Origin: Acidobacteriota bacterium
Lineage (GTDB): Bacteria > Acidobacteriota > Terriglobia > Terriglobales > Acidobacteriaceae
Direction: 5' to 3'
Length of the DNA stretch: 50,803 bases
Assembly (NCBI GenBank): GCA_021799405.1
Contig: JAJZAL010000012.1
Location: 1-50,803 of the forward strand
Part shown: positions 1-50,803 of the stretch, one piece after another
How positions within the stretch are numbered: position 1 is the stretch's first letter
How the letters are laid out: each line of letters opens with the position of its first letter
The notes under the pieces: generated by a model
What the model saw: only the letters and a program-made list of their open reading frames with translations
What the model was told of the DNA's origin: nothing
Database searches by the model: none
Program-made: the position numbers and the translations under genes

Positions 1-12
1 AGCGCACCTATA

Positions 13-32
13 TCAAACCCGCGACCTCTGCC
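13..32 (-). repeat. Degenerate att-core fragment outside the left attachment site
   Basis: These 20 bases match the T-arm/variable-loop part of the tRNA-Asp 3' half found at 71-116 and 49353-49398, with one mismatch (an A for a G in the T-loop complement). It lies outside the left att site, in what should be flanking DNA. It may be the scar of an earlier integration at the same target, or the end of a neighbouring element. The match is seen directly; the origin is inferred. Confidence 0.5.
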
Positions 33-70
33 TTTATGGGGTCACCCATGATCCTAAGTAGTTTAGAATC

Positions 71-116
71 ATGGCGGGGACGACGGGGCTCGAACCCGCG
101 ACCTCTGCCGTGACAG
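71..116 (-). repeat. Left attachment site: 46-bp duplicate of the tRNA-Asp 3' half
   Basis: This stretch is identical over 46 bases to 49353-49398, which is the 3' half of the intact tRNA-Asp gene from the anticodon loop to the encoded CCA and one base beyond. The same orientation at both ends and the integrase gene next to the intact copy fit the standard outcome of tyrosine-recombinase integration into a tRNA gene. Identity stops exactly after the anticodon loop (ctaacc here, ggcagc at the right end). The two copies delimit an element of about 49.3 kb. Confidence 0.93.
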
Positions 117-194
117 CTAACCGGAAACGCGTAACCTATAGAAATCAGGAGGCGCGAATGGCCCGTTTTAGCTCCCTGAGACACCCTTGGCAAC

Positions 195-230
195 GCTTAT
201 TGGACCCTTATCGTCCCTGCGACCTCTGCC
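195..230. repeat. Sub-terminal repeat: possible integrase arm site joined to a partial att core
   Basis: Bases 195-217 resemble 49278-49301 at the other end of the element, with two mismatches and one gap. Bases 215-230 repeat part of the att core (ccctgcgacctctgcc), and a shorter piece (gacctctgc) recurs at 373-381. Similar sub-terminal repeats at both ends of an integrative element are commonly arm-type binding sites for integrase or excisionase; that role is inferred. Apart from these motifs, the 290 bases between the left att and the first gene show no convincing coding sequence. Confidence 0.4.
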
Positions 231-405
231 TCGCCGACCTCTTCCCACCAGCAACTTTAAGAGGTGCCTCGGGTCGTTTTGGGTGCGATTTCTGGCGAAG
301 AGAACACGAACAAACAGAGAACCTTCGGGCGAAACTTCTGCCGCTGTTCGGCAGAGGACTTGGGTCCAATAAGACCTCTGCTTCGTTACCCCACGTGCTC
401 GGCCC

Positions 406-1311
406 TCACCGTAGAAGATCGGGAAAGCGCTTCTTCCGAAGGTCATCCATGATCTTTGTCGAGAGCTTCCACGCATCGCCCGGGATGCGGACAATCAGCT
501 CATTCCACACCATTGCAAATGCTCTCAAGGCTTCTTGTTGATCGAAATGGACTCCCGCCGGGAGGAGAGGGTCAATATCTTCGGTCAAGCTGCGTTCCAG
601 CTTTTGCAGCATTCGTTCTTCCGCCGCTGCACGATGGATGGGCGTGCCCTCAAGTTCAAGGTAGTGGTCGAAGCAGGTGAGGAGCTTGCCACGGTCGAGA
701 TTGAGTTGCTTCAGTCCTTCATACAAATCGAAAAGATCGCGGTTCTTGCGCCGCTGCAGGAGAGCACGCAGCTTCGTCCCGAAAAGTTCTTCCGGCTCGA
801 ACGAGACGACCTCCGTCTTCCCCTGATGCCAGCGGCTATTCACAGAAAAGGGATAGCGCTTGAGTCCGAGCAGGCAGACATGCTCCCGGGTATTGATCTC
901 GACCTTGAGCTTGAGCTTCGTACTTGCGTCTGCTTCGGGAACGTAGCGAAAGATGAGATGAATAGAATGGCCGGCCTGCTCTCTTTTGCAGTCGCCAAGC
1001 CACGATAGAGCCTTGCGCACAGCATTGACGGTCGCGCCAATCGGCTCGGCCTTCGTCTGGACTAGGTCGATGTCTTCGGAATACCGCAGCGGTTGCGCGA
1101 AGAGCAGCTTGTGGAGCGCAGTGCCGCCACGAAAAGCGATCTTGCCTTGCAGCTCGGAGGCGTTGAACAGGTCACAGAGAGCGCGGCAGATGATGAGGTC
1201 CTGTTCCACTTGCCGAGGGTCGGGCCACGGAGCCTTTGCCGTCCATTCCTGAAGGTACGCGCTGGGAATCAAAAATCCACCTCCACTGGCCCATGGATCG
1301 TTAGACGCCAC
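406..1311 (-). CDS. abiEii: AbiEii/AbiGii-family nucleotidyltransferase toxin
   Basis: This 301-aa protein is the toxin half of a type IV toxin-antitoxin/abortive infection pair. The nucleotidyltransferase signature is present: GGT at residues 62-64 followed by the acidic pair D80-x-D82 in RYSEDIDLV. The N-terminal stretch IPSAYLQEWTAKAPWP is typical of the AbiEii family. Known AbiEii-type toxins use nucleotides to block growth and abort phage infection. The GTG start at 1311 overlaps the upstream antitoxin gene by 43 bases, so the two are co-translated. The gene lies just inside the left att site of the ICE. It is not closely similar to the second AbiEii at 28410-29363. Confidence 0.85.
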   Translation of the reverse strand: MASNDPWASGGGFLIPSAYLQEWTAKAPWPDPRQVEQDLIICRALCDLFNASELQGKIAFRGGTALHKLLFAQPLRYSEDIDLVQTKAEPIGATVNAVRKALSWLGDCKREQAGHSIHLIFRYVPEADASTKLKLKVEINTREHVCLLGLKRYPFSVNSRWHQGKTEVVSFEPEELFGTKLRALLQRRKNRDLFDLYEGLKQLNLDRGKLLTCFDHYLELEGTPIHRAAAEERMLQKLERSLTEDIDPLLPAGVHFDQQEALRAFAMVWNELIVRIPGDAWKLSTKIMDDLRKKRFPDLLR

Positions 1312-2087
1312 TTAATGTTCTTCTCGGCTGCTTCCGCAGAGGTTTCCAGAATCGGCCTGATGGCCGGATCGAGTGGCTTGAACGATTTCGCCTGGGCCGC
1401 AAACGGCTCCAGCGCCTCCGACTGTCGGGAATGGCCCGCAAGGTCGAGCAGATAACCCAGCCGGCGAACCGCAGAGTTCTCGTAGAACCCGGCGATCTTC
1501 GCCAGCTTCCGCGGGACCGCTTTGGCCCCGATGTCTTTGACGATCTGCGCCACTCCGTCGATACCCGATGTCTTGTGGAAGTAGCGGACGCAATCGAGCA
1601 GGGTCAGCTCGACGCCGGCGACTTTGGTGAAACCCTCAGCGGTCTTTATCTTGTCCAACCATTCCGGCCGATTCGCATGCTCGAAGATTTCCGGCGACTG
1701 GTAGATGAACTGAAGCCGGTGCCGGCCAATCTCAAGCAAGCGGAGCTGCTTTGGAACGACGATCTGGAATACCATCGCAGCCTGATGGGATGCGCCGTGA
1801 AACGCTGCCGCGCGCAGTAGTGAGACGCGATAGTCGATGCGTTGATGCTGCATGAGAGGGTCGATCCAGCGGACGGGATCGGGCGCACCGAGGCTCTGGT
1901 CTTCGGGGCGCAGAATCAGATAGAACTCGTGGCGAGCATTGGCGAGCTTGCGCTTCTTCACCAGCCTTTGAGCGGCTGCCGCAAACGCAGATGGCGATAA
2001 GCCTAGATTTTTCCTAGCCTCTTCTTTGGAGAAGTAAGCGCGTCCTTGAGCGAGTTGCTGATCGAGGTAGGACTCAAGCGATGCCAT
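1269..2087 (-). CDS. abiEi: AbiEi-family antitoxin/transcriptional repressor
   Basis: This 272-aa protein is the cognate antitoxin of the downstream AbiEii. An N-terminal winged-helix segment (FSKEEARKNLGLSPSAFAAAAQRLVKKRKL) is followed by the AbiEi antitoxin core with conserved stretches such as VELTLLDCVRYF and GFYENSAVRRLGYLLDLAG. I chose the ATG at 2087 (MASLESYLDQQL). An in-frame ATG at 2123 would start inside a probable operator (2093-2139), so the extra 12 residues look non-coding. AbiEi proteins characterised elsewhere bind inverted repeats in their own promoter and neutralise the toxin without tight binding. Family and pairing are clear; the exact start is less certain. Confidence 0.83.
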   Translation of the reverse strand: MASLESYLDQQLAQGRAYFSKEEARKNLGLSPSAFAAAAQRLVKKRKLANARHEFYLILRPEDQSLGAPDPVRWIDPLMQHQRIDYRVSLLRAAAFHGASHQAAMVFQIVVPKQLRLLEIGRHRLQFIYQSPEIFEHANRPEWLDKIKTAEGFTKVAGVELTLLDCVRYFHKTSGIDGVAQIVKDIGAKAVPRKLAKIAGFYENSAVRRLGYLLDLAGHSRQSEALEPFAAQAKSFKPLDPAIRPILETSAEAAEKNIKWRLTIHGPVEVDF

Positions 2088-2092
2088 TCCCC

Positions 2093-2139
2093 AATCATAT
2101 ACGCAACCATCCGTATTTCGCATGTTTCTGCGTATGATT
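2093..2139. promoter_or_regulatory. Inverted repeat upstream of abiEi, candidate AbiEi operator
   Basis: Left arm aatcatatacgca (2093-2105) and right arm tgcgtatgatt (2129-2139) form an imperfect inverted repeat; the left arm has two extra bases. It lies immediately upstream of the chosen abiEi start. AbiEi-type antitoxins are known to autorepress through inverted repeats at this position, so an operator role is likely but not shown. Confidence 0.5.
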
Positions 2140-2279
2140 AGGGATTGTGATACAGGAAATCAGGCCGAGATTTGGCATTTTGAGATCACGTTAGGGGCAA
2201 CAGCACTTCGTAGGGGAGAATCAGTTCAACCTGAAGACGATCTGCGTCACTTCGATCAAGCCATCGGTCGCAGTCAGAT

Positions 2280-2311
2280 GGCAGCGCTCTGACCAACTGA
2301 GCTACGTCCCC
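2280..2311 (-). pseudogene. 5' half of a tRNA-Asp gene, truncated at the anticodon arm
   Basis: These 32 bases match the 5' half of the intact tRNA-Asp (49399-49430) with a single mismatch. They cover acceptor strand, D-arm and the 5' strand of the anticodon stem. Homology stops at the anticodon stem-loop, the same place where the 46-bp att repeat begins. What follows (atctgactgcgacc on the minus strand) cannot close a normal 5-bp anticodon stem, so this is not a functional tRNA. Joined to the 3' half at 71-116 it would give a complete second tRNA-Asp. Confidence 0.75.
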
Positions 2312-2424
2312 AGATTGTTTTTCAACAACTTGGATATATGTCACATAGAATCAAGCGGTTCGCAGCTTTCGCTATTTTCGCTCTTTTCTACCATTTCGCC
2401 GCTGTGGACTCAATTTTGGGTCTC

Positions 2425-2516
2425 GGTGGACACCACGTGGACACCAAGGTGGACACCAAAACCATCACCGCAACGACAAGATTAAGTCTACCAGAAGAGA
2501 ACGTTTTGGTGTCCAC
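2425..2516. repeat. Three direct gtggacacc repeats and one inverted copy
   Basis: The 9-mer gtggacacc starts at 2426, 2437 and 2449, so the copies are about one helical turn apart. The last copy, extended as gtggacaccaaaac (2449-2462), is perfectly inverted at 2503-2516 (gttttggtgtccac). Helically phased iterons with an inverted copy suggest a protein-binding array, for example for a recombinase or plasmid-type protein. The function is unknown, and the repeats could also be a relic of an older element end. Confidence 0.55.
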
Positions 2517-2693
2517 GTTTCCCGGTCACCGAACAAAAGTTTCGTCCCTGTTCTACTTCTGAATGCAAGCGTCTTCGGGCACCGCAAGAAGTTCAGGCAT
2601 AGTCACGATACCAAAAGAGATCCTCGGGCTGGGACAACCGGCACTTACGATCGCTTTTCACAAGCAGCCGTTGCGATGCTCATTCGTTCGTCG

Positions 2694-3623
2694 CTAGGTG
2701 AATTGTCCATTTGAATTGTCTAGGAATACCGAACCATCTTCCCAAATCACACTGATTCCGAGTGTTTCGAGCCATCGTACGAGTGACATGTCGGGTTTGT
2801 TCGGCACAAGGATAGCCTTACGGCACTCACCGATTTCGTCTTGTGCCTGAAACGCATAGTCGAACAGCTGGCCGACGGCCATCCGAACGTACTCTCTACT
2901 CGCGGAGCATTTCGCTTCAATTAGGTTCCGCCGGGCCTCTTCGTAGGCATCACACTGGATTCGATGGACACGAAATACTCGTAGCTTGCGGTCCTGATGC
3001 TCGATCCAGAGTCGGTATCTTGTGACGAGGGCGGCTTCCCGTCTTTTTGCCTGTTTCACCTGGTGCGGAGTTCTGACTTGATATTCGAGTTGCCCGTCAG
3101 TGGGAAGGGGGCTGAATTTAACCTTGCGCGCCTGGAGCTTTGGTCGCTTACCATGATCCGCTTTCGACGCGGAGGCTAGCTTTGCATCTAGCCAGCGGCA
3201 GAGAATTTTATGTTGTGGGTTCGATTCAGGGTGGAGTTGGTGCAGCGCCGCCGTTTGATTTAGAGCGTCTAGGAGTGGCAGAGAGGCCGGCGGCCGGCTC
3301 ATGGGAATGAAGGGATCAAGTTGACGTAACGATCCGAATGGTTCGTGGGGTTTGAATCCGTTCAGGCGAGTCTTGAACTCTCCGACCACGGTTCCAAAAC
3401 CTACCGTCTCAGGTTCGCCGCCGAAGCGACGAGCGATCAGAATTGTGTCGCCGGGCTGGATTACATGGGCGAATTTCGGGCCGAGGCGGTGCTGAAAGTC
3501 ATCGGGTTGCCACCCCATGAAAGCCGCCTTCCACTTTACGCTCGCCTGTCTCCAATCGTTCACGGTTCTGGATTTGAAGCGAACGTTCGGGGATACTACC
3601 CAATATTTCCCTGAATTCTCCAT
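2694..3623 (-). CDS. Putative restriction-type nuclease, EVE-like N-terminus and PD-(D/E)xK C-terminus
   Basis: This protein of about 309 aa starts at ATG 3623 with AAAGGA six bases upstream. An ATG at 3704, preceded by AGGAG, would add 27 residues. The N-terminal part (KYWVVSPNVRFKS, KWKAAFMGWQPDD, GDTILIARR) resembles the small-domain fold of EVE/PUA-like readers of modified bases. The C-terminus (NLIEAKCSASREYVRMAVGQLFDY followed by KAILVPNKPDMSLVRWLETLGISVIWEDG) has the E-A-K and GQL-DY pattern of PD-(D/E)xK restriction-type nucleases. This layout fits a modification-dependent nuclease, but no specific family is certain. It lies downstream of the HNH gene on the same strand. The open frame extends further upstream, but that part overlaps the HNH gene and is unlikely to be translated. 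Confidence 0.6.
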   Translation of the reverse strand: MENSGKYWVVSPNVRFKSRTVNDWRQASVKWKAAFMGWQPDDFQHRLGPKFAHVIQPGDTILIARRFGGEPETVGFGTVVGEFKTRLNGFKPHEPFGSLRQLDPFIPMSRPPASLPLLDALNQTAALHQLHPESNPQHKILCRWLDAKLASASKADHGKRPKLQARKVKFSPLPTDGQLEYQVRTPHQVKQAKRREAALVTRYRLWIEHQDRKLRVFRVHRIQCDAYEEARRNLIEAKCSASREYVRMAVGQLFDYAFQAQDEIGECRKAILVPNKPDMSLVRWLETLGISVIWEDGSVFLDNSNGQFT

Positions 3624-3808
3624 TGGGCTTCCTTTGCCTGGTGTCCGTAGCATACCTTCTGCTATCCCGAAGTAATCGTAACCATTGACTGAGGCGTTCC
3701 TCATAGTCTCCTGGCTGACCGTCTTGCGAGAACATCCTTTGCCTCCGTCTGCCCAGCTATTGAATGAATTTCCAAGCAACTCTCTTCCGGAATGAATGCA
3801 CCGCACAT

Positions 3809-4891
3809 CTAGCCGTTCGTGACGGTCGGTGTTGTCGGTGGAAAGGCCATCGCAACTCGAACCGATGGCAGCGAACTCGCCTCGCCAGAAAACCTTCCCT
3901 GCTTCCCGTCTGAAAAGTACCGATAGAGATGGGCATGGGCAGCGTGCTCGGTGATCGCCGTATCCTCCACAAGATTGATGGTATAGATAAGACCGGGATT
4001 CTCCCCTGTGAGGAACATCTGGATATGTGCCAGGCACGAACCAGGGCGTGTCTCGGCTGCAAGCACGTGCGCCCGCCATCCGTCAGGCCGCGCGTCGGGA
4101 TTTAGCATCGGCAGCAGCAGTGGGTGATGCCTTGCATGAACGAATTCGTTTACGCGTCGAACGGGTTCCTTCGTTTCCTGATAAATGAACGTCCGAATTC
4201 GAGAAAATATCTTCTCGTAGCCCGAATAAGCCGGGAACTGCGTCAGAAAATAATGCAGCCCGATCTTGGCGATTCCCCTGAAATAGCGCTCTCCCAGTTG
4301 GAACTTCACTTCGGGTGTCTCAATGACGTGGCTCATCAGCTTCGGCTCGGAAAATGTCATCCCCGGCGAGTGTTCCTGCAGCAATTTTTCAATCCATACC
4401 CGCTCGTGCGGATGGCACGACAGTCTTGCCTCGTATGGTTTCGGGATGGCTCTCTGCTCAACTGCAGTCCGCAGCTGATCAGCAGTCGTGGCTTCTGTAA
4501 GCGGGAAGTGATGCGCCTTTCCCGTCGCTGTCTCAACGAGAATGAGTTCGCACATCTGCGTCACGACGCCATCTCGGATTTCCAGGTTGACCTCGACTCC
4601 AACTTCACGGTCGAACGTTGAGAACTCCAACCTGCTTCCGCCGGCACTGCCCCGAGCAAAGGGATTCACCGCGGCGTGATGTGCTCGCCCCTTCACACGG
4701 TAGAACTCACGCATGAACGCTTCCGGCCCACATCGAGCGACCTGCTCGTCGAGCCGGCCAAGGCGTTGGTTATTGCAGACGGAACAGACCGGAACCTGTA
4801 ATTCGGGAGCGTCTCTGAATTCTCCAAACGCTGCCGGAACCACGTGCTCGCGAGTGTCGCCGTCTGAACAGCAATAGAGGCACTTCGCCAT
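3809..4891 (-). CDS. HNH-endonuclease-like zinc-binding protein
   Basis: The 360-aa protein starts at ATG 4891 (MAKCLYCC). Its first 50 residues hold two Cys pairs, CLYC and CSVC, around EHVVPAAFG, followed by CNNQRLGRLDE. This C-x2-C / EHVxP / C-x2-C-N-N layout is the treble-clef HNH finger used in many defence and homing nucleases. The remaining 300 residues are unfamiliar. The gene lies 83 bases downstream of the short Argonaute gene on the same strand and 185 bases upstream of the nuclease at 2694-3623. It may act as an extra effector of the SPARDA module or as half of a separate two-gene restriction unit; both ideas are inference. Confidence 0.65.
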   Translation of the reverse strand: MAKCLYCCSDGDTREHVVPAAFGEFRDAPELQVPVCSVCNNQRLGRLDEQVARCGPEAFMREFYRVKGRAHHAAVNPFARGSAGGSRLEFSTFDREVGVEVNLEIRDGVVTQMCELILVETATGKAHHFPLTEATTADQLRTAVEQRAIPKPYEARLSCHPHERVWIEKLLQEHSPGMTFSEPKLMSHVIETPEVKFQLGERYFRGIAKIGLHYFLTQFPAYSGYEKIFSRIRTFIYQETKEPVRRVNEFVHARHHPLLLPMLNPDARPDGWRAHVLAAETRPGSCLAHIQMFLTGENPGLIYTINLVEDTAITEHAAHAHLYRYFSDGKQGRFSGEASSLPSVRVAMAFPPTTPTVTNG

Positions 4892-4974
4892 GTTTCCATT
4901 CTCGCGCGGCCAAACTGTCGATGCTAGCACCGCCGTGAGACCCCGCCCATCTGAATTTTAGTGCATGACCTAGT

Positions 4975-6387
4975 TCACATATAGAAGCTGTACCGTGGTT
5001 CTACACGTTGACCCTCAGAGCAGTGCTTCAAGACTTTTCCGACGCCCGACGCTGCAGTAATGGTTAACGGCATAGAACCGTCAAACTGTGTGCTGTTCCA
5101 GTTCATCTTTGTAAGCGCGAGAATCTCCTTGGCAATTGAGAGCGGTGTCTCCTCACCAGCAGCAGTAGTCACCTCGATGGGGCGCGGGACATAGAGGCCC
5201 GGATAGGTCTCGAAAAATGGGACACTACCCCTTGTATAAAGGCAGAATTTCTTTGAGCTCGTTTGTAGGAATGTTCCTCGCAGAGGTGGATATACGCCAT
5301 CCCGGTACAGTCGCATATCGGAGTGCGTGATGTGGAGAAGGTCATAAATCCCAACTCCCGCTCCGTGAATCGCGGCCTCGGCTCCGGCCTGCTCCTCTGC
5401 CGAAAATGCAGAAATCTTGTGAACTACCACTCTCGCTGGGAGCGTCTTATGGACTTCGCGATACCGGGCCAGGGCATTCCTTAGTAGCTCCTCGCAATCT
5501 TTCTTTCCCAGATGAGGCTGACGATCTTCTTTTGAAAGTGCCGCAGCTCCGCCGCGCACAACAACGCCTTCGCCAAGTTCGTTAAATACCTGGGCCATGC
5601 TAGTGGTTAGGCGCAACTGGTCCAGAGTCTCGAAGAAGCTGATGCCAACGAAGCAAGCGGCGAGTTGATACGGGTCTCGTTGAAGCCGCCACGGCGTACC
5701 ACCTGCCTTGTAGTAGAGGGCCGAAACAAAGTTCCACGCTCTCGTGGCCTCATCCTGGAGAGGTCGTGGTGTTCCTGCGCGTTTCTGCTTCTTGGCCTTT
5801 GACTCGTCGTAGGTTCCTGGCAGAATTAGCTGAATCGGTGTGCGGAACTGCATTGAGCGTGCCTTAAGAAGGTGGTGCAGGTCCATTCTTCCCGGGACAC
5901 GTCGTTCCTCGAAGAGAACCTCCAGCAATTCAAGCGGAAGGGCGCACACGATCACGTCCGGTTTCGCGTTCTCGCAAAGGACTTCGATTTCACCGAGAAG
6001 GAGTTGGGCTGCAGCTTCAATTCGAGTGTTCATATCGGCCACTGTTGCTAAACCCGAGATCGAGCTTCCGGCAACGTTTCTCGTTAAGGCTCGTGCGGTC
6101 TCAAAGACGCAACAGAAGGAGCTTGATGTGGACACTGGAGGGAATGCCGGGAAAAGGTTCGGCTGCTTGCTCTCCTTCCGCGCAATCCCAAGTTTGCATC
6201 TCTCCAACCACAGTGCGGCCGCCTCCGTGGTCTCAGTCGTCCCAATCAGTCCGATCTTAATTTGTTTCGGGGACCGCGGCGAGCCCAAATCGAAGGGGCC
6301 GTAATCGCGAATCCCGAATCGAATATCGACATGCTTGCTGTTCCCACCAAACTCCAATTCCGGCTCTTCCAATATCGACAAGTTCAT
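4975..6387 (-). CDS. Short prokaryotic Argonaute (MID-PIWI) of a SPARDA-type system
   Basis: The 470-aa length fits short pAgos, which keep only MID and PIWI domains. Diagnostic stretches are HVDIRFGIRDYGPFDLGSPR at the N-terminus, the PIWI segment TPWRLQRDPYQLAACFVGISFF in the middle, and MNWNSTQFDGSMPLTITAA with GVGKVLKHC at the C-terminus. Short pAgos lack the catalytic tetrad and use a guide to sense invader nucleic acid, then activate a partner effector. The ATG at 6387 overlaps the TGA of the upstream DUF4365-APAZ frame by four bases (ATGA), so the two are translationally coupled. Known SPARDA systems kill or arrest plasmid- or phage-invaded cells through the DREN nuclease. The partner here carries a stop codon, so function is uncertain. 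Confidence 0.88.
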   Translation of the reverse strand: MNLSILEEPELEFGGNSKHVDIRFGIRDYGPFDLGSPRSPKQIKIGLIGTTETTEAAALWLERCKLGIARKESKQPNLFPAFPPVSTSSSFCCVFETARALTRNVAGSSISGLATVADMNTRIEAAAQLLLGEIEVLCENAKPDVIVCALPLELLEVLFEERRVPGRMDLHHLLKARSMQFRTPIQLILPGTYDESKAKKQKRAGTPRPLQDEATRAWNFVSALYYKAGGTPWRLQRDPYQLAACFVGISFFETLDQLRLTTSMAQVFNELGEGVVVRGGAAALSKEDRQPHLGKKDCEELLRNALARYREVHKTLPARVVVHKISAFSAEEQAGAEAAIHGAGVGIYDLLHITHSDMRLYRDGVYPPLRGTFLQTSSKKFCLYTRGSVPFFETYPGLYVPRPIEVTTAAGEETPLSIAKEILALTKMNWNSTQFDGSMPLTITAASGVGKVLKHCSEGQRVEPRYSFYM

Positions 6388-7748
6388 AAGTCTAGGTCTC
6401 CCTGCTCCATATCCTGTACCTCCGCATCTTCCATGGTCATTTGCTTTTCTTCATCCTCTCGCTTGCGCCAGTCAGAGTCATCAAATCCGCTTTCCGTCTC
6501 AAATTTCATGAGAGGCAGAAACTTCAGAAGATTGCCCTGGTTGAATAGGTTTTCTTCCTGCAGAAGGGCGCCCCACATCACAACTTGCCCATGAACCGCC
6601 TGGTTTTTCTCAAGACGCTTGATACCGCTTAGAGCATCGGCGCTGAATCGACTGTCGTTTCTGCCGTCGTGCGTGAAACGGTAGGTCGGTGTGATCTACA
6701 GGAACCAGTTCCCATCCAATTGAAGGAACTGGCCAACGAAGGCCGAGTGTCGGTAATAGGAGGTTTTATCTGGGTCAAGCTTCGATTGATAACGCTTAAA
6801 AACGTCACGACTCGCCTCATTCCGTCTGCTCATGTAACTCCGGCGAACATCGGAGAGGTCGTCGCTCGCACGGTGATAGAAGAAGCCGTTCAGTTTCGAG
6901 AAGAGGATGCCGTCCTCTCGTAGCTGTGCCTGAAGAGTAACGTTTAATAGTTCGACAAACTGATTCCGTCGGACAGAGTTGGCATCGATCGACCATTCGA
7001 AAGTGAGATCGCTCTCTACTGTTCCTCTTTCAGCGACCGTCGCCCACCATCTTTCAGACAGGTCTAGGAATGAGAAGATCGTCTCATCGTGGATGATGAA
7101 GGCCTGTGCGACTAAACCTTCTGGGTAAGCGGCGTAGAGTGCACGCAGAGCATCCTTGCGCGAAGAATGAAAAGCCCGCGCTCGATAGAAACGATTTGGA
7201 AACTCTCGAACTGGTAACAAATCCGAGAAGAGCGTCTCTCGGCGCGGCTGCAAACCCAAGTAAAACCCACCGTCGCTCGGTACGGCGATCCGCTTGATTC
7301 GTTCCTTGGCTGACAGGTCAAACGCGTCGTCAGCCTTGGAGAACCGAATTGTCTTGCTGGTCTGTCGTTGCGGGTCGGTAAAATAGTCGCGAATCGAGAC
7401 CCAGTACGCTTCATCCGCTCTTGGCCGTGAGCAAACCAAAATCACCGGGAGGTTTCCTCGAAGCCAGTATTGGAGATCCCTATCGCTGCAGCTGAAGCTG
7501 AAATGTGTGGGCGTCTCTGCTTGAAATGGGCCGTCAGTTGCCTTGCTTTGTACCGAGACCACCTGATTGGTTACTTCGCCGGACTCTGCACGAATTTCGA
7601 GCCGACCGTCGATGCCGGCTTCGACGCCCCCGGACGGATACCAGAGATAGCCCATCTCCAAGAGGCGACGCTCAATAATATTGACTCCGAGAGCGCCAGT
7701 GATGTCGCCCATACCGATCTTCTTGGGTCCACCGACGCGCTGGGTCAT
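6384..7748 (-). pseudogene. DREN(DUF4365)-APAZ effector of SPARDA, interrupted by an in-frame amber codon
   Basis: The frame runs 455 codons from ATG 7748 to TGA 6384, but codon 351 is TAG (complement of 6696-6698). The N-terminal part has the DUF4365 nuclease pattern: E26, GID47G and Q67-x-K69 (VVSVQSKAT). The APAZ domain begins around residue 230 and runs through the stop: YYRHSAFVGQFLQLDGNWFL, stop, ITPTYRFTHDGR, then a frame that stays open to the ATGA overlap with the pAgo gene. APAZ proteins usually have Glu at this place (WYLEITPTYRFT), so a GAG-to-TAG change is the simplest explanation. The nuclease part alone would be 350 aa without the end of APAZ. Alternatives are a sequencing error, suppression or a split protein. 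Confidence 0.82.
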
Positions 7749-7811
7749 TGAATGGCCGATTGCCTCCCGTCTTTGGGTTGAATAGCGAGCATTGCTGGTG
7801 CAGCCTCAAGT

Positions 7812-9866
7812 TCATTCCACTAGCGCTTTAAAGACCGCATCTGCCGCATCTTTGTAGAACTCGATGCTGATCCGCGTCCAAAGATCATCTGGCAAATCAT
7901 TAAGCTGTCTGCGAGCCGACACCGGCATCAGAAGAGTTTGTGCCTGCTTGTCGATCGCCAACTCTGCAATCCGGACCGCATTCGAAATCATGTCAATCGA
8001 ACCGCCAAGGGTTAGTCCGCCAACAATAATCGTTCCTCCTCGTGTGTTTTTTCCGAGAAGCGAGCCGCAGAGCGCAACTAATACAGGTAGGCCCAACCCG
8101 CCACCACTCTTGTCTGCATCCATAGCACGAGATTGGATCGAGAATTCATGTTCGCGTGGATCGCGGTCTCCAACTAACTCTTTCGCTCGCTGGTAAAGGT
8201 TCTGCTCGCCGACCTTCACGCTTTCTCTGAAGGCTTGGGGCGTAGGCTGATTCAATATCCTCACACCGCCTCCTGCGCCAGAAGTGACCTCAATTCGGTA
8301 TAAGCCTGGTCCCGACTCCGGAGTTCCCATGCTCGAAGCCCACACCTGGCCTGGCGGCAGAGGATCGCTTTCAATCGCCTCGTCACTGTGTAACTCGGGA
8401 GTCGAGACAAATTGCTCCAATCCTTCTAGTCCCATCGTGTAACTGAAGTGGGTATTCCGAAACTCGCTTTTGAAACAACGCTTTTGTTGTTCCTTTATAC
8501 GTCTGCGCGATTCGAGCGCGAGTCTGACGATCCACTCAAGATCCTCATCTGCGATTGGCATATCCGGCTTGGGAAAAAGCAGCTTCACCAATCCGCTCAC
8601 CGTCTTCGTTACGGCTTCGATATCCCTACCACTGAGAGCCCCTCCCAGGTAGACTCGCCCCTGGAGTACGGTGCCGCGATTCTGAGAGCGAAGCTTTGAC
8701 CAGCACTCGCTCAAGAAGTCACTCACCATTCCGAAGTGATCGGTGAGATGTTCAGCCGGGCTCACCTTTGGGAAGTCCCAACCCGGCCCAAATGCGTGCA
8801 GACGATCCATAAAGGCGGTATCATTTCGCATCTCGGGCGGTAGCGGGCTGAGCAGATGTCCGACCCGCTGCTGTTGCTCAACGTCAACGTCGAAATTGCC
8901 AACCATGACAATGCCGCCCTCGGCCCGAATGTTCTCTTTTCCTCGGCTGAACTGACCTGATGCCATGTAGCCCTTCATAATGTTCACGCCATCTTTCTGA
9001 TCGAACGAAACTCCGGAGACTTCGTCGAAGCAAACAACGTCATATTGGCAAACGAGACCGCGTTGTCCACTGGCATTGTTGACGAACATCTTCGCTACTG
9101 TCGCTTTCCCTCCTGAAATCAAATGCGCGTACGGAGAGATTTGCTGGAACAGATGACTCTTGCCGGTTCCCCGTGGTCCCAGCTCAACAAAGTTGTAGTT
9201 CCGCTCGACGAATGGAACCATGCGCAGAATTGCCAAACGCTTCGCAGGTTCATCGAGCACTGCGGGTTCCAAGCCGATTGACCGAATTAGAAGGGCCTTC
9301 CATTCCTCGGTAGTAAACTTCTCGCGTCCGGCTGCAAGAACGTCGAGCACATCCGATTTCGACATCTGGATCGGACGCAGGCTGTCGATTCGAAACGGTC
9401 GTCCATTGTTTTCCTGGGCCACAATGCCGTCGTAGGAGAGGCTCACCTCGGCGTAGAAACCATCGGTGAGCATACGTTCGTTATCGCGAACCAGTTCATC
9501 CCCTATCCGAATATCGCGAAGCGCCAAGCTCGGCAGTTCAGCGATGTAACAATCGTTCTTTGTATCCAGGCGCGCCTTCACAATATCAATGATTCGAATG
9601 GCGCCCTGCTCCTTTGCGCGCGCCTTGAAAAGCTCCTCTTCTCCCGTGCGGACGGTTCGATCCTGAAGTTGCTTCTCAACAATTGTGAGACCTTCATTGA
9701 TCTCTTTCTCGTCGGTACTTGCACAATAGCGACCCAGCAAGAACTCCACTACGTAAGTCGGCACGGGATATTGGCGCGAATACTTTCTGACCAGGTCCTT
9801 GCGCACTAAATAACCGTCGTATGCAGACGCAGCCAAGCGGTCGAGCGCATCCATTTCTAAAATCAT
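7812..9866 (-). CDS. brxL: BrxL, Lon-like AAA+ protein of type I BREX
   Basis: The 684-aa protein has an AAA+ core with Walker A GPRGTGKS at residues 230-237 and a Walker B-like VVCFDEVSG. A C-terminal Lon-protease-like fold follows (GGGLGLPVLVALCGSLLGKNTRGG, GGLTLGGSIDMISNAVRIAELA). The usual Lon Ser in a P-S-A-G context is not visible, as is common in BrxL. BrxL proteins form DNA-binding hexamer assemblies needed for phage exclusion in type I BREX. It is the last gene of the operon and its ATG overlaps the end of pglZ by four bases. Only 63 bases separate its stop from the SPARDA effector start on the same strand. Confidence 0.93.
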   Translation of the reverse strand: MILEMDALDRLAASAYDGYLVRKDLVRKYSRQYPVPTYVVEFLLGRYCASTDEKEINEGLTIVEKQLQDRTVRTGEEELFKARAKEQGAIRIIDIVKARLDTKNDCYIAELPSLALRDIRIGDELVRDNERMLTDGFYAEVSLSYDGIVAQENNGRPFRIDSLRPIQMSKSDVLDVLAAGREKFTTEEWKALLIRSIGLEPAVLDEPAKRLAILRMVPFVERNYNFVELGPRGTGKSHLFQQISPYAHLISGGKATVAKMFVNNASGQRGLVCQYDVVCFDEVSGVSFDQKDGVNIMKGYMASGQFSRGKENIRAEGGIVMVGNFDVDVEQQQRVGHLLSPLPPEMRNDTAFMDRLHAFGPGWDFPKVSPAEHLTDHFGMVSDFLSECWSKLRSQNRGTVLQGRVYLGGALSGRDIEAVTKTVSGLVKLLFPKPDMPIADEDLEWIVRLALESRRRIKEQQKRCFKSEFRNTHFSYTMGLEGLEQFVSTPELHSDEAIESDPLPPGQVWASSMGTPESGPGLYRIEVTSGAGGGVRILNQPTPQAFRESVKVGEQNLYQRAKELVGDRDPREHEFSIQSRAMDADKSGGGLGLPVLVALCGSLLGKNTRGGTIIVGGLTLGGSIDMISNAVRIAELAIDKQAQTLLMPVSARRQLNDLPDDLWTRISIEFYKDAADAVFKALVE

Positions 9867-12139
9867 GATTTCTCTCCCACTGATGTCGTTTTCTGGCTGA
9901 GTATTGCGCCGCCAGCGTCCAGCAGCACGACCATTGCCGCCGATCCTTCATGCTTGTCATCCGCGACAACAAGATTCACTTCACCGCCACTACCAACTTC
10001 CTTGACGCCTACCACGATGCTCGATCCAGCTTGTTTCCAGTTCGTACGGAGATCCACTCGCACGGTGGGATCGTTCGACTCGACCTTTACCTTGCACCGC
10101 ATCCCTCGCCAGTCAATCGAAATGATCGATGCGGAAACGGCTTTCACTCCTTGAGTCACGACTATCTCTGGGACAACACACTCCTGGAGGCTCACACCAC
10201 CATGAGAATACTTTTCGCCGGCTCGGAAACTGGCAATGCCAGGCGGTGAGGCGATTCGTATGTCGTGGTTCCAATGCCACGGATACGACGGCACTTCAGC
10301 ATGACCCTTGACGAGAGCGCACCGAGACCACTTTGTCTCAGCCAGAAAGGCTGGCAATGCTACTTTGGGCAGATTTTCAGGCATCAGCAACCATCCGTGA
10401 TCCGTGACCACTCTGACCTGTTTCCATCCCGCATCCAGGAACTGCAACACCCGGTCAGCGGCATTCATCACCTCAGTTTTCACTCTGGCAGGCAGATCAT
10501 CTGGGTGAGCGTGTCCGTAGGCATCAATCTGGCCGAACTCTGCCCATCCGCCATGTTCGGCCCCACTTGGGAAGAGAGTTTCTCCCTGTGCCAAAACCTC
10601 CACGCCTTCTTTGGCAATGGCATCTCGCAAGACTGGCGCTGTCGCCGGCTTTATTCCCAAGAACGGTGCGAAATCGTCCCCTGTCTCGCCATGAAGCGTT
10701 CCCCTGATTTTCATGATCGCCGGCTTTGCGGTGGCAGTGACCGTGGGCAGCGTGGAAAGTCTAAATCCCACCTTCGTAATAACGCCGCGTTGCTCCAGCT
10801 CTGCCGCCAAGGCCGCACCAACGTCAAATCGGAGCCCATCGACAAATAAAACGCATACATCTCGCTCGCCCACAATCGGCGGAGAACCTAACTTGCCAGC
10901 CTTTTGAACCAATTCCTGAAAGTGACGGGTCGATGCATCGAGCCACGGCTCATAGAGTGCCCGGACAGCACGCTTCATGATCTCGGCGTCGGATGTCGTT
11001 TCACGGAATCGCGACAATGCATCGAGCGCGGCCTGATCGCATCGATAGCCATCCGCCGAATAGGCCGCAGCCGCAGCATCAATGGTTGCGCCTCCAATGG
11101 GAAACTTGCTCAGTTTGGCAAGCGCGACTAACGGTTCCAGTGCCAAGGCCCATGGGCTTTGATCCGACCGAGCCCAAACCCAGGAACGTCTTTCTTTGTG
11201 CTGAGTCTCAAGCGCCATCACCTTTGCCGCGACTGTAGACTGATCGAGTCCAGCCACTCCTTCTAGTGCTTTCCTCAACTCGGCTTCAAACGTCTCGTTA
11301 ATGGCTGGATTCCGAGACGCATCGATTGCGAGGCTCGCCGGCGAACGAAGGAGCTTTGTCACACCCGGATATGAGGTTGGCGATTCGCAGAACCGGAACC
11401 ATACCGGGTCCAGGGGCACATGTCCCTCGGCAAGAGCTTTGATTGCGGCGTCTGGACCATCGGCGGGATCAATCTGAAATTCGTACTGACAGCGGTTCCT
11501 AAATGAGACCCATCTCGCCGCTTGTGTCTGTTCGAAGCGCTCCGGAGCATTCAGCCATTGCAGGAGGTCACGTAGCGGATCGGCAACGGAAAGGCGGTCA
11601 AAATCGTCCGCATCCAATCGCTTCCCTGAGAATGTCTTCACATCCGCATCGGCTAGAAGCGTTAACGCGCGCCCTATCGCTTCTTCAGTACGACGGTCCT
11701 GCGTTACCTCTAGGCCCAGCCCCTCAACTGACACCAGGAATGCCATCACCGTCCAATCACGACCGTTCGACTGATGCCATACGCGACCGCGATATTGCAA
11801 CTCAATCAATGGAGCCAACTGCGGTGGACACTCGGCAGCGGCCCGGAGAGTTTGGCGACTGACATTCGGCAAATAGATGATCGGCGTCTTGTCTGCCGGC
11901 GGAGCTTCTGGAAGAGTTCTGTCCACAATGCACTTCAACCAGATGGCTGGGCCAACGCGATCCTCTGGATGATACTCACCATATGTGAAGAACTCTGGCA
12001 TCACCGAACGGATAAGGGGAGCTAAGGATGACCACTCTCCGGTAGCATCAGTCCACACAATCGCCACAGGCGAAACTTGCCCTTCCGGAACACGGAGACA
12101 CTTTGCAAAGGAGTCTCTCAACCTTTCGAGCAGTTTCAT
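9863..12139 (-). CDS. pglZ: PglZ, alkaline-phosphatase-superfamily protein of BREX
   Basis: The 758-aa protein carries the PglZ core: VCVLFVDGLRFDVGAAL with DGLRFD at residues 434-439 and the metal-binding-like VVTDHGWLLMPENLP further on. PglZ is a hallmark of BREX and related systems and belongs to the alkaline phosphatase superfamily; it acts with PglX and BrxC. Its ATG overlaps the stop of pglX by four bases and its own stop overlaps brxL by four, so the three are translationally coupled. Length and architecture are normal for type I BREX, with no sign of damage. Confidence 0.93.
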   Translation of the reverse strand: MKLLERLRDSFAKCLRVPEGQVSPVAIVWTDATGEWSSLAPLIRSVMPEFFTYGEYHPEDRVGPAIWLKCIVDRTLPEAPPADKTPIIYLPNVSRQTLRAAAECPPQLAPLIELQYRGRVWHQSNGRDWTVMAFLVSVEGLGLEVTQDRRTEEAIGRALTLLADADVKTFSGKRLDADDFDRLSVADPLRDLLQWLNAPERFEQTQAARWVSFRNRCQYEFQIDPADGPDAAIKALAEGHVPLDPVWFRFCESPTSYPGVTKLLRSPASLAIDASRNPAINETFEAELRKALEGVAGLDQSTVAAKVMALETQHKERRSWVWARSDQSPWALALEPLVALAKLSKFPIGGATIDAAAAAYSADGYRCDQAALDALSRFRETTSDAEIMKRAVRALYEPWLDASTRHFQELVQKAGKLGSPPIVGERDVCVLFVDGLRFDVGAALAAELEQRGVITKVGFRLSTLPTVTATAKPAIMKIRGTLHGETGDDFAPFLGIKPATAPVLRDAIAKEGVEVLAQGETLFPSGAEHGGWAEFGQIDAYGHAHPDDLPARVKTEVMNAADRVLQFLDAGWKQVRVVTDHGWLLMPENLPKVALPAFLAETKWSRCALVKGHAEVPSYPWHWNHDIRIASPPGIASFRAGEKYSHGGVSLQECVVPEIVVTQGVKAVSASIISIDWRGMRCKVKVESNDPTVRVDLRTNWKQAGSSIVVGVKEVGSGGEVNLVVADDKHEGSAAMVVLLDAGGAILSQKTTSVGEKS

Positions 12140-15100
12140 AGGAGTCCTCGGGCACGACGCTTGTCGTCAAGCGACAAATGATTGTCGTTGGTTCGGTCCG
12201 ATGATTCTGCAAACCACGGAAATTCGCCGGGATCGCGATCTGGCTCTTTGCCGCCATCCTTTCTGTAATGGATGTTTGGATTCACGCGCAAAATCCCGGA
12301 TTTAGTGGCTCTATAGAGCTTAGCCTCTGAAATCCACGGGCGAATGTTGATTCGAACCCCGTCATTGAGGTCAGGGTCCCAACCGATGGGTTGCGCTTTG
12401 ATTGATTTCCACCGCGCGAAGATATCGTAAGGGATTGCTCCTTCGAGAATCTTCCTTAGCTCGCCCTGAAGATGCTCAGCGGCGGCCAGTCGCCTGTCAG
12501 CACCTTCAACTCCCTTCGTAACATCCAATCGTTGACGTGTCAGCCAATCTCCGAGATAAGAATAGATAAGCTTTTCTAAGGTACGGCGATCGAGCTTGTG
12601 ATAATTCACGAGAGCATGAAAGCCTTCCTTCAGACCGTCCCAAATATGCCAGACTATCGGCCGGTCGTGAAACAGCTGGCAATGCTCCTCGAAGAACTCG
12701 TCTCGTAGCCACGCTTCGAAGTTCGCCGATTTATTTCTAGCGAGCAACTCTGCCGCGTTGTATTGCGCACCAAATGCGGCTTGCAAGAGGCACCTCAACC
12801 TGTTATCGGCACCTTCTTGTCCTGCCACGGGAGCCAGGCAGACAATGCCATCAATAGCGACGAATTCATTGAGGCCGTCTGGACCAAGCGGCGGACAGTC
12901 TGGAAAACTCGATCCTGTTTGTCTTGGCCATTCATAGCCGACCAAACGTGCTACTGCAACTTGGAGAGGGTAGTCAGACTCCTTCGGAAATCCATCAAAG
13001 ATCCATTGTCTTGGATTCGGCGAAAACGGCTTAGCTAATAACCCGCCCGCCCCTTTCATCTGTCGCCAGTGATCAACATCAAATGGCACATTTACGAGGG
13101 TCGCAGTCGTGACCGACAGTTTGTTATCGATATGCTTAATGCACTTCGAAAATTCGTCAGACGCGCAGAATTGCCAGAGGGCTTCAAGGTGATCCGGATC
13201 ATTCGGGACGATTACTGTCACCGCAGAATCGAAACGGTCCCCGAGATAGCCAGACGCTCTTAGACGGCCGGTTGCGCTGATTGCGACACCACGATGGCCC
13301 CAGGCAGCCTGACCACGCCGCCAGTTCTGGACGACATGATTCATGCCCTTCATTCTTTCTGCCAACTTTGCAAGCTCGCCCTTTCCTTGTTCCCAAAAAA
13401 TCACACTTGTAAGCCCTTCAAATTGGCCATCATTCTCGGCTGCATTCTGAAGAACCTCCCAATCAGCGTCAAGAGATGGAAGCTCCCAAAAACATCGGTT
13501 ATATCGCTCGCTGTCGCCGGACTTCAAGCCTGATACGCTAAATGCGAATTTACCTAGGAGAGGAACAGACGACGCGAAAGGAGGTCTAACCAAACAGTCT
13601 CGATTCTCAAACATTGAAGCTTGACTTAGCCGCTGCGGAGTCTGCGCGCGAAGAAGTTCTGCCTTATCATCCGCTCCTTTTGCAGAAGTGACGTCAATCC
13701 ATGAGAAGTCATTACTGTTTCCCGGAGAACCAGCTGTGGCAATGAATGCGCCTGGATCGACAACTTCGCCGGTTATTGTTCGAAATGCTCCCGGCCCAAA
13801 AATTGCGACAAACCCCAGGCGAGATTCGCGAAGCATGCGCCTGCGATAATGCTTATATCTAGACGCATAGGTCCACTTCTGAGGAGCTATCAGAGCTACA
13901 GAAGAGCCAGCGTTGAGAAGCCGGAGACAACGATCGAAGAACACCTGGGCTAAGTCGTCGGCAGCGTCCTTATAATATGTATTCGAAAACCGGTGAAGCT
14001 CCTCTGATTGCCTTCCACGCCCGAGATAAGGAACATTTGTCACTACCAAAGAAAAGCGGCTCCCTAAGATTTTGGCGCTCTCCAGTAACCCCTTCGCCGC
14101 AATAACGAGTTCATGCGTTTCAGCAATTCTTTCCTCAGCTTCCAATGCCTTATTGATGAGAGGAATTAACTTTGCGATCTCAGCCTGTACCATCGGTTGC
14201 CCTGGCTGCAAGGGATCGATGAGGCTGCCTAATGTCGGTGCACTTAGGAAAAGCGAATACAGCGACCGCATGAGAGCCTGGTTCCGCTTGTCTTCTCCGA
14301 CCAGTTTTACCCAATCTTCTTCCTTCGCGCTTATCGTAAGCCCGGAACAGGCGAGGTTAAGGGGCGGGAGGTCAAAATGATGACCTGCAAGCTTCCAAGC
14401 AGTCAGTGCAAGGTTGAATGCCGCGATCTGACTGCATCGGAGGTCAAGTTCAACTCCAAAGAGATTGTCACGCAAAACCGCTGTAATGGCATCTGAGAGT
14501 TCTAATCCTTCCTCCGCCTGCCTCATTCGGACAAGGATTGGAAGAGCAAACGTTAGGAAGTGACCGCTCCCCATGCAGGGGTCCAGCACTCTAAGCTCTC
14601 TCGATGTATTCGGCCAACCTTTGTACAATCCTGCTGCTGGAGTGCCGTCCTCACTAAACCGTAGATAGGTCCATTTGTAACCAGAAAGATCAGGTGCGCC
14701 TCGCCGCGCTGTCCACCAAGCGCCCAAGGAGTTCTCCAGCAAAAATAAGACCATATAGTCTTCGGTGAATAACTGAGTGACGGGGGATAGTTCATCCGCC
14801 CCAATCTTCACTTCTGACCGATTGACCTCGTCCTTCACGTCCTTCTGCCAGAATTGATAAACCCAGCCGAGGCTGTCATCGGCAAGAAATATCTCTTTAG
14901 GAAGCGAGTTGAGCTTGGCTTCGAGGTCCCGGCGCTTCTCAGGCGGAAGCGGAACGCGCAATGCTGGATCGTCTGAGCGAAAAACTTCCCGAAGCAACAT
15001 TCGTTGAGCGTATTCGGCGGCAAGTTCAATCCAGTCGCAGCCTTTCCCAAGAGCAACCTCTTTGACCTCACCCAGCGTCAACGCCACACGATGTTCCGGG

Positions 15101-15423
15101 TGCATCAGCAGATCGTTTTCGGCAAGGAAACGAGCAAATAGCAACCGGTGCCAGTGCTCGTATGCTACTGCCTGTTTAAGATGGTTGATAGTCTGCGTTC
15201 CCCGCTGCACATCGCGCTTGTCACCCAATTGACGACCGTGGGCGCGTAGTTGATTCCTGAACGCCTTCTCGTCGGGAGACAAAGAGCTGTGAGGCTCCTG
15301 TCGATCGACGGCGAGGCGCCGCAAAGACTGTTCTGCTCCGTCCTCAGCAATTTGACGGGCGCCGTCCTTGCCCGCAATAGCCTTTTCGAGGAGGCGACGA
15401 AGTTCTTTTGAGAGACTTGGCAT
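12136..15423 (-). CDS. pglX: PglX, BREX N6-adenine DNA methyltransferase
   Basis: The 1095-aa protein is the site-specific methyltransferase that marks host DNA in BREX and is needed for exclusion. The SAM-binding motif is VLDPCMGSGHF (around residues 279-289). The catalytic motif is NVPY (463-466), a variant of the usual NPPY. A long target-recognition and C-terminal region follows. It lies two bases downstream of brxC and overlaps pglZ by four bases. N6-adenine methylation of a non-palindromic hexamer is the general expectation for PglX; the motif for this protein cannot be read from sequence alone. Confidence 0.94.
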   Translation of the reverse strand: MPSLSKELRRLLEKAIAGKDGARQIAEDGAEQSLRRLAVDRQEPHSSLSPDEKAFRNQLRAHGRQLGDKRDVQRGTQTINHLKQAVAYEHWHRLLFARFLAENDLLMHPEHRVALTLGEVKEVALGKGCDWIELAAEYAQRMLLREVFRSDDPALRVPLPPEKRRDLEAKLNSLPKEIFLADDSLGWVYQFWQKDVKDEVNRSEVKIGADELSPVTQLFTEDYMVLFLLENSLGAWWTARRGAPDLSGYKWTYLRFSEDGTPAAGLYKGWPNTSRELRVLDPCMGSGHFLTFALPILVRMRQAEEGLELSDAITAVLRDNLFGVELDLRCSQIAAFNLALTAWKLAGHHFDLPPLNLACSGLTISAKEEDWVKLVGEDKRNQALMRSLYSLFLSAPTLGSLIDPLQPGQPMVQAEIAKLIPLINKALEAEERIAETHELVIAAKGLLESAKILGSRFSLVVTNVPYLGRGRQSEELHRFSNTYYKDAADDLAQVFFDRCLRLLNAGSSVALIAPQKWTYASRYKHYRRRMLRESRLGFVAIFGPGAFRTITGEVVDPGAFIATAGSPGNSNDFSWIDVTSAKGADDKAELLRAQTPQRLSQASMFENRDCLVRPPFASSVPLLGKFAFSVSGLKSGDSERYNRCFWELPSLDADWEVLQNAAENDGQFEGLTSVIFWEQGKGELAKLAERMKGMNHVVQNWRRGQAAWGHRGVAISATGRLRASGYLGDRFDSAVTVIVPNDPDHLEALWQFCASDEFSKCIKHIDNKLSVTTATLVNVPFDVDHWRQMKGAGGLLAKPFSPNPRQWIFDGFPKESDYPLQVAVARLVGYEWPRQTGSSFPDCPPLGPDGLNEFVAIDGIVCLAPVAGQEGADNRLRCLLQAAFGAQYNAAELLARNKSANFEAWLRDEFFEEHCQLFHDRPIVWHIWDGLKEGFHALVNYHKLDRRTLEKLIYSYLGDWLTRQRLDVTKGVEGADRRLAAAEHLQGELRKILEGAIPYDIFARWKSIKAQPIGWDPDLNDGVRINIRPWISEAKLYRATKSGILRVNPNIHYRKDGGKEPDRDPGEFPWFAESSDRTNDNHLSLDDKRRARGLL

Positions 15424-15425
15424 AG

Positions 15426-18400
15426 TTATTGAACCTGAACAGGACCTTTCTCAACTGCTTCAAGTAGCGCTTTCTGCTGCCGCTCTGCCCACTGCCGCAC
15501 TTCATCGGGAGTTTTGAGTAGCGATTTTTCGACGCTGACACCCTTAACTTTGGGCTCCAGCAAACTTGCGGCTGCATTGAGTGCATGCGCCACACGGCCG
15601 GACACCGCATCGGCTTCGGCCTTCCGCATAGCAAGATTGCGCGAGTCGAGTGCGGCAAGAATCGTTGCATCGCTTGCAGTATCAGGCTTCATTGGAGCCT
15701 GAATTCCAACGTCGCCGAGGATCTTCTCTTGCTGCGGTGGGGTTAGCTTTTGCCAGGTTGGGTTCGTAACTAGCTGCTGCATGCCTTCTTCATGCGCAGT
15801 CTCGTGCGCCGAGTGAGCTTCGTTCAACGATTGCCGCAATGAGTCGGTAAGCGTAGACTTCAAGGCCGGTATAGGGTCAGTGGCATCCACAAGCAGACGT
15901 TGTGTCCGGATTGCCTCTACGTGTTCGCGAGTCGCTTGCGCCGTTGCGAGAGCTGCAGCATGCGCGGCCAGCCCTTCCACCGTCTTCCATGCCGGCTGAC
16001 GCTGGGCAATTAGTGCCTTCGTTTTCTTCCACTCGATAATACGCACCGTGATGGAGTCGGCATTGTCGCGGATAGCAGCAAGCCTGTCATTCCCGACTTG
16101 ATTCTGAATGTCTTCCAAATCTGTCACTGAGGGCACCGCTGGTAACGGCGCATTACCGCCGGCCTGGCTGGCCAGCGCAATTGCGGCCCGGAGGAAGTCG
16201 GCAGCCCTTTCGTTTTCCTCTCCGGAGGTGCACTTCACGTCAAGCGATTGGAATAGCTTGCGCAACTTGAGTCGATCCTCGACGGAGATGTTCGTTTTCT
16301 CAAGGCGGAATTCTGCTTTCGGGATTCGGTTCTGATCCAGTTGCCCACGTTCCACCGGTGTGCCATTTAGCGTTGCAATAAGCTGTTGGCAACTATGAAG
16401 CGCAATTAACGCGGCATCCACCGCATCCCGAGGCCAGCCAAATGGCGCAGCTTCGAGTTCCTTGCGAATTTGTGTACCTGTCTTTCCGGAGCCAATCGTC
16501 TGGCGCACTTGCTGGCAGACGGGATGCTGTTCAATCGGACCTTCATACTTCAACGGCTGAAATGGCTGCTCATGGGAAGCACGGGCTCGTTTGATACAGC
16601 TTTCCCAAGCCGACGCGGGGGCATCCGCTTTGCTGAACTGCGGGAAAAGCCTTATCAGGGAGTCCTCGCCTGCTGATTTCAGTTTTACGTCGAGAGCAAG
16701 CCCAAAGACTTCGCTACCTCCGCCGCGGAAGACCTTGGCCGCGCCAACAATGTCGGTGATGAGGTTGTTGCGCGCGGTCTCAGCAAGTTTCTTCCGGCTC
16801 TCCATGGCACTCTTTGCCAGTTCGCCCTCCTGAGTGGCCGGCGCACCTTTCGCCTGGATGGTCTGATTGGCGGCCTCATTGGTTGCGATGGCGCTTAGCA
16901 GGTCTTCGCGTGATTTCTTCGGAATGAACACAAAGATAGTCGGCGAGTCCATGCCTGCGGCAATAGCCGCGTCAGTCATCGCCTTCTCTGTCGAGGAAAA
17001 GCCATCGCGAATCCAAACCGGAATGGAGTCGCCGCCTACTTGCGGCGGGTCCTGGCCTCGATACGTCACTAGGGCTCGGCTGACTTTTGCCTGCCCCTGA
17101 ATCAGCTTGATCCCTTTCAATGCGTGATCTATCTCAGCCGCCAACAGCTGATCGCGCTGTTCATCGAAGTCTGCGGCATTGTTCTTGAATTTAGTCTCAC
17201 GCTTGCGAAACTCATCGTCCCAAGCGCGGCCTTCTTCAGTCTGGATGCGGTATTCACTGCCAACCCGCATGAGAGCACCATCGTCGGCCAGGGAATCAAG
17301 TTGCGAGGCAACTTCAGACCGCAACTTCCCGTTGTCGGCAGTCAGATCCTCGACGAGTAGATCAGCAATATGTTCGGCAGTCGCCCGAACGCCAATATCG
17401 ACACCCGACTCCGTTTTGAGTTGTCCGATTAGAAACGTAAGGCCGCAGATGCGCTGTGCCAAAGGGTTCGGGAGAGAACCGATTCGATCATAGATTCCGC
17501 GTGGCAGGACGCCGGTGCCGATGAGTTTTGACGCAAGGATGGAATAGAGTTGATCGGCGGGAATGACCGTACCCAAGGGAAAGTCAGCTAGCTTCTCCAG
17601 TGATTCATGGATGATTCCGAGCTGAGAGCGCAATTGACTCTGGGTTCCGACTGCGTCAACCTGCCGGAAGCATTCCTCCCAAAAGCGACGGCGCACTGGC
17701 AATAGCGGGTAGTCGTCAATGATCGTGTTCTGATCGGAAGTGCGCTGTCCGATTTTTGTGCCTTGCAGGTGCCGAGATACTTCGCCGGCGTGGTGGCTCA
17801 ATAGCTTCTCTACTTCAGATCGTGCGGTGGGCTTTTTCTGAAGCAGCACTTCCCGAGTAACTACTTCCACATCTGTGTCGGAAAGCTGAACGCGGATAAG
17901 AAAGCGATCCAGCATCTTGGCGAGTAGCTCTTGACCGGTCAGCGCCGATTGGCCAGCGGCCACAAGCATCACTTGGCTATCGAGTTGCTTCGAGAGAACC
18001 TCTGCAATTTCGGTGATGGTGACGGATCGGTCGACAGACGTACCGATATATTGCTGAACCTCGTCGAGGATGAAAATTGTGCACGGCAGTTTTCCCCCTT
18101 TGCCGGCACGCTTGAGTACACGCTGAAACGTAGAAAGAAATTCCGCCGATGTAAGGTCAGCAGTTCGAAGGGGAAACTGCTTTCGAAGAGTCTCTCCGAC
18201 TTGCGCCTTACTGGACGCCAGATTTGGGTCACACTGCAAAAGTGCTTCGCGAATGATAGGGCTTACATACAGGTCGCTCAGTTCCTTTTCCCAAGACTTT
18301 CCGGCGGCCTCGACTGCGCCCTTGACGGTATCAAGAAATCCTTGATCTTCAAGCCAAAGCTGAAAATGCGCCAGCTGATACTGATCAGGGAGGTTTACTG

Positions 18401-18875
18401 CGCGAAACAGGATTGCCAACACTGATTGGCGGACAAGATCAGATGTACCGGAAGGCAGCGTCCCGGCGGCGGCTATGAGACCGCCTGACTTGCGCCCAGC
18501 AATATCGAGTTCAAGAAGAGCACTGCGCACATCCTGGGGCAGGTCTGGGACCAGACTCCTCGCGGTTGCTCCGTCGGGGAAAGCGGTGTCTTGCCACAGA
18601 TGGCAAAGCATCTTTAGAAGATGCGATTTGCCGCTTCCATAGAAGCCGCTCACCCATGCGGCCTTTTGGCTGGCCTGGGACTGGCCGCGAAGGAATGAGT
18701 CGAGTATTCGCGACATACCGTCGCCATACTGACCCTTGCAAACGAAGCTTTCTAGTTCGCCTCGTAACTGTGCCAACATCTTTTCATCAGCAGCCTCGTT
18801 TTGAATGCGAGCCTGCCCGTTGTTGGCTAGCGGATTTTTCGATGGATCACGGAGAAGAATGTCTTTCAGTAGCAT
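15426..18875 (-). CDS. brxC: BrxC, large BREX P-loop ATPase
   Basis: The 1149-aa protein has Walker A GFYGSGKS at residues 77-84 and a Walker B-like stretch CTIFILDEVQQYIG. It is of the length and layout expected for BrxC/PglY (DUF499/DUF6079-like ATPase), an essential core BREX subunit thought to act with PglX and PglZ. The start codon shares one base with the stop of brxB, indicating translational coupling. The C-terminal half is rich in predicted helices with Ala/Gln/Glu runs, as expected for coiled segments. No truncation or frameshift is seen. Confidence 0.93.
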   Translation of the reverse strand: MLLKDILLRDPSKNPLANNGQARIQNEAADEKMLAQLRGELESFVCKGQYGDGMSRILDSFLRGQSQASQKAAWVSGFYGSGKSHLLKMLCHLWQDTAFPDGATARSLVPDLPQDVRSALLELDIAGRKSGGLIAAAGTLPSGTSDLVRQSVLAILFRAVNLPDQYQLAHFQLWLEDQGFLDTVKGAVEAAGKSWEKELSDLYVSPIIREALLQCDPNLASSKAQVGETLRKQFPLRTADLTSAEFLSTFQRVLKRAGKGGKLPCTIFILDEVQQYIGTSVDRSVTITEIAEVLSKQLDSQVMLVAAGQSALTGQELLAKMLDRFLIRVQLSDTDVEVVTREVLLQKKPTARSEVEKLLSHHAGEVSRHLQGTKIGQRTSDQNTIIDDYPLLPVRRRFWEECFRQVDAVGTQSQLRSQLGIIHESLEKLADFPLGTVIPADQLYSILASKLIGTGVLPRGIYDRIGSLPNPLAQRICGLTFLIGQLKTESGVDIGVRATAEHIADLLVEDLTADNGKLRSEVASQLDSLADDGALMRVGSEYRIQTEEGRAWDDEFRKRETKFKNNAADFDEQRDQLLAAEIDHALKGIKLIQGQAKVSRALVTYRGQDPPQVGGDSIPVWIRDGFSSTEKAMTDAAIAAGMDSPTIFVFIPKKSREDLLSAIATNEAANQTIQAKGAPATQEGELAKSAMESRKKLAETARNNLITDIVGAAKVFRGGGSEVFGLALDVKLKSAGEDSLIRLFPQFSKADAPASAWESCIKRARASHEQPFQPLKYEGPIEQHPVCQQVRQTIGSGKTGTQIRKELEAAPFGWPRDAVDAALIALHSCQQLIATLNGTPVERGQLDQNRIPKAEFRLEKTNISVEDRLKLRKLFQSLDVKCTSGEENERAADFLRAAIALASQAGGNAPLPAVPSVTDLEDIQNQVGNDRLAAIRDNADSITVRIIEWKKTKALIAQRQPAWKTVEGLAAHAAALATAQATREHVEAIRTQRLLVDATDPIPALKSTLTDSLRQSLNEAHSAHETAHEEGMQQLVTNPTWQKLTPPQQEKILGDVGIQAPMKPDTASDATILAALDSRNLAMRKAEADAVSGRVAHALNAAASLLEPKVKGVSVEKSLLKTPDEVRQWAERQQKALLEAVEKGPVQVQ

Positions 18876-19435
18876 TACGCAAGCCCCACGCTATCTAATG
18901 TGATTGGCGCTGCAAGATAGTTCCAGCCGTCCCGTGCATCGAGGAGACGGTAGTTGTTTTGCTCGTATTGACCTGGGAAAAAGATTACGAGACGGCCCCG
19001 GATCGAAGGCTCGACCAGTTTGAGAACCTGCGAAATCCGCGTAAATCCAAATAGACCACCGACCCCAAATACCGAAACGACGGAACTCTCGGTCACGTCG
19101 GTACGAGTTAAAACGGCTCTAATTTTGTTCGCGACGAAGCTGGTGAATTCCGACTCTAGTTTGAGTTGAAGGTCGTCTGGAGACTCAAAGTATGCATCCC
19201 GGTATTCGGATGCCGCAATCCATTCAGCGAAGGCAGGGGCGACATCCACTTGAAACCAGTCGTGATTAGCCTGCTTGGTAACAATCTCAAATTCATCTTT
19301 GTGCGCCAGAATATCTCGTTCGAGTTCTTTGTCGTAAACGACAATGATCACTCGTTGCGAATCGGCGATCGTTCTCTGCCAGGCGGTGGTTATGTGCTGG
19401 CCATACGACTTTGCAAGTTGTTGGATTCGACTCAT
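18875..19435 (-). CDS. brxB: BrxB, DUF1788 protein of BREX
   Basis: The 186-aa protein matches the DUF1788 family that defines BrxB. Conserved features include a central VVSVFGVGGLFGFTRISQVL and the following RGRLVIFFPGQYEQNNYRLLDARDGWNYLAAPI segment. BrxB is a required small component of type I BREX whose biochemical role is unknown. It overlaps brxA by four bases upstream and brxC by one base downstream, so it sits inside a tightly coupled operon. Confidence 0.92.
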   Translation of the reverse strand: MSRIQQLAKSYGQHITTAWQRTIADSQRVIIVVYDKELERDILAHKDEFEIVTKQANHDWFQVDVAPAFAEWIAASEYRDAYFESPDDLQLKLESEFTSFVANKIRAVLTRTDVTESSVVSVFGVGGLFGFTRISQVLKLVEPSIRGRLVIFFPGQYEQNNYRLLDARDGWNYLAAPITLDSVGLA

Positions 19436-20214
19436 CGTGTGCTCCCTACTGAACGAGGATCGAGACGATTCAAACTAAGGTCAAATACATCACCAGCGAC
19501 TCGCAGATCTAATAGTCCAAGCCGCTTCGCCTCGACGGCAAGATTCAAAGCTTGAGAGGGGCTGCAATCGAGCGTCTTGATCCAGCCAGACGCGAGGAGT
19601 TCCTCCCCATGGAAACCTGAACCCACCCCGAGATAAAGAGCGAATGCGACTGCTCTGGGTGTCGGCTGTATTTTTCGGCGAATTTTGAAGGTCCGGCCAC
19701 TCAGATGGCCGGATTGACTCCAAGAACTCGCCGTATTCCGAATTACCTTGTCCAGAGTGGCATCGCTCAACCGGTCTCCAACCTTTTCCCGAAGCCCCTC
19801 CGTCATTGACTTGCGAGGCATCTCGAGCCCCTCAGCCAACGGGACGATGGCTTGCGCAGTTGCCATCAAGAGCGGATCGCGAGCAAGAGCAGCTAGGATT
19901 GCGAGCTGCGGTCGTGAGACCCGGTCGGCATCCCAAAGTAGACGAAGGATTCGGAAGATCGGAATCTCAGGATCAAGAGCGTATAGTTCGCTCAGCCTTT
20001 GAAGGGAGAGACGACGCGTAGAGATGGTCGGTTTGCGAAGGCAATTCGCGTCGATTACAGCAGACACGTACTCTTTTCGCGAGCCGTTAGGGGGCACCGC
20101 ATACATAACTGATGCAAGCTCTGCAAGCATCATCGTTCTGCTCGAATGAGTACCCTTGCTGCCGAATCGGAAGCCAACAGCCGTGTTGTTTTGTCCGCCA
20201 AAGGAAAGAACCAT
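19432..20214 (-). CDS. brxA: BrxA, DUF1819 protein of BREX
   Basis: The 260-aa protein is the first gene of the BREX operon. I chose ATG 20214 (MVLSFGGQNNTAVGFRFG) because GAGG lies five bases upstream and a promoter lies about 55 bases upstream. The open frame extends to 20388, but that extension would cross the promoter and both palindromes. The body has DUF1819-like helical segments (IFRILRLLWDADRVSRPQLAILAALARDPLL, TLDKVIRNTASSWSQSGHLSGR). BrxA is known as a small DNA-binding component of type I BREX. This protein is somewhat longer than the roughly 200 aa usual for BrxA because of its N-terminus. Confidence 0.88.
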   Translation of the reverse strand: MVLSFGGQNNTAVGFRFGSKGTHSSRTMMLAELASVMYAVPPNGSRKEYVSAVIDANCLRKPTISTRRLSLQRLSELYALDPEIPIFRILRLLWDADRVSRPQLAILAALARDPLLMATAQAIVPLAEGLEMPRKSMTEGLREKVGDRLSDATLDKVIRNTASSWSQSGHLSGRTFKIRRKIQPTPRAVAFALYLGVGSGFHGEELLASGWIKTLDCSPSQALNLAVEAKRLGLLDLRVAGDVFDLSLNRLDPRSVGSTR

Positions 20215-20222
20215 AAAACCTC

Positions 20223-20240
20223 GCCGGCAAACTTGCCGGC
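20223..20240. promoter_or_regulatory. Palindromic operator candidate in the BREX leader
   Basis: GCCGGCAAACTTGCCGGC has perfect 8-base arms around a 2-base centre. It lies nine bases upstream of the brxA ATG, just before the ribosome binding site, and downstream of the predicted promoter. The same 18-mer occurs in inverted orientation at 20312-20329. A protein bound here could block transcription or translation of the BREX operon. No regulator gene is next to brxA apart from the ParB-like gene. Confidence 0.65.
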
Positions 20241-20266
20241 TGGATAGAATGAAAAGCTTGTGTCTG

Positions 20267-20295
20267 TTTGTACCCCCGACCTTTTCAGCTGTCAA
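20267..20295 (-). promoter_or_regulatory. Predicted promoter of the BREX operon
   Basis: On the minus strand there is a perfect -35 box TTGACA (20290-20295), a 17-base spacer and a -10 box TACAAA (20267-20272), which matches the consensus at four of six bases. Transcription would begin near 20260, giving a leader of about 45 bases before brxA. The promoter lies exactly between the two identical palindromes. The boxes are seen directly; activity is inferred. Confidence 0.65.
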
Positions 20296-20311
20296 GGATA
20301 AAATATTATTG

Positions 20312-20329
20312 GCCGGCAAGTTTGCCGGC
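20312..20329. promoter_or_regulatory. Second palindromic operator candidate, upstream of the BREX promoter
   Basis: GCCGGCAAGTTTGCCGGC is the exact reverse complement of the palindrome at 20223-20240. It lies about 17 bases upstream of the -35 box. The centres of the two sites are 89 bases apart, a spacing compatible with DNA looping across the promoter. Confidence 0.65.
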
Positions 20330-20511
20330 GGTACATGAATATTTCGCTTTAGGAAATGTACGGCAGGCCAGACCGGGCCGGAGTACATTGGCTGGTCCAG
20401 ATTCGAACCCTCATTGGATCAATGGTGTGCGTCTGCCCGTCGGGTGGGCGAAACAGGGCGCTCTCGACGAATGCGAGAGCAACTTTGGGGTGGGAAGACG
20501 GGCCGGTACGC
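20330..20511. other. Non-coding gap between the BREX control region and the parB terminator
   Basis: No gene is supported here. A short stretch around 20402-20420 (ccagattcgaacc) resembles the T-loop of a tRNA, but its flanks do not pair, so no tRNA can be called. Confidence 0.5.
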
Positions 20512-20539
20512 AAAAAAGGACCTGCCCGAAGGCAGGTCC
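20512..20539 (-). terminator. Rho-independent terminator of the parB-like gene
   Basis: On the minus strand a 9-bp stem GGACCTGCC / GGCAGGTCC closes a TTCG tetraloop and is followed by six T residues (complement of 20512-20517). It lies 17 bases past the stop of the parB-like gene and upstream of the BREX promoter. It therefore isolates BREX transcription from the ardC-parB unit. Confidence 0.9.
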
Positions 20540-20556
20540 GAAGATTCTGGATTTTG

Positions 20557-22146
20557 TTATGCCGCTCTTTTCGCCTTCGCCGTTGGTTTCGGCTCTGACT
20601 TAGCGGCCTTCCTCGCCTTCTCCTTCGCAGCGAACTCCTGCTTTACCTTGAGGGTCACGGCATCGGTATCGACACCGTACGCCTGGGACGCTGTGCGGAG
20701 AACCTTGCCTCCGTCCGACTGTGACCTAGCTGAGAGCAGAATCACAGCTTCCACAATCAGCTTGCCGATTGAGCCTTCGTCGGCTTTGCGGATAAAGGCT
20801 GTAAGCAACTTGGCAACCGAGTCACCTTCCTTCGCCTTGATGCTCCTGTTCCTCGCGACCATTTCCAGTCGCTTTTCGTCCAGCATCGGGAGCAACTGCT
20901 CGGCAATGAATAGAAGATCGCGTTTCATCAACCGGACGGGAACGGCGGCCACGATAGATTGCAGGACGCGAATTCCGGTCGCGCTCGCCAGTGCCTCCTC
21001 GCGGCGGCGCTTCTCCTGCTCGGCTTTGAAGCTGGCATCGGCCTTCGGTGTCTGCTTCTTGGGATGGTGAACCGGGCAGGTTGGCTCCGTGCAAACCTTC
21101 CGCAATTCGCCCTTGTCGATGCCGTCAGAAACAATGGCCTCGGTTGTGTACTTGCACGTTTTGAACTCGGGCCATTTCGCCTTTTCCGGCGTGTCGGGCT
21201 TTTCTTCCCGAATTTCGACGTACTTGTTGCGCGGGATAGTTTTTTCGCCTTCTGGTTGCTGCTTGTATGCCGTGCTGATCTGGACCAGTTCTGGCTTGGC
21301 GGCGACCTTCGCCTTTACGTGCGCGTCCAGCTTGGCCGCATAGCAATTCGGGTCGGTGCAAGCGTCGGTATTGCCGCTCACGTCGGCGAAAAGCAATTTG
21401 TTGTGTCCGGTGCGCTTGGGGCACTCGACGCAGCTTCCGGCGGCGGGAACAAGTTGCGGGTCGCGTTTGTTGAACGGTGCCTGTTTCAAGAGTAGGAGGA
21501 CATTATGCTCTATCCACTGTTGCAGGTGCCGCACAGGGAGCAGTATTCGTTTGGCCTTTGCCCCGGCTCCGTTCCACTCCTCCCGGAAGCAATTGGCAAG
21601 CGCCTGTTCTTGTTGCGCTGGCTGCAATTTGGCGAGGAGTAAGGCATGTCCTACGCCGATTTCCTCGGCATAGAACGCATCGACCACGGGCGCGGCAAGC
21701 TCCGTCAATCGAACTCTGGCGGCGCAATATGCAGGCGATTTCCCAACTTTTGCCGCGATCTGCTCGATGCTGTATTTCGGGTCTTCCAAGTTGAGCAGGG
21801 CTTTGAATCCCTGCGCCTCCTCCAGCGGGTGAACGTCGCGGCGTTGCAGGTTTTCGATTAGCTGCGCCTCCAATGCTTCGGCGTCGGTGAGGTTAACGAT
21901 GCGGACGGGCACAGTCGGCGCTTCGGCCATCTGCGCGGCGCGATAACGTCTGGCTCCTGCGACAATCTCGAAGCTCTGGTCGGTGAGAGGCCGCACAAGC
22001 AAGGGAGAGAGAACGCCCTGGCTGCGGATACTTTCGGCCAGCTCCTTGAGGGCGGAATCCTCGAAGATGCGGCGCGGGTTGGTGGCGGACTCAGTGAGGA
22101 CGGCGAGCGGAAGGTTGCGGTATTCGGTAGCAGTATTCGTGTTCAT
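20557..22146 (-). CDS. ParB/RepB-like partition or nucleoid-occlusion-type DNA-binding protein
   Basis: The 529-aa protein has the ParB N-terminal domain (LPLAVLTESATNPRRIFEDSALKELAESIRSQGVLSPLLVRP) with GARRYRAAQ and ENLQRRDVHPLEEAQGF motifs, followed by the KorB-like HTH region (YSIEQIAAKVGKSPAYCAARVRL). A Cys-rich stretch (CVECPKRTGHNKLL, CTDPNCYAAK) and a Lys-rich tail follow. ParB proteins bind palindromic parS sites, usually with ParA; no parA gene is in the window. A good ribosome binding site (GGAGAG) precedes ATG 22146, and a strong terminator lies downstream. It may stabilise the excised element or act as a regulator of neighbouring genes. Confidence 0.88.
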   Translation of the reverse strand: MNTNTATEYRNLPLAVLTESATNPRRIFEDSALKELAESIRSQGVLSPLLVRPLTDQSFEIVAGARRYRAAQMAEAPTVPVRIVNLTDAEALEAQLIENLQRRDVHPLEEAQGFKALLNLEDPKYSIEQIAAKVGKSPAYCAARVRLTELAAPVVDAFYAEEIGVGHALLLAKLQPAQQEQALANCFREEWNGAGAKAKRILLPVRHLQQWIEHNVLLLLKQAPFNKRDPQLVPAAGSCVECPKRTGHNKLLFADVSGNTDACTDPNCYAAKLDAHVKAKVAAKPELVQISTAYKQQPEGEKTIPRNKYVEIREEKPDTPEKAKWPEFKTCKYTTEAIVSDGIDKGELRKVCTEPTCPVHHPKKQTPKADASFKAEQEKRRREEALASATGIRVLQSIVAAVPVRLMKRDLLFIAEQLLPMLDEKRLEMVARNRSIKAKEGDSVAKLLTAFIRKADEGSIGKLIVEAVILLSARSQSDGGKVLRTASQAYGVDTDAVTLKVKQEFAAKEKARKAAKSEPKPTAKAKRAA

Positions 22147-22191
22147 GGGTTGCTCTCCATTGAGCGGTTTGGTCGTGCTGTGGGGAGTTGA

Positions 22192-22214
22192 GCGGACGGC
22201 GTGAGGCCGTCCGC
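22192..22214. other. Intercistronic hairpin between ardC and parB
   Basis: Nine-base arms GCGGACGGC and GCCGTCCGC enclose a five-base loop. No T-run follows on the minus strand, so this is not a standard terminator. It may be an mRNA stability element or weak attenuator in an ardC-parB transcript. Confidence 0.5.
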
Positions 22215-22230
22215 CACATCAAAGCCGGCG

Positions 22231-23151
22231 TTAGCTGGCTTGCGCCAGTTCGGGTTCAGGTTCTTCGGCGGTTTCCGCTGCGGGGCTTTCGAGTGCGGAG
22301 AGAATCAAGGCGGAAGTCTTCTGGATGACTTCCAAGCTCTCGGTGAGCAGGGCTGCGTTGCCGTGGTACAGGTGGATGTAATCCGCCGATGCCCTCCCCG
22401 TTTCAAGGCCGATGGTCTTGCCGACAACAAAAGCAATAGCCTCGGCCTCGGTTTCGCGTACCGTCTTGGTGGTGGCCGTACGGCGGTCGGCCTTGTGCAA
22501 CATCTCGTGCGCCAGTTCATGCACAAGGGTTGAGAACTCCTCGGCGGAAGACTGGCCCGGCAACAATGCGATCTTTCCGCCGTAGCTCACGCCAAGAGCG
22601 GGAGCGATACTTTCTTTGAACTCCAGCGCGATTCCTTGCCCGATGACAAAATCCACAAGCCGGTCGCGGTACTCTCCGGCGCTGCCGGAGACGCGCTCGG
22701 AGAATTCGGGAAGCTCCTTGCCTTCCGTCTGGCTCACATCGAAGACATAGGCAGCGCGGAATCCAACCAAAACAGCTTGGTTCTGAGTGCGGATGTCTTT
22801 CTCTGCCTCCTCGTCCTTCTTCCGGCGTACTCCGATAACAGGTGCCAGAATGCGGATGCCGTGCTCTCCCTTCTTGACCTTTCGGCCAAGCTGGTTCCAC
22901 GCGTAGAGGCCAGCAACGCGGGTCGCGTCCGGCTTCTGCCGCGCAATCTCAAGAATGTTGCCAAAGCTGTAATTGTGAAACCTGCCCATAGCCGTGAGGT
23001 AGGCGGTAAGGGCCTCGGAGTGTCCCTGCTCCAACTGCTCGATGAGCGCTTGCACGTTGGCCGCGATTACTTCTTTCGCGGTCTGGTTCTTTTGCTTGTT
23101 GTTGTTCTGGGTAAACGGGGTAACGACTGCGGTGGTTGCTGTGGTGTTCAT
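22231..23151 (-). CDS. ardC: ArdC-like anti-restriction protein with HExxH metallopeptidase motif
   Basis: The 306-aa protein combines an ArdC N-terminal ssDNA-binding domain (ANVQALIEQLEQG, FHNYSFGNILEIARQKPDATRVAGLYAWNQLGRKVKKGEHGIRILAPV) with a C-terminal zinc-peptidase-like segment containing HELAHEMLH. ArdC from plasmid pSa binds single-stranded DNA and protects transferred DNA against restriction on entry. ATG 23151 is chosen because AAGGAGG stands eight bases upstream; the longer open frame to 23337 has no such site. The gene precedes the parB-like gene and is probably co-transcribed with it. Its presence suggests early expression after conjugation, which is inferred. Confidence 0.85.
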   Translation of the reverse strand: MNTTATTAVVTPFTQNNNKQKNQTAKEVIAANVQALIEQLEQGHSEALTAYLTAMGRFHNYSFGNILEIARQKPDATRVAGLYAWNQLGRKVKKGEHGIRILAPVIGVRRKKDEEAEKDIRTQNQAVLVGFRAAYVFDVSQTEGKELPEFSERVSGSAGEYRDRLVDFVIGQGIALEFKESIAPALGVSYGGKIALLPGQSSAEEFSTLVHELAHEMLHKADRRTATTKTVRETEAEAIAFVVGKTIGLETGRASADYIHLYHGNAALLTESLEVIQKTSALILSALESPAAETAEEPEPELAQAS

Positions 23152-23203
23152 GGGTGCTTCCTCCTTGGGTTGTTGCCTTTGCCGTTGCCGGTGGATTGGC
23201 AGT

Positions 23204-23222
23204 GGCATGTGACATACATGCC
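23204..23222. promoter_or_regulatory. Palindrome upstream of ardC-parB, candidate parS or operator
   Basis: GGCATGTGACATACATGCC has perfect 7-base arms around a 5-base centre. It lies 52 bases upstream of the ardC start in the same transcription unit as the parB-like gene. ParB proteins bind palindromes of this size near their own genes, so parS or an autoregulatory operator is plausible. Confidence 0.4.
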
Positions 23223-23291
23223 GAACGCCACCTGGCGAAGGCGGGGGGTAGCAACTGCAAGGGGAGGGGGATCTCCCACCCTTGAAACGGA

Positions 23292-23344
23292 GCGAAGCGG
23301 GAGTGGAAAGGGCGAAGCGAAGCGGAGGGCTGCACAAGCGAAGC
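23292..23344. repeat. Cluster of four GCGAAGC mini-hairpin sequences
   Basis: GCGAAGC occurs at 23292, 23312, 23317 and 23338. This heptamer is known to form an exceptionally stable DNA hairpin when single-stranded. In a conjugative element such clusters could be contacted on the transferred strand; here this is inference from the sequence only. Confidence 0.45.
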
Positions 23345-23534
23345 GCGGAAGCCTGGGGACACCCCTTGCGGGCGCGAGGGGCGGAGCTCCCCTTAGCGTC
23401 TTTTGCTGTTGCTGTTGTTTTTGCTTTTCAACACATCAGGGTCGGCGTTGCGGGCAGGAACAGGCCCGCTGAGGAGGGTGGCGGAAGACGCGGACGCGGC
23501 TGGAGACAGGGAGGAGTCGTCCTCCCAGAACAGT

Positions 23535-23570
23535 AGTAGGTGTTAAGTAGGTGGTGGTGTATAGTAGGTG
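23535..23570. repeat. Three agtaggtg direct repeats before the 23.6-28.2 kb cluster
   Basis: The octamer agtaggtg occurs at 23535, 23546 and 23563, and the last copy ends 12 bases before the ATG at 23583. It may be an operator or simply a purine-rich leader. The function is unknown. Confidence 0.35.
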
Positions 23571-23582
23571 GTGAGGTTTGTT

Positions 23583-24632
23583 ATGGCCCAATTCACGGTA
23601 GGCGGCATCCAGTTCGATCTAAGCCGCGAAGATGTAGAAAAGAAGCTCCAGTCAGTAGTTCCGGAGCCTGTTCGGGAACTCTTTGTCGAGGTTAACGAGA
23701 GTCGTTTTCCCATTAAGCAGGCCCTCGCCGAAGCAGCCGGGCTGCAGCGCGGCATGTTTACGTCTCACGACGCCATGCGCGTATTTCGGAAATTGAGCAT
23801 TCCGATAGGGCCGGACGAAGCGACGGCGGTTGAACGGTTTTTCACAGTTGTGAAGAGCCTGAACGAGTTTGACAAGATGGAGGTGCAGGGGGTCGTGGCC
23901 GGCCAGTTGGCGAAGTCGGATCACGAAAACCGTGTGTACGGGCTGTACCTGCGGGCCAGGGCCAACGTCCAGAGCCTTCTCGCGCTCAAGCAGGCGATGG
24001 ACTTCCAGGCCATCGTCATGCTGGCCCGCAATCTCTTCGAGCTTTCCGTGGACGTCAAGCTACTCGACGTAGTGCCGGACGCAGTGGACAAGTTCTCGGT
24101 GTTCTCGGAAGTCGAGAAGCTACGGGCTGCCGAAAAGATTGTGGCGTTCAAAGCAAAGCATCCCGCGTCCAAGGTAGATACGACGATTGTGGCGGGGTTC
24201 ATTGCCAATAACAAAGCCTCCATCGACGCGCGGCGCATTGCGCTGTGGCCGGAGACCAAACCGACGAAACAGCACCCGAAGGGAAAGCCGCTTACCCACT
24301 GGTCCGGGATGAACCTGAAAGAGCGGACGGCCAAGTTAGGACATCCCTTCGATGAACTCTACGAAGTGAAGTACCCGCAGATGAGCTGGTACACCCATTC
24401 TGCCGGTTCGACGGGATTCGATCTCAAGCGCGAGACGTATCCGCTTTTGGCGGGAGTGTACTTCGAGCTTGCGGCGATGTGTTACATGGTCTTATTGACC
24501 AGTGTGATCGAGGAGTTCAAACTGACGGCCGCGGACGAACGGATCAAGAGCAAAATGCGCTACGCGCAGATGATGCCCTTCACCGACACCGATGAACAGT
24601 TGCAGGCGTTGGAACGGGGTCTGCTGGGTTAG
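23583..24632 (+). CDS. DUF5677-like protein of unknown function, first gene of an unnamed cluster
   Basis: The 349-aa protein starts at ATG 23583 (MAQFTVGGIQFDL); an in-frame start 15 bases upstream is less likely. The middle and C-terminal parts are helical. They include RARANVQSLLALKQAMDFQAIVMLARNLFELSVDVKLLDVV and a histidine-containing MSWYTHSAGSTGFDLKRETYPLLAGVYFELAA, which resemble DUF5677 proteins seen in genomic islands. No catalytic motif is obvious. The first 110 residues look like a separate helical module. The gene is followed after 45 bases by three closely packed genes on the same strand. The family call is tentative. Confidence 0.7.
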   Translation: MAQFTVGGIQFDLSREDVEKKLQSVVPEPVRELFVEVNESRFPIKQALAEAAGLQRGMFTSHDAMRVFRKLSIPIGPDEATAVERFFTVVKSLNEFDKMEVQGVVAGQLAKSDHENRVYGLYLRARANVQSLLALKQAMDFQAIVMLARNLFELSVDVKLLDVVPDAVDKFSVFSEVEKLRAAEKIVAFKAKHPASKVDTTIVAGFIANNKASIDARRIALWPETKPTKQHPKGKPLTHWSGMNLKERTAKLGHPFDELYEVKYPQMSWYTHSAGSTGFDLKRETYPLLAGVYFELAAMCYMVLLTSVIEEFKLTAADERIKSKMRYAQMMPFTDTDEQLQALERGLLG

Positions 24633-24677
24633 CAGGTTGGATCGTATCCACCTAAATTTCAAATTTGGTTGCAAGCT

Positions 24678-25463
24678 ATGAACGAAGTAAAAAGAGCGGA
24701 AGCGGAGCGACTTGCCGAACTCACTTGGAAGGCAAAGCGAGAGAGGATCGTTCGTGACTTCGGCGAAGAGCGCAATCGAGTCATCAACCGCGTAACTCAT
24801 AACGGCAACGCCGGAGGATACCTGCCAGCGTTGATCGCATGGGCAGTCGAGCGGCTTAAGGTGAACATTTCGGCCCAGGCGGACGCCTATATCGAAGCGT
24901 TCGATGCCTTCCATCTTCCCTGCGATGAAGCGGCGGAGAAGAAGCTGTGGCAAACCGCCAGCGAGTTTGCCGCAGGCTCCATCATGAATGTGCGCAACGA
25001 CCGCTCGGTGAAACGGCACCGGCTGGGGCTTGGATCGCCTTGGCACTTGGAGATTGAGCGGGAGATGCACACCTCAGCGAAAGAAGCCATCGCGCGGCTG
25101 AGACATCAGCGTGCGGCGGCCCAGAACCGTCCCAAGGAGGTCGTAGTGAACCAGACATTCAATGCCACAGGCCCAAACGCGCGGAACAATGTGAATAGCA
25201 CCGACAACTCCATGAACGTCGTTCATCAGGGTGTTCCCTTCGCGGAGTTGCGGAACGCTATTGAATCGGGGATCGAGGATGGAACACGGCGCGCGGCCAT
25301 TCTGGAAACGCTCGCTCACCTCGAAGCGGCGCCGGATCGAGAGTCCGCCTCGACACGCTACCAGCAGTTCATCGCTGCGGCGGCGGATTACGTGACGCTC
25401 ATCGGGCCGTTTTTGCCGGCCTTGGGCCACTGGGTTCACAATCTGGCGGCGGCGGTGAGGTGA
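24678..25463 (+). CDS. Unknown protein with Asn-rich GPNARNN motif
   Basis: This 261-aa protein is of no named family that I recognise. Residues 1-155 are mainly helical and charged. A short Asn-rich segment, VVVNQTFNATGPNARNNVNS followed by TDNSMNVVHQG, has GPNARNN starting near residue 165. A C-terminal helical domain follows (FAELRNAIESGIEDGTRRAAILETL, then YQQFIAAAADYVTLIGPFLPALGHWV). The Asn-rich segment recurs in the next protein. Such short repeats between domains suggest a beta-strand or amyloid-like interaction module, which is inference. The stop overlaps the next start by four bases (GTGA), so the two are probably made in fixed ratio. Confidence 0.72.
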   Translation: MNEVKRAEAERLAELTWKAKRERIVRDFGEERNRVINRVTHNGNAGGYLPALIAWAVERLKVNISAQADAYIEAFDAFHLPCDEAAEKKLWQTASEFAAGSIMNVRNDRSVKRHRLGLGSPWHLEIEREMHTSAKEAIARLRHQRAAAQNRPKEVVVNQTFNATGPNARNNVNSTDNSMNVVHQGVPFAELRNAIESGIEDGTRRAAILETLAHLEAAPDRESASTRYQQFIAAAADYVTLIGPFLPALGHWVHNLAAAVR

Positions 25464-26578
25464 GCACGATGACCTCAACACCGGGCCAAAAACTGCTCAG
25501 TGCGCTTCGGCGGCTCGCCGGCGATGCGCCGCTGACCCATCGTTTCAAACCGGCGGAATGGGTCACGGTGACAAAGGAGCTGGGCTTCACGGACGCACAG
25601 AAGAATGAGGCGGTCACGTCTCTTCGCACGGCGGGTTTTATCCGGTTTACGCCGGAATCGACGCAGATCATCGCGTTCACGGCGGAGGGGGTTGCCAAAG
25701 GAGACGAATTGCTCCCGCAGCAGCAGAATCGAGAGGTGGGAGGACCGATGCCGGATACTTTGGAAGCTATCCGCGCCGATTTAGATTATTGGGAAGTACG
25801 ATTGCATGAAGGCGATCCGGGCTCTATCTGGTGGGAACAAGTACAAGCTCGAATCTCTGGTCTAAGGCATCGGGAGAATCGGTTTACCACGCCGGTTTCG
25901 ATCACGAACAACGCCATTGGGCCGAACGCGCGTAACAACTTCAACAGCGTCGATCATTCCATCAACCAGACTTCGCAGGACCGCGTGGGAGGACCGGATG
26001 CGCCACGACGCCTGGGCGTACCGAGGTCGAGAACGGCGCGTCTTGAATGCAGTTTGCAGTGGCGCTACCTGTCCTACTACTCCCCGCGTGGAGCCTGGAT
26101 AGAGGACGAATTTAGCCCGACTCGATCGCAGTCGCTCCTCGTTTGCGTCAAGAATCCCATCGCTGCTCTTGGAGAGCGCGGCATGGTGACACCGCCGTTG
26201 GTCGCTCATCTGGCATTGAAGACGGCCACACGCGGCGTAGAAATAGACCGTGCGTACTGGCTGGGCCGGGATACAAATGAGATCGCGCTGCATCCTGGTA
26301 AAAGCGGAGGTATTGTTGTCGGCGGCTACGATAACGGCGGTTGGGTGGTATATGCCAACCCGTATTCATTATCGCCGTTTCAGGGAATCATCCCGGAAGT
26401 TATTGCGCCGCTCGGCGAAAAGCACGTTCTCTCCAGTGGGGCTCCTATCGCCTTAACGGTCTCGCTTTTGAACAATGAGAGTTTAGAGACGCTGGCGCAA
26501 TGGCAGTTCGTGATTCATTTTGGATCGGGGGGACTGCGCGTAGAGAAGATTGAGCCTCGTCCATCCGAGGCGGTTTAG
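25460..26578 (+). CDS. Unknown protein with N-terminal wHTH-like region and GPNARNN motif
   Basis: The 372-aa protein starts at GTG 25460, coupled to the upstream stop; an ATG at 25469 is possible. Residues 1-75 look like a winged helix (EWVTVTKELGFTDAQKNEAVTSLRTAGFIRFT). The Asn-rich linker VSITNNAIGPNARNNFNS, then VDHSINQTSQ, has the motif starting at residue 154 and matches that of the preceding protein. The C-terminal 200 residues are rich in predicted strands (SLLVCVKNP, GGIVVGGYDNGGWVVYANP, WQFVIHFGSGGLRVEKIEP), suggesting a beta-sandwich. No enzyme motif is visible. Only five bases separate it from the downstream nuclease gene. Confidence 0.72.
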   Translation: MSTMTSTPGQKLLSALRRLAGDAPLTHRFKPAEWVTVTKELGFTDAQKNEAVTSLRTAGFIRFTPESTQIIAFTAEGVAKGDELLPQQQNREVGGPMPDTLEAIRADLDYWEVRLHEGDPGSIWWEQVQARISGLRHRENRFTTPVSITNNAIGPNARNNFNSVDHSINQTSQDRVGGPDAPRRLGVPRSRTARLECSLQWRYLSYYSPRGAWIEDEFSPTRSQSLLVCVKNPIAALGERGMVTPPLVAHLALKTATRGVEIDRAYWLGRDTNEIALHPGKSGGIVVGGYDNGGWVVYANPYSLSPFQGIIPEVIAPLGEKHVLSSGAPIALTVSLLNNESLETLAQWQFVIHFGSGGLRVEKIEPRPSEAV

Positions 26579-26583
26579 AAAAT

Positions 26584-27453
26584 ATGAAAATGACTCGGCT
26601 GGATACGACGAGCTTTTTTAGCGACCTGGCTGAACTGGATAGTTGGCTTGCCAGCAAAGGCTTCGCAAAGCGGGACAGGCTGCGCGTGTACAAGGCCAAC
26701 CTTGAGGCGATGGCCGAGCGGGAAAAAACGAGCGATGCAGCTCAGGTCTATTCCGAGGTGGAAAAGGCCGGGAAGACTACCGAAATTCTAACCTCCTATG
26801 TGGAAGGCATTGAGTTTGTCGATGCGTTGAAGTGCCTGCGTGAAAAGCAAGTTGAGATCCCGGCGGCTTTGTTGAAGAAAGCCTTGGCTGGTCCATCGGA
26901 TGCCGTTCATGAGAATCACAATTCCAATCAGGGGCGGAACGCCATGTTCGAGTTGCTGATGGCGTCCATGGTTGCGAGGCAGGACTTGTTCCCGATACTC
27001 GGTCAAGTGAATCCAGATGTGGAGTTCCAATTTCAATGTCGCCGGGTTCTGATGGAATGCAAACGAGTTCTGTCGGTGAACAAAGTAATCGCGAATATTA
27101 CGCAGGCCGTCAAGCAGCTTGAGAAATGTGTGGACACGAACAAAGCGGATGTCGGCGTGGTCGCCATCAGTATCTCTCGTTTAGCACATCAAGGTGACGG
27201 CTTCTGGACGGTGCCATCGTCGGACACTCCGCACGCTTTCTTAGCAGAGGGAGTTCGGAAGGTCATTCAGGAGCTTGATCCACAACTGCGTCGGTTGGAT
27301 GTACCGGCGGTCGCGGGCATTTTGTTTTATGTGGGCGGCCCGTTCTATGTCCAAGGAGTTGGATACACGACAGCCAACGAAGGGATGTTATATCCAACGA
27401 GTCTTGGAGAGACTGACTTTCTGCGGACGCTGGCTGCAACATTACGGTTGTGA
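26584..27453 (+). CDS. Predicted PD-(D/E)xK-type nuclease
   Basis: The 289-aa protein has a helical first half. It then has a plausible restriction-endonuclease-like core: E123 in MFELLMASMV, D145 in NPDVEFQFQC, and E158-C-K160 in VLMECKRVLS. The Q-x6-K pattern in NITQAVKQLEKCVDTNKADVGVVAIS fits the helix and strand after the catalytic ExK. This arrangement suggests a nuclease effector, but the family is not recognised with confidence. It is the last gene of the rightward cluster and its 3' end overlaps by 12 bases the 3' end of the convergent protease gene. Confidence 0.65.
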   Translation: MKMTRLDTTSFFSDLAELDSWLASKGFAKRDRLRVYKANLEAMAEREKTSDAAQVYSEVEKAGKTTEILTSYVEGIEFVDALKCLREKQVEIPAALLKKALAGPSDAVHENHNSNQGRNAMFELLMASMVARQDLFPILGQVNPDVEFQFQCRRVLMECKRVLSVNKVIANITQAVKQLEKCVDTNKADVGVVAISISRLAHQGDGFWTVPSSDTPHAFLAEGVRKVIQELDPQLRRLDVPAVAGILFYVGGPFYVQGVGYTTANEGMLYPTSLGETDFLRTLAATLRL

Positions 27454-28233
27454 ATCTGGAATTGTGCGACGGATATCCTCAAGCGGGATGTTATCCACCG
27501 TTGAGATTTTCAGGATGTTGTACGTTTGGCTGTGCTCGATAACGACGCCGACAAGCGGGTAATCGAGTTGGAGCATGAGGGCGGCGGGACCGCCGCTTAA
27601 TCCCCCAACTTCCGCATCCGATGGCGGAAGAGGGCCGCCGTCAAAACTAATGAGCTCTTCTTGTTCGATCTGACAATAGAAGTACCCTTCGCCGACGCTC
27701 GTGATGCGAAATAAAGCGGAATACGGGCCCGCACTTATGTCGCTGCTGCCGACTTCCCGCAAGGTGCGGGGATACCCGGCGATGAGCACCACCTGTCTTT
27801 CAGTGGGAGTTGGCGGCGGCCATCCTCTAACGGCAGAAAAGACCAGAGAGGTTTCGTTGCAGGCGCTGTTAACTTCGGACTCCGATATTTCCAGAAAGAC
27901 GATATCGCGTTTGGCGTTCCTCCATGCAACGCGAGGCAAAGGGTCGAATGGCGGAAGGCGACCAAACTGCCAATTAATCCGTTCCGCCTTGATTCGTCTT
28001 TCATACTCGTCCAGCACATGATTTGCCGTAATGATGAACGGTCCGGAGTCGAGACGCACAATGCATCCCGTAGCGCCATTTACCTTGCCGCCAATCGAAA
28101 GCGGAGGGGCGAGGCAAAGAGGGATCGCATAACGCTGCGCCAGTTGGACCAATGTGCGGGACACGGCCCTGTATTTTTCCTGATCCGATTCGGGAAGTGC
28201 TCGGAATTCCGACGATCCCTGAGGTTTGTTCAT
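27442..28233 (-). CDS. Trypsin-like serine protease
   Basis: The 263-aa protein carries a chymotrypsin-fold catalytic triad: H72 in FIITANHVLD, D110 in KRDIVFLEI and S213 in GGLSGGPAAL. VNGATGCIVRLDSGPF precedes the His as expected for the first beta-barrel. There is no signal peptide and no PDZ domain, so it probably acts in the cytoplasm. Cytoplasmic trypsin-like proteases occur as effectors or activators in bacterial conflict systems. The gene is convergent with the putative nuclease gene, and the overlap of coding ends suggests long co-residence. Whether it belongs to the same system is inferred. Confidence 0.85.
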   Translation of the reverse strand: MNKPQGSSEFRALPESDQEKYRAVSRTLVQLAQRYAIPLCLAPPLSIGGKVNGATGCIVRLDSGPFIITANHVLDEYERRIKAERINWQFGRLPPFDPLPRVAWRNAKRDIVFLEISESEVNSACNETSLVFSAVRGWPPPTPTERQVVLIAGYPRTLREVGSSDISAGPYSALFRITSVGEGYFYCQIEQEELISFDGGPLPPSDAEVGGLSGGPAALMLQLDYPLVGVVIEHSQTYNILKISTVDNIPLEDIRRTIPDSQP

Positions 28234-28409
28234 CTTTCTTAGCTTAGATCATGCTCTCCCACGAATCGGGCGGGCACACCGGGCGCGGACCGTCAATGCA
28301 AACAGGCTTTGGTGCGTTGACCAGCACCATTTCAGCTCGAACCGTACTATGCACCGAAACGTATGTTGCGCTCATATTCTTTGGGAGGACACCGCAGCCT
28401 ATTTTTGTC

Positions 28410-29363
28410 CTAAAGCAGATTACGAAGCTCCATGAAACGGGCTTGCACGATCTCCCAGGACGGGTGGGGGCCGAAACAGAGAATCTCGCACTGGCCCTTG
28501 TACTCGCGGCCAATCGCGGCAGAGAGATCTCCCGTCGCAAAGAGCGCATCGCTGTTGGCAAAGCTCATTTGATCCGGGTAGAAGTAGCTGCCAGGAAAGT
28601 GTGTGCGGCTGATGCGGTCGTAGTCCTGCTTGATCTCGCCATACTCGGCAGATTGCAGCATTTCTAAAATCTCGGGGCGTAATGCGAGTTGAAACAGATC
28701 GTAATAGTGTCGAGCGTAGGTGCCCAGAGCACGTCCATCCCGTTTGAGAATTTCCACTTTACTGTGAATGGCAAACATCTTCTCGACGAAAGTTCGCCTG
28801 AAATGGAGCAAACGCATCGGGAACGAGCTTTCGTCTTCGGCCCCGAGCGTGACCGCTTTTTCGCGTAGAAACTGACCAAGATAGGAGCGCAGCTCGACAT
28901 TCTCGGTGGGTTCCCGACCGCTGGCTGCTCCTGCTTCGAGGAGCACGCGGTTGACGACTTCACCGGGACCGCCGTGGAGCTGGTGATAAGAGAACCGGTC
29001 ATTGCGCCCGAAGCCTCCTATGGTTTGGCTCTCTTCGGGTACAAACTGAAGAGCGGGATGCGCGGCCACGGCATCGCGCAGGCTTCGTAGTTCGCGGTCG
29101 ATTCCGCGCTTTGTCAGGGGCGGGTCGAAGGCAAGCGGGTCGAGAAAGATGTCAATGTCCTCTGAAAACCGCTGAATCAAGTTCCAGCCTTTTGAGAGGC
29201 TGGTTCCACCTTTGAAGATCACTTTGTCGCCGGCCGTAGCGGCGATGATACGCAGCACTTCGGTGACGTAGTAGTCCTTTTCGATGATCGCTGGGCGGAG
29301 CTGAAAGCGCTCTGCGGCCTGGAGGATCACCTGATCGAAGTCAGGATGTTCAAACAGTCTCAC
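28410..29363 (-). CDS. abiEii: AbiEii-family nucleotidyltransferase toxin (second system)
   Basis: The 317-aa product starts at GTG 29363, which overlaps the TGA of the upstream gene by four bases (GTGA). An in-frame GTG at 29390 would add nine residues. The nucleotidyltransferase motif is KGGTSLSKGWNLIQRFSEDIDIFLD, with GGTS at residues 52-55 and the acidic pair D69/D71; the family motif IEKDYYVTEVL lies just before. This is the toxin of a second AbiE-like type IV toxin-antitoxin pair. It is clearly divergent from the first toxin in the element, so it was probably acquired separately. Confidence 0.87.
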   Translation of the reverse strand: MRLFEHPDFDQVILQAAERFQLRPAIIEKDYYVTEVLRIIAATAGDKVIFKGGTSLSKGWNLIQRFSEDIDIFLDPLAFDPPLTKRGIDRELRSLRDAVAAHPALQFVPEESQTIGGFGRNDRFSYHQLHGGPGEVVNRVLLEAGAASGREPTENVELRSYLGQFLREKAVTLGAEDESSFPMRLLHFRRTFVEKMFAIHSKVEILKRDGRALGTYARHYYDLFQLALRPEILEMLQSAEYGEIKQDYDRISRTHFPGSYFYPDQMSFANSDALFATGDLSAAIGREYKGQCEILCFGPHPSWEIVQARFMELRNLL

Positions 29364-30100
29364 GTTTTTCGCCTTTCCTTGGCCTGCCACTCGCGTGCGT
29401 GCGTCAGGAATGTGAATTGTCCAAAGTCGAACCGGGAAAGCGGATTCAAGGAGGCGCGGAGACGCACTCGAGCGGAGGGATCTCGCCCAAGCTCTTCCGC
29501 CAGTGCGCCCAGTAGAGCGCGAACCCTTGGCGGCTCCGAATCAGCCACCTTGAGCAGTCGTTCAAGGTGACGATCCTTTGCCAGGAGGGCCAAGGTCTTC
29601 TGAATGGTGCGTTCGGCAGACAGTTCGCTTGTGCTACCGCCCTTGCGTAAAAAGTCGAGGAGAGCTGCTTCTGTCTCAGACAGGCTCTTCCATGCTTCCG
29701 GCCTCCGTGCATGAACGCGGGTCTCGGCGCCGATGAGTTTCCTGGGGAGACTGAGTGAGCTTGTCGCCAACTCGCTTCGGCGCGGTGTTTGGGTGCTGAA
29801 ACCTAGCAGATTGGCGGCAGCGGTGCCGGACGGGAAGATCGTCTTGGTTCTCTCCGCCAGCTTCTTGATTGCCGTGGGGCTGGGGCGGCTCGGCCCGAAG
29901 GCTGTTGAGCGAGGACGGTAATAGACCCCTTTGCTCAGCCGTTCTAATGTTCCGTTGCGGGTCAGTCGTGAGAGCGTCTGGGCGACAGCGGGAAAAGGCT
30001 GATCCCGGAAGTCATTGTGACGCCACAACTTCTCGCCCCCGCGTTCAATCTGCAGGCGGATGGAGCTGGCGGTGCTGCGGGTTTTGGCGGCCTTCGGCAT
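29360..30100 (-). CDS. DUF6088/AbiEi-like antitoxin
   Basis: The 246-aa protein starts at ATG 30100 with GGAG six bases upstream. It has an N-terminal winged-helix segment (WRHNDFRDQPFPAVAQTLSRLTRNGTLERLSKGVYYRP), followed by the AbiEi-like core (TAIKKLAERTKTIFPSGTAAANLLGFSTQTP, LSETEAALLDFLRKGG). DUF6088 proteins are paired with AbiEii toxins and are thought to act as antitoxin and repressor. The gene is coupled to the downstream toxin by a four-base overlap. A perfect 11-base inverted repeat lies 30 bases upstream. Confidence 0.82.
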   Translation of the reverse strand: MPKAAKTRSTASSIRLQIERGGEKLWRHNDFRDQPFPAVAQTLSRLTRNGTLERLSKGVYYRPRSTAFGPSRPSPTAIKKLAERTKTIFPSGTAAANLLGFSTQTPRRSELATSSLSLPRKLIGAETRVHARRPEAWKSLSETEAALLDFLRKGGSTSELSAERTIQKTLALLAKDRHLERLLKVADSEPPRVRALLGALAEELGRDPSARVRLRASLNPLSRFDFGQFTFLTHAREWQAKERRKT

Positions 30101-30130
30101 CTCCTTTACTCTTTCCCACCTACGTCATAT

Positions 30131-30160
30131 TGTCAAGTTTTTTTGCGATAAAACTTGACA
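30131..30160 (-). promoter_or_regulatory. Inverted repeat overlapping the -35 region of the second AbiE operon
   Basis: TGTCAAGTTTT (30131-30141) and AAAACTTGACA (30150-30160) are perfect 11-base arms around an 8-base centre. On the minus strand the arm nearer the gene contains TTGACA (30132-30137), a consensus -35 box, about 30 bases from the antitoxin ATG. A repressor bound here would occlude the promoter. The antitoxin is the natural candidate. Confidence 0.65.
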
Positions 30161-30233
30161 TGTCTGGATTCGGGAACCATGAATCTGCTGTTCTCGATTA
30201 ACTGACATTCGAGTGGTTGGGCGCTCCGATGAA

Positions 30234-33200
30234 TCACAAGCTCAATCCCTGGTCGGTGCCGACGGAGCCTTTCGTGAGGGACTGAGCTTGTGAGATTTCG
30301 CTGACAGCAAGAGTGAGGTGCCCGGCGTGTTCTAAAGCGTGCTCCTTCGCAATGGGCTGGGCATGGCGGTCGTAGAACTGACTTTGCTGGTCAACATGCA
30401 GCCAGCCGCCAGTCTGGTTGTGCTGGTAGCTTTGGATGTCGCCGGTCTCCCGCTTCCACTCGTAACCAGAGGAATCGTTCGGCAACGCATTGTGGAGCGG
30501 TGCATAATGCCGTTGGTCGATTTCGGAGGGCGACTTCGCCTTGTCGGTTGCAGGATCGTGGGCTTCCTGTTGGAACTGCCTCCTTTGCTCTTCGGGGGTT
30601 AGTTCTTTGGTGTTTGTCATGGTCTGCTCCTTCGATTGGGGTTGGTGAGCTTGCGTTTCGCTGTTCGGTTTTGCGACCTGGACAGCGGAGGCTTTGCTGA
30701 TGTCGGTACTGAGACGTTGGGCGAGCGTTGTTGCGTCGTTCGTGTAGATTCGCGCGTCTTCGGACGCGCGAGAAACCGATACATAAGCAAAGCGAGTGTT
30801 GATGAGTTCGGGGTGCGCTTTGGTGTCCATGTTGACGAGAACTCGATCCGTGGTGAGTCCCTGCGAGCTGTGCGACGTAACGGCGTAGCCGTGGTCGAAG
30901 TGCCGCATCTCGGAGGTGTTGAAGGTCAAAGTCCGGGTCTTGTCCCCATCAATGCGGACAGTCATGTCGGTGCCGACGATGCGTTCCACTGTGCCCAGGT
31001 CGCGGTTCTTGATGTCCATGTCCGGCTTGCTGACCGTGAACTGGAGCCGGTCGCCTTCGGCAAAGTCTCTGGCAATTTCCCGATAGGCGGCGATACCATG
31101 CAACCGCTTGGGATCGTAGGTCACTTGCTGGCCGTCCTCCCGTTCGACCGTGAGCTGGTTCGCTTTGGGGTCTGTGGAGACGACAGTGGCATAGGTGCCG
31201 CGCTCAATGCCAAGCTCCTTGCTCCCTCGGGTGTAGTAGAGAACGTCGGCGGGCTGGTAGAGCGCGGCCCAGTTGCGGTCGGCGCTGGTTAGCTCCGACC
31301 GCTGGGTAAGAACGGTCATCGCGTGATTGTCTGTGGATACGGTGCCGTTGCCTTGCAACTCGGCGCGGATGGCGTCGTTGATGTCGCGGCGGCTGGCGTT
31401 GTCGGGCGAGACAACCAGCGTGTTCTCCGGGCGTGCGACATAATCCTTGGCGATGGTCTCGATGCGTTGCTGGGGGTCGGGAATCTCTGTAATGCGGCCC
31501 TGCTGCTGAAGAAGCTGAATGCCAGTGGCCGTCTCGTTGCGAGAGAGATGTTCGACGGCGCGTAGCAGTTCCGGGTCTTTCTGGCGCATGATCTGGTCGA
31601 GCTGCGAGGTCCGCATTCCAGCCTCCTGCATCTGCTCGAAGGGTTTTCCGGCATCGACGCCCTGGTGCTGCCGGGTATCCCCAACGAGCAACACCCGGTC
31701 TTGCGGCCCAATCTTTTCGAGAAACGATTGCATCTGCCGGGTGCTGGCGAGACTGGACTCGTCGAGCATATAAAGGTGTCGGGCGTTGGGGTCTCCCGCA
31801 CTGCGCTCCACGCCTCCACGCGCCAGAAAACCTTGCAAGGTGTCGGCCTGAATGCCAGCATCTCGCAGTTGGCCGGCGGCTCGACTTGTGGGAGCGAAGC
31901 CTTCAACGGCGTATCCGTTTCGCTCAGCGCCCGCGCGGATGGCGTCAAGGGTCGTGGTCTTGCCGCTGCCTGCCAACCCCTGCAGCCCATGTATCCGGTC
32001 CTGAGAAGTGAGCACTTCCTCGATGGCTCTTTGTTGTGCCGGATTCAGGAACTCGCGGGTGCGAGCGTGGGCGGCGGCGTTCTCCTCGCGCATGATCGGC
32101 TCGACCGTGGACCGGCCTTGTTGCATGTGCTTGATGGTCGCAAGCTCCTCGGCAATGGCTTCGCGGGTCGTGAACTGCCTCCCGGTGTCGTGCTTCTGGC
32201 CGGGTGCGCGTTGAAACTCTCCAATAGCCTGCCGTTGCTCGAAATTGTCGCGTACCTGGCTGTAAGTAAGGTCTCCCATGCCGCGCCGCAGGGCGTCGCG
32301 CATGATGTCTCGTTCATCGGTGACAGCCTCGCGCTCGAAGTTGCGGCTCTTGGCGAACGTGACGGCTTCCTGAATCCGTTCCGGGATATTTGGAACGCGC
32401 GTTTGCTCCTGAGCAGACGCCCGCGCCTGCGCTTCAGAGACGACTTGATCCGCCTGGTTGCCGAACTCGGCCGCAAGCTGCCGGTGGGCTGCCAGTACCT
32501 CGGAGGGTGTGTGAATCTCTTTCTTGTCGCGCGTGGAGTGGGCAGCGATCTGAGCCGCCTCCGGCCCGGCAAATCCGGTCTTTTCGAGGTACTCGCGAAT
32601 CTGTTGGCTGCGTGGGCTGGAAGCGTCGAGATATTCCTGTGTGTATCCTTTTATCTCGGGCGCCCCACTTCTCCCAGGAGTGATTTCGTAACCCAGCCGC
32701 GACAGCCGATACATCAGCTCAGATTGATACACGGCTGTCGCGAACTGCTGGCTGTCGAAATAGCTCTGCGGCTGAACGGCACGGGTGGAACCGTCCGCTC
32801 GTTCGGTCATATTGAAGATGACAGCGTGAGTGTGGAGTTGAGGCGCGGCATAGCCATCGACGGGACGCGCGGTGTCGTGCTCGAACTTAGCGGCGACGAA
32901 TTCCCCAGTGGTCTCGGCGGCGCGGTTGCCGCCGATCCGTGCCTGGGTGTACCGCTCCAGTTCCGTGAGGGCGGTTGTCACTGCCTGCCGATGGGCTTCG
33001 CGGACCCGGTCGTCGCCGCCTACCAGCGCGGTCAGCGATACCGACTTCGGCGCTGAAAATGTGGCGTCCCAACCGGCCCGATGCTCGACGGGCTTCACGG
33101 TGGTTCCGTCGGCGGTTGTGTACTCCTGGCCGTTGCGATGCCGAACCAACTGCTCGCCGGTGAGCGGATTCTGGCCCTCGCTGAGACGTGCGAAGTGCAG

Positions 33201-33365
33201 CTCGTCGATGGCCCCGGCAAGTCCGTACCGCTCGGCCATCCGGCCCTGCCATTCACCGAGAATGGTGTCGCCTTGCTTCCAATAGTTCTGCTCGGCGGAC
33301 ATGAATTCCTTGGCGTGATAGGTCTGTGCCTGGCTGGAACTGAGCGGTTTGGAGATGGTCAGCAT
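30234..33365 (-). CDS. MobF-family conjugative relaxase/helicase (TraI/TrwC-like)
   Basis: The 1043-aa protein nicks oriT and unwinds the transferred strand. The relaxase domain has the likely catalytic Tyr28 (NYW) and a three-His metal site (H163, H178, H180 in PQLHTHAVIFN). The helicase domain carries Walker A GLAGSGKTT (463-471), Walker B-like LYMLDESS, VLLVGDTRQHQGVDAG, and a C-terminal VSVSRASEDARIYT motif. A C-terminal low-complexity tail follows. This layout is that of TrwC of R388 and TraI of F, with a shorter C-terminus than F TraI. It follows the coupling-protein gene with a nine-base gap. Confidence 0.93.
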   Translation of the reverse strand: MLTISKPLSSSQAQTYHAKEFMSAEQNYWKQGDTILGEWQGRMAERYGLAGAIDELHFARLSEGQNPLTGEQLVRHRNGQEYTTADGTTVKPVEHRAGWDATFSAPKSVSLTALVGGDDRVREAHRQAVTTALTELERYTQARIGGNRAAETTGEFVAAKFEHDTARPVDGYAAPQLHTHAVIFNMTERADGSTRAVQPQSYFDSQQFATAVYQSELMYRLSRLGYEITPGRSGAPEIKGYTQEYLDASSPRSQQIREYLEKTGFAGPEAAQIAAHSTRDKKEIHTPSEVLAAHRQLAAEFGNQADQVVSEAQARASAQEQTRVPNIPERIQEAVTFAKSRNFEREAVTDERDIMRDALRRGMGDLTYSQVRDNFEQRQAIGEFQRAPGQKHDTGRQFTTREAIAEELATIKHMQQGRSTVEPIMREENAAAHARTREFLNPAQQRAIEEVLTSQDRIHGLQGLAGSGKTTTLDAIRAGAERNGYAVEGFAPTSRAAGQLRDAGIQADTLQGFLARGGVERSAGDPNARHLYMLDESSLASTRQMQSFLEKIGPQDRVLLVGDTRQHQGVDAGKPFEQMQEAGMRTSQLDQIMRQKDPELLRAVEHLSRNETATGIQLLQQQGRITEIPDPQQRIETIAKDYVARPENTLVVSPDNASRRDINDAIRAELQGNGTVSTDNHAMTVLTQRSELTSADRNWAALYQPADVLYYTRGSKELGIERGTYATVVSTDPKANQLTVEREDGQQVTYDPKRLHGIAAYREIARDFAEGDRLQFTVSKPDMDIKNRDLGTVERIVGTDMTVRIDGDKTRTLTFNTSEMRHFDHGYAVTSHSSQGLTTDRVLVNMDTKAHPELINTRFAYVSVSRASEDARIYTNDATTLAQRLSTDISKASAVQVAKPNSETQAHQPQSKEQTMTNTKELTPEEQRRQFQQEAHDPATDKAKSPSEIDQRHYAPLHNALPNDSSGYEWKRETGDIQSYQHNQTGGWLHVDQQSQFYDRHAQPIAKEHALEHAGHLTLAVSEISQAQSLTKGSVGTDQGLSL

Positions 33366-33374
33366 GAGGCGATC

Positions 33375-35471
33375 TCAGAGACGCATCGGCTGCGGCTCGG
33401 CTACCGGAATATCCTCGTCCTGCGCATCTTCCGGGCTATCGGGATCGGGGCCGCTCACCGCGACTTCGGGCGGCGTTGGCTCGTGCGGCTCTTTCTCGTC
33501 GTCGTCATTCTTCACAATGGCAGCCTGCGGCTCTACCAGCGGAGCGGTTGTTTTTGCCTCTGGCGACGGAGGCACCGCTGCCTCCAAGTCGAGAGCCGGT
33601 TTTACTTCTAGCGATGCCTTCGGAACGAGCGTCAGTGGATCGAACGGCAGTTCGTCACCCTCTACCTTGCGCGGCAGAAATGCCGGTGTGGTCTGCGGCA
33701 CATCCATGTACTCGAAGTGAAAGCGGGCGACGTTGTTGCCCAGCTTGAGAAACGCATGGCGGTTCTCAAGGCCGGAGATTTCAGAGTCCATTACCAACGG
33801 TTCGATCTGACGGTCTACGGCGAAGTTCCTGCCCGAGCGGGAGCCGTCGAAGTGCGTCTCCTTCATGCGTTCGATCTCAACTTTGCCAATGGCGTTCGAC
33901 ACCCATTCGGCTGCTTTTGGCTCCGTGGTCTTCAGAAATATCTTGGTGGCCGGCTGCGAGAGCATGACTTCGGCGAGGTGCCCGTAAATGACCTCCAACT
34001 GGGCCTTGCCCTGAAATCCGAGAACGAGCGGGTTCTTGGATTTCCGGTTTTCGGTGATGGCGGTATGGAGTTGAGGGAGCCGTTGCAGGCTGGCAAGCTC
34101 GTCCAAAACGAACCATACCGGAGTCTGTTTGTCCTGCGGCGCGGTCAGCAGCCGCATGACGAGCAGGTCGATCCAAAGGCTATGCAGCGGCCTCAGCGCC
34201 TCGCGCTCGGTCGGGCTGGACGTAATAAAGATCCATCCCTTTCGGCTGACGGACCACTCGGTCGCGCTCCACGTTTTGTTCTTTGCCTGTTCCTTCGTCG
34301 GCAGCATACGCAGGCTGTCGGCAACCAGACCGAGCGAAGCCAGAACGCCGTTGCGCTGCTGCTGCGCTCCCTTGGCGATCATGGCCTCCATCTCGGTCCC
34401 CTGTACCCGCTGGTCGATCTCCGCGGGCTTCGACAGCCACTCCACAAGCTGCTGCGGATTCGGCCCGTAGGTCAAGAGATGGGCAAATATCTTTTGAGGA
34501 GTTTCGGTAAAGAACTCGCCCTTTTTGTCGCTGGTCGGCTGGTATAGCGAAGCCGCGATGGCCTTCGCTTCCGCCCTCCGGCGCAGCTCTTCGGACGGTC
34601 CCCAATAGGGGCACCGTTCGTCCAACGGGTTCAGCACGATGTCCTCGCGCTTCTTGTCGTAGAACCTCTGGATGAACTCGCAGGCCGGGTCGTACACGAT
34701 GGCCGCATGGCCTCGGCTCTGAATCTGACGGAGGACTTGCATAATGAGCGTCGTCTTGCCGGCCCCGGTGTCGCCCATCAGCTCGATGTGTTGCGATTCC
34801 GCCTGCAGCGGTATCCGCATCATCTCTTTGGCCTCGGTAGTTACGAAGCCGATGCCATCGCCGCTCACGGTCTTGTTAAACTGCTTGGGGGTGAGCAAAA
34901 CGGGGCCTTTGAGCCGACGCCCGTACTTCAGTTCCTTGCGGCGGCGGATGTCTTTGCGGATGGAGAATGGGAGCTGCGCGAGCAGCGAGAGGAAGCCGAA
35001 GAGGAGCGGAAGCTGGTAGATGTCACGGAGCCGGTCGCCCCCGTAGACAGCATTCTGGAGGTATGTGTGGAGACGGCCATCAATGTATTTCTGCTCTGGG
35101 CCGCGATAGAGAATATCCAATCCCCGCGCTTGAGCCGCCGCAGACAGTGCCAGCGGAATATGCTGGCCGCCTGAGGCGAGAGTCGTACCATCCTTCACGT
35201 CAGACTCGGACGCAAGTTCGGCTCCGGTGCTCACGCCAGCGGCATAAAGCAACTGATATTTGTGGTTCCCGTTGAACACACCGCCCACGGCTGTACGGAA
35301 GTACATGGGCGTGTAGAACTGCTCCAAGGGAGACTGACCTCTGCTGAAGCGGAGGTAGACGAACATGCCGGTCAATATCAGCGCGAAGAAGACCGCGCCG
35401 TAGGTGTAGATGGGCGAATGCGGCGGGAAGATGATGGTCTCTTTGCGACCCCACTTTGGCGTATTCATCAT
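33375..35471 (-). CDS. VirD4/TraD-type coupling protein (T4CP)
   Basis: The 698-aa protein links the relaxosome to the mating channel. Two N-terminal membrane segments (IYTYGAVFFALILTGMFVYLRF, IYQLPLLFGFLSLLAQLPF) precede a RecA-like ATPase with Walker A GDTGAGKTT and Walker B-like VWFVLDELASL. The C-terminal 100 residues are acidic and proline-rich, a common place for relaxase contact. The start overlaps the stop of the RHH relaxosome gene by four bases, and the relaxase gene follows directly, so the three form one unit. Confidence 0.92.
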   Translation of the reverse strand: MMNTPKWGRKETIIFPPHSPIYTYGAVFFALILTGMFVYLRFSRGQSPLEQFYTPMYFRTAVGGVFNGNHKYQLLYAAGVSTGAELASESDVKDGTTLASGGQHIPLALSAAAQARGLDILYRGPEQKYIDGRLHTYLQNAVYGGDRLRDIYQLPLLFGFLSLLAQLPFSIRKDIRRRKELKYGRRLKGPVLLTPKQFNKTVSGDGIGFVTTEAKEMMRIPLQAESQHIELMGDTGAGKTTLIMQVLRQIQSRGHAAIVYDPACEFIQRFYDKKREDIVLNPLDERCPYWGPSEELRRRAEAKAIAASLYQPTSDKKGEFFTETPQKIFAHLLTYGPNPQQLVEWLSKPAEIDQRVQGTEMEAMIAKGAQQQRNGVLASLGLVADSLRMLPTKEQAKNKTWSATEWSVSRKGWIFITSSPTEREALRPLHSLWIDLLVMRLLTAPQDKQTPVWFVLDELASLQRLPQLHTAITENRKSKNPLVLGFQGKAQLEVIYGHLAEVMLSQPATKIFLKTTEPKAAEWVSNAIGKVEIERMKETHFDGSRSGRNFAVDRQIEPLVMDSEISGLENRHAFLKLGNNVARFHFEYMDVPQTTPAFLPRKVEGDELPFDPLTLVPKASLEVKPALDLEAAVPPSPEAKTTAPLVEPQAAIVKNDDDEKEPHEPTPPEVAVSGPDPDSPEDAQDEDIPVAEPQPMRL

Positions 35472-35845
35472 GCACGCTCCAGGTCTTGCAATGCGTCTTC
35501 GGCGACGCTGCGTTTACGCTTCTTGACCTCGGCGACCATGTTGTCGAAGGCTTCGGGCGTGAGCTTTTGGCCCGTGGCGAGTGGGCGGAAGAGGTTGGTC
35601 AGCATGAGACGAATGCCCATGATCTCGGTAAGCTCCGTGCTGGCGGGTACGGAACCGGAGTCGCGGGCAAGCTCGTCAAGGATGAGCTTGCGGATGAGTT
35701 CGCCGCGCTGTAAGCCGCGCGACCGCGCGAGCCGTTCGACCGAATCCACTTCGCTCGGACTCAGTTTTGTGGTGACGCCGCGCAGGCGATAGCCTGCGCG
35801 TTTCTCGGCGTCAGAAGCGATTTGTGCATCGTCAAGGAGCTTCAT
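35468..35845 (-). CDS. Ribbon-helix-helix relaxosome accessory protein (TrwA/MobC-like)
   Basis: The 125-aa protein has an RHH-like N-terminal region (GYRLRGVTTKLSPSEVDSVERLARSRGLQRGELIRKLILDELA) and a helical C-terminus. Small RHH proteins encoded beside oriT help the relaxase nick and repress their own operon, as TrwA does in R388. The gene lies between the repeat-rich region 35860-36012 and the coupling protein, exactly the place expected for such a protein. Confidence 0.75.
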   Translation of the reverse strand: MKLLDDAQIASDAEKRAGYRLRGVTTKLSPSEVDSVERLARSRGLQRGELIRKLILDELARDSGSVPASTELTEIMGIRLMLTNLFRPLATGQKLTPEAFDNMVAEVKKRKRSVAEDALQDLERA

Positions 35846-35863
35846 GTTTACTCCCTCAATCGT

Positions 35864-36012
35864 GGTGTCCCTGGGTGTCCCTAAGTGTCCGTAGGGACAC
35901 CCACTGCCTGTAAATCATTCGCTTTGTTCGCTTGCCCTCAAGTGCCATCAAGTGTCCCAGGCACGACCCTCGGAGGGGTGGAGTGTCAACATGCTTCCGG
36001 TGCGTAGCACCG
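35864..36012. other. Candidate origin of transfer (oriT)
   Basis: This intergenic region has tgtcc repeated at exactly 10-base intervals (35866, 35876, 35886). It has a perfect 10-base inverted repeat gggtgtccct / agggacaccc (35873-35902), and a second inverted repeat cggtgc-gta-gcaccg (35998-36012). It is directly upstream of the RHH, coupling-protein and relaxase genes. MobF oriTs have this make-up: phased protein sites plus a hairpin near nic. The nic site itself cannot be placed. Confidence 0.62.
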
Positions 36013-36043
36013 TTTCCGCCCCACCACGGATTTACATGGAGGT

Positions 36044-36370
36044 TCATGCCTTCAATGCCCGCACAGTCTCCGTGGACTCCACCCCGGCATCAGCCTTCAC
36101 GTTGGGCTTCTTCGATGGGCGCGCTACAGCGCTACTGGTCGGCGCTTTTCGGATACGGAGAGTGCAGGCAACCTGGGTGGCTTCTGAAGTCTTGAGGAAG
36201 TCCTGGAAATCGCGGTCTTTGGTAAAGACGTAGTTGAGAGCCTTGTCTACAACATCGTCTGCCGACGCGTGAATGAAAGCAGCATACTGATCGACCTGAG
36301 CCGCAGTTGTCTCATCTAGACGAATTGAGGCGCTGATGTGACGGCTTTGGTTGATTTCAAGTAGAGGCAT
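36044..36370 (-). CDS. Small ribbon-helix-helix protein
   Basis: The 108-aa protein has a strong ribosome binding site (AAAGGAG, seven bases before ATG 36370). Residues 8-50 (SRHISASIRLDETTAAQVDQYAAFIHASADDVVDKALNYVF) look like an RHH DNA-binding domain. The C-terminus is Lys/Ala-rich and probably disordered. It lies on the other side of the presumed oriT from the TrwA-like gene and 12 bases downstream of the VirB11 gene. It may be a second relaxosome protein or a repressor of the transfer operon. No partner toxin gene is visible. Confidence 0.6.
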   Translation of the reverse strand: MPLLEINQSRHISASIRLDETTAAQVDQYAAFIHASADDVVDKALNYVFTKDRDFQDFLKTSEATQVACTLRIRKAPTSSAVARPSKKPNVKADAGVESTETVRALKA

Positions 36371-36382
36371 TTTGGTACTCCT

Positions 36383-37357
36383 TTAGGTAAGGGATTGGGG
36401 TGTTGATTCACTGGCGAAAACGGACTCGATCTGGAAGCGCTTTGCATCGCGGTCGTAGCCGCGAAGAGCGAGCACTTCGCGGATGACGCGGCGGCCCGGA
36501 AGGCGCTCGACATGCACGATGAAATCGACGGCCTCGGCAATCTCAGCTTCCGTGTCAATGAAGGTGGATTGGGCGTGATTCCGCATGACAAGATTGGCGA
36601 AGCGATGCAGGGCCTTTTCGGCAGAATTGGCGTGGATCGTAGCGAGCGAACCGGCATGGCCGGTGTTGAGCGAATCGAGTAGCGTCCGCGCCTCCATTCC
36701 GCGCACTTCGCCCAAAATGATCCTGTCCGGTCGCCAGCGGAGAGCGGACTTGAGAAGATCGTCGAAACTGACGTTGGCCTTGAAGGTATCGGTCTGGCAT
36801 TCGACGGCCAGCATGTTCGGCTTCTTGATGTGAAGCTCCGACGTATCTTCGATGACGACGATGCGCTGGTCCTCGGGGATGGCGTTCGCCAGCACCCGGA
36901 GAACGGTAGTCTTTCCCGTTGAGGTTCCGCCGCTGATAAGCACGGTCTTTCCATTGCGCATCTGCTCGGCAAGAAGATCCGCGAGGGGCTGCGTCAGTGT
37001 GCCGCGAGCAATGAGGTCATCGACCGTGTAATGGCGGCTGGGAAACTTCCGAATCACAAGTGCGGGCGAAGGCCGCACGACCGGAGGAATGACCGCTGCG
37101 AGGCGGCTCCCGTCAGGGAGCTGCGCGTGTAGGACGGGGTTGTCTTCGTCCAAGTGCTTGCCGAGTTGGTTGGCGATGACTTCGAGGCCGGTGCGGAGCC
37201 TGCCGGCGTCGAAGCAAACAGTCTCTTCCCGGCGCATGATCCCGTCCCGTTCGTACCACCATGACGAATCGGGATTGCCCATGATCTCGCTGATACTGTC
37301 GTCGAGCAACAGCGGCTCAATAGGGCGAAGGAATGGAAGGATCAACTCGAAACTCAT
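36383..37357 (-). CDS. trbB: VirB11/TrbB-type secretion ATPase
   Basis: The 324-aa protein is a hexameric ATPase at the inner membrane that switches the channel between pilus making and DNA transfer. Walker A is GGTSTGKT at residues 143-150. An Asp box (VVIEDTSELHI), a Walker B-like RIILGEVRG and the His box GSLATIHANS follow. Length and motif order are normal for TrbB/VirB11. In this element it lies distal to the rest of the channel genes, after the SSB gene. Confidence 0.93.
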   Translation of the reverse strand: MSFELILPFLRPIEPLLLDDSISEIMGNPDSSWWYERDGIMRREETVCFDAGRLRTGLEVIANQLGKHLDEDNPVLHAQLPDGSRLAAVIPPVVRPSPALVIRKFPSRHYTVDDLIARGTLTQPLADLLAEQMRNGKTVLISGGTSTGKTTVLRVLANAIPEDQRIVVIEDTSELHIKKPNMLAVECQTDTFKANVSFDDLLKSALRWRPDRIILGEVRGMEARTLLDSLNTGHAGSLATIHANSAEKALHRFANLVMRNHAQSTFIDTEAEIAEAVDFIVHVERLPGRRVIREVLALRGYDRDAKRFQIESVFASESTPQSLT

Positions 37358-37377
37358 AGCGGTGCCTCACAGCGATG

Positions 37378-37403
37378 GAAGCCCAGCAGGTTAGCCGGGC
37401 TTC
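37378..37403. other. Intercistronic hairpin between ssb and virB11
   Basis: On the minus strand GAAGCCCGGC pairs with GCTGGGCTTC (one G-T wobble) around a 6-base loop. There is no following T-run. It may modulate read-through or mRNA stability between the two genes. Confidence 0.45.
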
Positions 37404-37424
37404 TATGGTAAAGGAGAAAGAGGC

Positions 37425-37808
37425 TTATGCGGCCTCGTCCTCCTGGTTGAACTCGTCGTGTTCCTGCTCTTCCGGGGCGGCCTTCTCGGCGCGGTCGAGC
37501 TTCAGGATCGAATCGACCCGCACCTCCCAGATGCGCTGCTTTGAGTCCGTTTTCTTGCTGTCGTACTCCCGGCTACGCAACTCGCCTTCGACTTGGATAT
37601 GTGCGCCCTTCTTGAGCGTGCCGGCGAACTCAGAGAGCTTGCCGAAGACCACGCAACGGTGCCATTCGGTGCGCGAGATGTACTTGCCATCCTTCTTGTA
37701 GGAGGACTTGGTTGCCAGCGAGAGAATTGTTAAGCTGCGGTTGTTGTTGGTGCGGACTTCTGCATCGTTGCCGAGAAAGCCGATGAGGGTTACTTTGTTC
37801 TGATACAT
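37425..37808 (-). CDS. ssb: Single-stranded DNA-binding protein
   Basis: The 127-aa protein starts at ATG 37808 (MYQNKVTLIGFLGNDAEVR). It shows the OB-fold of bacterial SSB: SLATKSSYKKDGKYISRTEWHRCVVFGKLSEFAGTLKKGAHIQVEGELRSREY. The tail is acidic (EEQEHDEFNQEDEAA) but lacks the usual DDIPF ending, so partner recruitment may differ from host SSB. Mobile-element SSBs protect the transferred strand. The gene lies inside the transfer operon, upstream of virB11. The longer open frame to 38042 is not coding by composition. Confidence 0.92.
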   Translation of the reverse strand: MYQNKVTLIGFLGNDAEVRTNNNRSLTILSLATKSSYKKDGKYISRTEWHRCVVFGKLSEFAGTLKKGAHIQVEGELRSREYDSKKTDSKQRIWEVRVDSILKLDRAEKAAPEEQEHDEFNQEDEAA

Positions 37809-38267
37809 GGTCGTGTCTCCGTTTGTTGAATTTCCCGATCTTGCTCGGGTCACACCGGGCGGAGCCAAGCGAGAGGGCCCGGCTCCCAAGTGCCGAAGCT
37901 CTGCATTTACGGAGGGTCCCGAAGGGAAACCGTAACCCGTAGGGCGGCGAAGCCGAAGCAGAAGAGCGAGCTGCCGCAGGGCGCCGGATAGGCCCCGAAG
38001 CAGTGACCGAGCAAAAGGCGGGATACATACCGGCAGACACATGAGGGAGCAAAGTTCTCATCCGCACTCAGGCTGCGTAAGTTGGCCACAAACGCAGCTC
38101 GATTCGAGTTGGCATGTCGTTCGCAAGAGGCGCGCAATTCGCCACCGCTGTTGCATGTCTCGGCGCTCACGACAGCTCGCTCAATCATGCACGGGGACAG
38201 GGAGTGGAAAGTAGCCGGATTGACAGCATGAAAGGACATGGAAGCCTCTGGGATCGTCGATGAATCC
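37809..38267. other. Non-coding gap in the transfer operon
   Basis: This 459-base gap between ssb and the virB8-like gene holds GC-rich short repeats around gaagc/cgaag. Open frames through it have Cys/Ser/Arg-rich translations and no ribosome binding sites. I see no gene, and a separate promoter for ssb-virB11 may lie here. Confidence 0.5.
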
Positions 38268-38951
38268 TTAGTCGAATGCCTGGTCGGCCCGAAAACGCAC
38301 GATGGTCAATCCCAAAGGGTTCACAGCCAGCTCGTTGTTCTTCACATCCTCGCGGAAGACATAGGTCATGCTGGCGGTCCATCGCTCCCGCTTGAGTTCG
38401 GTATGATCCGCCGGGTTCGTGTACACCTTTTCAAACTCGATCCGCGCCGAATACGGTGACTGCCGCAGGTCGTCGAGCACGACGTTCTTCACCGCGACAT
38501 CGACGTAGGGAAGCGAACTGTCGTTCCGGTAAGACTGGATGATGTTGCCCTTCTGCTCCTGAGCAATCACTGCCCGCTGCACGTCGCCATTTAGAAAGTA
38601 GAGAGCGTTCGTCTGATCGCGCTCGATTGTGAAGCGATTGCGGCTGAAGTACAGCTCCACCCAGCGCGACAGATAGTACTTGTTCTCCGCCTCCTGCGGA
38701 CGGTATTGGAAGTTGCGATAGTCGATTGCTTCGGCGCGGCCCACATCGTTGATTCGGATGATGAATGGATGAATCGAAGCGAGCGCTTTCTGGCTTTTGA
38801 AGATGAGCGCTGCAAGAGCCAGCGCAATCACAGCAAGCACCAGGATCGTGATCTTCAAATAGGTATTCATCACAAGCGGCCCGCCATACTGTTCCAGATA
38901 CCGCTCCGCTGCGCGGGTAATCTCAGGCGAAGGTTTCGTAGCGGTGGTCAT
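38268..38951 (-). CDS. trbF: VirB8/TrbF-type channel protein
   Basis: The 227-aa bitopic inner-membrane protein has a short cytoplasmic N-terminus, one membrane segment (TYLKITILVLAVIALALAALIF, around residues 30-51) and a periplasmic domain. The NTF2-like VirB8 fold is suggested by YYLSRWVELYFSRNRFTIERD and the terminal ELAVNPLGLTIVRFRADQAF. VirB8 proteins nucleate assembly of the type IV secretion channel. The gene lies 12 bases downstream of the VirB6-like gene. Confidence 0.88.
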   Translation of the reverse strand: MTTATKPSPEITRAAERYLEQYGGPLVMNTYLKITILVLAVIALALAALIFKSQKALASIHPFIIRINDVGRAEAIDYRNFQYRPQEAENKYYLSRWVELYFSRNRFTIERDQTNALYFLNGDVQRAVIAQEQKGNIIQSYRNDSSLPYVDVAVKNVVLDDLRQSPYSARIEFEKVYTNPADHTELKRERWTASMTYVFREDVKNNELAVNPLGLTIVRFRADQAFD

Positions 38952-38963
38952 GCTCTGCCTCCT

Positions 38964-39818
38964 TTAGCTCAACATGGCTCGGGTCGCGAGTGAAGCCGCA
39001 ATGCCGGTTCCCGCATCGTGCCCGCCGGTATGACCAGAAAAGATGGTTGCCGTCATAGCTGGAATCTTGATTAGGATGAAAAGATTCACCATGACCAGCA
39101 GCACCAGGATGGGGAAATTCTTGATGAGCGTATCGGGATGGGTGAAATCAACCAGATTCTGGTAATAGCCGAGATAGAACTGGCTCAGAATGCTCATCGC
39201 AGCCGCCGCAACGACCTTGTAGAAGGAAAAGCTGATGAATGCTTTCAGCCACCCCCAGAAGAGAAAGTCGAGTTTTTCAAAGACAAGAAATGGGATGAAG
39301 ATCGGACCCAGCAGCCCAACGATCGTGCTTCCAACTGCCCCATATGCAACGATTGCAGAAACCAGAGCGGCGAGAATGCCGAGCATGAACTGGATGACGA
39401 CGTAAACAACAAGGAAGTACGGTGCGGTGAAGATCGTCATCGCCGGGCCGGACTTCGAGATGGAAGCATGGATGCTGCTCAACATCTGTTGCGTGGCGTC
39501 GGTTCCGATGGCATCGGCAAGGTTGTTGGTGCCGCCCTTGATGAATCCTTGCAGGGAGTAGCCAATCCCCGGAATACTGCTGTCGTAGAACTTTACAAAG
39601 GCGTAGGCGAAGGTAATGAGCATGAAGAAGTTCAAAAACTTCGCCATGTTGAATCCTGGGCCGCCCTGGGCAGAGGCAAGCGCCTCCTGTACGCCGAACC
39701 AGACCATCATGATCGTTGCGAGCGCAATCACGATGTGCAGGCCAAGCGCGTCCACAGTGGGAGCCGTGGCATTCGAGAGCGCATCGCATCCGTTGGTGAT
39801 GAATTGGAGAATGTCCAT
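38964..39818 (-). CDS. trbL: VirB6/TrbL-type polytopic channel protein
   Basis: The 284-aa protein has at least five hydrophobic segments, including LHIVIALATIMMVWFGVQEAL, FLNFFMLITFAYAFVKFY, APYFLVVYVVIQFMLGILAALV and FPILVLLVMVNLFILIKIP. A central loop lies between them. This matches VirB6/TrbL proteins that line the inner-membrane part of the channel. The gene is between the VirB5-like and VirB8-like genes, the usual neighbourhood. The family call rests on topology and context more than on motifs. Confidence 0.82.
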   Translation of the reverse strand: MDILQFITNGCDALSNATAPTVDALGLHIVIALATIMMVWFGVQEALASAQGGPGFNMAKFLNFFMLITFAYAFVKFYDSSIPGIGYSLQGFIKGGTNNLADAIGTDATQQMLSSIHASISKSGPAMTIFTAPYFLVVYVVIQFMLGILAALVSAIVAYGAVGSTIVGLLGPIFIPFLVFEKLDFLFWGWLKAFISFSFYKVVAAAAMSILSQFYLGYYQNLVDFTHPDTLIKNFPILVLLVMVNLFILIKIPAMTATIFSGHTGGHDAGTGIAASLATRAMLS

Positions 39819-39844
39819 ACCTGCCTCCCGGTCTACTGCCGTCT

Positions 39845-40651
39845 TCAGTGGTGGTAAGCGTTGGCCACGCTGCTCGCACTGGAGGTCACATTGGCGTTGT
39901 AGTTGGCCTCGTATCCATCCGCGGCCTGAAAGGTCATCTTGAGTGCATCCTGCTGCTGTTTCTGGCCTACCATTTGCTGTAGACTCTGCGCCTCCGTCAT
40001 TTCATTTGCTTCCTGCTGTGTACGAAGCTGGATGAGCAGGGCCTGATTGATTCGCTGCAAGGTGGCGAGTTCCGTTTGCTGCGTCGGATCGCTCGAATGG
40101 CTGGCCTGCTCCAGATTGGCGATGTCGGCCTCGCGCTGCGGCGCGTTGGTGCGAATGGTGCCGAGGGTTTGGAGAGTGGTGGCGTTCGCCGTGTCGCCTA
40201 AATCCGCTGTCGCACCCTGCGCGGCGAGTTGTTGCTGCCCTTGAGAATCGAGCGTGCTGTAACCGGAGATCCGAGCAGCCGGAGAGACGCTTACTTTTTG
40301 GTTCCCGGTGGATGCACTATTGCCCGTTGTCAGCGCCGTAGTCCACACTTGCGTATTGCCATAGGTGTTGGCTGGCGTGGTGACGGAAGTCCACGCCTGC
40401 CGTCCCATGTCGATGTAAGAGCTATACAGAGACTGCGGAGCGGTCGCCATGCGCTCGGCCAGGTTGTACGCTGCAATGACGTTCTGTGTGGTCTGTATGG
40501 TTGTCGTATAAAGCTGGCTGGCCTGCATGATCTGCTGAACGGCATGAGCCGATTGCGTCGGATCGAAGACGATGCCGGAGCCAAACTGGGCCTGTGCGAT
40601 GGGTGCGCAAAATGTGCCTGTGATGATGGCAAAGACAAAACACTTCCTCAT
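39845..40651 (-). CDS. trbJ: VirB5/TrbJ-type pilus-associated protein
   Basis: The 268-aa protein has a Sec signal peptide (MRKCFVFAIITGTFCAPIAQAQ). A mature part of long helices follows (AVQQIMQASQLYTTTIQTTQNVIAAYNLAERMA, ELATLRINQALLIQLRTQQEANEMTEAQSL-like region), typical of TrbJ. These proteins are periplasmic, placed at the pilus tip in related systems, and help channel assembly. It is followed by the VirB6-like gene and preceded by a small lipoprotein gene, a common arrangement in Trb clusters. Confidence 0.87.
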   Translation of the reverse strand: MRKCFVFAIITGTFCAPIAQAQFGSGIVFDPTQSAHAVQQIMQASQLYTTTIQTTQNVIAAYNLAERMATAPQSLYSSYIDMGRQAWTSVTTPANTYGNTQVWTTALTTGNSASTGNQKVSVSPAARISGYSTLDSQGQQQLAAQGATADLGDTANATTLQTLGTIRTNAPQREADIANLEQASHSSDPTQQTELATLQRINQALLIQLRTQQEANEMTEAQSLQQMVGQKQQQDALKMTFQAADGYEANYNANVTSSASSVANAYHH

Positions 40652-40705
40652 GGCGAACCTCCACGTTCGGACATTCTGGTCAAGGGTCGGATTGAAATCT
40701 GTCTA

Positions 40706-40969
40706 CTACTGCATGGCCTGCTGCCGCAGCACGGCAATACGCTGGTCGAGATCGGCGGTTTTCTTCCGTACGTCCTCGCAGATCGACCGATTGGCGGCGA
40801 TATGCTCGGGGCTTCCGCTCAAGCAGTCTTGGTTGTACTTGGCCTGTAAGGGTGCGTATTCTGCCTCAAGTGTTTTGAGGTCATCCTGTGTCTTGGCTTG
40901 CTTGCTTTGGCAGCCAACGAGCGAAGTCATAGCCAGAATGAGTGCAGCAGTCGTGTATTTCGTTGTCAT
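40706..40969 (-). CDS. Small lipoprotein (TrbK/VirB7-like)
   Basis: The 87-aa protein has a lipoprotein signal peptide with the lipobox LVGC (MTTKYTTAALILAMTSLVGCQSK). The mature part is a short helical region. Position between the VirB10-like and VirB5-like genes fits either the entry-exclusion lipoprotein TrbK or a VirB7 analogue that anchors the outer-membrane core. Sequence alone does not separate these. It is too short for family assignment beyond lipoprotein. Confidence 0.75.
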   Translation of the reverse strand: MTTKYTTAALILAMTSLVGCQSKQAKTQDDLKTLEAEYAPLQAKYNQDCLSGSPEHIAANRSICEDVRKKTADLDQRIAVLRQQAMQ

Positions 40970-40980
40970 GTTGGTGTCTC

Positions 40981-42327
40981 CTAAAAGGTCTGAGGGATAG
41001 TGTGGTTGTCATAGGCCGGGAGCAGCATGTCCTGCGTGAAGTAGACCTTCACTCGGTGCCCTTCGCGGATAGTGATCGTTGGCGGTATCTGCATGAATTG
41101 ATCGAGGACTGTAGTGGCAGACTCGGAGACGCTCGATGCCGCGCCGTTGGTGAACTCCTGCGACCCGGAGCCAACGAAGCTGCTGCCGCCCTGCGTGATT
41201 TCGGCAGCACCGGCAATCACTCCGAGTGCGATGGACGTTCCAAAGATTTGCAGGTAGTGATTATTCACGATGTCCTTCAGGCCCTCTTCGCCGATCTGGT
41301 CGAGACCGTGAAACTGATCCAAGTCCACGGAATAGCCGTCCGGCATAATCATGCGATGGAAGACGACGGCCAGACGGCGTTGCTGCCCGAATCCGGCAGT
41401 GCCGATCTTCTTTGCCTCACCCAGTACGATGGTTCCATCGGGAATCAGCACATGCTGGTGGTCATGGGAATAAACCGGATTCGAGACGAGCACTTTGACC
41501 GGGCCCACGGCGTCGCCGTCCAGCCGGTTCATCAGTACCGTGTCCATGGTCAGCCCTTCATAGATCACATAGGGCTGTCCCACCGCAGAGTCGATGTTCA
41601 CCTCGGGCCCGTGCGGGAGCGATGTCTGCCCGGTAGCTGGCGGCGTTGGCTGGCCGGGGTTCCAGGGAGGAATCAGGCTGCTGCTTGGCTGCGTTGCTGC
41701 GGTCATGTATGGATTTTGCGCAGCAAACCCACCGGACATGAGATTGCTCGCTGTGCTCTGTGCTGGCGATGGCGCGGGCGCATCGGCGGAATGCGAATAC
41801 ACGAGGTTCGACGCAAAGCGCGAGTTGTAGGCAAGTTCGCGTTCTTTGGCGGCAAGCTGCTGAGCCTGCTGCTGCTCCGGCGTAATCTGTGGCTGGCCTG
41901 TGCTCTGCTGGCTGTACGCTTGTGGGCATGTTTGGCCGGGAGCACATGGCAACGGTTGCCCCGTCGGGCCATACGCAGCGGCCACGGCCTGTTGCGCCGG
42001 TGTCGCTCCCTGGAGCGCAGCATTGTTGGCAGCAGCCTGCTGTTCTTTCAGTTGTTCGGCCCGTAGCTGGCTCTTCAGGTCGGCGACATTGTTGTCCGTG
42101 TTGTCCTGAACTGCTGGCTGAGGAGGTAGGTTCTTCGCGGCGGCTGCCGAACCCGGCGTCTTCTTGCCGTTTGAACTGAAGACAGCCGCCACAATCACAA
42201 GGAGGGCTGCTCCCAGATAGAGAAACAGCTTCATGTTCTTCTGAAGCACGCCTTTGGGATCGACGATGCGTTTGGTCAACTCCGGCTCCGGCGCAATCTG
42301 TGTTTCGGGATTGATTATCTCTGCCAT
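40981..42327 (-). CDS. trbI: VirB10/TrbI-type channel scaffold protein
   Basis: The 448-aa product starts at ATG 42327 (MAEIINPETQ); the open frame to 42369 is unlikely. It has one inner-membrane helix (LFLYLGAALLVIVAAVFS), a long Pro/Gln/Ala-rich periplasmic linker, and the C-terminal VirB10 beta-barrel. Signs of the barrel are YVIYEGLTMDTVLMNRLDGDAVGPVKVLVSNPVYSHDHQHVLIPDGTIVLGEAKKIG and GYSVDLDQFHGLDQIGEEGL. VirB10 spans both membranes and gates the outer pore. The gene follows the VirB9-like gene with a four-base gap. Confidence 0.92.
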   Translation of the reverse strand: MAEIINPETQIAPEPELTKRIVDPKGVLQKNMKLFLYLGAALLVIVAAVFSSNGKKTPGSAAAAKNLPPQPAVQDNTDNNVADLKSQLRAEQLKEQQAAANNAALQGATPAQQAVAAAYGPTGQPLPCAPGQTCPQAYSQQSTGQPQITPEQQQAQQLAAKERELAYNSRFASNLVYSHSADAPAPSPAQSTASNLMSGGFAAQNPYMTAATQPSSSLIPPWNPGQPTPPATGQTSLPHGPEVNIDSAVGQPYVIYEGLTMDTVLMNRLDGDAVGPVKVLVSNPVYSHDHQHVLIPDGTIVLGEAKKIGTAGFGQQRRLAVVFHRMIMPDGYSVDLDQFHGLDQIGEEGLKDIVNNHYLQIFGTSIALGVIAGAAEITQGGSSFVGSGSQEFTNGAASSVSESATTVLDQFMQIPPTITIREGHRVKVYFTQDMLLPAYDNHTIPQTF

Positions 42328-42331
42328 CGCT

Positions 42332-43096
42332 CTATCCCTTCCGCTTGAACTCCATGCGTTTCTTGCCAAGCTCGACGTAGCCGGAATCCATCACCATCGG
42401 AATGATGTACGTGCCATCGCGGAGGTCGTAGTTGATGAGGTTCGGCTTGCCATCCTTCATGTCGTAGACCGAGAACTTCTCCGGCGCGTTCGTCTTGATG
42501 TAGGTGAATTTGTCATCGTGGTAGATGGCCTGGATGTCGAAAGGCGCTTCGTTCATCGTGAAGGTGTAGTCAAATTTGAGCTGCAAGGGGTAGGCGCTCT
42601 TGTAGGAATCCACCGTTTGCTCGACGTGCGACTCCAGCGCGGCAAGCTGTAGCTTCGACTGCGCCAGTTGCGCTGCTGGAACGAATTGCTCAGGGCCGCT
42701 GGCTGCAACGATGGAGGAGCGGTCGGCAGGCACGATCAGCACTTTCAGATCTGGTACTTCTGCTGTACTGGAGATGTCCTGCAAGGTAAAGCTGTAGATG
42801 TTGCCCTTGTCGGTGATGAGATTCAGGTTGGAACTGATGCCAGCCTTGGCTGGATGAACGAAACAGAAGCTGCCGACAACATCGACCACCCAGAAGTCCT
42901 TGTCGCCGGTCGCGGCCTCCATGATCTTCTCTGTCGGGGGTACTTCAATCAACGTTGTGTACTTCAGCTTGGCGTGGATGGGTACGATGTCCTGCGAGTG
43001 ATACTGCACGGTGCGGGCCGAAGTGTCCTGCGCAACGGCCACAGCGGAAGAGAGGGATACAGCAAGCCATGTAATCGTGAGTGGAACGTGCTTCAT
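42332..43096 (-). CDS. trbG: VirB9/TrbG-type outer-membrane core protein
   Basis: The 254-aa protein has a Sec signal peptide (MKHVPLTITWLAVSLSSAVAVAQ). The VirB9 N-terminal domain follows (TTLIEVPPTEKIMEAATGDKDFWVV, then SNLNLITDKGNIYSFTL). The C-terminal domain has FDYTFTMNEAPFDIQAIYHDDKFTYIKTNAPEKFSVYDMKDGKPNLINYDLRDGTYIIP, the part that contacts the outer-membrane ring. The start overlaps the VirB4-like stop by four bases, so the two are coupled. Confidence 0.92.
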   Translation of the reverse strand: MKHVPLTITWLAVSLSSAVAVAQDTSARTVQYHSQDIVPIHAKLKYTTLIEVPPTEKIMEAATGDKDFWVVDVVGSFCFVHPAKAGISSNLNLITDKGNIYSFTLQDISSTAEVPDLKVLIVPADRSSIVAASGPEQFVPAAQLAQSKLQLAALESHVEQTVDSYKSAYPLQLKFDYTFTMNEAPFDIQAIYHDDKFTYIKTNAPEKFSVYDMKDGKPNLINYDLRDGTYIIPMVMDSGYVELGKKRMEFKRKG

Positions 43097-45612
43097 CGGG
43101 AGGCTCCTTCATGGGTGAACTGAGGGCGGGTGGATTGAGTAGATAGGATCGGTTTCCGAAGTTGAAACGGATGATCCGCAGCAAGATGACGCAGTCCCTC
43201 GGCAATCCCGAAGCGCTCGAAGTAGTCACGCTTCTTGAGATTGTCGCGAGCGTTATTGGTCGCCATCCAGTGCGAGACGGAATCGACATTCAACTGCACT
43301 TTCTTGGAACTTTGCGCCTTACGGATGAGCATCTGGCCTGGCGGGACCAGTCCCGCGATCAAATCCAATTCGGTATCGTTCAAATGGAAGGCTTCGCGGT
43401 AAACGTCGCGATCCATCTCCGGGTTGGCCAGGAAGATTTTTGTCGGGCAGCTTTCAGCGACGATCTGCAACATGCCCGACTCCTGTAGCTCTTTGATCGA
43501 CTGCGTGGCGAGGATCATGGCGGCATTGTGCTTACGCCAAGTTTTTTGCGCCTGCACCACATAGTTCCGAATAGTTTCGTTCTTGATGAACAGCCACGCC
43601 TCGTCGAGCAGAAACATTTTGAAGGTGGCCAGCTTCTTCGGATCGGCGATTTCATTCGATGCCCGATGGAGCACATAGAAGAGCAGCGGTTCCAGCACCT
43701 CCGGTGCGTCGCTCCAGCCGTGGAAGTTGAAGGTCTGGAATCGACTGAAGGAGAGCGTATCCTCTGCGTTGTCGAAGAGGAATCCGTACTGGCCGCCGCG
43801 CGCCCAGCGATGCAGACGTTCTTTCAATTCGCCGATGATGTTCGCGAAGTTGGAGACGGTACGCTGATTGAGTTCCAGCATGTACACGCGTTCGATGGCA
43901 TCCCACAGCTTGCGTTCTTCCTTGAAGTCGAGCCGGTAGCGTTCTCCGTTGCCTTCGATGAGCACACGGAAGAAGCTGAAGAGGAATTGCAGGTTCTCTT
44001 TCGTCTGGGGCAGCGAGAAGGGATTGATAGTGAAGTCCCGCGCCTCCTGTCCAACATTCAGATACGAACCGCCGAAGATATGAGTGAGCGATTGGAAGCT
44101 GCCGCCGATGTCGAAGATAAAGGTCAGCGGCGCGTACTTCTGTGCGTTCTGCAAAAGGAAATTGCAGAAGTAGCTTTTGCCCGATCCAGTCATTCCAAGA
44201 ATTAAGGTGTGGGCCACTTCGCCGTTATGCAGGTTCAGAAAGTACGGCGTGCTATTGTCCGTCTCCAACGCGGCAAGATACTCCGTGCCGAGATGCGCGT
44301 TGGTTTTCTCACCCGGCAGGATGGTGAACAAAAAGCTCAGGTCAGCATAGTTCGTATTCAACAGGTAGAGCTTGCGCAGGTTGAGAGCATAGTTGCCGGG
44401 CACAGTCGCAAAGTAGGCATTGAGCTGGTTGTAGGTTTCGGCTAAGAGATTGCCATCGGCGTTGGTGAAAACACTCGTGAACTCGCCGATGAGTTGATCC
44501 AGTTCGCGCTTCTCTTTACCGTACAGCACAATCGTGAGCGAGAACTCGCCCAGCGATTGTCCGTCACCCAGAGCGCGGAGACAGTCACCAAGGTTCTCGA
44601 TGTCGGCCTGCTTGGATTCATCGACCAGCACGTCGTGCGGGTTGGTCCTGGTCGCATCGTTGCCCATCTGCGAAACGAATCCCGTCTTTGACATATTGAA
44701 GTGGCGGCGGCGTTTGTTCACTTCCTTGCGAGCTTTGTCTGTGGGGAGTGGTGTCCACTCCGTGCAGACCATGAAGCTGGCCGGAATCTTGAGCAGCGCA
44801 TCCAGCACCAGGGGGCGTGTCTCCGTGATCGCCTCCTTCATCGTCAATACCCGGACCACGTGATCGCCTACGCGCAGATGATCGCGCTCCGCTTCGATGT
44901 TCGAGTTTACGATCTGATAATCGAGAAACTGAGTGGACTGCGGACTCCCAGCAATGCGCCTGTCGTCGTAATTCAGTAAACGGCGAAAGAAGGCGAACTG
45001 GCCCTGCTGATCGAGTACTTCCATCCGCATGAAGTCGGCTAGCTGCCGGACGAATGCCTGGACTCGCTGTTCCAGCCTGCCGAGATCGTGCTCAATTTGC
45101 GAACGCAGCAATGTCTTCATGCTGCCGTTAATGAACTGAGCTTTTAGTTCGTCCACCGCTCCGGCGGGATCATGGAAAAGTCGAGTGAGCGCGGGAGCAA
45201 TCCCGGTCTTCGACCGCGCGCCTTCGAGGACGATGCAGTAAAAGATTTCGACTTGATAAAGATGATCCCGCTTCGCCTCGAAGAACCGCCGCCGTTGGTC
45301 GATGGCTGCTTCCACGACGGGATCGTCGTAGCGGGCAAACGGAATCTCTGGCCGGTTCGACTTGAAGAGATACTGATAGACATGGAAGCCGGGATCGAAG
45401 GCTTTGAGGGCCGCTTCCAGTCGCTTCACCGCATATTCCTGTTCGCCAGAATCCAGGCTCTCGTAGTCCACGCCCGGTACGCGCAGGACCATCCCGAGGT
45501 CGCCGGACTTGGTAAGGAACGCCGCTTCGTTCCAGAAGCCAAAGAGATTGATGTGCGCGTTCAGCGCTGCCGATTCCTTCCACGGCTTGATGGCTTTGTC
45601 GATGCGAAGCAT
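43093..45612 (-). CDS. trbE: VirB4/TrbE-type secretion ATPase
   Basis: The 839-aa protein starts at ATG 45612 (MLRIDKAIKPWKESAALNAHINLFGFWNEAAFLTKSGDLGMVLRVPGVDYESLD). That start shares one base with the stop of the VirB3-like gene. It carries Walker A GMTGSGKSY near residue 480 and Walker B-like FKMFLLDEAWLFI, plus the VirB4 C-terminal ATLATQ-like segment AAMILATQSIKELQ. VirB4 ATPases power pilus biogenesis and substrate entry. The open frame to 45723 overlaps virB3 and is not used as the start. Confidence 0.94.
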   Translation of the reverse strand: MLRIDKAIKPWKESAALNAHINLFGFWNEAAFLTKSGDLGMVLRVPGVDYESLDSGEQEYAVKRLEAALKAFDPGFHVYQYLFKSNRPEIPFARYDDPVVEAAIDQRRRFFEAKRDHLYQVEIFYCIVLEGARSKTGIAPALTRLFHDPAGAVDELKAQFINGSMKTLLRSQIEHDLGRLEQRVQAFVRQLADFMRMEVLDQQGQFAFFRRLLNYDDRRIAGSPQSTQFLDYQIVNSNIEAERDHLRVGDHVVRVLTMKEAITETRPLVLDALLKIPASFMVCTEWTPLPTDKARKEVNKRRRHFNMSKTGFVSQMGNDATRTNPHDVLVDESKQADIENLGDCLRALGDGQSLGEFSLTIVLYGKEKRELDQLIGEFTSVFTNADGNLLAETYNQLNAYFATVPGNYALNLRKLYLLNTNYADLSFLFTILPGEKTNAHLGTEYLAALETDNSTPYFLNLHNGEVAHTLILGMTGSGKSYFCNFLLQNAQKYAPLTFIFDIGGSFQSLTHIFGGSYLNVGQEARDFTINPFSLPQTKENLQFLFSFFRVLIEGNGERYRLDFKEERKLWDAIERVYMLELNQRTVSNFANIIGELKERLHRWARGGQYGFLFDNAEDTLSFSRFQTFNFHGWSDAPEVLEPLLFYVLHRASNEIADPKKLATFKMFLLDEAWLFIKNETIRNYVVQAQKTWRKHNAAMILATQSIKELQESGMLQIVAESCPTKIFLANPEMDRDVYREAFHLNDTELDLIAGLVPPGQMLIRKAQSSKKVQLNVDSVSHWMATNNARDNLKKRDYFERFGIAEGLRHLAADHPFQLRKPILSTQSTRPQFTHEGASR

Positions 45613-45914
45613 CAAAGCACCTCCACACGCGGAACGCTCTGCTTTGCTGCGTCGTAGCGCGGCTTGTACCTCTCGGATCTGGCCAGAATCCGGAGAAACG
45701 CTGGGTCGCTGTTGGTCACCCAATGGCCAAATGCGTAACCCCCGATGAATACTGCGATTCCGGCAAGAATGCTGTTGAAGAGGTTGAATGCTCCCACTGC
45801 GCCAACGCAGACTAGGTAGAACAGACTGCGTTCGACGCCCAGATAGGTGAGGGGCTTATGCAGGCTTTTGAAGACCCGGTTTGTCCGCTTCGGTTGTGGC
45901 TTCACGTCTGCCAT
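45612..45914 (-). CDS. trbD: VirB3/TrbD-type inner-membrane protein
   Basis: The 100-aa protein starts at ATG 45914 (MADVKPQPKRTNRVFKSLHKPLTYLGVERSLFYLVCVGAVGAFNLF). It has two membrane segments followed by a conserved cytoplasmic tail (FGHWVTNSDPAFLRILARSERYKPRYDAAKQ), as in VirB3/TrbD. These small proteins act next to VirB4 during pilus assembly. The position between the VirB2-like and VirB4-like genes is the standard one. Confidence 0.9.
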   Translation of the reverse strand: MADVKPQPKRTNRVFKSLHKPLTYLGVERSLFYLVCVGAVGAFNLFNSILAGIAVFIGGYAFGHWVTNSDPAFLRILARSERYKPRYDAAKQSVPRVEVL

Positions 45915-45970
45915 AAGCCCCTCGTTGTGCTCGCTGTGGTGGATGGTTGCGAGTGGATGGGCGAGTCTAT

Positions 45971-46312
45971 CTAGACACCCCAAAGCCAACTCAGGACGTT
46001 CACAGCGAGAACGGCAATGCCGGTTCCGGCGGCGACACCGGCCAGCGCTTTCTTCGCGCCGGGTTCTCCGTGCGCAAATCCGTAGCCGCCGATCACGATG
46101 GCGATCAGGCTTGCTACGCGAGCAATTGTTCCGGTGAACAAGGTTTCAAGTGCGGTAAATCCACTATCGAAGGGTGACCCGCCAGCCTGAGCAAGCGCGG
46201 CAATGGGAAAGAGCAAGGGCAGAGTGACCAATAGGACGGTTGGCCACCACGACACGCGGCGAATCTTCCAAGCACTGGCGCGCGTTGAATCAATTTTCAA
46301 AGGTGTGCGCAT
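45971..46312 (-). CDS. trbC: VirB2/TrbC-type pilin
   Basis: The 113-aa prepilin starts at ATG 46312 with GGAGG five bases upstream. A long signal region (TVLLVTLPLLFPIAALAQ) is followed by two hydrophobic helices (TIARVASLIAIVIGGYGFAHG and AGTGIAVLAVNVLSWLWGV). This is the standard VirB2/TrbC pilin plan. It is the first gene of the channel operon, so the promoter should lie between 46313 and 46455, downstream of the LysR gene. Confidence 0.9.
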   Translation of the reverse strand: MRTPLKIDSTRASAWKIRRVSWWPTVLLVTLPLLFPIAALAQAGGSPFDSGFTALETLFTGTIARVASLIAIVIGGYGFAHGEPGAKKALAGVAAGTGIAVLAVNVLSWLWGV

Positions 46313-46455
46313 CGAAACCTCCAACAGCCCATTCGGGCTGATTCATCTGCCGCCAGCGTAGGTCGGATGTCCGATGCCGTCCAATACTTGTTTTCTATCG
46401 ACCTATAAACGTCTGCGGACAGCACGGGAGATCGCGCACCTCCTCTGCTTATCGC

Positions 46456-47424
46456 TCATCCAAGTAGCTTCATCTGCGCAGATCTTTTGTCGCGCAAACC
46501 AGCTTCGCTTGCCACTTTCTTCCGGCCAGTCGCTTGAATTCGCAACGCACTCTTCAACTCGCAGGCAAGTAACGCCAGGTGAGAAGCGCTCTCGTTCTTT
46601 CGATATACAAAAGCGGACTCGGCGAATAACTCCACGCCGGCAATCTGCCGTGCAACCAACTCCGGGTCCAGACTGCGGCTCTCGCGCACAAGCGCATAGC
46701 CGAGTCCCCGCTTGACCATCCACTGCACGTCATGAGGCGTCGTGCAGAGGTGACGCGGTTGGATGGCTATCCCCGCACGACTCAGTGTGGAATCGAGATA
46801 CGAAAAGAGTTCCGGGTGCTGCTTGGGATCGAAGGTGACGCTGAGTTTTCCGGCAATCTGGCGGGGCTGGATCGCATCTGCCGATACCAGTGGATCGTCC
46901 TGGCGCAGACAGAGGAGCAATCTCTCGCGGGCTATAGGTTGAATCACCAGATCGTTCGCCTTCACCGGAGTAGTCACAAGCGCGGCGTTGATCTCTCCGT
47001 CGCCAAGCCATACAAGTAACTGTGCCGTACATTGCGGACTCGGACGAATCTCGCTCTCTGGGAAGAGCCTTTGATAGCTCGCAAAGGTGCGCTCCACCAG
47101 AGCGTGTTCGATGAACAGAGAGAAGCCCAATGCAAGCGGCGGAGCAGTGCCACGATCGATAGCTTGCACTGCGTCGAATGTCTGGTCGCGCTTACGCAAA
47201 GCCTGTTCGGCGTAGGCAAGCAACGCCGCGCCTGCGGGCGTTAGCGTGACCCCGGTCTTCTCTCGGACAAACAGCTGGGCTGGAATCCCGTCTTCTATCT
47301 GCTTGATCTGTGTGCTCAACGCGGGCTGAGTGAGATGAAGACGGTCGGCAGCGCGGGTGAAATTGCCTTCGCGCGCAACCGTCAGAAACGACCTCAAATG
47401 GCGGAACTCGACAAGCTCATACAT
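46456..47424 (-). CDS. LysR-family transcriptional regulator
   Basis: The 322-aa protein has the LysR HTH (FRHLRSFLTVAREGNFTRAADRLHLTQPALSTQIKQIEDGIPAQLFVREKTGVTLTPAG) and a periplasmic-binding-like effector domain (ALGFSLFIEHALVERTFASYQRLFPESEIRPSP). It lies upstream of the channel operon on the same strand, 143 bases before the pilin gene, and divergent from the excisionase-like gene. It could couple transfer to a metabolite signal, but the ligand cannot be read from sequence. It may also be unrelated cargo. Confidence 0.9.
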   Translation of the reverse strand: MYELVEFRHLRSFLTVAREGNFTRAADRLHLTQPALSTQIKQIEDGIPAQLFVREKTGVTLTPAGAALLAYAEQALRKRDQTFDAVQAIDRGTAPPLALGFSLFIEHALVERTFASYQRLFPESEIRPSPQCTAQLLVWLGDGEINAALVTTPVKANDLVIQPIARERLLLCLRQDDPLVSADAIQPRQIAGKLSVTFDPKQHPELFSYLDSTLSRAGIAIQPRHLCTTPHDVQWMVKRGLGYALVRESRSLDPELVARQIAGVELFAESAFVYRKNESASHLALLACELKSALRIQATGRKKVASEAGLRDKRSAQMKLLG

Positions 47425-47691
47425 GCTGCACCACCGAGAAGCTCAACCTGGATCGTGGTCAACAGCACAAGGCAAGGGAAAATAGTCGAACAAGAGATGC
47501 AACTCTACTTCATTCTATTTCCCGCTCAACTTGATCCGGACGTCAAGACTCTCGCATACAAATTCACCATGTTTTATTGGTATCAGTAAAACTCTGAGGG
47601 AAATTGTTTATGACAGACGGCTATAAAGCGCGTTTATGCCGCCATCTATGCAATCTATTACGCGATAAAGAAGAAGGATTGGACAAAGACC

Positions 47692-48009
47692 ATGCATAGC
47701 CGCACCATCGACACGGGTGCGATTTCAGCGACGGGGGTCTCAATGTTCGTTTCCAGCCAGAGCGTGAATCCGAGCATCACTGCAAACTCAGCAATCTCGA
47801 ATACCGTCCGCAAGCCGCCTGTTTCAGAGTCGTGGACGCCGGAGCCTCTTCTCGATAGTGAACAAGCTGCGGCCATCATGAAGGTTCATCCCAAGACACT
47901 CCAGAAGCTCGCACGCCAAGGCCGCATTCCCGGAGTTCACGTTGGAAAGCTCTGGCGTTTTCGGGCGTCGGTGATCGAGGCATGGATCGCTCAGCAGATG
48001 GCCAGTTGA
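47692..48009 (+). CDS. Excisionase-like helix-turn-helix protein
   Basis: The 105-aa protein has a C-terminal MerR/excisionase-type HTH of about 50 residues: LLDSEQAAAIMKVHPKTLQKLARQGRIPGVHVGKLWRFRASVIEAWIAQQ. The N-terminal 50 residues are low-complexity and a downstream ATG at 47743 could be the true start. Small proteins of this kind next to an integrase gene act as recombination directionality factors or integrase regulators. It lies 74 bases before the integrase gene on the same strand. Confidence 0.82.
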   Translation: MHSRTIDTGAISATGVSMFVSSQSVNPSITANSAISNTVRKPPVSESWTPEPLLDSEQAAAIMKVHPKTLQKLARQGRIPGVHVGKLWRFRASVIEAWIAQQMAS

Positions 48010-48083
48010 AATTCACTCGACCTCTACCGCAGGCGGCCTTATCCTTGGAGTAAGCCATTCGTGCCGCCTGGGAATGGAGAACA

Positions 48084-49274
48084 ATGAACAGGCGAACACG
48101 GTATCAACAAGGAAGCGTGCAACGCGAAAAACGGCGGAGCGGCCCGGATGTATGGGTCTTCCGCTGGTGGGAGTCTGGTTCTGATGGCAGTAGCAAGCAT
48201 CGGAAGGCAATCGTGGGAACGGTCCAGGTATTGCCAACTGAAGCGATGGCCCTCAAAGCAGCTCGTGCGTTGCGCATCGACGCCAACCAACAAACCCCGC
48301 AAGTGGACAGCGGGCCGAGCACAATCGCTGAACTCATCGCTCACTATCGGTTAAAAGAACTGGCCGTGGAGAGCCGAGGGCGGAAGGCGTTCTCGACACG
48401 CGCTGGCTACGAATGCTACCTGCAGAAATGGATACTGCCCCGTTGGGGAAGTTTCCGGCTCGAACAGGTAAAGCCGGTCGCAATGGAAGAATGGCTGGAC
48501 GGCATCAAGCGGGCAAGGGCCACACGGGCCAAGATTCGGAACCTGATGAGCGCTCTCTTTCATCACGCGATGCGGTACGAGTGGGTGGACACCAACCCCA
48601 TCAAGCTCGTGCGTCAAAGTGCGAAGCGGGAGCGGGTTCCCGAGGTTCTCGACCTCTCAGAGATCAAACTCCTCCTCAGCAAGCTCGAACTGCGGGAGAG
48701 GACGTTGGTTCTGCTCGACGCAGCGACCGGGCTTCGCGTTAGCGAATTGCTGGCACTGCGCTGGGACGATGTGGACTTCAAGGCTCTTGAGCTGAATGTG
48801 ACTCGTTCCATCTGGCATCAGGTGGTGGGGGAGTGCAAGACGGAAGCCTCTGCCAAGCCGGTTCCTCTCGACGACTACATGGCTGAGGACCTGCTGCGCT
48901 GGCGGCGCATCAGCCCGTATCCGATGCAAGGAGACTGGGTCTTTGCCAGTCCGTCCATGCAGGGCAAGCAGCCCTACTGGCCGGACAACCTGATGAAGCG
49001 GTACATCAAGCCGGTTGCGAGAGCAAACGGCATCCACAAGAACATCGGTTGGCACACCTTCCGCCACACCTTCGGCACGCTGCTGAAGGACAACGGGGAA
49101 GATGTGAAGACCGTCCAGGAGCTATTGCGTCACGCCAACAGTCGGATCACGCTGGATGTCTACACCCAGGCGGTGAACTCGACCAAACGCGCGGCGCAGA
49201 GCAAGGTTGTAAAGATGATGGTGCCGGGCGTGGGTAAAACGGGTGTGGAAACATACCCGCGAATCGCACAATAA
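48084..49274 (+). CDS. int: Tyrosine site-specific integrase
   Basis: The 396-aa protein has an N-terminal arm-binding part, a core-binding SAM-like domain (YLQKWILPRWGSFRLEQVKPVAMEEWLDGIKRARATRAKIRNLMSALFHHAMRYEWVDTNP) and the catalytic domain. The catalytic domain has Arg in ATGLRVSELLALRW, H-x-x-R in WHTFRHTFGTLL, a second His in LLRHANSRITLDVY, and Tyr in that last stretch. It ends 79 bases before the tRNA-Asp, the target. The complete catalytic set and the intact att pair suggest the element is still able to excise. Confidence 0.95.
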   Translation: MNRRTRYQQGSVQREKRRSGPDVWVFRWWESGSDGSSKHRKAIVGTVQVLPTEAMALKAARALRIDANQQTPQVDSGPSTIAELIAHYRLKELAVESRGRKAFSTRAGYECYLQKWILPRWGSFRLEQVKPVAMEEWLDGIKRARATRAKIRNLMSALFHHAMRYEWVDTNPIKLVRQSAKRERVPEVLDLSEIKLLLSKLELRERTLVLLDAATGLRVSELLALRWDDVDFKALELNVTRSIWHQVVGECKTEASAKPVPLDDYMAEDLLRWRRISPYPMQGDWVFASPSMQGKQPYWPDNLMKRYIKPVARANGIHKNIGWHTFRHTFGTLLKDNGEDVKTVQELLRHANSRITLDVYTQAVNSTKRAAQSKVVKMMVPGVGKTGVETYPRIAQ

Positions 49275-49277
49275 CGG

Positions 49278-49301
49278 GCTTATTGTACCCTTATTGTACC
49301 C
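49278..49301. repeat. Tandem ttattgtaccc repeat, candidate integrase arm site
   Basis: The 11-mer ttattgtaccc is repeated back to back just after the integrase stop, between the gene and the tRNA. The same double motif, with two mismatches and one gap, occurs at 195-217 inside the other end. Its place within 100 bases of each att core fits arm-type sites. Confidence 0.5.
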
Positions 49302-49353
49302 GCGGAATACTGTCACTTGGGTCCCATATATTCCGTAAGTGCTTTGGAATGTA

Positions 49354-49838
<485 letters not shown>

Positions 49839-50803
49839 CTAGGTCAGGCTCGTCCAGTCCAACACCACCTTGCCTGTCTGTCCGGAGATCATCGCCGCAA
49901 AGCCCTGCTCGAACTCTTGATAGGCATAGCGATGCGTAATGACGGGAGAAATATCCACTCCGCTTTCCAGCATCACGGACATCTTGTACCAGGTCTCATA
50001 CATCTCCCGGCCGTAGATTCCCTTGATCGTGAGCATGTTGAAGATCACCTCACGCCAGTTCATCGGAGCCTCCGTTGGAGGAATCCCCAGAATCGCGATC
50101 TTGCCTCCATGGGACATGTTGGAGATCATCTCGCGCAGCGCATGCGAACTGCCGGACATCTCCAGCCCCACATCGAAGCCCTCCTGCATTCTTAGTTGCT
50201 TCTGGACCTCTGCGACCGGCGTCTCCACTGGATTCACGGCCAGCGTCGCACCCATCCTGCGGGCCAACTCCAGTCGATAGGGGTTCATGTCTGTAATCAC
50301 CACGTGGCGCGCGCCTGCATGCCGAACCACAGGAATCGCCATGATGCCAATCGGTCCGGCGCCCGTAATCAGCACATCTTCTCCCAGCACCGGGAAGGAA
50401 AGCGCAGTATGAACCGCGTTGCCAAATGGATCAAAGATCGCCGCCACCTCCTGCCGGATACCGGCATTGTGCCGCCATAGATTGGTCATCGGCAAAGAGA
50501 TGAATTCAGCAAACGCTCCGGGGCGGTTCACCCCCACGCCCAGGGTGTGCGCGCACAGGTGACGCCTTCCCGCCAGGCAGTTTCTGCACCTGCCACAGGT
50601 GACATGGCCCTCCCCGCTGACAATGTCGCCAGGGAAGAAATCATTCACATTCGAGCCCACTTCAACGATCTCACCAACAAACTCGTGCCCAATGGCCATC
50701 GGCACCGGAATGGTCTTTTGTGCCCACTCATCCCACTGATAGATATGCACATCCGTCCCACAGATGCCCGTATATCGTACCCGGATCAACACGTCATTGA
50801 TGC
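49839..50803 (-). CDS. tdh: L-threonine 3-dehydrogenase, 5' end beyond the window
   Basis: About 321 C-terminal residues are present; the N-terminal roughly 25 lie outside the window. It is a zinc-dependent medium-chain dehydrogenase: catalytic zinc ligands in [18 protein letters not shown] and [13 protein letters not shown], structural zinc Cys in [15 protein letters not shown], and NAD-binding [29 protein letters not shown]. It oxidises threonine to 2-amino-3-ketobutyrate. The [19 protein letters not shown] stretch is typical of Tdh rather than sorbitol dehydrogenase. It is a host gene beside the tRNA target and not part of the element. Confidence 0.9.

Follow-up and report, generated by a model that had tools for sequence, protein, structure and literature searches.

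Five closely spaced genes in the genome of an Acidobacteriota bacterium, which include those for a predicted nuclease and a trypsin-like protease, raise the question of whether they constitute a single defence system or whether only some of them belong together. They are located in contig JAJZAL010000012.1 (assembly GCA_021799405.1), in the window considered here, by which we mean the whole stretch of 50,803 nucleotides that was analysed. The genes are as follows:

23583-24632, + strand: ORF A, 349 aa, DUF5677 protein
24678-25463, + strand: ORF B, 261 aa
25460-26578, + strand: ORF C, 372 aa, GTG start (alternative ATG at 25469)
26584-27453, + strand: ORF D, 289 aa, predicted nuclease
27442-28233, - strand: ORF E, 263 aa, trypsin-like serine protease

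A preliminary description of this DNA had delineated the same five genes, and an ORF check reproduced their coordinates, the intergenic distances A/B, B/C and C/D (+45, -4 and +5, respectively) and the 12 bases shared by the 3' ends of the convergent genes D and E. The defence-rich setting reported there was also recovered: profile scans (including Pfam and PADLOC) identified the AbiE pair that adjoins the cluster, and the window also contains a short pAgo with its partner and a BREX gene set. The more ambitious proposal of a five-gene sensor-adaptor-effector system is only partly supported: a check for conserved co-occurrence, set beforehand, was positive for B with C and negative for the five genes together, and it is the two-gene core B-C that is backed. 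We propose, with moderate confidence, that B and C form an NLR-free two-protein module linked by a common motif, in which the motif acts as an assembly tag and the outcome is abortive infection.

The asparagine-rich motif of proteins B and C

The preliminary description had noted a motif in both B and C, and these proved to be two real copies of the same pattern, G-x-N-x-R-x-N-x-x-S-x-D-x-S-x-N. Its position relative to the domains of the two proteins is as follows:

Residues 1-150 of B, + strand: N-terminal helical domain (AF2 model)
25170-25217, + strand: motif copy in B, residues 165-180, GPNARNNVNSTDNSMN
25239-25457, + strand: C-terminal domain of B (residues 188-260), constant among relatives and made up of four helices (AF2 model)
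25919-25966, + strand: motif copy in C, residues 154-169, GPNARNNFNSVDHSIN
25967-26575, + strand: variable C-terminal domain of C, which differs among relatives

A BLASTP comparison of B with C yields a single significant match, between residues 111-184 of B and 113-173 of C (E 1e-7, 38% identity). It stops just beyond the motif, and the two proteins do not align elsewhere. Among the window ORFs of at least 60 aa the strict motif occurs in B and C only, and five rounds of residue shuffling of the ORFs of the window and of loci L001-L022 produced no match to it. Sequence searches identified 57 matches to B and 30 matches to C, of which 55 and 29, respectively, retain all eight residues of the strict motif; the three exceptions have another tail (P0033), end upstream of the motif (P0037) or exhibit a gap at its position (P0077). 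The eight residues are invariant in B-type alignments of 23 and 49 rows, and likewise in the C-type alignment of 19 rows (G154, N156, R158, N160, S163, D165, S167 and N169), while their invariance in the 14 rows that a further alignment takes from the collected loci holds by construction, because those rows were picked by the strict motif. Proteins of the C type are rare, with one case in 396 genomes, which is the source genome itself.

The AF2 model of B comprises two confident helical domains with the motif between them, in a region that is unfolded in the monomer (pLDDT <50 for residues 154-165 and 167-184). Residues 188-260 are the most hydrophobic part of the protein; a hydropathy of 1.6 in a 19-residue stretch is attained by just 3 of 55 B-type tails. 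Comparison of the model with known folds gave no convincing match, the best rows being mostly designed helical proteins. Protein C is composed of a constant, wHTH-like N-terminus and a helical-looking stretch (both recognized by eye), followed by the motif and the variable C-terminal domain. Scans of B and C against Pfam, NCBIfam and PADLOC families revealed none up to an E-value of 1, and searches of PDB sequences with the C alignment, the D alignment, the motif alignment that includes those 14 rows and protein E revealed no credible relatives.

Domain exchange and motif partners in other bacteria

The families of B and C are modular in a mirror-image fashion, with the motif region being the joint past which the outer domains of their relatives differ. 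The tails of the B-type proteins fall into one cluster in 55 of 56 cases, as opposed to seven N-terminal clusters, and it is the N-termini of the C-type proteins that fall into one cluster (29 of 30), as opposed to six C-terminal clusters. In 66 pairs of B relatives the tails are at least 80% identical and the N-termini have no BLAST match; the converse arrangement, with the N-terminus kept and the tail swapped, is rare in the B family (P0033, and P0023 after an apparent frameshift). Relatives retrieved with B must share some part of it, so a result with one constant part is favoured by the search. A relative of the variable domain of C, found in L047 (E 2.8e-6), is preceded by a hydrophobic segment and by a G/N-rich motif of another kind.

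From other bacteria, 22 loci were gathered, in part by the motif pattern. A second motif gene adjoins the first in seven of them, and the motif-bearing partners are of the wHTH type, AbiTii, pentapeptide or hydrophobic. For eight pairs of neighbouring genes the sole significant BLAST stretch includes the motif. The adjacency of B and C with a 4-base overlap recurs in two other genomes (L001 and L002), and B and C are probably encoded on one contig in three metagenome cases, as judged from equal longest-contig sizes (5820, 13641 and 5889). In four loci the motif of the partner lies 3-5 residues from the C-terminus (L007, L019, L020 and L021, the last one by eye).

The remaining 15 loci have no second motif gene, as far as the nearby DNA is concerned and with some loci incomplete, so pairing is not obligatory. 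Such solitary motif genes are consistent with a different reading, in which the motif serves as a structural linker or an oligomerisation stalk (e.g. a short trimeric β-helix). It would have been spread by domain shuffling and would render each protein oligomeric, but would convey no signal between B and C. In line with it, the motif connects two domains in the model of B, and in the 14 proteins from the collected loci it is internal, with 73-81 residues C-terminal of it. However, a linker accounts poorly for adjacent motif-bearing genes in 7/22 loci, and at the extreme C-terminus of a partner there would be nothing to link; we consider this reading unlikely, if worth serious attention.

Several genes near or related to the motif genes point to defence. 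An AbiTii protein with the B-type motif and tail is encoded in L012, and in L019-L021 AbiTii proteins with a C-terminal motif are encoded beside a motif gene; in a sample of Pseudomonadota the motif is present in 2/15 AbiTii matches and absent from 13/15. Other neighbours of some motif genes are SMODS/SLATT_4, patatin and Mrr (in hand-picked loci), and many neighbours look housekeeping-like by eye (e.g. in L002 and L015). Genes of the Trypco2 type, apparent by eye downstream of the motif gene in L003, L008, L009 and L033, were dropped because the profile E-value was only 0.058 for L009 and nothing was found for the other three.

On plasmids, C and D had no match and B had four weak ones, two regions of which were inspected; in one of them (L045) the matching protein is an AbiTii protein without the strict motif. 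Phage records searched with B gave no match, and neither did viral contigs searched with C and D; B had five matches among the viral contigs, one of which (L036) lies beside genes that look terminase-like by eye. Together with the wHTH-like N-terminus of C and the location of the window on an ICE, as given by the preliminary description, these occurrences would suit a module of mobile elements with a role other than defence (regulation, control of a partner or maintenance of the element), in which the wHTH-like end of C would make it a DNA-binding regulator. Against this role, which we regard as quite improbable, stand the associations with AbiTii, SMODS/SLATT, patatin and Mrr, as well as the exchange of domains in both proteins, which would be typical of genes engaged in conflict.

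The neighbouring genes A, D and E

The family assignments made previously for the other three genes were borne out. Residues 118-274 of A match the Pfam family PF18928 (DUF5677) with an E-value of 1.3e-9. Protein D possesses D145 and E158-x-K160; in its alignments P144, D145 and K160 are invariant and position 158 is E or Q, and fold comparison of its AF2 model (pTM 0.90) identifies it as restriction-endonuclease-like, so that a conserved D...(E/Q)xK signature is found on a restriction-endonuclease core, as expected for a PD-(D/E)xK nuclease. In E the residues H72, D110 and S213, recognized by motif position, are arranged in the trypsin order; its match to Trypsin_2 (E 3e-5, 25.2 bits) is under the Pfam cut-off of 27.6, and its residues 50-241 match the PADLOC family LmuA (E 1.6e-9).

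In the loci and genomes searched, D and E do not accompany the motif genes, and a DUF5677 gene does so in one other locus only. DUF5677 was found in 3/26 motif genomes: two matches above the cut-off lie on contigs other than that of the motif gene, and the third, the upstream neighbour of the motif gene in L014, is weak (E 1e-4, below the cut-off), and its product is not alike to that of the window by BLAST. Hence A is probably an independent or accessory neighbour. Gene D could be co-transcribed with C. The search with D returned one weak partial match in the 26 motif genomes, 0/396 and 5/283. Seven D loci were gathered and six were examined (three from one genome and two representing distant partial matches; L091, a broken partial match, was left out), and in these six loci from four genomes neither a motif gene nor a GxSGG-type protease was found within at most three genes on each side. 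A B match and a D match of equal contig size (1958) were judged to coincide by chance, because C would not fit on a contig of this size. No relatives of E were found in the 26 motif genomes, in a search without a positive control, and the genes around its one plasmid relative are not annotated as defence.

The idea that all five genes form a sensor-adaptor-effector system, with the nuclease D and the protease E as effectors, draws on the tight gene spacing and on the nuclease-protease pairs known in immunity (PMC12799240). We consider it very improbable in view of the distribution of D and E described above, the B-C pairs of L001 and L002, near which A, D and E are absent, and the AF2 model of D, which has no disordered insertion of at least three residues. 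Most likely, A, D and E are separate neighbours of B-C. Finally, that the motif is a protease site, at which E or a similar enzyme cuts after the invariant Arg to free the B tail, is hardly credible: the invariant Arg, the unfolded stretch, the trypsin-like protease gene alongside and the Trypco2-like gene downstream of the L009 motif gene (E 0.058, below the cut-off) would fit, but no link between E and motif genes was found in other genomes, the pocket position of E, six residues before S213, is not Asp, and a cleavage site does not account for the invariance of eight residues in both B and C.

Proposed mode of action and relation to known systems

The two-gene core B-C is probably a module of the abortive-infection type, and by analogy it may work like the amyloid-signalling pairs. 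The outer domain of one partner would sense infection, upon which the motifs of B and C would meet, most likely by joining a shared stack of β-sheets, with each motif possibly folded into a two-strand β-arch whose interior would hold the side chains of N, R, S and D. Stacking would cluster the constant parts, which are the helical and fairly hydrophobic B tail and, in C, the wHTH-like N-terminus, and either the B tail or the variable domain of C may be the executioner that causes the infected cell to stop growing or die. As a tentative and somewhat doubtful generalization, B-C may represent a widespread, NLR-independent class of immune signalling, in which a new amyloid-like motif of about 25 residues connects at least two proteins whose outer domains can be exchanged, in several phyla and with some AbiTii, pentapeptide-repeat, transmembrane and wHTH proteins among the partners.

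Literature searches returned no paper whose title or abstract describes the motif, and it may match a family in the BASS paper (Dyrka 2020). A review (PMC7889193) asks whether bacterial signalling amyloids exist outside NLR pathways; if the motif self-assembles, the two-gene loci would answer this question, and would do so with small operons and with peptides short enough to be synthesised. The motif would also be a tag by which to recognize partner genes that lack annotation and lie next to some defence genes, including those of the AbiTii type. It also provides a hypothesis for how these proteins are wired.

The D and E genes resemble the nuclease-protease pairs of Hachiman, AVAST and Lamassu in that a nuclease gene lies beside a gene for a trypsin-like protease. 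However, those pairs, according to PMC12799240, involve an MBL nuclease and a protease fused to a downstream-encoded defence enzyme, whereas in the window the nuclease is PD-(D/E)xK-like and the protease, encoded convergently, stands alone. A Pfam scan found no MBL family in D, for which the restriction-endonuclease-like model does not formally exclude MBL; no fusion to a defence enzyme was found in E, where the protease match fills residues 50-241 of 263 aa and which is convergent with D; and LmuB, the SMC-type ATPase that accompanies LmuA in Lamassu, is absent among the 17 window proteins scanned by PADLOC, including the products of the genes flanking E.

Effector-associated domains (EADs) of conflict systems are comparable in being a common module through which sensor and effector proteins are proposed to associate by homotypic contact (PMC10907252). 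They are characterized as short adapter domains, whereas the module of B and C spans about 25 residues, which the monomer model of B shows as unfolded, and a Pfam scan found no EAD family in B or C. The AbiTii domain (PF18864) is likewise absent from B and C up to an E-value of 1, although some AbiTii proteins share the motif and tail (L012) or carry the motif at the C-terminus (L019-L021).

A close parallel is provided by the NLR/Bell gene pairs of the bacterial amyloid signalling sequences (BASS 1-10); for B-C, cross-β assembly is a proposal. Effectors are stated to carry amyloid signalling motifs at the C-terminus (PMC7889193), and the Bell effector comprises a domain followed by such a motif; in B and C, however, the motif is central, in B it is the four-helix, fairly hydrophobic tail that follows it, no Bell domain was identified, and scans of both proteins found no NLR or STAND NTPase domain (Pfam, NCBIfam and PADLOC up to E 1). 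Conversely, B-C shares with the BASS pairs a short motif common to the products of adjacent or overlapping genes, a helical, partly hydrophobic domain beside the motif, modular ends and, in some loci, the C-terminal location of the motif in the partner.

Genes of the window and their setting

The five open reading frames, their spacing and the motif common to B and C were all confirmed as they had been given in the preliminary description, and its picture of defence-rich surroundings was borne out by a short prokaryotic Argonaute (pAgo) with its partner, BREX genes and an AbiE pair, the last placed in this setting by family searches.

4978-6387, -, short pAgo (PADLOC, E 8.6e-163)
6699-7748, -, pAgo neighbour, PADLOC type Aga_REase-PNTD1-PNTD2 (E 5e-98)
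7815-20388, -, BREX set BrxL, PglZ, PglX, BrxC, BrxB, BrxA in a single run (PADLOC)
23583-24632, +, A, a DUF5677 protein (Pfam search)
24678-25463, +, B, motif at residues 165-180
25460-26578, +, C, motif at residues 154-169
26584-27453, +, D, predicted PD-(D/E)xK nuclease
27442-28233, -, E, trypsin-like protease

B and C matched no Pfam, NCBIfam or PADLOC family in searches up to E 1, and D matched none above cut-off in the same searches. E matched Trypsin_2 weakly (25.2 bits, where the cut-off is 27.6), and its residues 50-241 match LmuA in PADLOC. Both the wHTH of C and a beta-sandwich fold for its C-terminal domain were assigned by eye only. A tRNA-Asp gene near the right end (49354-49430, -) is a possible attachment site for a mobile element.

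The motif and the structure of B

B and C can be aligned by BLAST over a single stretch (E 1e-7), which ends just beyond the asparagine-rich motif G-x-N-x-R-x-N-x-x-S-x-D-x-S-x-N. Protein searches returned 57 relatives of B (best 8000 candidates scored) and 30 of C, and the strict motif is present in 55 and 29 of them, respectively; the exceptions are P0033, with another tail, P0037, which ends ahead of the motif, and P0077, with a gap there. Its eight fixed positions show no variation in the B alignments (23 and 49 chosen rows, P0033 and P0037 left out) or in the C alignment (19 chosen rows), and the motif was never found in residue-shuffled sequences. It is also seen when motif and tail are aligned together in 15 rows, which come from Acidobacteria, Alpha- and Gammaproteobacteria, Gemmatimonadetes, Bacillota and others; since the strict motif served to select its 14 loci rows, this alignment is informative for tail similarity only.

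In the AF2 monomer model of B (mean pLDDT 84.8) helical domains occupy residues 1-150 and 188-260, while residues 154-165 and 167-184 have pLDDT below 50; an invariant stretch that is nonetheless unfolded, with folded domains on both sides, points to a site that becomes ordered on binding. In all 20 B-type proteins examined that have the standard tail, hydropathy over 19 residues peaks in the tail and not in the head, which is not so in loci L016 and L022, whose tails are divergent. A membrane role for the tail is only a guess, since just 3 of 55 database tails attain a hydropathy of 1.6.

Opposite modularity and recurrent partners

Each protein was cut at the motif and the halves were clustered by BLAST. 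Among 56 motif-bearing B-type sequences, window included, there are seven N-terminal types and one tail type covering 55, the sole outsider being P0023, with an apparent frameshift; among 30 C-type sequences one N-terminal type covers 29, all but P0087, and there are six C-terminal types. Tail identity reaches at least 80% in 66 B-type pairs whose N-termini have no BLAST match at E 0.01. A constant part is expected in each family, because matches must have something in common with the query; the informative point is which part stays constant, and that B and C are each other's reverse in this respect. The operon thus has a conserved core that spans from the motif of B to that of C, and the changes fall outside it. 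The N-terminal types of B and the C-terminal types of C appear to assort separately: in locus L002, N-type 2 goes with a different C-type (by eye), and P0044/P0060 combine it with the C-type of the window, if they come from one contig, as equal lengths suggest.

Two metagenome proteins have other compositions. P0033 (255 aa) joins a B-type N-terminal domain to a tail with a precomputed PF04796 match, without the motif, and in P0087 (223 aa) a restriction-endonuclease-like N-terminus, so judged by eye and unmatched in a Pfam search, precedes the C-type motif. In L047:4405-5547 (-) a relative of C's variable domain follows a hydrophobic segment and a G/N-rich motif of a different kind (GGNVTGSQFQAGRDI), which looks as if several such motifs were interchangeable.

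A genome scan with the B alignment identified 22 loci, one of which (L018) lacks the motif but has the tail. A second motif gene adjoins in 7, amounting to about five independent paired loci, because L019-L021 resemble one another. The partner motif is strict in L001, L002, L006 and L019 and has one departure in L007, L020 and L021. The partner is C-type in L001 and L002; in L006 it has a strongly hydrophobic segment (hydropathy 2.68), in L007 it is a pentapeptide-repeat protein and in L019-L021 it is AbiTii, and in the last four loci its motif lies 3-5 residues from the C-terminus. AbiTii, motif and tail occur within a single protein in L012. AbiTii carries or adjoins the motif in 6 of 8 places in 26 genomes that had been chosen for the motif, and in only 2 of 15 matches in 398 sampled Pseudomonadota genomes. 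At L049:1194-5546 and 6760-7671 (-), an AbiTii protein with a motif variant lies two genes from a 1450-aa protein, NACHT NTPase-like by eye.

Other neighbours of motif genes include SMODS with SLATT_4 (L003), patatin (L011), Mrr_cat (L013) and a protein kinase (L016), all hand-picked examples; other loci have housekeeping-like neighbours (by eye). In L003, L008, L009 and L033 a conserved gene of ~125-143 aa, Trypco2-like by eye, lies immediately downstream, with no more profile support than E 0.058 for L009. On a viral contig, a motif protein whose hydrophobic tail is of a second type (L036:7689-8297) stands immediately ahead of genes that are terminase-like by eye. Of 398 Pseudomonadota genomes, 7 gave a match to the motif-plus-tail profile, among them the centre, G003, picked through its motif, and G544, with a tail match only; among 396 genomes from the phylum of G002, C-type was found in one, the centre itself.

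Possible mechanism and known systems

The preliminary description had proposed a five-gene sensor-adaptor-effector system with nuclease and protease as effectors, which is not supported; the motif-sharing pair within it is real and recurrent, and of more interest than was stated there. What the analysis shows is that B and C have the motif in common, that the genes are coupled in three operons, that the outer domains differ and that the monomer model is disordered at the motif. In the mechanism inferred, the two proteins would assemble through the motif, a variable domain would sense infection, and the cell might then be arrested, either by the tails once clustered or by C's variable domain. 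By resemblance, and not as a proven member, the pair may work like the amyloid signalling pairs, with which it shares a two-gene logic; those pairs involve NLRs (PMC7889193, PMC8086366), whereas no NLR was found in B or C. The other parallel to a motif-linked pair is provided by effector-associated domains (PMC10907252).
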